Part shown: positions 1 to 41,340 of the stretch, piece after piece
Numbering within the stretch: the first letter of the stretch is position 1
Layout: every line of letters starts with the position of its first letter
Assembly (NCBI GenBank): GCA_913778085.1
Contig: CAJYXJ010000082.1
Span: forward strand, 1-41,340
DNA length: 41,340 bases
Reading direction: 5' to 3'
DNA from: an uncultured Chryseobacterium sp.
GTDB lineage: Bacteria > Bacteroidota > Bacteroidia > Flavobacteriales > Weeksellaceae
Notes under the pieces: generated by a model
Database searches by the model: none
What the model saw: only the letters and a program-made list of their open reading frames with translations
Told to the model about the DNA's origin: nothing
Program-made: the position numbers and the translations under genes

Positions 1-30
1 GTCGATCATAACTATATAGGTTAAAAATAA

Positions 31-96
31 TAAAAAGTTATTTCCGAAAAATTTTTTGAGCTATAAGGGCTCAAAATTTTCCAGAATAACTTTTTA
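31..96. repeat. Long imperfect inverted repeat (hairpin)
   Basis: Two arms of about 28-31 bases pair with a few mismatches around the 7-base loop TATAAGG at 62-68. The outer part (AAAAAGTTATT at 32-42 against AATAACTTTTT at 85-95) and the inner GAGC/GCTC are perfect; the middle has small bulges. A- and T-runs lie on both sides. It could be a bidirectional terminator of a gene left of the window, or the end of a small mobile element. The sequence alone does not decide. Confidence 0.6.
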
Positions 97-122
97 ACTT
101 ACACAGTTAGTGAGACACTACC

Positions 123-440
123 ATTAATTACTCTACTGAATTATCTTTTTCTGATAACACTAGATTTACTGCACGTGAGTTCTTAGTACTGCAAAGTCAA
201 ATTAATGAATTGACTAATAAACTAAGCTTTTTACCATTACTAATAGAACACCAGAATCAAATCAATATAGAACTACAAAGAGTTACACAGCTTGCTCTGG
301 ATTTAGGCAAATTTGATTGGACGAATCTTTTTGTTGGCACTTTGATGAGTATTATTATTCAGCTTGGAGTAACAAAAGAAAACGCAAATTCAATCTGGCT
401 GATTGTCAAGCAAATATTTAATAATTACTTTATCAAATAA
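123..440 (+). CDS. Unrecognised small protein, start codon uncertain (possibly 5'-truncated)
   Basis: The frame is open from a stop at 111-113 to the TAA at 438-440 and contains no ATG. The first usable alternative starts are ATT at 123 (about 105 aa) and TTG at 210 (76 aa). The reading upstream of 210 (..STELSFSDNTRFTAREFL..) looks protein-like, so the true product probably begins before the TTG. Residues ~15-50 are rich in Q, L, N and E and may form a coiled coil; a hydrophobic stretch (LFVGTLMSIIIQLG) follows. No family was recognised. The long hairpin at 31-96 ends just upstream, so this may be the 3' remnant of a gene interrupted there. Confidence 0.35.
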   Translation: MNYSTELSFSDNTRFTAREFLVLQSQINELTNKLSFLPLLIEHQNQINIELQRVTQLALDLGKFDWTNLFVGTLMSIIIQLGVTKENANSIWLIVKQIFNNYFIK

Positions 441-540
441 TCATTATACATCTTTGAACTGTTTTTAAAATTATATATACTATAATATTACAATAAAAAG
501 GTTCAGAAAGATAATGATTATAACGTCACAACCTTAAAAT

Positions 541-954
541 TTACCTCTCCATCACCTTCCTCACCAGCTCCTCAATCACCCTACTCTTCTCCTTCTCCGT
601 CTCAAGCAACCGCTCATACAGCTTCTTATTTTCTTCGTAAACTTCTATCAACTTATCAATTGGATTGATGGTACATTGATAATTATTATTGTTTGAGCTG
701 TTTTCATTAAAAGTGTTGGAAATAATGTTGAAAACAGCATCCTCCGAAAAATTCTTCAGGGCTTCGAGGGGGAGCTCGAGGGCTTTGGCGATGGGTTCGA
801 GCTTGTGGTCTTCGAGGGTTTCGGCGTTTTCGAGCAGGGAGACTTTCTGCTGGCTGATGCCTAACAGGTCGGCCAGGGTTTCCTGCTTCATGCCGCGCAT
901 TTCCCGGATTCTTGCGATGTTTCTCCCGATATGTTTTTGTGCTGTAGCTGCCAT
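541..954 (-). CDS. XRE-family helix-turn-helix regulator with C-terminal coiled coil
   Basis: 137 aa. Residues ~9-65 form a Cro/C1-type helix-turn-helix (IGRNIARIREMRG, then QETLADLLGISQQKVSLLE), the DNA-binding fold of XRE regulators. A linker rich in N and S follows. Residues ~97-137 are strongly charged and heptad-like (LIEVYEENKKLYERLLETEK), suggesting dimerisation through a coiled coil. The start is ATG at 954, with a TAnnTTTG promoter element 18 bases upstream. It is a single-gene unit. The target is unknown; autoregulation is common in the family but is not shown here. Confidence 0.85.
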   Translation of the reverse strand: MAATAQKHIGRNIARIREMRGMKQETLADLLGISQQKVSLLENAETLEDHKLEPIAKALELPLEALKNFSEDAVFNIISNTFNENSSNNNNYQCTINPIDKLIEVYEENKKLYERLLETEKEKSRVIEELVRKVMER

Positions 955-971
955 GGGTTAAGATTTATAAC

Positions 972-979
972 CAAAGATA
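972..979 (-). promoter_or_regulatory. -7 element (TATCTTTG) for the XRE gene
   Basis: On the minus strand this reads TATCTTTG, a perfect match to the Bacteroidota -7 consensus TAnnTTTG, 18 bases before the ATG at 954. No clear -33 TTG is visible. Confidence 0.55.
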
Positions 980-1121
980 TAAAATTCTGCGGGATCCTGC
1001 TTATCTATATTTTAAAAGAAGAGCCAGGTGAAGGGCTGGAAGCGGGGTGCCGGAAGCGGGAGGTTTTACAGTCGCTGCCTTATTCGTCATTTTAGAGGTT
1101 CTTTTTAAATTCAAGGTTTAT

Positions 1122-1403
1122 TTTTTTAACATGAAGAAATGAAGGTATTTTAGCTTAAAGAATTTTATTTAGTGAAATTCAATTTCTAACGCAAAAGACT
1201 CATGGTGGTAAGGTTAAGAATAAACAATGTTTATTTTAATTTAGAGAATTAAGATGGAGAATATGAAGTTTTTTAATATGAAGAAATGAAGGTATTTTGG
1301 ATGGAGAATGTATTTAGTGAAATTCACTTTCTAACACAAAAGACTCACGGTGGTAAGGTTAAGAATAAACAAAGTTTATTTTAATTCAGAGAATTAAGAT
1401 GAG
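1122..1403. repeat. Two direct repeats of ~130 bp, period ~147 bp
   Basis: Copy 1 spans roughly 1122-1257 and copy 2 roughly 1270-1403. Shared blocks include ATGAAGAAATGAAGGTATTT (1131 and 1278), TTTAGTGAAATTCA, AAAGACTCA, GGTGGTAAGGTTAAGAATAA and AGAGAATTAAGATG. Differences are scattered substitutions plus a short indel between 1150 and 1170. Neither copy carries a convincing reading frame. The rest of the 955-1638 gap holds a GGCTGGAAG/CCGGAAG-rich patch (1031-1062) that recurs near 18405 and 18483. Confidence 0.8.
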
Positions 1404-1638
1404 GAGGGATGACGGAAAAATTTCTGAGTGAAAATTTAAACATCTTCAGGATCACATGACCGGGCCGGTTAGCCGTTAAAGGGAATGCTATATGAAATGC
1501 GGTTCATCAAACCTGTTCCTTTATTGTTCATTAAAAGGTAAATCACCGGATTTATTTATTTTACATCAAGTTTTGGTTCGGTACATCATTTTTTGGTTGG
1601 CTACGTTGGTTTTTAGCGTCAACTTGCATAAAAAACAA

Positions 1639-3204
1639 ATGATGAAAGAAAAGATCACCCTTCCCACGACGCTTCCGCACCATCACCAACTTAACCACCT
1701 GCTGAATTCCCTTGCGGAAAAAGCACCTGTCCGGCATGTATTTATAAGCCACTCGCAGACTTCCGAAAAACAGGTTCTCATCATCCATCTCGGCTGCTCC
1801 CGAATGCCGGACGGGCTCTTTTCGGACAAACAGATCAGGAAAGCCTTCTTCCCGTATGGCACCCACATTATTCTACTGGCCGAAACCGACCTAAAAAGGC
1901 ACCTGAAGCGAGGAAGCCTGTTTCTTCAACGGCACTGCAACGCCTCAACACTGGTTTTCACTTCCGGCAGGCATGAACTTCCCGCCGAAGATATTTCGCG
2001 ATCGCTGAAAAAATTCCGGCTGATTCGCCAGAAGTACGATTTTACCTGCCGTCTGCTCGGCAAAGAAATCCGGAAAGCGGAAAACAGCAGTTCCTTCATT
2101 ACGGCTTATCACCTTTACACCAGCCTTTTCGGGCATCATTTGTTCCACCTGGAATTCCTCGGCCTGGGCATGGATTTCCATCAGGAAACTTTGGATCAGC
2201 GGCTGCTGAGGCTGGAGCCTTTTTTCCCGGAAATCAGAAGCTTCCTGCTGAAGAAGACCGGAAACACTTATTTTATTACCGAAGCCCTCCTCAGCGCCGG
2301 GAAAGCAGAGGCCGATAAAGAATATTCCCACTTCAGGTCCGAATTCAGGGAAGCCATCGCAATTGCCCAAAAGCAACTGCACAACTTAGTCAGAAAAACT
2401 TTCCGCGACATCAAAGCCGCCGTAAAACATCCCGACACTTTACCAAAGATTCCGGTTAAAAACACAGCCGTCTCTCCGCATCAATCCGTGATCAGCATCC
2501 TGACCCGCCGTTTCCGGGTTAAAGAAATTTTCCTGTTTCACCGCGAGGAACTAATTTGTGAAGGCCGGACCACCACCGAACTGTACCTGCTCCTGATCGG
2601 CAAAAAGATTAACAAAAAGGATCTTGACATGATGCAACAAACCGTTTCCCGGAAGACCGGCGGAAAGTATTCGATTGTTCCGGTCGCCCATTCCGCCCGA
2701 TGGATCCAGGAAAACCTCTGGGAATCGCAGCCTTTTTTCCGGAAGGTTATGCAACCGAAAAATGCCGTTTATACTTCTGTTTTCCCTACGATGATCCATT
2801 GGCATACCTGGGAACCTGGTGTTTGTACCGATGAAGAAGTTTCCTTTCAGCAGTTTAACGCGCTGTACGGAAATTACAAAACCCTGCGCTCCCAAAAGCA
2901 GCCTTCTTCAGCAAAAGGAATCCGGCTGATCGTAAAGCGTATGCTCCACCGTGCTTTCCTGCTGCTTATTTACAACAGGCTCCATTACCGCCCTGATGCA
3001 AAAACAGATCTCCGCATTCTGTGGAAACTCTGCATCTATGCCGAACCTGAAGTAAAATCTTTAAACCCGATCATAATGAAACTGCCGTTGGATTTCTTTT
3101 CTTTCTTAAGCCAGGCCGGAAACCCGGATGAAAAGGTTATTGATATGCAGGATGAACTGGTAAAAGGACTTGCGGAATTATTGGAAAAGAGGTTTAAAAA
3201 ATAA
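1639..3204 (+). CDS. Large hypothetical protein, possibly tandem nucleotidyltransferase-like/HEPN-like
   Basis: About 521 aa from the ATGATG at 1639; the frame stays open to an ATG at 1492, but those extra 49 residues look non-conserved. No signal peptide is seen with the 1639 start. Two segments resemble each other in layout. Residues ~25-110 (HVFISHS.. then LIIHLGC) and ~295-390 (EIFLFHREELICEG.. then LYLLLIGKK) each look like an alpha/beta domain with a beta-strand pair typical of nucleotidyltransferase-like folds. Each is followed by a helical region rich in H, R and L like HEPN domains (YHLYTSLFGHHLFH; LLIYNRLHYRPD). The NT/HEPN reading is inferred from pattern only; the usual GSxARG catalytic motif is absent. 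It stands alone, between the direct repeats and an unknown gene. Confidence 0.7.
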   Translation: MMKEKITLPTTLPHHHQLNHLLNSLAEKAPVRHVFISHSQTSEKQVLIIHLGCSRMPDGLFSDKQIRKAFFPYGTHIILLAETDLKRHLKRGSLFLQRHCNASTLVFTSGRHELPAEDISRSLKKFRLIRQKYDFTCRLLGKEIRKAENSSSFITAYHLYTSLFGHHLFHLEFLGLGMDFHQETLDQRLLRLEPFFPEIRSFLLKKTGNTYFITEALLSAGKAEADKEYSHFRSEFREAIAIAQKQLHNLVRKTFRDIKAAVKHPDTLPKIPVKNTAVSPHQSVISILTRRFRVKEIFLFHREELICEGRTTTELYLLLIGKKINKKDLDMMQQTVSRKTGGKYSIVPVAHSARWIQENLWESQPFFRKVMQPKNAVYTSVFPTMIHWHTWEPGVCTDEEVSFQQFNALYGNYKTLRSQKQPSSAKGIRLIVKRMLHRAFLLLIYNRLHYRPDAKTDLRILWKLCIYAEPEVKSLNPIIMKLPLDFFSFLSQAGNPDEKVIDMQDELVKGLAELLEKRFKK

Positions 3205-3546
3205 AAATAAACAAGGGTTGAACTGTATTCAAAGAGAAATCAGGTTGAAAGGCGGGAAGTTCATTCGGTAAACATATGAATAACAGTCTTGAATATCAAA
3301 CGATCATGTCTGCATTCTGTTTAGGGTAAAGCCTATTTGAAATTCCTGCCCATTTTCCTATTTTTTCGGTTTATCTCTTTGTTAAATTATTGAAAAAATC
3401 ACAGGTCGTCAAATTCACATTATGTAACCGGACTCAGGTGATATTACCGTACAAATACGTAATCTCACATTTGGTCATTTCCACGCTATTCCGTATGTTT
3501 TTTTCTGCGTTACTTTGGCATACAAAACAACCAAAAAACAAACATC
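3205..3546. other. Intergenic region, no gene seen
   Basis: The stretch is non-coding as far as can be seen. Its last 80 bases hold the probable promoter of the next gene. No clear hairpin terminator follows the gene that ends at 3204. Confidence 0.5.
3471..3501 (+). promoter_or_regulatory. Candidate promoter for the 3547 gene
   Basis: TTG at 3471-3473, 20 bases, then TATGTTTT at 3494-3501 resembles the Bacteroidota TTG/TAnnTTTG promoter with one mismatch in the -7 box. An alternative -7 box is TTACTTTG at 3510-3517, closer to the ATG. Confidence 0.35.
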
Positions 3547-3957
3547 ATGGAAGCAAACACAAGCTACAATGCAAATTCAACAGGAGAATTACAATTAGGA
3601 GGAGGCGCTCAGTTCTGGGTATACCTTTCGCCCCAAAATGACACCGCTAAAATGATCGGAAAATGGAGGGTAACGTTTTCACAAGGAAACTGGCAGGATA
3701 CACTTTCCAGCGATGACCCTACCAAGCAGCTTCAGACGCCGAATCTTTCAGGGATTTTTGATATTAAAGTGGAGCTGTTAAGCGGTTCTACCGGAACATG
3801 GAGAGAGATTCCGGCCCAGGAAGGAAGCAGAAACCAGATCGGGTGTAACAGCAACTGCGCTTCAATGGTAGGAATCGTTGCAGACGGCACCAACCCGCCA
3901 CCGGGAGCCATCAATGCGCACTTCTGGACAACGTGGGATGCTATGTGCAGATCATAA
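3547..3957 (+). CDS. Unrecognised 136-aa protein, beta-rich, C-terminal cysteines
   Basis: Starts at ATG 3547 after an A-rich leader. No signal peptide, membrane segment or known motif is visible. The sequence is rich in G, S, T, N and W with alternating hydrophobics (GAQFWVYLSPQ, GKWRVTFSQGNW, FDIKVELLSG), which suggests a small all-beta fold. Three cysteines lie in the last third (CNSNCAS and the near-terminal MCRS). The gene has its own promoter-like region and is followed by two hairpins, so it is probably monocistronic. It might be a lectin- or toxin-like soluble protein, but nothing in the sequence establishes this. Confidence 0.75.
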   Translation: MEANTSYNANSTGELQLGGGAQFWVYLSPQNDTAKMIGKWRVTFSQGNWQDTLSSDDPTKQLQTPNLSGIFDIKVELLSGSTGTWREIPAQEGSRNQIGCNSNCASMVGIVADGTNPPPGAINAHFWTTWDAMCRS

Positions 3958-4023
3958 GCTAAAAATCAACATCTCTATTTTGCCCTATACTACATATTGG
4001 TGCCTGAGTAGTTAATGAACAGC

Positions 4024-4043
4024 CGAAAGCATATCTGCTTTCG
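4024..4043 (+). terminator. Small hairpin downstream of the 3547 gene
   Basis: CGAAAGCA-TATC-TGCTTTCG, an 8-bp stem with a 4-base loop. There is no T-run directly after it; it lies just before a stronger terminator hairpin. Confidence 0.4.
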
Positions 4044-4051
4044 CCCATCTT

Positions 4052-4085
4052 ACTGCACTCCAGATCATTTGATTTGGAGTGCAGT
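4052..4085 (+). terminator. Rho-independent terminator
   Basis: ACTGCACTCCA pairs perfectly with TGGAGTGCAGT (11 bp, 12-base loop). A T-rich tract (CATTTTCACTTTACCTTTTTT) follows. It ends the 3547-3957 transcript. Confidence 0.7.
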
Positions 4086-4205
4086 CATTTTCACTTTACC
4101 TTTTTTATTTTTTCTGAAATCCTGTTTACACCGTATAACTACCCAATATGAAAATGAAGTAAAATTACTGATCATTATGCGATAATTATCCCATTAATTT
4201 GAGTT

Positions 4206-4235
4206 ATTCTTACTTGAAGCTTCAAAATTAAGAAT
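4206..4235. promoter_or_regulatory. Nested palindrome upstream of the 4298 gene
   Basis: ATTCTTA (4206-4212) and TAAGAAT (4229-4235) flank the perfect 12-base palindrome TTGAAGCTTCAA. It lies 63 bases before the next ATG and may be an operator or a leader hairpin; no function is shown. The 3958-4297 gap otherwise holds only the terminators described. Confidence 0.4.
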
Positions 4236-4297
4236 GTAGGTACAATCCGAAAAGCCTGATTAAATAAGAGTAGGAAAAATACATTAAATAAATTATT

Positions 4298-4996
4298 ATG
4301 GCAGGAAATAACGACCGGATCCACGGATATAATAAAATATACAGAAGTGGTGAAGTTAAACCTAATTTCGATTCCTTTGAGCTGATGAGCAACCGCAGAC
4401 CTGACAAATTTATCTACCGTCCGGTAAATATCGTAGGCGGAGGCACAACTGCTTATGATCACCAGGGACATATCGTCCCGCAAAATATGCTTAACGAGAT
4501 ATTGGATCCTATTCAAAATAAAGTGGCTGAGCAATGCAGTACCTTACCGCAAGTCGAGGAATTTATCCGTACCTCAGGTAAACCCTGGCTTCAATTAATT
4601 TTTAATTATGCAGATGCTATCAAAGCGCCTATGTTCGACTTTGATGAAACAGATCCCGAGAATAAGGTAGGAAACTTCTTCTCCATTGTAACCTGGAACC
4701 CGATCAATATCTGCCGCGCACCGGAAGATAACCGGAGAAAAGGAATTCCCGGCAATACTATCGATACTCAGGTTAAAAATTATCTTGATGCTCATAAGGA
4801 CGACCAGGGAGTGGATACGGCATGGTTGGCAAGTCTCTCAGCCCTGATCTCAGATCCTGGCAAAGCCAATATTGAAAAATACATTGATGCCTGTTGCAAT
4901 TCACTTAATAATCAACTGGCCCACGGGATAGGATATTATGCTTTTCCGTGGCAAAATCGGGAAGGCGTATTATCTCCGGAATCCGATAGCATCTAA
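4298..4996 (+). CDS. Unrecognised 232-aa soluble protein
   Basis: The ATG at 4298 follows an AT-rich leader. There is no signal peptide and no membrane segment. The N-terminal ~60 residues are polar with a GGG turn (VNIVGGGTTAYDHQG). The middle carries a hydrophobic patch with acidic residues (IFNYADAIKAPMFDFDETDPEN). The C-terminal half is helical, with paired cysteines (YIDACCNSLNNQ). No family was recognised. It lies downstream of another unknown gene on the same strand, but a strong terminator separates them, so an operon is unlikely. A weak hairpin follows the stop. Confidence 0.75.
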   Translation: MAGNNDRIHGYNKIYRSGEVKPNFDSFELMSNRRPDKFIYRPVNIVGGGTTAYDHQGHIVPQNMLNEILDPIQNKVAEQCSTLPQVEEFIRTSGKPWLQLIFNYADAIKAPMFDFDETDPENKVGNFFSIVTWNPINICRAPEDNRRKGIPGNTIDTQVKNYLDAHKDDQGVDTAWLASLSALISDPGKANIEKYIDACCNSLNNQLAHGIGYYAFPWQNREGVLSPESDSI

Positions 4997-5452
4997 AATA
5001 TGATGCTTACCTGTTTTTCAAAAATTACAAGTTGTCAGTAAATACCTGAAGCGCGGGCTTGATCCTGCGCTTTAATTGTTGTGACACAGATGCTGTAAGA
5101 TGGCATTTATTATTCAAACAAATCCCATTTGATTTTTCTTTACCGATACGATATTTGTACTGATACTTAACTGCTATTGGCAGAAGATCTGAACGATCTA
5201 TTTTATTTGGATTTTCAACAACATCAGCTCTTTATTGCTTAAAAAAAATAATTTAAACAGCTTCTTAATTTCCTTAACCGAAATAAACTTTGTTGATCCT
5301 TAACTTTTCCGTTGTGGATTTTTTGATTGATAAAAAGCAATTTGAATGAAGCTGACCAGGGATAAATTAATTTTAAGCTAAATATCGCAAAACCAAACTC
5401 CAGATGTAGACAGGCTCTCGGATTTCAGCTGACCGTATCCGGGTTGGAGAAA
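4997..5452. other. Intergenic region with one terminator-like hairpin, otherwise nothing seen
   Basis: At 5049-5072 AAGCGC pairs with GCGCTT, extended by GG/CC with a bulge, and TTAATTGTT follows. This could end the 4298-4996 transcript. The rest of the gap is AT-rich and shows no credible reading frame or RNA gene. No strong terminator for the nuclease gene on the other strand was found. Confidence 0.4.
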
Positions 5453-5929
5453 TTATCCGTTTCCTTTTCTTTTCACCTTCCTGAAATACCATGGCGACAG
5501 CGGATTCTTATCGGCCCACAACCCAAGCCTCTGTTCCTTCGCTTCGTCCTGGAGTTTCTGGAGTTCTGTATTTTTGGAAGCCTTGAAATACCACCAGCCG
5601 AAGCCGGCTCTTACGATTTCCCGGGACAGGTATTTGTCTCCGTCATAGAAAACGCCGGCAACGCCTCTTCCGTAGCGGTCCTTCCCTATTTTATAAAAGA
5701 TGACGGTTTTCCCGAACACCTGGCCGGCAGTAAACTGTTTCGCGTTCTTTCCAAAGGCCTGGCCGCTTTCCGGACAATCCACCTCGGCGAGCCGGAGGGT
5801 CTGCTCGGTGTGATCGGGAAGTAAGACCACAATGGTATCACCGTCTTTTATTTTGATCACCTTTCCTTTGGCCTGTGAAAACAAAGACGTGGATAATGCG
5901 AGAAACAGGAGGTAGAAAATCTTTTTCAT
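5453..5929 (-). CDS. Secreted thermonuclease-like (SNase domain) nuclease
   Basis: 158 aa with a cleavable signal peptide (KKIFYLLFLALSTSLFSQA). The rest is one SNase-like domain. KVIKIKDGDTIVV (24-36) supplies the metal-binding aspartates. LRLAEVDCPE (45-54) carries the catalytic Arg and Glu equivalent to R35 and E43 of staphylococcal nuclease, and KDRYGR (83-88) the second Arg. The family cleaves DNA and RNA with Ca2+. The product is expected in the periplasm or outside the cell, for nutrient nucleic acids or defence against foreign DNA. It is a single-gene unit with its own promoter element; the biological role is inferred. Confidence 0.9.
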   Translation of the reverse strand: MKKIFYLLFLALSTSLFSQAKGKVIKIKDGDTIVVLLPDHTEQTLRLAEVDCPESGQAFGKNAKQFTAGQVFGKTVIFYKIGKDRYGRGVAGVFYDGDKYLSREIVRAGFGWWYFKASKNTELQKLQDEAKEQRLGLWADKNPLSPWYFRKVKRKGNG

Positions 5930-5949
5930 GAATGTTCAAAAAACAGTTT

Positions 5950-5957
5950 GCAAAGCT
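5950..5957 (-). promoter_or_regulatory. -7 element (TAGCTTTG) for the SNase gene
   Basis: TAGCTTTG on the minus strand matches TAnnTTTG exactly, 21 bases before the ATG at 5929. The same octamer precedes the genes starting at 11026 and 25487. Confidence 0.6.
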
Positions 5958-6196
5958 AGTGATAATCTCGCTTTGCAGGAAAACACGAAGCGAAATAAAG
6001 GTAAGGATTTTCTGATATGATATTCCCGACGACTGGCAAAGCACGCTAAATTTTACAGAAAATCAAAGATAAAGCAGGTTTTAAAATAACAAATTATAAA
6101 CAACTGAAAACTAAAAGACTAAACATCCGTATGACAAAATACGTACCTGCAAGCCACAAAAAAGACTAAAAAAATGTTTTATCGTAAAGAATTTTA

Positions 6197-6204
6197 TATA
6201 TTTG
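6197..6204 (+). promoter_or_regulatory. -7 element (TATATTTG) of the acpP operon
   Basis: A perfect TAnnTTTG, 31 bases before the acpP ATG. A weak -33 (TGTTTT at 6175-6180) lies 16 bases upstream. The 5930-6234 gap thus holds divergent promoters for the nuclease and acpP. Confidence 0.65.
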
Positions 6205-6234
6205 CACCATCTAACAATTAAAAAAAAATTTACT

Positions 6235-6474
6235 ATGTCAGACATTGCATCAAGAGTAAAAGCTATCATCGCTGATAAGCTTGACGTTGAAGAAACAGAA
6301 GTAACTCCAGAGGCTAGCTTCACAAACGATTTAGGAGCAGACTCATTGGATACGGTAGAACTTATCATGGAATTTGAAAAAGAATTCAACATTCAGATCC
6401 CTGATGACCAAGCTGAAAAAATTACTACTGTAGGACACGCTATCGCTTATATCGAAGAAGTAGTAAATAAATAA
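6235..6474 (+). CDS. acpP: Acyl carrier protein
   Basis: 79 aa starting at ATG 6235 ([12 protein letters not shown]); the in-frame extension to 6202 overlaps the promoter and is rejected. It is acidic and fully helical, the usual ACP length. The DSLD motif (S37) is the attachment site for 4'-phosphopantetheine, which carries the growing acyl chain in cytoplasmic type II fatty acid synthesis. The next gene is fabF, 33 bases downstream, a very common pairing that makes a co-transcribed unit with rnc and pyk likely. Confidence 0.97.
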
Positions 6475-6507
6475 TATTCTTCAACAAAAAGAAATTAAAC
6501 AAAGTTT

Positions 6508-7752
6508 ATGGAATTAAAAAGAGTAGTTGTAACCGGGTTTGGAGCAATAACGCCAATTGGAAAAAATGCAAAAGAATACTGGGAAAATCTTGTGAAAGGT
6601 GAGAGCGGAGCCGCTCCTATTACTCTTTTTGATGCCACAAACTTCAAGACCAAATTCGCCTGCGAAGTAAAGAATTTCGATCCGCTGCATTATTTCGATA
6701 AGAAAGAAGCCAAAAAGATGGACCGGAATACGCAGCTTGGTCTTGTAGCGGCAAGGGAGGCAGTAGAACATTCAAGGATCATCGAAGACCAGGTAGATAA
6801 AAACAGGGTCGGCGTTATCTGGGGTTCCGGGATCGGAGGTCTTGAGACTTTTGAAACGGAAGTCCTTGGATGGGCCAATACGGAGATCCCGAGATTCAAT
6901 CCTTTCTTCATTCCTAAAATGATCGCAGACATCACACCGGGGCATATTTCGATAGAATATGGCTTCCACGGGCCGAACTATACCACGGTTTCCGCATGTG
7001 CATCGTCAGCGAATGCATTAATCGACTCTAAAATGCTGATCCAGCTTGGAAAAGCAGACGTTATTGTGTGCGGAGGCTCTGAAGCAGCCGTTACCGCAAG
7101 CGGGGTCGGCGGATTTAATGCAATGATGGCACTTTCCACAAGAAACGACGATCCGAAAACAGCTTCCAGACCTTTTGACAAAGACCGTGACGGCTTTGTG
7201 CTGGGGGAAGGCGCAGGATGTATCATTCTTGAAGAATACGAGCACGCCGTAAAACGCGGGGCAACCATTTATGCAGAATTAAAAGGCGGAGGCCTGAGTG
7301 CGGATGCACATCATATGACCGCACCGCATCCTGAAGGACTGGGCGCTTATCTTGTAATGAAAAACTGCCTGGAAGACGCGGGACTTACTGCTGATGAAGT
7401 AGACCATATCAATATGCACGGTACCTCTACTCCATTAGGAGACATCGCAGAATCCAATGCCATTTCCAAATTACTGGGCGAGCATGCTTTCGACATTCAG
7501 ATTAATTCTACGAAATCAATGACGGGTCACCTCTTGGGTGCTGCCGGTGTTATTGAAGCCATTGCTGCGTTGGGAACAATTATTCATGGTATTGTTCCTC
7601 CTACCATCAACCATTTTACTGATGACGAAAATATCGATAGCAGACTGAATTTTACGTTCAACGAAGCTGCGAAGAAAGATGTGAAAGTAGCCATGAGTAA
7701 TACTTTTGGGTTTGGTGGGCACAACGCCTGCGTTCTATTTAAGAAAATCTAA
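6508..7752 (+). CDS. fabF: Beta-ketoacyl-ACP synthase II
   Basis: 414 aa, the normal FabF length. It condenses malonyl-ACP with acyl-ACP to elongate fatty acids. The catalytic triad is visible: C164 in VSACASSANA, H304 in NMHGTSTPLGD and H341 in STKSMTGHLLGAAG, with the family's GFGGHNA signature near the C terminus. It follows acpP directly and precedes rnc by only 9 bases, so the genes are probably co-transcribed. No anomalies. Confidence 0.97.
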   Translation: MELKRVVVTGFGAITPIGKNAKEYWENLVKGESGAAPITLFDATNFKTKFACEVKNFDPLHYFDKKEAKKMDRNTQLGLVAAREAVEHSRIIEDQVDKNRVGVIWGSGIGGLETFETEVLGWANTEIPRFNPFFIPKMIADITPGHISIEYGFHGPNYTTVSACASSANALIDSKMLIQLGKADVIVCGGSEAAVTASGVGGFNAMMALSTRNDDPKTASRPFDKDRDGFVLGEGAGCIILEEYEHAVKRGATIYAELKGGGLSADAHHMTAPHPEGLGAYLVMKNCLEDAGLTADEVDHINMHGTSTPLGDIAESNAISKLLGEHAFDIQINSTKSMTGHLLGAAGVIEAIAALGTIIHGIVPPTINHFTDDENIDSRLNFTFNEAAKKDVKVAMSNTFGFGGHNACVLFKKI

Positions 7753-7761
7753 ACTTACTGA

Positions 7762-8520
7762 ATGGAGTTACAGAAATACTTTTCTAAATTCCTTCTCAAA
7801 AAAAGAAAAAGACAGCTTACGGAGAGAGACTACTTTCTCAGTACCGAGCTCAATAAAATGCTCGGCACTGAGGTACAGAATGTTGCCCTCTACCGCGAAG
7901 CCTTTTCTTTGAAAAATTCTTCTAAAAAAGACAGCAATTACGAAAGGCTCGAATTTTTAGGAGACTCTGTTTTGGGCACTGTTATTTCCTGCCATCTGTT
8001 TCATACCTATCCTCAGGCTAATGAAGGATACCTGACGCAGATGAAATCCAAGATTGTGAACAGGAAAAACCTGAACAAGCTGGGAGACGATCTGAAACTT
8101 ACCGATCTTCTGCAGAAGCAGAATTCCGTAGCACTGGGCGAGAATATTTCCGGGAATTTATTTGAAGCCCTGATCGGTGCCGTCTACCTGGACTTCCAGT
8201 ACGATACCTGCAAAAGGATCATTATGGAACGGCTGCTTACACCAACGGAAATCAACAAGCTTGAAAACAAAATTGTAAGCTACAAAGGCCTTCTCCTGGA
8301 ATGGAGCCAGAAGAAGAAGCTGAATATAAAGTATGAAACCTGCGAAGAGATCCAGGTCAGTAAGTCGGTGGTTTTCCGCTGCCATGTTTGGCTCGGAGAA
8401 GAAAAAATTGCTAACGCCACGGAAACTTCAAAGAAAAAGGCAGAGGAAAAAGCTGCACAACGGGCATTTTATATTTTAAACAAAAAAGAAAATATCCTTG
8501 GAAATCCAAAAACTGTATGA
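7762..8520 (+). CDS. rnc: Ribonuclease III
   Basis: 252 aa. The RNase III signature ERLEFLGDSVLG (61-72) carries the acidic metal ligands, and a second acidic motif occurs in NLFEALIGAVYLD. A C-terminal dsRNA-binding domain (about 180-245) ends in the typical KKKAEEKAAQRAFYIL. The enzyme cleaves double-stranded RNA, including rRNA precursors. It begins 9 bases after fabF. The downstream gene starts inside its last 23 bases, suggesting translational coupling. Confidence 0.96.
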   Translation: MELQKYFSKFLLKKRKRQLTERDYFLSTELNKMLGTEVQNVALYREAFSLKNSSKKDSNYERLEFLGDSVLGTVISCHLFHTYPQANEGYLTQMKSKIVNRKNLNKLGDDLKLTDLLQKQNSVALGENISGNLFEALIGAVYLDFQYDTCKRIIMERLLTPTEINKLENKIVSYKGLLLEWSQKKKLNIKYETCEEIQVSKSVVFRCHVWLGEEKIANATETSKKKAEEKAAQRAFYILNKKENILGNPKTV

Positions 8521-8971
8521 CCTTGATGATACCGAATTTGAAAATATTACCATCGGACTGGTAAGATTGGCAAAGCATATCCCTGATCATGAGTTTTTTT
8601 TCAAAGTAAATCAAATCAACGGTCTCAAATTTAAAAGAATTGACGATCTTGTCCTTCAGGGCGATTATTTCGACTATTCTTTCCCAAGATTTGAAGCTTA
8701 TCACAAGTTTACCCGTACCTGCTTTACGTTTGTTTCCAACAAATCTTCAGACAGTAAACAAAAAAAATTACAGACTGAACTCTTCTCAGAAGAAGAAAAC
8801 ATTAAATTTTTATTAAATAATCAGGTGGAAGTGCAATATATTTTGCACAGTTCGGAACAGTTTCCTGATTTTTCCGTAATTTTGCTCCCTGAAAATCTTG
8901 TTTTTCCGATTCAAGATTATGTATTAGGTTCTGAGGAAGAACTTTATCAAATTATCCAGTATTATGAATAA
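8498..8971 (+). CDS. IPExxxVDY-family-like protein between rnc and pyk
   Basis: 157 aa. No ATG is available: the frame opens after a TAA only about 21 bases upstream, and the first plausible start is TTG at 8498, giving a 23-base overlap with rnc. The pattern LDD..F.NITIGLVRLAKHIPDHEFFFKVNQINGLKFKR, and the position between rnc and pyk, match the small Flavobacteriia family named for an IPExxxVDY motif. Here that stretch appears degraded (around FLLNNQVEVQY). No signal peptide or membrane segment is seen. Function unknown; the constant linkage to pyk suggests, but does not show, a link with RNA processing or glycolysis. It overlaps pyk by 8 bases. Confidence 0.8.
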   Translation: MEIQKLYDLDDTEFENITIGLVRLAKHIPDHEFFFKVNQINGLKFKRIDDLVLQGDYFDYSFPRFEAYHKFTRTCFTFVSNKSSDSKQKKLQTELFSEEENIKFLLNNQVEVQYILHSSEQFPDFSVILLPENLVFPIQDYVLGSEEELYQIIQYYE

Positions 8972-10409
8972 GTATTTAAAGAAGACAAAAATTATCGCGA
9001 CACTTGGTCCGGCTTCATCGTCGAAGGAAGTAATGTTAGGGTTAATGAAAGCAGGTGTTGACATTTTCAGAATCAATTTTTCACACGCTGACTACGACTT
9101 AGTTCGTTCAAATATCGAAATCATCAGAGAACTAAACAAAGAATATGGTTACTCTGTAGGGATTTTAGGGGATCTGCAAGGTCCTAAATTAAGAGTGGGG
9201 GTTGTAAAGGAAGGTTCTTACCTTAATCCGGGAGACATCCTTACATTCACCAATGAAAAGATCGAAGGGGATTCCACCAAAGTGTACATGACGTACCAAC
9301 AGTTTCCACAGGACGTAAAGGTTGGAGAAAGAATCCTGATCGATGACGGTAAACTGGTACTAGAAGTAACCGAAACCAATCTTACCGATACGGTAAAAGC
9401 AAAAACCATCCAGGGTGGACCGCTGAGCTCCAAAAAAGGGGTAAACCTTCCGAATACGAATGTTTCCCTTCCTGCATTAACAGAAAAAGACATCCAGGAT
9501 GCTAACTTCATGCTTGATCAGGAAGTAGACTGGATCGCCCTTTCTTTCGTGCGTCATGCCCAGGATATTATCGATCTTAAAGAACTGATTTCCAAACACC
9601 CGAACGGAAAATTCAAAACGCCTATTATCGCGAAAATCGAAAAGCCGGAAGGAGTAAAGAATATCGACGAGATCCTTCTGGAGTGCGACGGGGTAATGGT
9701 TGCCCGTGGAGATTTAGGGGTTGAGGTTCCGATGGAAGAAGTTCCTGCCATCCAGAAAACACTGGTGGAAAAGGCAAGATTCTATTCCAAGCCGGTAATT
9801 ATCGCAACCCAGATGATGGAAACGATGATCAACAGCTTAACGCCAACCAGAGCGGAAGTAAATGACGTTGCCAACTCTGTATTGGACGGAGCTGATGCCG
9901 TAATGCTTTCGGGAGAGACTTCTGTCGGCAGATATCCGGTTCAGGTCGTTGAAAACATGGCGAAAATCGTAAAAAATATTGAAACTACGCATTTCTACCA
10001 GCATAAGAACGAGCCGATTGAAAAAGACTTCAACTGTATCGATGAAAGATTCATTACAAATAGGGTTTGTCTTGCAGCCGTAAGAATTGCAAAAACCACC
10101 AACGTTTCTGCAATTGTTACCTTAACCAGTTCAGGATATACGGCGTTCCAGCTTTCGGCACACCGTCCGAATTCCCACATCATCGTATACAGCGGCAACA
10201 AGAGGGTAATCACCATGCTGAACCTTCTTTGGGGGGTTCACGCCTATTACTACGATATGAAGAAGTCCACTGATGAAACGATTATCCAGGTAAATATGCT
10301 TACCCACAACTACGGGTATATAGAAGCAGGAGATTTCGTAATCAATATCAATGCTACTCCATCTTACGAAGGCGGAAAAACCAATACGTTGAGACTGACT
10401 ACAGTTTAA
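8964..10409 (+). CDS. pyk: Pyruvate kinase
   Basis: 481 aa, normal length. It converts phosphoenolpyruvate and ADP to pyruvate and ATP, the last step of glycolysis. N-terminal TKIIATLGPASSS and RINFSHAD are typical; the active-site segment is IAKIEKPEGVKNIDE (catalytic Lys in KIEKPEG) followed by GVMVARGDLGVE, with the ATQMMETM motif after it. The ATG overlaps the upstream frame by 8 bases. The gene ends the acpP operon and is followed within 25 bases by a strong terminator. Confidence 0.97.
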   Translation: MNKYLKKTKIIATLGPASSSKEVMLGLMKAGVDIFRINFSHADYDLVRSNIEIIRELNKEYGYSVGILGDLQGPKLRVGVVKEGSYLNPGDILTFTNEKIEGDSTKVYMTYQQFPQDVKVGERILIDDGKLVLEVTETNLTDTVKAKTIQGGPLSSKKGVNLPNTNVSLPALTEKDIQDANFMLDQEVDWIALSFVRHAQDIIDLKELISKHPNGKFKTPIIAKIEKPEGVKNIDEILLECDGVMVARGDLGVEVPMEEVPAIQKTLVEKARFYSKPVIIATQMMETMINSLTPTRAEVNDVANSVLDGADAVMLSGETSVGRYPVQVVENMAKIVKNIETTHFYQHKNEPIEKDFNCIDERFITNRVCLAAVRIAKTTNVSAIVTLTSSGYTAFQLSAHRPNSHIIVYSGNKRVITMLNLLWGVHAYYYDMKKSTDETIIQVNMLTHNYGYIEAGDFVININATPSYEGGKTNTLRLTTV

Positions 10410-10432
10410 TAGTAAAACGGTTATCATAAAGC

Positions 10433-10459
10433 AAAACTCCCGGAAAATCCGGGAGTTTT
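10433..10459. terminator. Bidirectional rho-independent terminator
   Basis: A 12-bp perfect stem AAAACTCCCGGA/TCCGGGAGTTTT with an AAA loop. T's follow on the plus strand, and the A-rich left arm gives T's on the minus strand. It lies between the convergent pyk and the thioredoxin-fold gene, whose stop codon begins one base after it. Confidence 0.9.
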
Positions 10460-11026
10460 TTATTTCTTTTCCAATAATGGCAGAACAATTCTTTGTATGG
10501 TGGAAGTATCGTCTTTCCACTCAGGATACTCTTTATTGTCTTTCCAAGAAGTTACCAATTGTACTTCTCCAGATTGATTTAAAACTATATATTTGGACAT
10601 ATCCTTTATAACTTCAAATTGGCTTGGAGTAATTTCTTTCAGAAAATCCTTGTACTTTCTGCCGTTCTTTTTTTCCTTGTCCTTAAGAATTACAATCTTT
10701 GCATCAGGATAGTCCTTTTGAACGTAATCAACTGCTAATTGAGTCATTTTACTACCCTCATCATCGATCAGCAGGACATAAGAATCAACATCATAGTACT
10801 TTTCTATTCTCTTAAAGTTGGGAAGATGGTACAGACACGGCTCACACCAGCGGGCAAAAGTAAAAAAAATACTGTTCTTTTTATCCGTATTTTTTGACAG
10901 GCATTTTAAATCTTCAGCATTAACCTTGTAAATATTGAATTCTGATTTTTCCAGACTGCACTTTTCTTCCTGGGCCAATACATTCTGTAAGAATAATATG
11001 CACACAAGAATACTGAGTTTTTTCAT
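10460..11026 (-). CDS. Secreted thioredoxin-fold protein (WCEPC)
   Basis: 188 aa with a signal peptide (KKLSILVCILFLQNVLAQ). FFTFARWCEPCLYHLPNFKRI (about 54-74) has a thioredoxin-like CXXC active site (C61, C64), as in TlpA/AhpC-TSA-like periplasmic oxidoreductases. The C-terminal half is lysine-rich and keeps only part of the fold (SKYIVLNQSGEVQLVTSW). Extra cysteines at 23 and 42 may form a structural disulfide. It is likely a periplasmic disulfide reductase with an unknown substrate. It is a single-gene unit with promoter element TAGCTTTG. Confidence 0.8.
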   Translation of the reverse strand: MKKLSILVCILFLQNVLAQEEKCSLEKSEFNIYKVNAEDLKCLSKNTDKKNSIFFTFARWCEPCLYHLPNFKRIEKYYDVDSYVLLIDDEGSKMTQLAVDYVQKDYPDAKIVILKDKEKKNGRKYKDFLKEITPSQFEVIKDMSKYIVLNQSGEVQLVTSWKDNKEYPEWKDDTSTIQRIVLPLLEKK

Positions 11027-11043
11027 AAATTATTACTTTTCTT

Positions 11044-11051
11044 CAAAGCTA
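11044..11051 (-). promoter_or_regulatory. -7 element (TAGCTTTG)
   Basis: A perfect TAnnTTTG on the minus strand, 18 bases before the ATG at 11026. Confidence 0.6.
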
Positions 11052-11084
11052 ATAAAAAATTCCGGTTTAAATTGTTCTGACTAT

Positions 11085-12374
11085 TTAACCTAAAATTGTT
11101 TTCACGTTAACAAATTCTTTTAATGCCAGCAAGGAAAGCTCTGTTCCGTAACCTGAAGCCTTTGATCCTCCAAAAGGAAAACGCGGGTCAGAACTCGTCA
11201 TTCTGTTGATATTTACCGTTCCGGATTCAAGGTTTTCGATAAAATATAACTGACGATCTTTATTTTTTGTCCAAACAGAGTTTGAAAGCCCGAAAGGAAT
11301 ATCATTTGCCATTGTCAAAGCTTCTTCATCAGTTTTAGCAATCATCACCATTCCAAGAGGTCCGAAAAGTTCTTCCTGTAAGATCGGGTTGCCTTCTCTT
11401 ACACGGATCAGGCCGGGTTTGAATTCGTTGTCGGAAATTCTTTCCAGAGGAAGAATGATCTCTGCACCGTGTTCCAGGGCTTTCTCAAACTGCTTTTCCA
11501 GATCATCTGCCAGGTCGGGTCTGGCCATTCCGGCAATTTTTGTTTCCTTGTCCATCGGGTCTGCCGGAACGAATTTTTTATATTCTTCGATAAATTTCGG
11601 AAGGAAAGCATCTTCTATTTTTTCATCGATGATGAATCTTTTAGCCGCCACACAGGTCTGCCCGCAATTCTGCAGCCTGGCCAATGCGCCCACTTTAGCC
11701 GCTTCATCCAGGTCGGCGTCATCCAATACGATAAAGGCATCGCTCCCGCCGAGTTCAAGTAGTGATTTCTTAATGTTCTGTCCGGCAATGGATGCCACTT
11801 CCGCCCCGGCCTTCTCACTCCCGGTAAGGCTCACCCCGGCAATGGCTTTATGTTCAAGAACCTCCTTCACATCCTTATGCCCGATTTCAAGATTCTGGAA
11901 TACGCCTTCCGGAAAACCGGCTTCCAGAAGCACATCCTCGATGGCATTTCCGCTGCCGAAACAGATGGAAGCATGTTTCAGGACTACAGTATTCCCGGCA
12001 AGAATGGCCGGAACTGCAAACCGAAGTACCTGCCAGAATGGGAAATTCCATGGCATAACACCCAGGATCACACCTTTCGGAACATAATGAATTTCGGAAT
12101 AGGAATATTGGGAATCGATGTGTTCAGGTTTTAAAATATTTTCCGCATCTGCATAATAATTCATCATCAAAGCGCATTTTTCCACCTCAGCAATCGACTG
12201 AGAAACCGGCTTATTCATTTCCTTGGTAATGATCGTGCCGAATTTTTCTGCATTGTTCTTCAAAATTTCCGCCGCCTTGGCAATAAGTCTTTGTCTGTCT
12301 TCGAATGGTACCTTTTTCCATTCTGAAAATGCCTTATCTGCTTTGATAAGTTTATTTTCAATTGATTGTTCCAT
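11085..12374 (-). CDS. NAD(P)-dependent aldehyde dehydrogenase, succinate-semialdehyde dehydrogenase type
   Basis: 429 aa. MPWNFPFWQVLR (107-118) is the cofactor-binding PWNFP motif. LELGGSDAFIVLDDADLD holds the general base E207, and QNCGQTCVAAKRF the nucleophile C241. The LELGGSD and QNxGQxCxAAKRF variants resemble the Sad/YneI group, which oxidises succinate semialdehyde to succinate. Compared with that group (~455-460 aa) it lacks about 25 N-terminal residues (the usual INPATGE segment), so it may have a short start, although no in-frame upstream ATG was identified. It lies 136 bases after hutG on the same strand; a shared transcript is possible. The substrate is inferred. Confidence 0.88.
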   Translation of the reverse strand: MEQSIENKLIKADKAFSEWKKVPFEDRQRLIAKAAEILKNNAEKFGTIITKEMNKPVSQSIAEVEKCALMMNYYADAENILKPEHIDSQYSYSEIHYVPKGVILGVMPWNFPFWQVLRFAVPAILAGNTVVLKHASICFGSGNAIEDVLLEAGFPEGVFQNLEIGHKDVKEVLEHKAIAGVSLTGSEKAGAEVASIAGQNIKKSLLELGGSDAFIVLDDADLDEAAKVGALARLQNCGQTCVAAKRFIIDEKIEDAFLPKFIEEYKKFVPADPMDKETKIAGMARPDLADDLEKQFEKALEHGAEIILPLERISDNEFKPGLIRVREGNPILQEELFGPLGMVMIAKTDEEALTMANDIPFGLSNSVWTKNKDRQLYFIENLESGTVNINRMTSSDPRFPFGGSKASGYGTELSLLALKEFVNVKTILG

Positions 12375-12391
12375 AATATAATTTCTGTTTT

Positions 12392-12414
12392 TAAATCCGG
12401 ACCGGCCGGATTTA
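12392..12414. other. GC-rich hairpin between hutG and the aldehyde dehydrogenase gene
   Basis: TAAATCCGG-ACCGG-CCGGATTTA, a perfect 9-bp stem in the 136-base gap. On the minus strand it is followed by A's rather than T's, so it is not a standard terminator. It would sit in the leader of the aldehyde dehydrogenase transcript and may be an mRNA-stability or processing structure. Confidence 0.5.
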
Positions 12415-12510
12415 ATTATCGCTTTTCCAAAAGCATCTTGTAAGCAACAAACTTTGTTCCTTGCCTTTAAATAAAATAGTGATTTTTTCTATCGGAATAT
12501 TTTAAGTATG

Positions 12511-13437
12511 TTAAACCATAAACCATTCATTAACCAATGTGGCTGCGAGTCTCGCTGTCCTGTCCTGAATATCATACGCCGGATTTACCTCCGCCACATC
12601 CAATGCCAGCAGCTTTTCGCTTTTAAGGATATGCCTGTAAAGATGCATAAATGCCGCATCGGCAAAGATCCCATTATAAGCTGAAGCCGAAACTCCCGGA
12701 GCGATCGAGGCGTTAAAAACATCCATGCAGACCGTAAGATACACATAATCCACATTATCCAGCAGATCGTTGATTCTCTGATAAACCGAAGGCAGGTTTT
12801 CAAAGAAAAGTTCATCGGCCAGGATATACTTCATTTTATACTGATGGGCGGTATCAAACAGTTTCAGGGTATTAGAATTTCTCTGGATCCCGATATGCAG
12901 GGAATTGATTTCTCCTTCCTGCGCAATCTGCCAGAAACCCGTGCCCGAGCTTGGACCTACTCCATTTTCCGGCTTCCGGTTATCAAAATGAGCATCGATA
13001 TTAATGATCCCGATCTTCTGCTCCGGAAAAGCGGTCTTCACGCCTAAGTAATGCGCGTATGTCACTTCATGTCCGCCGCCGAGCACCACCGATCTTCCTC
13101 TTTTAAGCAATACCTTTGAAACATTCTTCGCCAGTTTATATTGAGTATCTTCGAGCTTTCCGTCTTCACAGGTGAGGTTTCCGAAATCAAGCAGTGAAAA
13201 ATCCGGACGGATGACCGGAAAATTAGCCATATTTTTACGGATGATATCCGGGGCATCTTTGGCGCCCAGCCTTCCCTTATTCCGTCTAACTCCTTCGTCC
13301 ACAGCAAAACCATGCAAAACGAAATCTTTAGTTGAAATAAAATCGTAATTGGTTTCCTCCTTTACCCGCTGAAATATTCTGTGGTAAAGAAGCTCTTCGC
13401 CGTCTAATCTTCCCTGCCAAATGGTGTTCATAATCAT
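12511..13437 (-). CDS. hutG: Formimidoylglutamase (arginase/agmatinase family)
   Basis: 308 aa. It hydrolyses N-formimidoyl-L-glutamate to glutamate and formamide, the last step of one branch of histidine degradation. Ureohydrolase Mn-binding motifs: GGGHE (120-124, H123), NIDAHFDNR (D148, H150, D152) and CMDVFNASIAPGVSA. The assignment as HutG rather than arginase rests mainly on hutI two genes upstream, plus the length. The MIMN start allows the second ATG two codons later. It follows the small membrane protein gene by 20 bases in the same operon. Confidence 0.88.
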   Translation of the reverse strand: MIMNTIWQGRLDGEELLYHRIFQRVKEETNYDFISTKDFVLHGFAVDEGVRRNKGRLGAKDAPDIIRKNMANFPVIRPDFSLLDFGNLTCEDGKLEDTQYKLAKNVSKVLLKRGRSVVLGGGHEVTYAHYLGVKTAFPEQKIGIINIDAHFDNRKPENGVGPSSGTGFWQIAQEGEINSLHIGIQRNSNTLKLFDTAHQYKMKYILADELFFENLPSVYQRINDLLDNVDYVYLTVCMDVFNASIAPGVSASAYNGIFADAAFMHLYRHILKSEKLLALDVAEVNPAYDIQDRTARLAATLVNEWFMV

Positions 13438-13457
13438 TTTATTTTTTGGTGATGTGG

Positions 13458-13679
13458 TTATTCTTTATATCTGTAAATACTTATAAGAAATTTAATGAAA
13501 AAATAAATGATGGCTACCGCGCCGCCCAGCCAGATCAATACGATTAAGATATCCTTAAAGCCTGATGACGGCTGATCAGCTCTTTTTGTCGCAATCTGGA
13601 AAACCAGGAGAATTGACAAAAAGTACTGGATCATAATTAATATCACCATCATGCTAAAATTAAGGACGATCTTCTTCAT
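13458..13679 (-). CDS. Small two-helix membrane protein inside the hut operon
   Basis: 73 aa with two hydrophobic helices, about residues 8-29 (FSMMVILIMIQYFLSILLVF) and 44-68 (ILIVLIWLGGAVAIIYFFIK), separated by a short polar loop, and a basic C terminus. The ATG shares one base with the hutI stop (TGATG at 13677-13681), so it is probably translationally coupled to hutI. No family was recognised. The position suggests a link to the hut genes, but a hitch-hiking gene is equally possible. Confidence 0.75.
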   Translation of the reverse strand: MKKIVLNFSMMVILIMIQYFLSILLVFQIATKRADQPSSGFKDILIVLIWLGGAVAIIYFFIKFLISIYRYKE

Positions 13680-14902
13680 CAGATCCTGCTACCGTCTATA
13701 TAAACATGCTCTGATTTCAGGCTTCCCTGGTTATAAAGAACATTCTGGAAATTATTGGTTCTAAAAGTTACAAAATCTGCCTTCATTCCTTCTGCCAATA
13801 TTCCTCTGTCTTGCAAGCCGAGCGCAAATGCCGAACGGAAAGTGATTCCTGCCAAAACCTCGGCAGTGGTCAGTTTTTCAAAAGCTGCCAGAACGGAAGC
13901 CTGCGTAATAAGGTTTCCCATTGGTGCCGAACCGGGATTCCAGTCGCTGGCAATAGCTACGATGGCTCCTGCATCCAGCAACTTTCTTGCAGGGGTAAAT
14001 TTTTCACCAAGTCCTAAACTTGCTCCCGGCAAAGCGGTAGCTACCGTTTCCGATTTTGCTAGAAACTGAATATCTTCGTCAATGGTCGCTTCCAGATGAT
14101 CTGCAGATTTTGCGCCAACTTCCACCGCAATCCTGGAACTTCCCGGCGTAAACTGGTCGGCATGAACCGTTATTTCAAAACCCAGCTCTTTCGCTTGAAG
14201 CAGGAAATCTCTACTTTCGTTCGGCTGAAAAGCTGACTTCTCTATGAAGATATCCACCCTATTGGCTAAATTTTCTTCTTTTACTTTCGGTAGAATTTCA
14301 GTTAAAATATATTGCAGGTATTCCTCATTGTTTCCTTCGAAATCTCTCGGCTTCAGATGCGCGGAAAGGCAGGTCGGAACCAGGGTTGCTTTCGTGGTCT
14401 CCCGGGCTTTTTTAATGATCCGGAGCATTTTCAGTTCGTTTTCCACATCCAGCCCATATCCGCTTTTTACTTCGATCGTCGTAATGCCGAGTTCCAGTAA
14501 AAAACGGATTCTTTCCAGCAGGGTTTTCAGCAATTCTTCTTCCGGTGCTTTCCGGGTATGCTGTACGGAACTCCAGATTCCGCCTCCGCTTTCGGCAATT
14601 TCAAGATAGGTTTTTCCGGCATTGCGCATGGCAAAATCATTGGCACGGTTTCCGCCGAAGCAGATATGGGTATGGGAATCTACAAAAGCAGGAAGAGCAA
14701 CCTGTTCTCCCACGATTTCTTCCGTTTCCACGTCCGGATTTTCGGATTTTAAAGTTTCATAATTTCCGACTTTCAGTATTCTGTCCTGATCAGTTAAAAT
14801 TCCGCCGTCAGCAATAATTTCAAGCTGTTCGTCTAAAAGTTTTCCTCTTAAAGGAAGGTTGGCAAGTGTTACCACCTGCTTAAAAGGGCCGATTAACCTC
14901 AT
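13679..14902 (-). CDS. hutI: Imidazolonepropionase
   Basis: 407 aa, normal length for HutI. It hydrolyses 4-imidazolone-5-propanoate to N-formimidoyl-L-glutamate in histidine degradation, in the cytoplasm. It has the amidohydrolase fold: metal-binding HTH in FVDSHTHICFGG (H77, H79), later metal ligands in EITVHADQF, and ASDWNPGSAP near the C terminus. It is the first gene of a hutI-membrane protein-hutG unit. hutH and hutU are not in the window. The upstream gap to ruvB (14903-15174) holds the divergent start regions; no clear TAnnTTTG was found for hutI. Confidence 0.95.
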   Translation of the reverse strand: MRLIGPFKQVVTLANLPLRGKLLDEQLEIIADGGILTDQDRILKVGNYETLKSENPDVETEEIVGEQVALPAFVDSHTHICFGGNRANDFAMRNAGKTYLEIAESGGGIWSSVQHTRKAPEEELLKTLLERIRFLLELGITTIEVKSGYGLDVENELKMLRIIKKARETTKATLVPTCLSAHLKPRDFEGNNEEYLQYILTEILPKVKEENLANRVDIFIEKSAFQPNESRDFLLQAKELGFEITVHADQFTPGSSRIAVEVGAKSADHLEATIDEDIQFLAKSETVATALPGASLGLGEKFTPARKLLDAGAIVAIASDWNPGSAPMGNLITQASVLAAFEKLTTAEVLAGITFRSAFALGLQDRGILAEGMKADFVTFRTNNFQNVLYNQGSLKSEHVYIDGSRI

Positions 14903-15146
14903 TTATTTAATTTAAGCTAATGTTTAGATAAATATTTCACTTCATGATGTATATCCGTCAGCCTGACAAATTATGTATTTGCCATTCCGTAGAAATCTCA
15001 ACAAAGCATTTCCTGTCTCTCAAAAATACTCAAAATATCTTAATCTCTTAAATGTTAAAAAATCTTCCCGAGAATGTAATATTTAATCCTTTGTCTCTAT
15101 CTCTCCCTTACCTTCAAATTATTCTCCATCTTAACCTCAATTTTCC

Positions 15147-15154
15147 TATCTTTA
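15147..15154 (+). promoter_or_regulatory. Probable -7 element of ruvB (TATCTTTA)
   Basis: TATCTTTA matches TAnnTTTG except for the last base and lies 20 bases before the ATG chosen for ruvB. It sits inside the longer open frame, which argues against the upstream start. Confidence 0.4.
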
Positions 15155-15174
15155 CGGTAAATGAAAATGAATTA

Positions 15175-16197
15175 ATGCCTGATTTTTTACATCCAGATAA
15201 AGACAATTATTCCCGTGAAGAACTGGCACAGGAAGAACAGATCCGTCCCCAGAGCTTTAAGGATTTTGCGGGCCAGCGGAAAACGCTGGAGAACCTGGAA
15301 GTCTTCGTGTCCGCCGCCAAAAGGCGCGGCGGGGCACTCGATCATGTCTTGCTGCACGGACCTCCGGGTTTGGGAAAAACTACACTGGCCAATATTATCG
15401 CGAATGAACTCGGGGTAAACTGTAAGATTACCTCAGGTCCCGTATTGGATAAGCCCGGCAGCTTGGCGGGACTGCTCACCAACCTTGAGGAAAACGATGT
15501 GCTTTTCATCGATGAAATCCACAGGCTTTCGCCGGTGGTGGAAGAATATCTCTATTCCGCGATGGAAGATTACAAGATCGACATTATGCTGGAGACGGGG
15601 CCGAATGCGAGAAGCGTACAAATCGGGCTGAATCCTTTTACCCTAGTAGGCGCAACAACAAGAAGCGGAATGCTGACGAAGCCAATGCTGGCCCGTTTCG
15701 GGATCCAGAGCCGGCTGGAATATTATACGATTGAACTTTTATCGATGATCATTATCCGGAGTGCCAGGGTATTGGGTGTAAAAATCTATGAAGATGCCGC
15801 CATTGAAATTGCCCGGAGAAGCCGCGGAACCCCGAGGATTGCCAACGCATTGCTGCGAAGGGTACGGGACTTTGCCGAAATTAAAGGAAACGGCGAGATC
15901 GAAATCAATATTACCAAATATGCATTGGATTCTTTAAATGTAGACGAGTACGGCCTGGATGAAATGGACAACAAGATTATGCGGGTGATGATTGAAAACT
16001 TCAAAGGAAAACCGGTAGGGATTTCTGCGTTGGCAACTTCCATCGCAGAAAATCCGGAGACTCTGGAAGAAGTGTATGAACCGTTTCTTATTCAGGAAGG
16101 ATTTATCATCAGGACGCCAAGAGGACGTGAAGTCACGGATAAAGCTTACAAGCATCTGAATATCACCAGACCTAAAAATCCGGGCGAACTGTTTTAA
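15175..16197 (+). CDS. ruvB: Holliday junction branch migration DNA helicase RuvB
   Basis: 340 aa from ATG 15175 ([16 protein letters not shown]), the normal RuvB length; the frame is open from 15052 but the extra 41 residues are unlike the family. It is the motor of the RuvAB complex, driving branch migration of Holliday junctions in recombinational repair. Walker [10 protein letters not shown] (62-70), Walker B FIDEIHRL (111-118), sensor GATTRSG, and a C-terminal winged helix ending in [15 protein letters not shown]. It is the first gene of a run with three downstream genes spaced 10-25 bases or less. Confidence 0.97.
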
Positions 16198-16207
16198 ACA
16201 ACTATTT

Positions 16208-16819
16208 ATGTATATACCCAAATTATACAAAAGCGAAGATCTTAACCTGATGAGAGATATGATCAGGAAAAATGCCTTTGCTTTATTAATTTCCTCCGAA
16301 GAAAGGATCCGGGCTACCCATTCGATGATGATCCTGAATGAAGACGACCCGGAAAATATATATATTGAAACGCATGTTTCCAAAGCTAATCCGCAGGCGA
16401 AGACCTTGAAAAACGGCAGTGATGCCGTTTGTGATTTTTTAGGAGCACATGCTTATATTTCGAGCAGCTGGTACGATCATATCAATGTTTCCACCTGGAA
16501 TTACGAAGCCGTGCAGATCTATGGGAAAGTTGAACTGATGAATGATGATGAACTGTACCGGCATCTGGACAAGCTCACCACCAAATATGAAAAACCACAG
16601 CAATGTCCGGTGATGCTGAGCGATATGGGAAAAGCGTTTGTAGAAAAGGAAATGAAAGGTGCTTTCGGAATAAAAATTATTCCTACCGAGATTTTTATCG
16701 CCCAAAAACTTTCCCAAAACAGAAAGGAACATGATTTCCGGAATATTATCACGAACCTTGAGCATGGCGATGAAAATGCAAAACAGGTGGCTGAAAAAAT
16801 GAGAGCATTACAGAAATAA
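16208..16819 (+). CDS. PaiB-like FMN-binding protein
   Basis: 203 aa. The start MYIPKLYKSED and the segments SHSMMIL-type strand, ETHVSKANPQ, FLGAHAYISSSWY and VSTWNYEAVQIYGKVEL match the PaiB family, a flavin-reductase-like split barrel often annotated as FMN-binding negative transcriptional regulator. In Bacillus, PaiB affects sporulation and protease genes; the role here is unknown and could be enzymatic. It lies 10 bases after ruvB and 24 before the next gene. Confidence 0.85.
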   Translation: MYIPKLYKSEDLNLMRDMIRKNAFALLISSEERIRATHSMMILNEDDPENIYIETHVSKANPQAKTLKNGSDAVCDFLGAHAYISSSWYDHINVSTWNYEAVQIYGKVELMNDDELYRHLDKLTTKYEKPQQCPVMLSDMGKAFVEKEMKGAFGIKIIPTEIFIAQKLSQNRKEHDFRNIITNLEHGDENAKQVAEKMRALQK

Positions 16820-16843
16820 TTTATTATAGAAACCTAATATTAT

Positions 16844-17710
16844 ATGAAACTATATCCCATACAATGCGGAAAATTTAAATTAGACGGCGGCGCTATGTTC
16901 GGCGTCGTCCCGAAAAGTCTGTGGGAAAAGACCAATCCGGCGGACGAGAGAAACCTAATTGAGCTGGGAACCCGCTCCCTGCTTGTAGAAGACGGAAAAA
17001 AACTGATCCTTATCGACTGCGGGCTCGGGAACAAACAGGACGAAAAATTCTTCGGCCACTACTCGCTTTGGGGCGACGATAATTTGGATAAAAACCTAAA
17101 AAAATACGGTTTTGTACGGGAAGATATCACGGATGTTTTCCTTACGCATCTCCATTTCGACCACTGTGGCGGGGCCATCGAATGGAATGATGACAGGACC
17201 GGCTACAGACCGGCGTTCAAAAATGCGCATTTCTGGACCAACGAAAACCATTGGCAGTGGGCCACCGAACCCAATGCCAGAGAAAAAGCAAGCTTTTTAA
17301 GAGAAAATATTATCCCGCTTCAGGAAAGCGGCCAGCTGAATTTTTTACCGCTGCCGGCAAATGGAAATTACGGGTTCGCTCCGGATCTTAAGATGGATGT
17401 AATCTTCGTAGACGGCCACACGGAAAAGCAGATGCTCCCGGTGATCCAATATCAGGAAAAGACCATCGTTTTTGCAGCAGACCTAATTCCTACCACCGGA
17501 CATATACCGCAGGTGTATGTGATGGGATACGATACCCGTCCTCTCCTAACCCTGGAAGAAAAAGGGAAATTCCTGAAGCAGTGTGTGGATAACGAATATC
17601 TGTTATTTTTCGAGCATGATGCGCACCATGAGCTGGCCAGTCTTAAGATGACTGAGAAAGGGGTAAGGCTTGACGAAACTTTTAGCTTTAATGATGTTTT
17701 CGGATATTAA
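16844..17710 (+). CDS. Metallo-beta-lactamase-fold hydrolase
   Basis: 288 aa, no signal peptide. The zinc motif HxHxDH is clear (THLHFDHCGG, 101-110). A further His appears in ENHWQW, a ligand-bearing VDGHTEKQML, an Asp in FAADLIPTTGHIP and a late His in FEHDAHHEL. The layout resembles the lactonase-like/YtnP-type branch. Substrates in that branch include N-acyl homoserine lactones, but the substrate here cannot be read from the sequence. It ends at the base before the longer possible coaE frame, so the two are tightly linked. Confidence 0.88.
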   Translation: MKLYPIQCGKFKLDGGAMFGVVPKSLWEKTNPADERNLIELGTRSLLVEDGKKLILIDCGLGNKQDEKFFGHYSLWGDDNLDKNLKKYGFVREDITDVFLTHLHFDHCGGAIEWNDDRTGYRPAFKNAHFWTNENHWQWATEPNAREKASFLRENIIPLQESGQLNFLPLPANGNYGFAPDLKMDVIFVDGHTEKQMLPVIQYQEKTIVFAADLIPTTGHIPQVYVMGYDTRPLLTLEEKGKFLKQCVDNEYLLFFEHDAHHELASLKMTEKGVRLDETFSFNDVFGY

Positions 17711-17719
17711 TTGTTAGCT

Positions 17720-18355
17720 ATGGAAGAATTGTATTCAGAAACTCAGCAGGCAGAGCCGGATCCGTTACCGGCACCCAAGATCATCGGGCTTACCGGCGGC
17801 ATCGGATCTGGCAAAACAACGGTGGCCCGATTTATCGAAGAGTTCGGATTTCCCGTTTATTATTCGGATGACCGGGCAAAGGATATTGTGAATGAGAACG
17901 AAGATTTGAAGGCTAAAATAAAAGAACTTTTAAGCGATGAGGCCTATGATGAAAACGGACTTTACGACCGGAAATTTGTAGCGGAAAAGGTTTTTAACGA
18001 TAAAGATCTTTTAGACCGCCTCAATGAAATTATACATCCTGCCGTTCGGGTAGATTTTGAAGACTGGGTGAGCGCACAGAAAAAGTATCTGGTCTTTAAG
18101 GAAACTGCTTTATTGTTTGAGCTGAAACTTAACCTACAGTGTTATAAATCAGTTCTGGTTACCGCAGAAGACAATATCAGGATGAAAAGGGTAATGGACC
18201 GAGATGGAAAAACCTACAGGGAAGTACAGGCCATCATGGAGAAGCAGATGCCTGAAAAGGATAAGATCAAACTGGCAGACTGCATTATTTATAACAATAC
18301 CAATCTAGAAGATTTAAAGGAGCATACCGAAAAGATTATCTTCGATATCGAATAA
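17720..18355 (+). CDS. coaE: Dephospho-CoA kinase
   Basis: 211 aa from ATG 17720 (a TTG nine bases earlier is in frame). It phosphorylates dephospho-CoA in the last step of coenzyme A synthesis. P-loop GLTGGIGSGKTT (23-34), then FPVYYSDDRAKDIV with the substrate-binding Asp, LNEIIHPAVR, and the lid MKRVMDRDGKTYREV. An extra ~19 acidic and proline-rich residues precede the P-loop region. It is the last gene of the ruvB run and is followed at once by a terminator. Confidence 0.95.
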   Translation: MEELYSETQQAEPDPLPAPKIIGLTGGIGSGKTTVARFIEEFGFPVYYSDDRAKDIVNENEDLKAKIKELLSDEAYDENGLYDRKFVAEKVFNDKDLLDRLNEIIHPAVRVDFEDWVSAQKKYLVFKETALLFELKLNLQCYKSVLVTAEDNIRMKRVMDRDGKTYREVQAIMEKQMPEKDKIKLADCIIYNNTNLEDLKEHTEKIIFDIE

Positions 18356-18357
18356 AA

Positions 18358-18390
18358 ACAAAGCCCGTTGGATAACTCAACGGGCTTTGT
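18358..18390 (+). terminator. Rho-independent terminator after coaE
   Basis: ACAAAGCCCGTTG/CAACGGGCTTTGT, a perfect 13-bp stem with a 7-base loop, followed by TTTTTTAT. Confidence 0.92.
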
Positions 18391-18994
18391 TTTTTATTGC
18401 CTGGGGCTGGAAGAGGCCGGAAGTCTACAGCTATTCGTTTTAAGTTTACTTTAGAATCCGAAGTAACAATGAGATTAAAAGAGGCTGGAAGAGGCATGCT
18501 GAATTTTATGAGTTTACGGCCAGCCATTTTAACTTGTTTAAAGAAATCTGTTTGAAGTTTTGATTTATTTATTCTTAGTATTTTATAAGCCGAGTGAATA
18601 TTAATTAACAGGGCCGAATTCATTTAGTTAGCTTAAATGCCTTAAATCGGTTTTACGATCATAGAAATCCTTATTTGACGAAATTAAACGAAAGCAGTAA
18701 AACCTGTTGATGGACATAAACAGGACATGATGAAATTCCTCATACTTTAATGATCATACCCCTTCACGACTGAAATTTATCGGTATATCACTTGTCTTTG
18801 GCTATGCCGTGGTGACTATACCATTCTTTAGGGCTAAATTACTTCTGCTACGGATTTAAATTTCAAAAGTAAGTTAAATGCTGTCGAGTTCAGGTTAATT
18901 AAGATAAATCCAAAGCTATGACGGGATTAAGGGAATGGAAGAAGGATGGTGAATACAGGAGCTCAACGAACCTTTTAAATAGTGCTCAATATAA
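18391..18994. other. Gene-poor intergenic region with short GGCTGGAAGAGGC repeats
   Basis: About 600 bases without a convincing gene or RNA. GGCTGGAAGAGGC occurs at 18405-18417 and 18483-18495, with the related GGCCGGAAG at 18415-18423; GGCTGGAAG also occurs at 1034-1042. These look like copies of an intergenic repeat family of this genome. A small open frame at 18918-19151 runs into the terminator and the end of the next gene and is not credible. Confidence 0.5.
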
Positions 18995-19020
18995 AAAGGC
19001 TCTCATTTCTGAGAGCCTTT
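18995..19020 (-). terminator. Rho-independent terminator of the 2146-aa protease gene
   Basis: AAAGGCTCTCA/TGAGAGCCTTT with a 4-base loop. On the minus strand the stem is followed by TT and then AT-rich sequence; it lies 27 bases past the stop at 19047. Confidence 0.85.
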
Positions 19021-19046
19021 GTGGATTAATAATTAAATGTTGTCAT

Positions 19047-22000
19047 TTATTCTTTGATGAATTTCTTCTGGGCAGATACCGAAGTTCCGTCCTGAATGTC
19101 TATCATGTAAACTCCGTTAATCAAAGCATGAACATCAATCTTATTATTTAAGATGATTCCGCTTGATACCAATTGTCCTGCAGCACTGTAGATCTTATAA
19201 TTCGCTTTTTTGCTAATATTTTTCACATACAGTACGGTGCTTACCGGATTAGGATAAATCATAATATCCGTCTGGTTTATAGGGTTTGGCACCGGAAGTT
19301 TAGAGATTCTTACCGTGTAATCTTCCACTTCACCATTTGCGAAGTTTGTACAGTTTACAGGAATCGCATCTTTTGACATGGCTACTCTCATCACGACGTA
19401 TTTATAATCAGTCAGGCTGATGAAAGCATCTGCAGGCACGGCAAATGTTCCGCTTACCGTCTGATCATTATTCGGTCCGGAAACAAGGATTCGTTCGTTA
19501 ATATCGAAGTACCCGTTTCTGTTGAAGTCGATCCAAACAGCAACTCCCGCATTGGATGAAGTGGTTTTTTCGATGCTGATCTTGTTATCCACAGATCCCT
19601 GAATTAGTTCAATGAACTTGCTGGTCACTCCCGTATAGTCGGTATAGTTCGATGCAACTGACGCATTCGTCATTACCGGTTTGCCATTAGGAGTAACGGT
19701 AACTTTCGAGATATAATTCGCACTTGCCGTTGTAGCATGCATCTGACAGTAGACGATCGTAGGTGTCGTGAAATAATAAGGAAGCGTATAGGTACCCGGC
19801 GTTCCGCTGCATACATTAGCTACCTGCATTTCATATGGTGTCAGTTCCAACAGACCGCTTAAGGTAATCGTGTTGGTATTTGAAGTTACGGTAGTCCAGC
19901 TCGGAATACCTACTTTTCTGTATCGCAGGATGTAAGTTGCACCTGGGAACGGATCCCAAACCACTACTGCCGTTGTTGGTGTAAGGTTGGTAATAGTTAA
20001 TCCCGGAGGAGGTAATTCACAGGTTCTTTGCGTTGTAAACACTTTAGGATTAGACCATGTATTTACCGTCGTTTCTCCGTTACAGATATTGGCAACCTGC
20101 ACCTCATAAGTTGTATACGGACTTAAACCGGTAAGGGTATACGTATTTAAAGGCGCTGCCGTAACATTTATTGTCGTCCACAGGGTTGTTCCTGTAACTC
20201 TGTATCGAACCACATAGGTTGCACTTGGTACAACCGGTGCCCATGTTATCACAGCAGAGTTTGTGGTAACGTTACTTACAGTTACAGCCGGTGGCGTAGG
20301 ATCACATCTTGTTGTGAATGTCTGCGATGGCGTATATGTTCCTGCAGTAGTTCCACAAGTTGCTGCCATTTGTACTTCGTAGGTTGTAGCCGGAGTTAAT
20401 CCGGTTAAAGCCAACGGCGGATTACCTGTTAATGTAGAAACAGGAACTTCCGTCCATGTTGAAGTACCCTGAACTCTGTATCTTACAATAAACGTAAGAC
20501 CGCCTGTCGGTACTGTCCATGTAATGTTTGCAGAAGTGTGCGTAATGGTATTAAATGAGATATTTGTAGGTGCTGTTGCAGAACAAGGTCTCAATTTTAC
20601 CGCATAATCTTCAACTTCTCCGTTCACTGCATTCTGACACATCACCGGTGCGCTTGAGCGTTTCAATACAACTCTCATGGTTGTTGTAAGCGGACCGTTA
20701 TATGCTGTTGAAGGCACATTGAATAATGCAGTCACAGGACTTGCTGTACTTGCTGCGGAAGCCATGATCTGTTCTGTAGATTCAAATACACCGTTTCTGT
20801 TAAAGTCAATCCAAGCAGATACGGCATCACTCTGTCCTCCGCCTTTAGCTACTGAAATTTTATTACCGGTAGAACCAATCTCAAGATTGATCAGAGTAGC
20901 CGGAGTTGTATAACTGATATAATTCGTTTGTACCGATGTATTGCTCATCGGAGGAATACCCGGGTTAACGGAAGTCATGGTAACATTTGAAATGTAATCC
21001 GTAGTTCCCGTACCTGTCATATTACAGTAGATGATCGGTGTTGTGGTAAATGGTACCGATGTAGACCAAGGGCCCTGTGTTCCTCCACAAATGGTAGAAA
21101 CCTGAACCTCATAAGCGGTCTGCTCCGTAAGACCTGGAATATTAAAGGTATTACCTGCAATTACAGTAGAAGTAGTCCATGCACCTACAGGGTTTGTGGT
21201 TCTCCATCTTACCTGATAAGTCGCTCCTGTAGAAGAGATCCATGATACGGTAGCGGTGGTTGCTGCAATATTCGTTACAGTGATTCCTGTAGGAGCCGCT
21301 GTCGTACATGGCTGAATGTCTATAAATTTCACCTGGTAATCTTCAACTTCCCCATCACTTGTAAGTGGTGAGCATGCATTGGCTGGTGTAAGGTAATATA
21401 CGATCACACGCATTTTCACTTTGTTCGTACCGCTGTATGCCCATGCCGGTACTGCAAATGTAGCTGTAACCGGAGTAGTAGAAGAATACCCTAGGTTCAT
21501 AATTCGCTCACCTCCTCCTGTACCGATAGGGTTGTTATCGAATACACCATCACCATTTAAGTCAAGCCATGCATAAGTGGAATAGGTACCTGATAAAATT
21601 GTACGTCCTACGGATAATATGTTACCTGTGGAGCTACGTGCCAGTGTAATGATCTTTGTAGCATCGTTGGAGTAATCCGTATAAGTACTTGAACCTGAAT
21701 TGTTCGACATCATCGGGGTATTGGTACCTGTTACGGTAATATTATTGATAAAACCGTTGCCTACACTCGTTGTGGTAGGAGTACAATAAGTTGAAGCCGG
21801 AGTCGTAAAGTTTACGGATCCTGACCAAGCTCCTGTAGTACCGCCGCAGATCGTTGCTACCTGTACTTCATATGTTGTAGAGGCATTTAAGTTCTGGATC
21901 GTATAAGGGTTGGTGGCAGGATTAATAACCGTCCATGTACCTGTACCTGTTCTGTATCTCAATGTATAGGTAGCACCTGTTGCATTGATCCACGAAACCA

Positions 22001-25000
22001 AAGCTGTAGATGCGGTAACATTGGATACAACAATTGGCGATGGTGCTGCTGTGGTACAAGGTGACAGATCAATAATCTTCACAGCATAATCTTCAATCTC
22101 CCCGTTTGCTACAGTAGCACATGGATCCGAGATTGTAGATGTAGAGAATATCACTCTCATCCTAAGCGTTAACGGACCATTATAAGAAGTTGCAGGAACC
22201 GTAAATGTTGCTGTGATCGGAGTGGTGGTGCTAGCTGTAGTATTAATTACTCTTTCACCGGTTTCAAAAATACCATTTCTGTTAAAATCGATCCATGCAC
22301 CAACTGCCAATGAGTTTTGAGTAGTTGTTAACCAAGATTTAGAAACAGAAATTGAATTATTTGTGGAACTGCGAACCAAAGTAACCAGTTTAGCAGGGTC
22401 AGCAGAATAATTCGTATAACTATTTGCACCTGTCGTGTTGCTCATCACATACGAGTTTGTAGGAGCAACTGTAACATTAGAAATGTAACCGTTCGTATTG
22501 TTCGTTGAAGTAATATTACAATAAGTAACCGCCGGAGTAGTAAATGGATAAGGCGCAGTATATGTTCCGGTAACACCTGAACAAACGTATGCCACCTGAA
22601 CTTCATACGAAGTAGATTCAGCCAAACCATTAATAGTATAAGCATTGCTTGTTAAAGGAACTGTAGTCCAGGTTGTAGAACCTACAGGTCTGTATTGTAA
22701 TACATAAGTAGCTCCCGTAGCAGGGTCCCACATTACATACGCAGAAGTTGCAGTAATATTTGTAACAGAAAGGTTTAAAGGAGCATTGCTTGTACATGCA
22801 ATAGGCTGGATCAATTTTACAGCATAATCTTCAACCTCTCCATAGGTATAGCTTGTACACATTACCGGAGAAGAACTGAACTGCAATGCAACTCTCATTT
22901 TCGTGGTTGCAGGTCCGCTGTAAGCAGTAGCAGGAACGTTGAAAGTAGCTGAGACAGGAGTGGTAGTACTCGCTGCGGAATTCATTACTTGCTCAGTAGC
23001 TTCAAAAACTCCGTTTCTGTTGAAATCTATCCAGACACCAACAGCCTCACTGTATACACTTCCTGTCCAGAATTTACTAACAGAAACTGTATTCCCCGTA
23101 GATCCTATTACCAGATTCACTAAAGCACTTGCCGTAGTAGAATAATCTGTATAAGTAGCACCGGCAGAGTTATTACTCATCACACCGGCACCTACCGGAG
23201 TTACCGTAACATTAGAAATATATTCTTCTGTAGGATTACTCGATGTCATCGTACAGTAAGTAAGTCCTAAAGTTGTAAAGTTCGTAGATGCTGAGAATGG
23301 TCCCTGAACACCAGAACAAACTGTAGATACCTGTACTTCATACTGGATACCGTCATTTAAACCTATAAGGTTTACAGAATTGGTTGTTGATGTTACGGTA
23401 ACCCAAGTTGAGCTTCCTACAGGACGGTATCTGATAACATAAGTTGAATTGGCAGTAGCCGTCCAGCTAACAGTAGCGGTTGTCTGCGTAATAGCAGATA
23501 CGGAGATACCTGTAGGAGCAGCACCCGTACAATTCAATAAAGAAGCGATCGTTGCACTTCCGATTGCATAGAACACATTTCCTATCGAACTTACTCTGAT
23601 TTTAACAGTACCCCCAACAGTAAGACCTGTTAAATTCAAAGGCTCACTTCCGTCATTCGCTGTAGAAGCAGAAGCTACTGTCCAGGTTACACCATTATCA
23701 GTAGTATAGTCGATTTTCACGTTAGCTACATTATAAGGGGCCGCTGTTGTATTCACAACATCCCACGTTACATTGGTAGGTCCGTTATTATATGCCGTAG
23801 TCGTTGTCACTTTGAAAGGACCATCGTTACCTACAACAATCTGCTGATTGGCAAACTGAGTCTGCTGTTGCGTAGCAACTGCATTATTATCTCTTACCGT
23901 TACTCTGAAATTTGTAGTTCGTGCAACTGTAGAAACAGATTCCCATCCGTTATTGGAGTTATTTAAAACTCCTGCCAATACTGAAGATAATTTAGGGAAA
24001 TACCTTGTAGGGCTCGTTGTCGGGTTAAATGATCTAAATGATGCACCAGAAGTGGTTGTACCTAAATTATTTTTATTTATGGTAACACTTGCATTATCTA
24101 CTTCTTCCCAACAGTAGGTCATCGGATCATTTTCAGGATCTGTAGCAGAAGCTGTTAAAACAAATGCCGTTCCTTTTGGAATGTTATAAGTCGACAATGC
24201 CGCAATTACAGGTGGATTATTGGTAATTGTAGTTTCAACATCACAGGTTTTATTTACCAGGTTATTCTGAACCTGAGTGATAGTTACTGCATGGAAATAA
24301 GGATCGGAATGCGGCTGTACATCAGTATTAGCCCCTGTAATCCCTGCATAACCCATAATTGTTGAACCAGAACCCGGCTCAACATTTACACCTGCACTTT
24401 CCAAAGCATGTGAGAAGGTATGGTTTCCTCCAAGCTGATGCCCAATTTCGTGGGCAACATAGTCTATGTCAAAATTATCTCCCTGAGGAATTCCATCTGC
24501 AGGAGAAGTAAATCCTGAACCTTTTCCCTTAGGCACAGAAGAAGTAGGATCTATACAGACACAACCAATACATCCTGCATTACCACCGCCACCGGAAGCA
24601 CCGAATAAGTGACCGATATCATAATTGGCGTTCCCAACGTTTGCGGTAAGCGTCTGCTGTAATTCCGTATTCCAGGCTCCGCCAACACCAGCCGCTGCCG
24701 CTGAATAAGGATCGGTAGCGGGGTCTGTATAAATTACTCCCGGATAGTTCTGTAAATTTAAGTGTAGAGCGAAATCCTTTTCGAATACACCATTTACTCT
24801 TGTTAGGGATGCATTAATTGCTACCAAAGCATTTGCAACAGTTCCCCCAAAAAATTGGGTGTATTCCCCTGTCACAGACATTGCCAATCTCATCGTCCTG
24901 TATTTTTTATCAGACGACTTAGCAAAATTTGTTGTTTGATTAGCAAAAGATTTTCCCGCAGTATAAAGATTTGCTATCTCTTGTTTTGATAGTTTATCTT

Positions 25001-25487
25001 CATTCATAGAACAAAGAAAGCCTTCATTACTTTTGTCAGTTTTAGGATGCACACCATAAACTGTTTTGTCCTTATCAGCCGGTTCTATAAATTCATACTT
25101 GCCCTCTTTAATGATCATCGACTGAAAATCATTTGAAGCCAAACTGAATCTCAGGTACTTGCCGGGATCATCAATCCCAACTCCTACATAAGATCCTAGT
25201 TGATACTGATCTGCCAGTTCTTTAACGACCACAGGGAAGCTGTAAACGGCAAATTTTTCAATTTTTCCTTCTAAAGTTGGCAAAGAGATGATAACGGGCT
25301 TTGCATTTTTGCCCGATTCCTGTGCATTTGCCAATTGAGACTTTAGTAAAGAAATGTCGAGAGAGTAATAGTTCTTAATTTCAGAACTCACCCTCGTCTT
25401 TTCCCCCCGAAATGTTGCAGGACTCCATTGTGCACTGGTAATCGCAAACAGAAAGAGGAAAAAGAAAGAAGTAAAAATTTTCTTCAT
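19047..25487 (-). CDS. Giant secreted reprolysin-like metalloprotease with 7 FN3 and 5 GEVED modules, T9SS substrate
   Basis: 2146 aa. Signal peptide (KKIFTSFFFLFLFAITSAQ), then a propeptide region. A zincin catalytic domain carries HEIGHQLGGNH (about 345-355, HExxHxxGxxH) and the Met-turn-like IMGYAGI. A ~200-aa linker follows, then modules in order FN3, GEVED, FN3, GEVED, FN3, GEVED, FN3, GEVED, FN3, FN3, FN3, GEVED. Each FN3 is recognisable by YEVQV..C.G, each GEVED by WIDFNRNG..GEVEDYxVK. The last ~75 residues (IYPNP..., ending KKFIKE) are a T9SS type A sorting domain, so the product should cross the outer membrane and be released or anchored. Modules are probably adhesive or substrate-binding. 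The 1015-aa gene upstream is a paralogue. Confidence 0.93.
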   Translation of the reverse strand: MKKIFTSFFFLFLFAITSAQWSPATFRGEKTRVSSEIKNYYSLDISLLKSQLANAQESGKNAKPVIISLPTLEGKIEKFAVYSFPVVVKELADQYQLGSYVGVGIDDPGKYLRFSLASNDFQSMIIKEGKYEFIEPADKDKTVYGVHPKTDKSNEGFLCSMNEDKLSKQEIANLYTAGKSFANQTTNFAKSSDKKYRTMRLAMSVTGEYTQFFGGTVANALVAINASLTRVNGVFEKDFALHLNLQNYPGVIYTDPATDPYSAAAAGVGGAWNTELQQTLTANVGNANYDIGHLFGASGGGGNAGCIGCVCIDPTSSVPKGKGSGFTSPADGIPQGDNFDIDYVAHEIGHQLGGNHTFSHALESAGVNVEPGSGSTIMGYAGITGANTDVQPHSDPYFHAVTITQVQNNLVNKTCDVETTITNNPPVIAALSTYNIPKGTAFVLTASATDPENDPMTYCWEEVDNASVTINKNNLGTTTSGASFRSFNPTTSPTRYFPKLSSVLAGVLNNSNNGWESVSTVARTTNFRVTVRDNNAVATQQQTQFANQQIVVGNDGPFKVTTTTAYNNGPTNVTWDVVNTTAAPYNVANVKIDYTTDNGVTWTVASASTANDGSEPLNLTGLTVGGTVKIRVSSIGNVFYAIGSATIASLLNCTGAAPTGISVSAITQTTATVSWTATANSTYVIRYRPVGSSTWVTVTSTTNSVNLIGLNDGIQYEVQVSTVCSGVQGPFSASTNFTTLGLTYCTMTSSNPTEEYISNVTVTPVGAGVMSNNSAGATYTDYSTTASALVNLVIGSTGNTVSVSKFWTGSVYSEAVGVWIDFNRNGVFEATEQVMNSAASTTTPVSATFNVPATAYSGPATTKMRVALQFSSSPVMCTSYTYGEVEDYAVKLIQPIACTSNAPLNLSVTNITATSAYVMWDPATGATYVLQYRPVGSTTWTTVPLTSNAYTINGLAESTSYEVQVAYVCSGVTGTYTAPYPFTTPAVTYCNITSTNNTNGYISNVTVAPTNSYVMSNTTGANSYTNYSADPAKLVTLVRSSTNNSISVSKSWLTTTQNSLAVGAWIDFNRNGIFETGERVINTTASTTTPITATFTVPATSYNGPLTLRMRVIFSTSTISDPCATVANGEIEDYAVKIIDLSPCTTAAPSPIVVSNVTASTALVSWINATGATYTLRYRTGTGTWTVINPATNPYTIQNLNASTTYEVQVATICGGTTGAWSGSVNFTTPASTYCTPTTTSVGNGFINNITVTGTNTPMMSNNSGSSTYTDYSNDATKIITLARSSTGNILSVGRTILSGTYSTYAWLDLNGDGVFDNNPIGTGGGERIMNLGYSSTTPVTATFAVPAWAYSGTNKVKMRVIVYYLTPANACSPLTSDGEVEDYQVKFIDIQPCTTAAPTGITVTNIAATTATVSWISSTGATYQVRWRTTNPVGAWTTSTVIAGNTFNIPGLTEQTAYEVQVSTICGGTQGPWSTSVPFTTTPIIYCNMTGTGTTDYISNVTMTSVNPGIPPMSNTSVQTNYISYTTPATLINLEIGSTGNKISVAKGGGQSDAVSAWIDFNRNGVFESTEQIMASAASTASPVTALFNVPSTAYNGPLTTTMRVVLKRSSAPVMCQNAVNGEVEDYAVKLRPCSATAPTNISFNTITHTSANITWTVPTGGLTFIVRYRVQGTSTWTEVPVSTLTGNPPLALTGLTPATTYEVQMAATCGTTAGTYTPSQTFTTRCDPTPPAVTVSNVTTNSAVITWAPVVPSATYVVRYRVTGTTLWTTINVTAAPLNTYTLTGLSPYTTYEVQVANICNGETTVNTWSNPKVFTTQRTCELPPPGLTITNLTPTTAVVVWDPFPGATYILRYRKVGIPSWTTVTSNTNTITLSGLLELTPYEMQVANVCSGTPGTYTLPYYFTTPTIVYCQMHATTASANYISKVTVTPNGKPVMTNASVASNYTDYTGVTSKFIELIQGSVDNKISIEKTTSSNAGVAVWIDFNRNGYFDINERILVSGPNNDQTVSGTFAVPADAFISLTDYKYVVMRVAMSKDAIPVNCTNFANGEVEDYTVRISKLPVPNPINQTDIMIYPNPVSTVLYVKNISKKANYKIYSAAGQLVSSGIILNNKIDVHALINGVYMIDIQDGTSVSAQKKFIKE

Positions 25488-25516
25488 AACTTTCTCAATA
25501 TATTCTATTAATTACA

Positions 25517-25524
25517 CAAAGCTA
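25517..25524 (-). promoter_or_regulatory. -7 element (TAGCTTTG) of the 2146-aa protease gene
   Basis: A perfect TAnnTTTG on the minus strand, 30 bases before the ATG at 25487. The 25488-25775 gap otherwise holds AT-rich sequence and the terminator of the upstream gene. Confidence 0.55.
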
Positions 25525-25722
25525 AACATTTTTTATTATTAATTTAAAAATACATTTATTTTTTTCCTACATATATCATAACAATTTAAATTATGTTTTT
25601 AAAATGATAGAAATTATACGCCTTTTTATCATCAATATTAATATCTCACATTTTAGAATTATTTACCTTATTTTGATGATAAATGCGACGCTGTAAAAAG
25701 GAATTCACCTTATTTCAAACAA

Positions 25723-25750
25723 AAAATCCTCAGGTTTCCCCGAGGATTTT
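25723..25750 (-). terminator. Rho-independent terminator of the 1015-aa protease gene
   Basis: AAAATCCTC pairs with GAGGATTTT around a 10-base loop that can pair further (GG/CC). On the minus strand TT follows. It lies 26 bases past the stop at 25776. Confidence 0.75.
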
Positions 25751-25775
25751 ATATCAAATTGATGTTGCGTATTGC

Positions 25776-28700
25776 TTACTTCTTAATGAATTTGGAATTG
25801 AATGTATCTTTTCCTTTGTCTTCAATAGAAATTACATATCCTCCTTTAATCAATTCAGAAACATTAATCTGTCCGCCACTGATATTTCCTTGTTTTACCA
25901 GTTGACCGGCAGCACTGTAAATTTTGTACGTTGCCTTGTCTGATACTTTGGTAATGTTAAGGATATCTGATACCGGATTCGGATAAATCTGAATATCGTT
26001 TTTAGGACCTGCCACATCGTTTGTTGCTAAAACTGATGTTACCATCACATTATAGTCTTCAGTTTCTCCATAATAGAAATTAGTACCACATGCTAGAGAA
26101 GAAGGAATAGATGCACCATTATTATTTGTACCTGCATATATATAGACTATTCTCATTCTCAACGGCTGATTTTCTACTGCAGTGGAAGGTACGGTAACCG
26201 CTGAAGTATACTGAGTGGTGATCGTAGCCGATACCGGAGCATTCAATACTTTTTCAGAATCCTCAAATGTACCATTTCTGTTCCAGTCTATCCATACGGC
26301 AGCACCGTCATACGTATCCGGGCTCCCCACTACTACTGTCAAAGTATAAGGAGCAGCTCCTTTTACCAGGTTAATCTGTAATGCAGGATTCGCTGTATAA
26401 TTGGTATAGACAGAAGCCCCGGAAGCATTGCTTACATTGGACAAAGAAACATTTGATATATATTCACCTGTTGTAAGAACTGTAGAAGAATCACAATAAG
26501 TAACAGTTGAATAAGTTGTCACAGTAAAGTTTACGGATGCAGAATATGAACCGGTAGTACCTGAGCATACTGCAGCGACCTGTGCTTCATAAGTTCCCGC
26601 AGTTAAGCCGCTTACGTTTATTGCAGATCCTGAAGTAGTAACCTGTGTCCAGGTAGTGGCAGTAGTTTTCTTATACCGTACAATATAAGTAGTTGAAGTT
26701 CCTGAGTAAGGTGTCCAATAAATAGAAGCACCACCCAGTGAAGGAATTACTGTAAGACCTGAAGGCGCAGCACTGCTGCAAGGCGATAATGTAGTAAGCG
26801 CAACACTTCCGATTGCATAAAATACATTTCCAATAGAAGATATTCTTACTTTAATCGTAGTTCCATTCAATGAAGACGGGAAAGTAAAACTCTCAGAGCC
26901 ATCGTTTGGTGTTGAGGCAGAAAGCAGATTCCATGTACTACCATTGTTTGTTGTATATTCTACTTTAACGTTTGCAACATTATAAGGAGCAGCTGTTGTG
27001 TTTGCAACAGCCCAAGAAATAGGTGTAGGAGAACCGTTTGCTTCTGCTGCTGTAGTGGTTACTTTAAATGGTCCATTATCTCCTACCACAATAGTTTGGG
27101 TAGCATATTGCGTTTGTTGCTGAAGTGCATTGGCATTATTATCTCTTACCGTTACAGCAAAGTTAGTCGTTCTCGGAACCATTGATACAGATTCCCAGGT
27201 ATTACTGCTATTGTTTAGCACTCCGCTTAATACAGAAGAAAGAGCCGGGAAGTATCTGGTAGGGCTGGTGGACGGTATAGCAGAACGGAAAGAGGCTCCC
27301 GTTGAAGTTGTCCCTAAATTGTTTTTATTAATTGTTGTACTTGCATCATCTATTTCTTCCCAGGAATAGGTCATTGGATCACCTTGTGCATCCGTAGCAG
27401 AAGCGGTTAAAACGAAAGCCGTTCCTTTAGGAATGTTATAGGTTGGAAGAGCGGCAATTACAGGAGGATCATTTGCAACTGAATTCTCAACATCACACGT
27501 TGTAGTTTGTAAGTTTTCTAATATCTGGCCGATGCTTGCCACATGAAAATATGCATCCGAGTGGGCCTGAACATCAGTAGTTGTTCCTGTAATTCCGGCA
27601 TATCCCATAATGGTAGATCCAGAACCCGGCTCCATATTAACTCCGGAACCTTCAAGACTGTGAGAAAATGTATGGTTACCTCCCAATTGATGTCCCATCT
27701 CGTGAGCAACATAATCTATATCAAAGTTATCTCCCTGTGGAACATTATTGGCGGGTGAAGTAAAGCCCGAACCTTTGTAAGCTTCTGGCGAACCGTTTAC
27801 ATCAGTTGTCATATCGTTGCTGCAAACGCATCCGATACATCCTGCATTACCTCCACCTCCGGAAGCCCCGAATAAATGTCCTATATCAAAATTTGCTTCT
27901 CCAACATTTGTGTGCAAAACATTCATTAATTCTCCGTTCCAGGCACCGGCAACTCCGGCACTGGCAGCAGAGTAAGGGTCTGTAGCGCTATTGGTATAAA
28001 TAACTCCGGGGAAACTTTGAAGATTCAAATGTAAAGCAAAATCTTTCTCGAATACTCCATTCACTCTGGTTAAAGTAGCATTTATCGCAACAAGAGCTAC
28101 TGCTCTCTTCTGATCATCGGTAGCGGTGGCAGGTAGGTTGGCCTGAGTCGCAAAATATTGCGTATATTCCCCAGTAACAGACATTGCCAGTCTCATAGTC
28201 CGATACTTCTTATCGGAAGATTTAGAAAAATCACCTGGCTGATTGGTAAAAGAACTACCTTTTTTCAACAATCCGGCAATCTGTTTTTTCTGGGATGCCG
28301 TTTCATCGGTACTGCATAAAAATGCATCACCCTTTGTTTTGTTTGTTTTAGGATGCACCTCATAAACAGTTCTATCTCCAATTTGTGGCTCAATGAACTC
28401 ATAACCTCCGTCTCCGATGATCATCGACTGAAAATCATTAGGTGCCAATGAAAATCTTAAATATTTTGAGGGATCATCTACTCCCACTCCTACATAAGAA
28501 CCTAACTGATATTGCTCTGCCAGTTCTTTTACTACAACAGGAAAACTGTATACGGAGAATTTCTCTATTTTTCCGTTAAGGGTGGGTAGAGAAATAATCA
28601 CCGGTTTTGCATTAGCTCCCATCTCCTGCGCATTTCTTAGCTGAGATCTTAGTAGGTCCAAATCTAATTTGTAATACCCGTTAGTTCTTACATTAGATTT

Positions 28701-28823
28701 ACTTACATTAAATTCCGCACTTTTAGTCTTATTGTCTTCTTTTTTAAAGGAAGTAGGTGTCCATTGGCCGAACACAGTACCCCCTAAAGCCGTTAACAGT
28801 AAGGCAGTAAAAAATTTACTCAT
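25776..28823 (-). CDS. Secreted reprolysin-like metalloprotease with FN3 and GEVED domains, T9SS substrate
   Basis: 1015 aa from the ATG at 28823 (MSKFFTALLLTALGGTVFGQ, a good signal peptide); an in-frame start at 28922 would add 33 residues that spoil the signal and cross the promoter. The zincin domain with HEMGHQLGGNH lies at about 374-384, followed by the same linker as in the paralogue, then one FN3 (about 690-775), one GEVED (ending GETEDYNVMV), and a T9SS type A sorting domain (IQIYPNPVSDIL to the end). The N-terminal ~680 residues are closely similar to the 2146-aa neighbour. It is expected outside the cell, degrading proteins. It is a separate transcript with its own promoter element and terminator. 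Confidence 0.93.
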   Translation of the reverse strand: MSKFFTALLLTALGGTVFGQWTPTSFKKEDNKTKSAEFNVSKSNVRTNGYYKLDLDLLRSQLRNAQEMGANAKPVIISLPTLNGKIEKFSVYSFPVVVKELAEQYQLGSYVGVGVDDPSKYLRFSLAPNDFQSMIIGDGGYEFIEPQIGDRTVYEVHPKTNKTKGDAFLCSTDETASQKKQIAGLLKKGSSFTNQPGDFSKSSDKKYRTMRLAMSVTGEYTQYFATQANLPATATDDQKRAVALVAINATLTRVNGVFEKDFALHLNLQSFPGVIYTNSATDPYSAASAGVAGAWNGELMNVLHTNVGEANFDIGHLFGASGGGGNAGCIGCVCSNDMTTDVNGSPEAYKGSGFTSPANNVPQGDNFDIDYVAHEMGHQLGGNHTFSHSLEGSGVNMEPGSGSTIMGYAGITGTTTDVQAHSDAYFHVASIGQILENLQTTTCDVENSVANDPPVIAALPTYNIPKGTAFVLTASATDAQGDPMTYSWEEIDDASTTINKNNLGTTSTGASFRSAIPSTSPTRYFPALSSVLSGVLNNSSNTWESVSMVPRTTNFAVTVRDNNANALQQQTQYATQTIVVGDNGPFKVTTTAAEANGSPTPISWAVANTTAAPYNVANVKVEYTTNNGSTWNLLSASTPNDGSESFTFPSSLNGTTIKVRISSIGNVFYAIGSVALTTLSPCSSAAPSGLTVIPSLGGASIYWTPYSGTSTTYIVRYKKTTATTWTQVTTSGSAINVSGLTAGTYEAQVAAVCSGTTGSYSASVNFTVTTYSTVTYCDSSTVLTTGEYISNVSLSNVSNASGASVYTNYTANPALQINLVKGAAPYTLTVVVGSPDTYDGAAVWIDWNRNGTFEDSEKVLNAPVSATITTQYTSAVTVPSTAVENQPLRMRIVYIYAGTNNNGASIPSSLACGTNFYYGETEDYNVMVTSVLATNDVAGPKNDIQIYPNPVSDILNITKVSDKATYKIYSAAGQLVKQGNISGGQINVSELIKGGYVISIEDKGKDTFNSKFIKK

Positions 28824-28848
28824 AACATTTTTAATTAAATTTACCTGC

Positions 28849-28856
28849 CAAATATA
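28849..28856 (-). promoter_or_regulatory. -7 element (TATATTTG)
   Basis: A perfect TAnnTTTG on the minus strand, 26 bases before the ATG at 28823. It supports the chosen start. Confidence 0.6.
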
Positions 28857-28930
28857 ACCATTTTGCGCTATAAATATTATATTCTTAATCTTTTTAACTA
28901 AAAAAAATAATTTTGACAGCATAATTTTAA

Positions 28931-28976
28931 AAAAAACAAATAATCCTCAGACAAGTCTGAGGATTATTTGTTTTTT
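28931..28976 (-). terminator. Very strong (bidirectional) terminator
   Basis: A 21-bp perfect stem (arms 28931-28951 and 28956-28976, core ATAATCCTCAGA/TCTGAGGATTAT) with the 4-base loop CAAG and A/T runs at both ends. It lies 22 bases past the stop of the M43 protease gene and upstream of the next promoter. Confidence 0.9.
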
Positions 28977-28997
28977 TTAATTTCTATTAAATAAATG

Positions 28998-31037
28998 TTA
29001 ATTTTTAATAAACTTGATGCTTTCGGAAAGCTTTCCATCCTTAATTGTAATAATGTAAGCTCCTTTCACCAATTCTGAAACTCTTACTTGATTATTACTG
29101 ATATTTCCACCTTTTACCAACTGTCCTACTGTATTGTGAATTTCAAACGTTGCTTTACTGGAAACCTTGGTAATGTTTAGGATATCATTTGTAGGATTAG
29201 GATAAATATTAAGACCATCCTTTTTACTAAGTTCTTCTGTACCAAGAACTACAGTGGTGAATCCCTTTGATGCGTAAGAATTAATGTTGGTATCGCCGTG
29301 ATAAATCGTTTGTCCACCCGGAGTTGAAAGATCAACATATCCTCCGTCAGTCAATCCGTCACCATATGCATCGGATATTGTAAATACATAACACCCTGGT
29401 GCCAGCGACCATGTCTGGGATATAATTGTTGGCAGTGGAGTAGTTGATGTTGGATTTGAAACATCAGGATATGGCCCACCATATTTTACAATTTGCCCTG
29501 CACTATTTTTAAGAGTCCACATTGTTTCCGATCCGTAATAATCTAATTGCAGATTAAAATTAACGGTTGTAGCAGATGGAATATATTGTGGAGCTATTGG
29601 CTTATTATACATACCATCAATCACATTATTTGTAGTTCTTTGATCAGTAGTTCCGTTAACTGATGTAATTGATGCAGAAACAGGAGCTCCAGTAGGAACA
29701 GATCCCGAAACCGGGATACTGATAATACTGTATTTATCCTGAGCTAGATTTCCCGTCCAACTATATGTCTGGGCAGTTCCTCCATTAATAATGTAATTGA
29801 TTGTTGCTGATGTAAGATTAGCCGTACCTCTGTTATATAATGAAAAACGAACTACTCCACCACCACAGCTTTCTGAACTACAACCTCCATCCATTTTTAA
29901 CTCGGCATCATTCGGAAAAAGGGTAATGGCCTGATCGGCAATAGATGATTTCAGTTGCATTCTTCTTGGCGAAACATCCATCACAGTTCTGATTCTTGTT
30001 TTTTGATCATTTGTAAAAATATTCATACATAGATCCGGTGTATAATCCATATAATTTCTTACCATTTCCATAATTGATGGATCATTACAACTTGCAATAT
30101 TCGTATTACATACATAGTTTGCCGTATGTGCTGTAGGAGTATCTGCACAATAGTCAGTACCGCAAGTAGCATCACCCCAAATATGCCTAAGCCCTAAAAA
30201 ATGCCCTACTTCGTGGGTCATCGTTCTTCCTTTGTCATATGGAGCGGAAAGTAAAAAATTATTATTGGTATCATAATCGCGGCTTCCAAAAGTTGCAAAA
30301 TTAGCAACTACACCATCTGTGCTTGCTGCTCCGCCATTTGTTCCAAGCCCTTGCAACCCTGAAGAACTAGGAAACTGAGCATAACCCAATAAAGAAGCGT
30401 CAGCAAAGCTAACACTCCACATATTCATATATACATTGGGGTTCCAGATTGTTTGTGGTTTTACGAATCCTTCTATACTTTCTCTAGTCCAATTGTCTTG
30501 ACAAAGATTCACTCTGTCTATTCCATTAGTAGGATTTCCAAAAGGATCAACCTTAGCCAATGCAAACTGGATTTGAACATCTGCTCCTACAGCATTCGTA
30601 TTATATCCAGGAGTATTGAACATTTTTCGGAAATCATTATTCATGACTGTAATTTGAGACATAACCTGCTCATCTCTAATATTAGGAGCTGCTCCAAGAT
30701 TTTGCCCGCTGTGAATAACATGTACTACTACTGGAATAGTAATGATACTTCCATTCTGGGATTTGTTATTTTTTGCATTTTCAATTAATGGTGCCAACCA
30801 AGTTTCAAACTGACTTTCAGTCATTCTACCTGGATATTTCTCCTGTAAATATTTTTCATATTCAACAGTAGAACACCTTTCAAATCCATTCGCCTTTGCG
30901 ATTTCTTCAGGCGATGCTTTTAAAAATCGCGGTTCTTTAGCAATTCCCTTATCTTTTTTAATCTGTTGTGCGTTTAATATTCCTAAACTCATCAATGATA
31001 TTAAAAAAAATGATTTCAAAAATGTAGATTTTTGCAT
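28998..31037 (-). CDS. Secreted M43 pappalysin-like zinc metalloprotease, T9SS substrate
   Basis: 679 aa. Signal peptide (FLKSFFLISLMSLGILNAQ). The catalytic domain has the extended zinc motif HEVGHFLGLRH (about 275-285) followed by GDATCGTDYCADTP, and later the Met-turn region MEMVRNYMDYTPDLCMNIFT, as in M43 cytophagalysins. Residues ~375-600 are beta-rich, with a CSSESCGGGVVRFSLYNRG segment and a pre-peptidase-like domain (MWTLKNSAGQIV.. SDAYGDGL). The C terminus (LNIYPNPTNDILNIT to the end) is a T9SS type A sorting domain close to that of the neighbouring proteases. It is expected extracellular, with a nutritional or virulence-like role as protease. Confidence 0.93.
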   Translation of the reverse strand: MQKSTFLKSFFLISLMSLGILNAQQIKKDKGIAKEPRFLKASPEEIAKANGFERCSTVEYEKYLQEKYPGRMTESQFETWLAPLIENAKNNKSQNGSIITIPVVVHVIHSGQNLGAAPNIRDEQVMSQITVMNNDFRKMFNTPGYNTNAVGADVQIQFALAKVDPFGNPTNGIDRVNLCQDNWTRESIEGFVKPQTIWNPNVYMNMWSVSFADASLLGYAQFPSSSGLQGLGTNGGAASTDGVVANFATFGSRDYDTNNNFLLSAPYDKGRTMTHEVGHFLGLRHIWGDATCGTDYCADTPTAHTANYVCNTNIASCNDPSIMEMVRNYMDYTPDLCMNIFTNDQKTRIRTVMDVSPRRMQLKSSIADQAITLFPNDAELKMDGGCSSESCGGGVVRFSLYNRGTANLTSATINYIINGGTAQTYSWTGNLAQDKYSIISIPVSGSVPTGAPVSASITSVNGTTDQRTTNNVIDGMYNKPIAPQYIPSATTVNFNLQLDYYGSETMWTLKNSAGQIVKYGGPYPDVSNPTSTTPLPTIISQTWSLAPGCYVFTISDAYGDGLTDGGYVDLSTPGGQTIYHGDTNINSYASKGFTTVVLGTEELSKKDGLNIYPNPTNDILNITKVSSKATFEIHNTVGQLVKGGNISNNQVRVSELVKGAYIITIKDGKLSESIKFIKN

Positions 31038-31057
31038 ATATAAACTTTATAATTTTA

Positions 31058-31065
31058 CAAATATA
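31058..31065 (-). promoter_or_regulatory. -7 element (TATATTTG)
   Basis: A perfect TAnnTTTG on the minus strand, 21 bases before the ATG at 31037. Confidence 0.6.
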
Positions 31066-31240
31066 TAAAATAAATTGATACATATTTTTCGAATATCTCT
31101 AACTGTATATTATAATTCACATCATATTTCCATGGCTTTTGTTACTTTGATATTCTATCATAACACAAATTACGATACTATTTATTAATCAAAAAAGAGG
31201 ATCAAGATAATAAAATAAGTATATTTATAAAAAACAAAAA

Positions 31241-31708
31241 ATGAAATTACAAACTATAGCATTACTCCTTTTAAGTCTGAACAATATTAATTGTATATCT
31301 CAGAAAAAAACGGAAAATAAAAATTCTCATTCCATTTTAAAACAAATCAACACAATCGAAAAAATACAATTAAAAGAGCTGACAAGGGGAAGAAATAGAA
31401 TATATACTTTTAGCCCTGATGCTTTACATATTAATCTAAACGGAGCAGACACCCAACAAGAATTATCACCTGCCAACTGGGAAAATATGGCTAGACAGGC
31501 TGCTTTGCTAGACCTATCGAAAATTTCTACCTATGCTGCCCCCACAACCGGAAGGTATTCCGACAGTGCCCTATCTTCCACCATCATTATTACTTCAGCC
31601 GGAAAGACGTATGAATCTGCTTCTTTTGATGAAGGAATCCCCCCAAAAGAACTGGAGGGATTATATCTATTGTTAAAAGGTAAATCGAAGATTATAAAAA
31701 AACAGTAG
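31241..31708 (+). CDS. Hypothetical exported protein, possible lipoprotein
   Basis: 155 aa. The N terminus KLQTIALLLLSLNNINC is a short signal; the Cys at 19 could be a lipidation site, though NINC is a poor lipobox. The mature part is polar with a TIEKIQLKELTRG region, an ADTQQELSPANWENMARQ segment, and a beta-like TIIITSAGKTYESASFD stretch. No family was recognised. It converges with the DUF6048 gene, with only 11 bases between stops and no obvious terminator. Confidence 0.7.
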   Translation: MKLQTIALLLLSLNNINCISQKKTENKNSHSILKQINTIEKIQLKELTRGRNRIYTFSPDALHINLNGADTQQELSPANWENMARQAALLDLSKISTYAAPTTGRYSDSALSSTIIITSAGKTYESASFDEGIPPKELEGLYLLLKGKSKIIKKQ

Positions 31709-31719
31709 CCTTCTTTTAT

Positions 31720-32385
31720 TTAAAACTTATACGCCAGGTTCCAGGCAAAGCCCATGGTAAATTTGGATGAGCTTCTGCCGAAGCCAGGAACAATCATTGG
31801 CTGGATTTCATCCTGTTTTGTGGTGTACACCAGATAACGGGGCTGCATATTCACATCAATATAAAAATTGGTATCGAATAACTGTACCCTTCCTCCTAAT
31901 GTTCCTTCCAGCCAGTAAGACGATTGCGTGGACGAAGGGAAAGCAATGGAAGAGCTGCTTCCTCCGTATCCCCGTACCGGAACAGCCACGTATTCCTGAG
32001 TATAGAATGAGCCTGCCACTTTTCCTCCTGCATAGAAACCGTTGAACTGGTTCTCCGGATCTTTCGCCAGCATATAAAAAGCGCCCAATTTCAGGAAAGG
32101 GCCATTTACTTTGGCATCGTAACCGTTTTTCTGATAAATATTGGATTCAAAACCTGCTTCTGCAATAGCATGGATGTTTTCTTTTATTCGGGATGAGATA
32201 AAACCCTGGTATAATTTCCTGTCCGAAAAAAAGGAAACTGCCGTATTGAGAACATCGCCACCAACCATAAAGTTCGGCTGATATTTCCATTTTTCTTTTT
32301 TAACTTCTTTGGTATTTTTTTCCTGGGAAAAACCTAAAAAACTGATGATGCTAAAAAAGAAGGTAAAGATTAGTTTTGTCCTCAT
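31720..32385 (-). CDS. DUF6048-like protein, probable outer-membrane beta-barrel
   Basis: 221 aa with a signal peptide (TKLIFTFFFSIISFLGFSQ). The body has alternating amphipathic strands, many aromatic residues and glycines, and the terminal strand FTMGFAWNLAYKF, which ends in a C-terminal Phe as outer-membrane barrels do. Size and context (behind rlmD and a DUF6452-type gene) match the DUF6048 family of Flavobacteriia; this is recognition from memory and was not searched. Its start overlaps the upstream gene by 35 bases, so the two are co-transcribed. Function unknown. Confidence 0.8.
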   Translation of the reverse strand: MRTKLIFTFFFSIISFLGFSQEKNTKEVKKEKWKYQPNFMVGGDVLNTAVSFFSDRKLYQGFISSRIKENIHAIAEAGFESNIYQKNGYDAKVNGPFLKLGAFYMLAKDPENQFNGFYAGGKVAGSFYTQEYVAVPVRGYGGSSSSIAFPSSTQSSYWLEGTLGGRVQLFDTNFYIDVNMQPRYLVYTTKQDEIQPMIVPGFGRSSSKFTMGFAWNLAYKF

Positions 32386-32836
32386 TCTCTATAAAATTTT
32401 GCCCGGCCTGTATGCTCTTCACCGGAGTGGTTGTTGTTACCGGATCTAGTACGGCATTTAAATTCTCGTAGTTTATCTTAATACCGCAGCCCGGTGAAAC
32501 ATAGCTCGATCTGGTGGTATAGTTTACCCTTACTTTGGATTCAGCTCCTTTATTGGTTATCCTGAAATAAATATCGGTATAAGGAGAATTGTCTACTCTT
32601 AAAGGAATGATTCGGGAAGTAATCTTCGCCTGGCCGCCGAGCTGCACTTTACCGGAACCGTAGTCCACGGCAACATATAGAGAGTCAACGGTTTTCTCTT
32701 TACCGCTTTCCGCACTCAGAAAAGAGACCTTCATTCTAGGTGTTCCTTCCCCGTTTTCGCAGATATCATCATCACTGCCGCATGAGAACAGCAGACTCAG
32801 AAATCCGAGGGTTATCAGGAATTTAAAATACTTCAT
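32351..32836 (-). CDS. DUF6452-like lipoprotein
   Basis: 161 aa. The signal peptide with lipobox LLFSCGSDDD predicts a lipoprotein with Cys at about residue 19 and acidic residues after it. The mature part includes CENGEGTPRMKVSF, SLYVAVDYG and PLRVDNSPYTDIYFRI, a small beta domain. The neighbourhood (rlmD upstream, DUF6048 downstream) matches the DUF6452 family. The start is 34 bases after the rlmD stop. Function unknown; a surface or periplasmic partner of the DUF6048 barrel is a reasonable guess. Confidence 0.8.
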   Translation of the reverse strand: MKYFKFLITLGFLSLLFSCGSDDDICENGEGTPRMKVSFLSAESGKEKTVDSLYVAVDYGSGKVQLGGQAKITSRIIPLRVDNSPYTDIYFRITNKGAESKVRVNYTTRSSYVSPGCGIKINYENLNAVLDPVTTTTPVKSIQAGQNFIENEDKTNLYLLF

Positions 32837-32870
32837 GAACTGTAAGATTTGGAATTCAAATTTAAATAAA

Positions 32871-34283
32871 TTATTTCTTAATCAGTAAAGCAATATTCTC
32901 TACGTGGTGCGTCTGCGGGAACATATCGACCGGCAGAATTTTTACCACATCATACTGTTCTTTCATCAACGCCAGGTCTCTGGCCTGTGTTGCAGAGTTG
33001 CAGCTTACGTAAACAACTTTTTCGGGTGACAGCTTTAAGATCTGCTCCACTACTTTCTGATGCATTCCGTCTCTTGGCGGATCGGTAATCAGAACATCGG
33101 CTTTCGGATGGCTGGCAAGGAATTCATCATTAAAGATATCCTTCATATCGCCGCAGTAGAAAGTCGTATTGGTAAGACCGTTCAGTTCGGCATGCTCAAT
33201 CGCTGCGTCGATGGCCTCCTGAACGGATTCGATCCCGATGACTTGCTTGGCATTTCTCGCCACATACTGGGCAATGGTTCCGGTTCCGGTATATAAATCA
33301 TACACGACTTCATCACCTTTGAGGTCGGCAAATTCAAGCGTTTTTCTGTATAATTCCAAGGCTTGCTTATAATTGGTCTGAAAGAACGATTTCGGCCCGA
33401 TCTTGAATTTCAGCCCATCCATCTCTTCCATCAAAAATCCTTCGCCGAAATAGACATTGATGTCCAGATCGTAAATGGAATCGTTCGGCTTCGGGTTGAT
33501 GGCATAAACTAATGTTTTGATCTGTGGGAATGTTTCTAGTAAGAATTCAAAAAGCTTCTCGCGGTTTTCCTTTTCTTCCCTGTACAGCTGGAAAAGAACC
33601 ATCCACTCTCCTTTTGAGTTCTGTCTCATCATCAGCGTCCTCAGAAAGCCTTCATGATTTTTAACATCAAAGAAATCCAGTCCGTTTTTTACCGCATAAT
33701 CTTTTACGGCAAGCCTTATCGTGTTGGAAGGCTCTTCCTGAAGAAAACATTCTTTAAGGTCGAGGATCTTGCTCCACATTCCCGGAATATGGAATCCTAG
33801 GGCATCTTTATTGCCGAAGTTTTCTTCCGAGCTGATCTCATATTGGGTCAGCCAACGGGCATTGGAGAAAGAAAACTCCATTTTGTTCCTGTAAAAATAC
33901 TGTTCTTCAGATCCGAGAATAGGCACGGTCTCGAAATTATCAATTCCTCCGATCCTTTTAATATTATTATAAACTTCTTCCTGTTTAAAGGCCAGCTGCT
34001 TTTCATAACGCATATTCTGCCATTTGCACCCTCCGCATACCCCGAAATGAATACATTTCGGATCTACCCGATCCGGTGATTTCTCAAGCAGGTCTATCGC
34101 TTCTCCCTCATAATATTTGGATTTTGCCTTCTTTACTTTTACATTAACAAGATCTCCGGGGATGGCCCCAGAAACCATTACTGTTTTTCCTTCTTCCGTA
34201 CGCCCGATGGCAATTCCTTTGGCTCCGGCAGTAAAAAGCCTTATATTTTCAAGAACTATATTTTTATTCTTCTTTCTACTCAT
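32871..34283 (-). CDS. rlmD: 23S rRNA (uracil-5-)-methyltransferase RlmD
   Basis: 470 aa. The N-terminal TRAM domain (~10-70) is followed by the iron-sulfur cysteines CIHFGVCGGCKW. The SAM-binding domain has VYDLYTGTGTIAQYVA and DVLITDPPRDGMH, and the catalytic Cys lies in VVYVSCNSATQARDL. The family methylates C5 of a uracil (U1939 in E. coli numbering) in 23S rRNA; the RlmD rather than RlmCD/TrmA assignment rests on the Fe-S motif and the common flavobacterial annotation. It heads the unit with the two DUF genes. Confidence 0.9.
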   Translation of the reverse strand: MSRKKNKNIVLENIRLFTAGAKGIAIGRTEEGKTVMVSGAIPGDLVNVKVKKAKSKYYEGEAIDLLEKSPDRVDPKCIHFGVCGGCKWQNMRYEKQLAFKQEEVYNNIKRIGGIDNFETVPILGSEEQYFYRNKMEFSFSNARWLTQYEISSEENFGNKDALGFHIPGMWSKILDLKECFLQEEPSNTIRLAVKDYAVKNGLDFFDVKNHEGFLRTLMMRQNSKGEWMVLFQLYREEKENREKLFEFLLETFPQIKTLVYAINPKPNDSIYDLDINVYFGEGFLMEEMDGLKFKIGPKSFFQTNYKQALELYRKTLEFADLKGDEVVYDLYTGTGTIAQYVARNAKQVIGIESVQEAIDAAIEHAELNGLTNTTFYCGDMKDIFNDEFLASHPKADVLITDPPRDGMHQKVVEQILKLSPEKVVYVSCNSATQARDLALMKEQYDVVKILPVDMFPQTHHVENIALLIKK

Positions 34284-34328
34284 GCTGATTTTCTATTTTC
34301 CTACATGAAACATTTCTGTTCCGGTCTG

Positions 34329-34336
34329 CAAAAGTA
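34329..34336 (-). promoter_or_regulatory. -7 element (TACTTTTG) of rlmD
   Basis: A perfect TAnnTTTG on the minus strand, 46 bases before the ATG at 34283, directly past the terminator of the upstream gene. Confidence 0.5.
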
Positions 34337-34345
34337 CAAATAAAA

Positions 34346-34369
34346 AAACCTTATCCGGGGATAAGGTTT
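34346..34369 (-). terminator. Rho-independent terminator of the thioredoxin-fold lipoprotein gene
   Basis: AAACCTTATC/GATAAGGTTT, 10-bp stem and 4-base loop. On the minus strand seven T's follow. It lies 20 bases past the stop at 34390. Confidence 0.88.
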
Positions 34370-34389
34370 CTATCAATATTCAATTTAAA

Positions 34390-35940
34390 TTATTTTGTCT
34401 GTGCAGGCTGAGGGTTTGCCTGTTGCTGAGGTGCCTGTTGGGCGGCCGCTGCAGGATCCATTCCCATACCTCCCGGCTGTAGCTGAACATTTGGATTTAC
34501 TTTCGGAGCAGAAAGCCCGGTTTGCTTATCCAGAACGGTTACCAATTCAGGATCTCCTAAGTTGAAGAATGGCTTACTGGCAATTTTACCGTCTTTATCC
34601 ACAATAATAAAGCAAGGAAGCTTAAATCCGTAAACACCGTATTTCTTGGCAATATCAGAATTTAATCCGTTTTCTGCATATACATTTGTTCCTGCGATTC
34701 CTTTCAATAAAGAGCTGCTTGTTTTCACAAACTGATCTTTCGTATCGTCCACATTTACAAAAACAAAGTTCATTTTGGATTTATAGAAGTTCACTACTTC
34801 TTTCAATACAGGAACTGTTGCCTCTCCGATGTAAGGATTCCATGAGGCATAAAAAGTAAGCATATATGGTTTTCCTTTATTTTCAGAAAGATTATAAGAT
34901 TTTCCGTCTGCCTTTACCAATGCCGCTTCAGGAGCCGCTTCACCGATTTTGAAACCGTTGATGGCAAACTGGATTTTCTTCAGGTCTTCTTTAATGGTAT
35001 TATCCTTAATATCAGAATCGATAATCTTCTTGATTTTCTCCACTGTTTTTTCAGGAGCACCAGGATGGATATCAGACTGTGCCATTACGAATGCCAATAA
35101 ATAGTCTTTAGCAGTCTGGGAAAGGTCTTTCTGGTTTTTATTTAAATATTCAGCAAATAATTCTGAAGTCGTAAAATCCGTTTTCCCGGCTGTTTTTGCC
35201 TGAGCGAATTTCTGGAAATCAGGACTCATCTTGGTTAAAAGGTATTCTCTGTATAAAGGATGCTCTTTTACCAGGACATCTTTGTTTTCCTCCAGCTTGT
35301 TAGCAAAATCTGTAAAAGCTTTAGTTACTTTAAATGAAGGATTTCCCATTTGCTTGTGGCTAAGCTCGTACTGGTTAAGAATCGTAAGCAAAGTACTGGA
35401 AAGGTCATTTTTCTTCCAGGTTACCACTTCACTGTCAGGGCTGAATTTCTTAGCGTTTTCATCAATGTTTTTATTCACATCCGCCTGTACTTTTTCAATC
35501 CCTTTAAGGAAGGTTTTTTCATCTTTGGTCATCAGCTCATTCATGTTTACGGTCTGAGCGTAGGTAGCAAGATACTTCTGGGTAGCCATAAAGAAGTCGT
35601 TGTTCTTTTTAGCATCTCCGGTAATGGTATACTCGGTAGGGAAAGTCATGGCATTTCCTGAAATTTCAAGCTTCTGGCCGCCTTTCAGATAAATTAAATT
35701 TCTTTTTCCTCCGTAAGAGACCATGTACATTCCGCTTTTCGGAGCTTCAAAGTTCCCTGCAAACGTACCGTCCTTATTTATTCCGATATTAATTAATGGT
35801 AAAGTGGCTACTCCCGAAGCTTCGATGAACTCGATTCTTTCCAGCGGAGAACCGCCTGTCACCTTTCCTTTTACTTCTACTTTTTTAGAGCAAGACATCG
35901 CAAAAACCGCGATGATAAACAATAAAAGATATTTTTTCAT
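34390..35940 (-). CDS. Thioredoxin-fold (TlpA/AhpC-like) lipoprotein without CXXC
   Basis: 516 aa from ATG 35940 (MKKYLLLFIIAVFAMSCSKK, a lipoprotein signal with AMSC lipobox); the open frame to 36021 adds 27 residues that spoil the signal. The N-terminal region ~20-130 (VEVKGKVTGGSPLERIEFIEA) resembles the DUF4369-type beta domain often joined to thioredoxin domains. Residues ~355-480 form the thioredoxin-like domain (GEAAPEAALVKADGKSYNL.., LTFYASWNPYIGEATVPVLKE, FKLPCFIIVDKDG). The usual WCxxC is WNPYIG, so no dithiol is present. The tail is rich in Q, P, A and M. It is probably periplasmic or surface-anchored. Confidence 0.85.
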   Translation of the reverse strand: MKKYLLLFIIAVFAMSCSKKVEVKGKVTGGSPLERIEFIEASGVATLPLINIGINKDGTFAGNFEAPKSGMYMVSYGGKRNLIYLKGGQKLEISGNAMTFPTEYTITGDAKKNNDFFMATQKYLATYAQTVNMNELMTKDEKTFLKGIEKVQADVNKNIDENAKKFSPDSEVVTWKKNDLSSTLLTILNQYELSHKQMGNPSFKVTKAFTDFANKLEENKDVLVKEHPLYREYLLTKMSPDFQKFAQAKTAGKTDFTTSELFAEYLNKNQKDLSQTAKDYLLAFVMAQSDIHPGAPEKTVEKIKKIIDSDIKDNTIKEDLKKIQFAINGFKIGEAAPEAALVKADGKSYNLSENKGKPYMLTFYASWNPYIGEATVPVLKEVVNFYKSKMNFVFVNVDDTKDQFVKTSSSLLKGIAGTNVYAENGLNSDIAKKYGVYGFKLPCFIIVDKDGKIASKPFFNLGDPELVTVLDKQTGLSAPKVNPNVQLQPGGMGMDPAAAAQQAPQQQANPQPAQTK

Positions 35941-35958
35941 TTTGAATTTATAATTACG

Positions 35959-35966
35959 CAAAAATA
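35959..35966 (-). promoter_or_regulatory. -7 element (TATTTTTG)
   Basis: A perfect TAnnTTTG on the minus strand, 19 bases before the ATG at 35940. It supports the short start. Confidence 0.55.
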
Positions 35967-36034
35967 GTTTTTTTAGGTACAGAAAAAAATTTAATTGAAC
36001 AGTTTTATTACTTTTTAACAAAACACGTTATAAA

Positions 36035-38128
36035 CTACTGTTTTATCAGCTTTTTATCTTTTAAATGAAAAATATGATTAGAAGTTATTTCAAGACTTTC
36101 CAAATTATGACTAATAATTAATATGATTTTATCTTTCTTAATTTTTTCAATTAAATTATAAATGAATTTTCTATTATCCACATCCAGTGAGGATGTCGGC
36201 TCGTCTAAGATTAAAAACTCAGGATTATGATAAAGAGCTCTCATCCAGCCCAATAATTGTTTCTGTCCACCAGATAAATTTACGCCTTCTTCTCCTACAA
36301 TAGTCATTATCCCTTGTGGAAGAGTATCTATAAATTTTTCAAAGCCTAAATTAACTAAACTTTGCAATTTTATCTGATCAATTTCTTCATCTAAAACAAT
36401 ATTTTCTAATACAGTTGTATTAAATAATTGAATAGTTTGTGGTACAGTAGAAATTTTATTTCTCCAACTAGAAATTAAAACTTCTTCTAGATATATATTA
36501 TTATTGATGATAATATTTCCACTTTCTTGTAAATAGTTTTTTCTCAGAATTTCAGTGAAAGTAGTTTTTCCACATCCACTTTCTCCTAAAATACAAGTAA
36601 TTTCACCCTTTCTTAATGTCAAATTAATTTCTTCCAGTAGCTTACTACGTCCTTTGAATCTGAAGTCTAACTGCTGAACTTTTATTACATCAATATTCTT
36701 AACTTCTTTTCCGTCTATTTTTTCTTTTGATATTGATGCATATTCAAACATTCTGTCAAAAGCTATTTTTGCTTCCTGTAGTGGTATACTGACCAACGCT
36801 AAGTTTGTAATGGAACCCAATAATGAGCTCGTGATTCCTATAATAGCCATCAATTCCCCAACTTTAATTTCCTTAATTAATACATTATAAGACGAAAAGC
36901 TTAGTATTATAACCAGAAAGAAAACCAAAGCTAATGCGGAATATAGTGTAATTTTTATATTTATTTTACCAAGATTAAATATTTTATTTTGAAAATTTTC
37001 AAAAACTGAAGTTTCTTTTTTCAGGAACAAATCCTGCTTTTCAAAACCCTTTACAACATCTATACCTCTTATAATATCAATGTAATTTGCTTCATTAATC
37101 CCATAATTTTGCATTACCTCTTTTTGCGAAGTAATAATATTTTTGTTAAATCTAAAGATGATATAAAAAACAATAGGAGATACAAGCAAACAAACCAAGG
37201 CAAGTTTCCATGAATAATAAAAAAGAAAACCTATAGAAATTAAAATTCCGATAATATCTACAGTAGTATTAGTAATTAAATGTTTTATTACGTTTTGTAT
37301 CCTCTGTGTATCATTTAGCCTTGCAACAAAATCTCCTATCTTCCTTGTATCAAAAAAAAGTTTGGGAAGATAAAGTAAAGAACTAAAAAAAGACTTATTA
37401 ACTCTCTGATTAAATCCTCGAGCTTGTTTAATAATATAAAAATCTCTTAAAGATTGTATTATAACTCTTGCAATTAATAGAAAACTTAAAAAACCAATGC
37501 TCAAAAAAAGCACACTAACTTTTCTTTTTGGTAAAATATCATCTATTAATTTTTGAGAAAAAATAGACATTGCCATACCCAATAAAGTGGTAACAATTCC
37601 TAAAAATATTATAGTATAAATAGATTCTTGATCTTGTCTTATAAGATCTAAAAACCATTTTCTCTTTTTCGAGGTATTGATTTCTTTTTTCTCAAAATTA
37701 TCATTTGGAAAAAGCGTTAAACAAGTTTTAGAAACCCAAACGTCTTCCAATTGTTTTCTATCCCAATACTCTAAGCCTTTGGCAGGATCTCCGATAAGAA
37801 ATTTATTATCTCTAAAATAATCTCTAGAATAAAAGACAACATAATGTTCGTATTTATTTTCTAATGTTATATGCAAAATTACAGGTTGCTTATGCTCAAT
37901 TAAGGCTTCTACATCTGCTTCGCAGCCCTCTGCATCGAATCCGATTTCTTTAGCACACTGGTACAGTCCTAAAAGGGTAGTTCCAGTCTTACCAGTTCCA
38001 CTTTTCTCTCTTAAAGTTTCCAATGAAATATCCCCGCCATAATATCTTACCAAAGATTGTAGAGAACCCACTCCGCAATCTGTATGGTCTTTTTGGAGAG
38101 AGAAGGTTTTTCTAATGTTTTTCATCAA
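36035..38128 (-). CDS. Peptidase C39-containing ABC exporter (double-glycine peptide processing and export)
   Basis: 697 aa. The N-terminal C39 peptidase (1-~140) has the oxyanion Gln Q12, the nucleophile C18 (QKDHTDCGVGS), H95 (YEHYVVFY) and D114 (LIGDPAKG). It cleaves after GG leaders. An ABC transporter membrane domain with about six helices (~165-440) and an ATPase follow: Walker A GESGCGKTT (~515), signature LSGGQKQ (~618), Walker B LILDEPTSSLD (~639), His switch IISHN. It is the expected partner of the GG-leader peptide at 40296-40478. The start overlaps the thioredoxin-like gene upstream by 17 bases. No HlyD adaptor is nearby. No clear terminator follows. Confidence 0.93.
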   Translation of the reverse strand: MMKNIRKTFSLQKDHTDCGVGSLQSLVRYYGGDISLETLREKSGTGKTGTTLLGLYQCAKEIGFDAEGCEADVEALIEHKQPVILHITLENKYEHYVVFYSRDYFRDNKFLIGDPAKGLEYWDRKQLEDVWVSKTCLTLFPNDNFEKKEINTSKKRKWFLDLIRQDQESIYTIIFLGIVTTLLGMAMSIFSQKLIDDILPKRKVSVLFLSIGFLSFLLIARVIIQSLRDFYIIKQARGFNQRVNKSFFSSLLYLPKLFFDTRKIGDFVARLNDTQRIQNVIKHLITNTTVDIIGILISIGFLFYYSWKLALVCLLVSPIVFYIIFRFNKNIITSQKEVMQNYGINEANYIDIIRGIDVVKGFEKQDLFLKKETSVFENFQNKIFNLGKINIKITLYSALALVFFLVIILSFSSYNVLIKEIKVGELMAIIGITSSLLGSITNLALVSIPLQEAKIAFDRMFEYASISKEKIDGKEVKNIDVIKVQQLDFRFKGRSKLLEEINLTLRKGEITCILGESGCGKTTFTEILRKNYLQESGNIIINNNIYLEEVLISSWRNKISTVPQTIQLFNTTVLENIVLDEEIDQIKLQSLVNLGFEKFIDTLPQGIMTIVGEEGVNLSGGQKQLLGWMRALYHNPEFLILDEPTSSLDVDNRKFIYNLIEKIKKDKIILIISHNLESLEITSNHIFHLKDKKLIKQ

Positions 38129-38636
38129 AATGTCTTAGCAGCTTTGTAAGTTTAATGGCTCCTGAATTCCTATTTATAAGATGATTCTTTTCATCATATA
38201 CTAAAAAATAGGGAACACTTTTCATTTGAAATCTCCTGTAAAAATTTGCCTTATCATCATAGCACCAATGAATATTTTTATAATTATGTAGTTTATACTT
38301 TTCCGCAAACGTTTTTATCTGCGCCAAAGGTTCACTGGCAATCCAAATCCATTCTGTGTTTTTATAATTCTTATACATTACACTTAGCTCCTCCGCTTCT
38401 GCCTGACAAAAATGGCAATCTGGGCTGAAATAAATAATGACTTTATGATTTTCGCTATTTAGATTTTGAGATGTAAAAGAACTTCCATCAATAGTTTGTA
38501 GTGTAAATGAAGGAATATTTTCTAATTGTTTGATTTTTTCTTTTTTTTCTTGAAAATCAAAAAACAGATAAACAATCATTCCTATCACCAAAACAGGAAT
38601 AAGAATTGCAAATATTTTTAAATATTTATTTTTCAT
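38112..38636 (-). CDS. Membrane-anchored thioredoxin-like protein (CHFC)
   Basis: 174 aa. An N-terminal hydrophobic anchor (IFAILIPVLVIGMIVYLFF, ~9-27) keeps the domain on the periplasmic side. Then ENIPSFTLQTIDGSSF and VIIYFSPDCHFCQAEAEELS place the redox cysteines at about 74 and 77 in a TlpA/AhpC-like fold, with the cis-Pro loop in KSVPYFLVYDE. It shares 17 bases with the exporter gene, so they are translationally linked. Since the precursor core holds two cysteines, it may make or reduce a disulfide in the exported peptide (inference). CHFC differs from the usual WCGPC. Confidence 0.85.
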   Translation of the reverse strand: MKNKYLKIFAILIPVLVIGMIVYLFFDFQEKKEKIKQLENIPSFTLQTIDGSSFTSQNLNSENHKVIIYFSPDCHFCQAEAEELSVMYKNYKNTEWIWIASEPLAQIKTFAEKYKLHNYKNIHWCYDDKANFYRRFQMKSVPYFLVYDEKNHLINRNSGAIKLTKLLRHFDEKH

Positions 38637-38641
38637 TAATA

Positions 38642-39241
38642 CTAATATTGCGCATTAAGAATTAAAAAACATACTGTTGCTGTCCAAAACAATAAACCTA
38701 CTCCATAAGTTATGGAAACCAAACCAAATGATTTTAAATAGCTTATCTTTTCTTCCAAAAATTCTCTCACACCCCAAGCAAGAAGCACCCAATAAAACAA
38801 TTCAAAAATATTTATCAATTGTAAAGGATATGCTAACCATTTTTCTGTAGAAATATTTTCTTTAAAATTTAATAATGACAATGGGTAGTATGTCTGTACA
38901 TCTTCTAAGTTATACTCTATATTAATCCAATAGAAGTAAACAAACTTGTAAAAACCTCCGATTATGAAAACAGATTCCGCAAGAAGAGCAAGAAAAAGAA
39001 AATCGCTAAATTTTATCTGGTCAATTTTAGGAAGATCAAATAGCTTTAAAAAATTTAGACAGAAAGCTACTAATAACACTTTAACACCTATAAAAAGAGG
39101 AGTTATAACGTATCCCAACCACCACCATTTTTTCTGGCTATCCATATAGTTTTGTACAACTGCACTTGGATAATCTTTGGTAAGGAAATCTAATATTTTA
39201 GAATCTGTAGAAATATATGTCTTATCTAAATATGCTAACAA
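38642..39241 (-). CDS. Four-helix membrane protein of the peptide-export locus
   Basis: 199 aa, no signal peptide, four predicted helices at about 43-66 (WWWLGYVITPLFIGVKVLLVAF), 82-108, 138-158 and 172-196. An aromatic-rich loop (KFVYFYWINIEYNLEDVQTYYPLS) lies between helices 2 and 3. No motif was recognised. It sits 5 bases upstream of the thioredoxin-like gene in the same operon and may help export or act as an immunity or integral maturation factor. No function can be assigned. It is AT-rich like the rest of the locus. Confidence 0.75.
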   Translation of the reverse strand: MLAYLDKTYISTDSKILDFLTKDYPSAVVQNYMDSQKKWWWLGYVITPLFIGVKVLLVAFCLNFLKLFDLPKIDQIKFSDFLFLALLAESVFIIGGFYKFVYFYWINIEYNLEDVQTYYPLSLLNFKENISTEKWLAYPLQLINIFELFYWVLLAWGVREFLEEKISYLKSFGLVSITYGVGLLFWTATVCFLILNAQY

Positions 39242-39264
39242 TAAATAACATAGGACAATGCCTA

Positions 39265-39284
39265 TGAAAAGTAAAAATTTTTCA
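39265..39284. promoter_or_regulatory. Inverted TGAAAA / TTTTCA element upstream of the membrane protein gene
   Basis: TGAAAA, 8 bases, TTTTCA, 24 bases before the ATG at 39241. The same hexamer pair occurs near the precursor promoter (40502-40518), with a different spacing. Adjacent CATAGG/CCTATG (39250-39266) forms a small hairpin. A role as regulator-binding site is inferred. Confidence 0.3.
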
Positions 39285-39313
39285 TCAATGATAATACAGA
39301 AGAGTTATGATGC

Positions 39314-39562
39314 TTAAAAAAGATTGTACGAGAAAGAAAGAAAAATAAGAACTATAACAAAAATGAATAAACCTCTGCATTTTGGCACAAACGAAATACC
39401 TATAAAAATAGCCGTAGTTATACCTATAATAAGAGCGGTCCGATTGCTTTCTGAATTTATCCAATTTCTATTAAAAGCAAGAGTAATTAGTATACTTAAG
39501 AATATGCCTATAATTAAGCTTAAATTATTTTGAGTTGTAAATGTTTTAATTTTTTCTTTCAT
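39314..39562 (-). CDS. Small membrane protein, paralogue of the neighbour, immunity candidate
   Basis: 82 aa from ATG 39562 (MKEKIKTFTTQNNLSL); an upstream ATG at 39622 is in frame, but the 20 residues it would add are encoded by a terminator hairpin, so the shorter start is preferred. Three hydrophobic helices (~14-30, ~41-57, ~63-79) are separated by polar turns (NRNWINSESNR). Length and layout match the neighbouring 82-aa protein, including an F-N-R/K loop before the second helix. Small multi-helix proteins beside bacteriocin genes often provide self-immunity; this is inference from context. Confidence 0.65.
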   Translation of the reverse strand: MKEKIKTFTTQNNLSLIIGIFLSILITLAFNRNWINSESNRTALIIGITTAIFIGISFVPKCRGLFIFVIVLIFLSFSYNLF

Positions 39563-39581
39563 AAGTGTGTTTTTTAAAAAG

Positions 39582-39613
39582 AAAGAGAGAGAGATTATAA
39601 AACCTCTCTCTTT
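39582..39613 (-). terminator. Terminator or attenuator between the two small membrane protein genes
   Basis: AAAGAGAGAG/CTCTCTCTTT, a perfect 10-bp stem with a 12-base loop. On the minus strand it is followed by CTTTTTAAAAA. It begins 9 bases after the stop of the upstream gene, so part of the transcripts may end here. Confidence 0.7.
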
Positions 39614-39622
39614 TATTTTCAT

Positions 39623-39871
39623 TTAAAGTAAATTATCCCTGTAAAGAATATAAAATAATGTAAAAGCAATTAGCAAACTCGCTCTATAGTTTTTTTTGAA
39701 TGATACCAATACACACAAACCTATTAAAATACCAATAATAGCTTGATTTCTTTGTGAAATATTATCCGAATTAACACTAGCTAAAAAAATTAACACACTG
39801 GCAATTACAGAAACAACAACAGAGTAAAATATATTTTTCTTTTGTAAGAAAATACTATTTAGCTTTTCCAT
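39623..39871 (-). CDS. Small membrane protein, immunity candidate
   Basis: 82 aa with three hydrophobic helices (~13-33 FYSVVVSVIASVLIFLASV, ~44-58 AIIGILIGLCVLVSF, ~63-78). Loops are SNSDNISQRNQ-like and KKNYR. It resembles the 39314-39562 product in length, helix layout and the N-terminal MEKLNSIFLQKKN/MKEKIKTFTTQNN pattern, suggesting a local duplication. The stop is adjacent to an in-frame ATG at 39622 and is followed by a hairpin. It lies 135 bases downstream of the 40007-40279 gene. Immunity or a regulatory role is inferred from context only. Confidence 0.65.
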   Translation of the reverse strand: MEKLNSIFLQKKNIFYSVVVSVIASVLIFLASVNSDNISQRNQAIIGILIGLCVLVSFKKNYRASLLIAFTLFYILYRDNLL

Positions 39872-40006
39872 TAATACTTTTTTTTTATTCGTTATGTTGA
39901 TTACTTAGACATTCTGCTAAAGATGTAATATTCCATGGTGAAAATAGTATTTTTAAGTGAAAACTATACTATGAGCAACACATCTTTAAATAATTTGACC
40001 ACTAAT

Positions 40007-40279
40007 TCATTTATTAAGAATCACTTGCTTTAAATTGATTCCATTTTCTGAAGTTAATGTTTTTAAGTCAATAATTATTTTTTCAATTTTAATTTTCGTA
40101 AAAAGGTACGAAATAAGTCCATACCTATGATTAATCCAATATGATAATTTATCGCCATCAAGTTTGAGTTTAATAAAAAAGATAGAACTCTCAAGTTGAT
40201 AATTAGAATTTTTGTGCGAAAACTTCAAACTATACTTTAAACTTATCTCTTGTAATATTATATCAATTGTTTTAATCAT
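40007..40279 (-). CDS. 90-aa protein directly behind the peptide precursor, immunity candidate
   Basis: 90 aa from ATG 40279 (MIKTIDIILQEIS); the open frame extends to 40336 inside the precursor gene but the extra 19 residues are unlikely. It is basic and polar with many Ile and Lys, no signal peptide and no clear membrane helix. The C terminus (FTKIKIEKIIIDLKTLTS) looks amphipathic. No family was recognised. It begins 16 bases after the precursor stop, the usual position of class II bacteriocin immunity genes, which are also small and basic. That makes immunity the leading but unproven guess. Confidence 0.65.
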   Translation of the reverse strand: MIKTIDIILQEISLKYSLKFSHKNSNYQLESSIFFIKLKLDGDKLSYWINHRYGLISYLFTKIKIEKIIIDLKTLTSENGINLKQVILNK

Positions 40280-40295
40280 AAATATGGAACTTACT

Positions 40296-40478
40296 TTATT
40301 TACATTTTGGATTCCAAATATAAGCACTTGCAGCACCTATTGCGTATCCCCATGGTCCTGCAATCATCCCTCCGGCAACAGCTGATAACCCCATAGAAGC
40401 AAGACATTCTGTAGATAATCTAGAGATTTCATCACCTCCCTGCAAATTTTCCATTTGCGAAACATTTAATTTTTTCAT
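40296..40478 (-). CDS. Double-glycine-leader peptide precursor (bacteriocin-like)
   Basis: 60 aa. The leader MKKLNVSQMENLQGG matches the GG-leader pattern (L at -12, M at -7, L at -4, GG at -2/-1) recognised by C39 peptidases. The predicted mature peptide is 45 aa starting DEISRLSTEC. It has a glycine- and alanine-rich hydrophobic core (SAVAGGMIAGPWGYAIGAA) with GxxxG/AxxxG-type spacing, typical of pore-forming class II bacteriocins, and two cysteines (10 and 44) that could form a disulfide. The divergent XRE regulator and the exporter in the same block support the call. Activity and target are unknown; a signalling peptide is the alternative. Confidence 0.82.
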   Translation of the reverse strand: MKKLNVSQMENLQGGDEISRLSTECLASMGLSAVAGGMIAGPWGYAIGAASAYIWNPKCK

Positions 40479-40501
40479 GACATTTATAATATTTATTCAT
40501 A

Positions 40502-40518
40502 GTTTTCACTTTGAAAAC
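40502..40518. promoter_or_regulatory. Palindrome GTTTTCA-CTT-TGAAAAC, probable operator
   Basis: A perfect 7-base inverted repeat with a 3-base spacer, 24 bases before the precursor ATG and 111 bases before the divergent XRE ATG. The 12-mer ATAGTTTTCACT (40499-40510) reappears inverted at 39956-39967 upstream of the small membrane protein genes. Binding by the divergent XRE protein is a natural guess. Confidence 0.45.
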
Positions 40519-40601
40519 CTGAAACAAATTTGTAAAAATATTCTCAAATAAAATATTCTATATTAGAATAAAATGATGTTTTAGAGATCAAAATTATTTT
40601 T

Positions 40602-40609
40602 TATTTTTG
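40602..40609 (+). promoter_or_regulatory. -7 element (TATTTTTG) of the XRE gene
   Basis: A perfect TAnnTTTG 20 bases before the ATG at 40629. A T-run at 40579-40582, 19 bases upstream, may serve as the -33 region. Confidence 0.55.
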
Positions 40610-40628
40610 CAAGACACAATGAGAAAAA

Positions 40629-40868
40629 ATGACTGACAAAGATCTAGGATTTAAGCTTAGGAAACTCCGTGAAGAAAAAGGAATATCACAACAAACATTA
40701 GCTATAGATTTGGATATTTCTCAGAGTAAAATTTCTAAAATCGAAAATGGAACAGAAAAGATAACTGTTCCTTATTTTCTTAAAGTTTTGACTTATTTCT
40801 CTTTATCGCCAAAAGAAATTGTAGAATTCTTCGATCAAAAAGAAAAACCTTTAAACTCCAATAATTAA
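40629..40868 (+). CDS. XRE-family HTH regulator divergent from the peptide gene
   Basis: 79 aa, almost only a Cro/C1-type helix-turn-helix (FKLRKLREEKGISQQTLAIDLD, then ISQSKISKIENGTEKITVPYF, residues ~6-62), with a short polar tail. It is transcribed away from the peptide precursor from a 150-base shared intergenic region, the usual arrangement for a local regulator. Its likely operator is the palindrome at 40502-40518. Whether it represses or activates the peptide operon cannot be read from the sequence. Confidence 0.88.
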   Translation: MTDKDLGFKLRKLREEKGISQQTLAIDLDISQSKISKIENGTEKITVPYFLKVLTYFSLSPKEIVEFFDQKEKPLNSNN

Positions 40869-40978
40869 AATTAAAGACAAAAAAAGAATCAGTCCCACAA
40901 CTCAATGATGTGGATTGAGAATCGACTGTACAAAAATCATTCTCAGACAGACAGGAGGTCGATAAAAATCATAAAAAA
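40869..40978. other. Intergenic region after the XRE gene, nothing recognised
   Basis: A ~110-base stretch including TCAGTCCCACAACTCAATG and GACAGACAGGAGGTCGAT. No reading frame or known RNA was seen; it may be a remnant of older insertion events next to the insertion sequence. Confidence 0.3.
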
Positions 40979-41007
40979 GTCCGTTTTCACTAGTTGTGAA
41001 ACGGACT
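40979..41007 (+). terminator. Terminator downstream of the XRE gene
   Basis: AGTCCGTTTTCAC/GTGAAACGGACT with one bulged T and a 5-base loop, followed by CTCTTTATATTTT. Confidence 0.7.
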
Positions 41008-41097
41008 CTCTTTATATTTTATCTCGATTAATTTGGTTTAATAGTCAAAAATAGTTGGTAAATTTCTTTGTAATGCCGATTATTACTGATGATATAG

Positions 41098-41129
41098 AAA
41101 GTTTATTGAACTTTGTTTCAATAAACTTT
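41098..41129 (+). terminator. Hairpin directly upstream of the transposase start
   Basis: AAAGTTTATTGAA/TTCAATAAACTTT, a perfect 13-bp stem with a 6-base loop, followed by TTTT and then ATG at 41134. It can stop read-through transcription or hide the start site, as known for several insertion sequences. Confidence 0.65.
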
Positions 41130-41133
41130 TTTT

Positions 41134-41340
41134 ATGGCTGAAAATTCAAAAAAAATCGTTGTTGGAGTTGTAAAAGTCTGGATGTAATTTCTTGGGGAAA
41201 GAAAAACGGTAATCGTCGTTTTAAATGTAAAAAATGCGGCATTTATTTTACTTCCGAAAATAAATCGGTGAGCCTGAAAAACAAAGAAATTTGGTTCAAA
41301 AAATGGATTGTCGGAAAACAGACTTATGAGCAGATTTCAG
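41134..41340 (+). CDS. Transposase N terminus (zinc-ribbon type), partial and apparently frameshifted
   Basis: From 41142 the plus-strand frame is open to the window edge and reads a zinc ribbon (CWSCKSLDVISWGKKNGNRR, then FKCKKCGIYF) and the start of a helix-turn-helix-like region (EIWFKKWIVGKQTYEQIS). This is the N-terminal layout of transposases annotated as IS256-family variant Zn-binding type or similar; the family label is tentative. That frame has no ATG. The only nearby ATG (41134) is in another frame and reads MAENSKK before the run of eight A at 41148-41155, where a -1 shift joins the two. The C-terminal catalytic part lies outside the window. Confidence 0.7.

What the first reader, a model, noticed from the sequence alone, without database searches (positions are those of the whole stretch)
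36035..40868. Compact peptide-bacteriocin-like locus with a C39 exporter, thioredoxin partner and several immunity candidates
In one AT-rich block stand a GG-leader precursor, a 90-aa protein behind it, two small three-helix membrane proteins, a four-helix membrane protein, a CHFC thioredoxin-like protein, a C39-ABC exporter and a divergent XRE regulator. GG-leader peptides with C39 exporters are well known in Gram-positives. Such loci in Flavobacteriia are far less studied, and this combination of small membrane genes with a dedicated thioredoxin is not one I recognise as characterised.
Basis: partly seen in the sequence, partly recalled or inferred. Interest (0 to 1): 0.85.

Follow-up and report, generated by a model that had tools for sequence, protein, structure and literature searches.

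The report
Bacteroidetocin-type peptide export locus in Chryseobacterium
A small gene cluster in a Chryseobacterium genome makes, trims and exports a short cysteine-containing peptide that most likely kills rival bacteria; its core machinery matches the published bacteroidetocin gene set, but here it serves a different peptide family with candidate self-protection genes and a predicted control switch.

Summary
In detail: a 60-aa GG-leader precursor, a 90-aa protein, two paralogous small membrane proteins, a larger membrane protein (M4), a CHFC thioredoxin, a C39-ABC exporter and a divergent XRE gene lie where stated. The cluster is conserved. M4, thioredoxin and C39-ABC stand together, with GG precursors, in 16 of 16 Chryseobacterium loci that have the thioredoxin (16 of 174 genomes), and in relatives across Bacteroidota. 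It matches the four-gene bacteroidetocin region of Coyne et al. 2019 (five-TM protein, GG peptide, thiol oxidoreductase, C39-ABC), shown there by deletion and by expression in E. coli. What differs: peptides with two cysteines near the ends of a hydrophobic Gly-rich stretch, two or more per locus in 12 of 16; small candidate immunity genes; and, in five genomes, a conserved palindrome 75-90 nt before the precursor, beside an XRE gene. No recurrent membrane-fusion protein was found. In this window the start of M4 is out of frame relative to 15 relatives, so this copy may be impaired. Killing, disulfide, immunity and the outer-membrane step are inferred, not shown. Verdict: real; a new variant of a known kind.

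The parts
40296..40478 (-). precursor peptide, 60 aa: 15-aa GG leader MKKLNVSQMENLQGG and a 45-aa mature part with two Cys (positions 10 and 44)
   Evidence: the same leader letter for letter in 7 of 16 genus loci, the window included
40007..40279 (-). P90, 90-aa protein without TM segment directly behind the precursor; candidate cognate immunity protein
   Evidence: no family above cut-off; no TM; 51% over 47 aa directly behind the related precursor in G089/L058, where the frame then breaks
39623..39871 (-). M3b, 82-aa small membrane protein; candidate immunity
   Evidence: two TM segments by hydropathy, a third by eye; paralogue of M3a
39314..39571 (-). M3a, 85-aa membrane protein with three TM segments (frame open to an ATG at 39622, 102 aa); candidate immunity
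   Evidence: 29% identical to M3b; in 169 genus genomes only weak matches (E 7e-4 to 7e-3) in 3 others
38642..39241 (-). M4, conserved membrane protein (five long helices in the model of a relative); the first helix region is out of frame here
38112..38636 (-). TRX, thioredoxin-like thiol-disulfide oxidoreductase with one N-terminal TM segment, CHFC at 74-77
36035..38128 (-). C39 peptidase / ABC exporter (PCAT)
40629..40868 (+). 79-aa XRE-family regulator, divergent
40554..40570 (.). palindrome TATTCTA-TAT-TAGAATA, predicted XRE operator, 75 nt before the precursor ATG
34390..35940 (-). flanking TlpA-like protein (543 aa if read from the TTG at 36021); marks the site, not part of the cassette

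Best explanation
A class II bacteriocin (bacteroidetocin-type) production cassette. The ribosomal precursor is recognised by its 15-aa leader. The C39 domain of the exporter cuts after Gly-Gly and the ABC part moves the 45-aa peptide across the inner membrane. The membrane-anchored thioredoxin forms or proofreads a single Cys10-Cys44 disulfide, and M4, a five-helix partner protein, assists maturation or export. The mature peptide is a hydrophobic, Gly-rich, probably helical peptide that most likely kills related Bacteroidota. P90 (directly behind the precursor here and in one other genome) and/or the M3a/M3b pair protect the producer. A divergent XRE protein controls the operon through the palindrome at 40554-40570. 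Shown here: gene content, co-occurrence, conserved redox motif, conserved leader, conserved palindrome. Inferred: disulfide, killing, immunity, control, outer-membrane exit. The out-of-frame start of M4 suggests that this copy may be weakened or silent.
For: M4-TRX-ABC with GG precursors in 16 of 16 genus loci, each also with at least one small membrane ORF before M4. The two precursor-only genomes keep exporter remnants: L059, 151 aa at 64%; L058, 63 aa at 59%. 29 of 31 precursors have exactly two Cys after the leader, 2 have three. CxxC and one Pro (cis-Pro, recalled label) invariant in 19 of 19 TRX rows. M4, TRX and ABC lie in the same stretch in 26 of 43 more distant M4 loci read. Same gene set as the experimentally tested bacteroidetocin region (PMC6671954). 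L209 has the published order TM - 4-Cys peptide - thiol - ABC; its TM protein matches the phylum-wide M4 profile at E 1.2e-18 and the profile of Chryseobacterium and near relatives by hhalign at E 1.8e-5, probability 78. Palindrome 75-90 nt before 6 precursors in 5 genomes.
Against: No killing, expression or mass data. M4 is out of frame at its start in this window. No named bacteroidetocin sequence was in hand, so homology of M4 to the published TM protein rests on gene order, features and profile links. The published producers kill themselves, whereas immunity candidates sit here. No outer-membrane route was found beside the cassette. M3a/M3b have no convincing relatives. 17 of 43 distant M4 loci read lack the complete triad, and seven of these (L164-L170) carry M4-like proteins with neither TRX nor ABC beside them. 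A LanC-family gene lies near the cassette on the Flammeovirga plasmid L153.
Confidence: 0.8

Rival explanations
1. A signalling system: the exported GG peptide is a pheromone sensed through the XRE regulator, not a toxin.
For: XRE regulator and predicted operator beside the precursor; GG peptides can be signals; regulator-like proteins also flank other genus loci.
Against: No receptor or histidine kinase domain among the window cassette proteins. Mature parts diverge more than leaders (median identity 27% against 53%, 25 peptides) and different precursor sets have different small proteins beside them, as for toxin and immunity sets. One search shows only a helix-turn-helix in the XRE protein.
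Confidence: 0.1
2. A modified RiPP cluster whose tailoring enzyme lies elsewhere; TRX and M4 only serve export.
For: Another C39 locus of this genome (L060) has several GG-type small ORFs, and L060 and L062 have HlyD-family genes. On the Flammeovirga plasmid a LanC-family gene lies about 1.2 kb behind the exporter.
Against: No tailoring-enzyme domain in the window cassette. Among 75 large neighbours (4 kb either side) in the 15 other genus loci, none of the 25 families matched by most members is a radical-SAM, LanB/LanC, YcaO or ATP-grasp family; 50 further families, each in at most 2 members, were not shown. The exporter is only 26-28% identical to those of L060-L062.
Confidence: 0.07
3. A decayed, non-functional copy: the precursor is a relic and M4 is broken.
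For: M4 start out of frame; broken or partial relatives exist (L058, L059; L098, L100, L102).
Against: Exporter, TRX, precursor and XRE frames are open with their motifs kept; a sequencing error cannot be excluded.
Confidence: 0.3

Closest known systems
Bacteroidetocin regions (proposed class IIf), Coyne et al. 2019, PMC6671954 (named sections read)
   Same: 15-aa GG leader, mature peptide of similar size, five-TM protein, thiol oxidoreductase, C39-ABC; no membrane-fusion protein among the four genes that suffice in E. coli
   Different: Two Cys rather than the four of bacteroidetocins A and B; Gly-rich hydrophobic mature part; two or more precursors in most genus loci; small candidate immunity genes; divergent XRE regulator with conserved palindrome. 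In the paper no immunity was found and producers inhibit themselves
Gallocin A (class IIb), Proutiere et al. 2023, PMC10100652 (passages seen)
   Same: GG-leader peptides each with two Cys forming one disulfide; a thioredoxin-domain protein needed for activity; small immunity peptide encoded with the pair
   Different: Streptococcus, surface protein BlpT, BlpAB exporter, 23-aa leaders; M4 not mentioned in the passages. The window locus has one precursor only
Pediocin PA-1 operon (pedABCD)
   Same: Structural peptide, immunity, accessory protein and ABC transporter genes together (start of the abstract of PMC5465099; the thiol role of PedC is recalled)
   Different: Gram-positive, class IIa motif, no M4 (recalled)
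Colicin V type export (C39-ABC + membrane-fusion protein + TolC)
   Same: C39-ABC and GG leader in a Gram-negative
   Different: No membrane-fusion or TolC gene in the window cassette and no HlyD family among the 25 most frequent families of neighbours; such a set does exist on the Phocaeicola plasmid L151

Membership tests
bacteroidetocin region | 15-16 aa leader ending in GG | tested here: met
   15 aa
bacteroidetocin region | mature peptide of 42-53 aa with at least two Cys | tested here: met
   45 aa, two Cys
bacteroidetocin region | four Cys as in bacteroidetocins A and B | tested here: not met
   two Cys; 29 of 31 genus peptides have two, 2 have three. The authors require only two for the wider family
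bacteroidetocin region | gene for an unknown five-TM protein | tested here: inconclusive
   model of a relative has five long helices, mean pLDDT 72; family reaches the TM protein of a region with published order; the window copy lacks an in-frame start for the first helix; no named sequence was available
bacteroidetocin region | thiol oxidoreductase gene | tested here: met
   CHFC thioredoxin
bacteroidetocin region | C39-ABC exporter | tested here: met
bacteroidetocin region | sequence similarity of the peptide to bacteroidetocins A/B | not tested
bacteroidetocin region | kills Bacteroidota through BamA | not testable with these tools
   needs experiment; BamA is from the title of PMC8546649
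gallocin-like class IIb | two complementary peptides | tested here: not met
   one precursor in the window; two or more in 12 of 16 genus loci
gallocin-like class IIb | helical hairpin with one disulfide | tested here: inconclusive
   two helices 15-40 and 42-55 predicted at mean pLDDT 60
colicin V type I export | membrane-fusion protein beside the exporter | tested here: not met
   none in the window cassette; tblastn with three HlyD-type queries hits, apart from the HlyD genes of L060 and L062 themselves, only L113 among 73 loci (L113 has an HlyD-family gene); not among the 25 most frequent families of 75 neighbours

The most novel reading that the evidence does not exclude
M4, the thioredoxin and the C39-ABC form one phylum-wide Bacteroidota secretion platform that has been loaded with two unlike peptide classes: four-Cys bacteroidetocins without immunity, and two-Cys, often paired, hairpin bacteriocins with dedicated immunity genes. 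The second class would be a Gram-negative counterpart of disulfide-hairpin two-peptide bacteriocins. Precursor-immunity sets are exchanged by recombination at the 5' end of M4, leaving M4 stubs, and some are controlled by an XRE/palindrome switch.
Probability: 0.45. Interest if true: 0.7.

Novelty: new variant of a known kind. Interest (0 to 1): 0.5.

Why it matters
It extends a recently described Bacteroidetes toxin platform to Flavobacteriia with different peptides and likely immunity genes, gives dozens of testable candidates, and makes two open points testable: what the five-TM protein does, and how such peptides cross the outer membrane without a membrane-fusion protein coded beside them.

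Tried and rejected
Considered and rejected: M4 as a precursor-specific immunity protein (62-78% identical to the window copy while mature peptides differ). M4 as a member of a known family: no family matches more than 2 of 18 members in Pfam or NCBIfam; one member hits DUF6161 at E 3.2e-4; best PDB sequence match E 0.7; Foldseek best E 4.6. One distant relative, L165, hits Yip1 at E 5.9e-4, below cut-off. Known anti-phage system: PADLOC hits only for XRE among 7 proteins.

Led nowhere: finding a named bacteroidetocin region (plasmid searches; L151 is a different system with HlyD and TolC; M4 not found in L151 or L152). Relatives of M3a/M3b (weak matches in 3 other genomes of 169). The precursor model is too weak for use (mean pLDDT 60). 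The single palindrome in the genome is not in itself improbable: the reversed control pattern occurs twice per strand; its position and conservation are the argument.

Limits: genome samples overlap. Not all hits were fetched: 20 of 26 new genomes, 7 of 9. Peptides were found by regular expression; at least one in L049 (61 aa) was missed, and the looser pattern gave at least one false row (L204). The 100-aa protein behind the L044 precursor resembles P90 only by eye. One search showed 25 of 75 families.
Full report
Check of the observation. The ORF list and sequence confirm every gene named, at the stated places. Pfam finds Peptidase_C39, ABC_membrane and ABC_tran in the 697-aa exporter, AhpC-TSA in the 174-aa thioredoxin, HTH domains in the 79-aa divergent protein, and a sub-threshold Bacteriocin_IIc match (E 6.8e-4) in the 60-aa precursor; the three membrane proteins and the 90-aa protein match nothing above cut-off. 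The C39 and ABC motifs are intact and the closest solved relatives are bacteriocin transporters such as 4ry2. M3a and M3b are paralogues.

Conservation. In 174 genomes of the genus the precursor is found in 16 and the thioredoxin in 16, 14 of them shared; the hypergeometric probability is 9e-17 without correction for relatedness. I fetched all 15 other thioredoxin loci plus three further precursor loci. M4, TRX and ABC lie side by side in 15 of 15, and in the window. The two thioredoxin genomes without a scored precursor match do have GG peptides (L042, L050). The two precursor genomes without the thioredoxin keep exporter remnants: L059, 151 aa at 64%, and L058, 63 aa at 59%. The genus is Chryseobacterium: record titles match the contig lengths of eight of these genomes.

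Range. M4 is found in 19 of 297 genomes of the family (7 of 33 genera), 15 of 395 of the order, 32 of 392 of the phylum and 24 of 396 of the class with a wider profile; these samples overlap. Of 43 distant M4 loci read (all of those, 20 of 26 new genomes, 7 of 9, and one Flammeovirga plasmid), 26 hold M4, TRX and ABC in the stretch: 6 of 8, 6 of 7, 10 of 21, 4 of 7. In a few, other genes lie between them (L118, L119, L159, L172), and in L098, L100 and L154 the exporter is in two pieces. The other 17 lack TRX, lack both, or are M4-like proteins standing alone (L164-L170). The thioredoxin keeps CxxC and one proline in 19 of 19 rows.

Peptides. In the 16 genus loci a regular expression finds 31 precursors; 29 have exactly two Cys after the leader, 2 have three, and 12 of 16 loci have two or more precursors. 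Leaders agree better than mature parts (median identity 53% against 27%, 25 peptides); the window's leader occurs letter for letter in 7 of 16 loci, itself included. The window has a single precursor. Each of the 16 loci has at least one small ORF with predicted membrane segments before M4, the usual place of an immunity gene; a few of those counted in L046, L049 and L053 are precursors read from an earlier start. The model of the window precursor gives two helices at low confidence.

M4. Relatives share a conserved start and a first hydrophobic helix; the model of the C. lathyri protein has five long helices, with residues 133-157 unreliable. In the window the corresponding N-terminus lies in a frame without ATG/GTG/TTG before 39241, and an ATG near 39285 is in another frame. 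Intact starts exist in the 15 relatives aligned. Truncated 5' copies of M4 lie behind precursor and small membrane-protein genes in L102 and L103, and a partial copy lies downstream of the exporter in L207, behind another precursor. This suggests exchange of precursor-immunity sets by recombination at the M4 start, an inference.

Regulation. A palindrome TATTCYA-n-TRGAATA lies between XRE and precursor. It occurs once in the 4.63-Mb genome (the reversed control pattern occurs twice per strand) and in 15 of 210 loci held, all from the same five genomes. In these it lies 75-90 nt before six precursor starts. The XRE proteins of L057, L098 and L099 are 53-63% identical to the window's over 41-71 aa; L102 keeps a 26-aa piece at 73%. 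L101, with an XRE at 42%, lacks the palindrome.

Export. HlyD-type proteins accompany two other C39 exporters of this genome (L060, L062; Pfam HlyD_3), which are only 26-28% identical to this one. None lies in the window cassette. tblastn with three such queries over 73 loci hits only L060, L062 and L113. Among 75 large neighbours of the 15 other genus loci no HlyD family is among the 25 families matched by most members; 50 families, each in at most 2 members, were not shown. A recurrent coded partner is thus unlikely; a single case is not excluded.

Site. In the window, L057, L059 and L103 (another genus) the cassette stands next to the same TlpA-like and tRNA-uracil-methyltransferase-like genes, with an iron-sulfur protein (SdhB, recalled name; domains) on the other side in the three where that side is present; 4 of 26 stretches searched. 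The window contig ends there. The other genus loci lie elsewhere, so movement or rearrangement, as well as decay, must have occurred.

Comparison. Coyne et al. 2019 (sections 7, 8, 14, 15 and 27 read) define the bacteroidetocin region as a five-TM protein, a GG-leader peptide, a thiol oxidoreductase and a C39-ABC. Deletion of the TM, thiol or peptide gene attenuates activity, the four genes suffice in E. coli, and no immunity was found. Two loci here, L209 and L120, carry four-Cys peptides starting KFWG beside M4 relatives; L209 has the full published order, L120 lacks TRX. The window family is thus most likely the same platform with other peptides. Gallocin A (passages) is the nearest model for the peptides: two Cys and one disulfide each, and a thioredoxin-domain protein needed for activity.

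Print. Searches of the held open-access library listed no paper on such loci in Flavobacteriia, judged by titles and abstract starts. Three listings were capped: 20 of 58, 15 of 121, 10 of 123. The 35 published regions of Coyne et al. may include some; their supplement could not be read.

Verdict. Real and conserved; a variant of the bacteroidetocin system with different peptides, probable immunity and a probable switch. Killing, disulfide, immunity and outer-membrane passage remain to be shown.

Noticed in passing
window 38642-39300: M4 start region out of frame relative to 15 relatives; sequencing error, decay or unusual start.
   Followed up: partly
L102 6728-6895 and 8554-8775; L103 8907-9077; L207 8955-9278: Partial 5' copies of M4 near precursor and small-protein genes, suggesting recombination of precursor-immunity sets.
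   Followed up: partly
L042, L043, L044, L045, L048, L051, L052, L058: A 450-580 aa protein related to the 579-aa protein of L052 (31-72% identity) lies beside the cassette in 8 of 19 genus stretches. 8 of 75 neighbours hit HTH_18 (members not named there), so it may be an alternative regulator where the XRE gene is absent.
   Followed up: partly
L060, L062 (other contigs of the same genome): Other C39-ABC loci with HlyD-family proteins; L060 also has several GG-type small ORFs rich in Cys, a separate RiPP-like system.
   Followed up: no
L164-L170: M4-like proteins standing alone without TRX or ABC; one (L165) weakly hits Yip1, a possible origin of M4.
   Followed up: partly
L153 7336-8907: LanC-family gene behind the M4-TRX-ABC cassette on a Flammeovirga pectinis plasmid; such cassettes may also serve modified peptides.
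   Followed up: no
window 19047-31037: Three neighbouring secreted metallopeptidases (two reprolysin-like with GEVED domains, one Peptidase_M43), each with a Por secretion tail.
   Followed up: no
window 41134-41340: Start of a transposase-like frame at the contig end, judged by eye.
   Followed up: no
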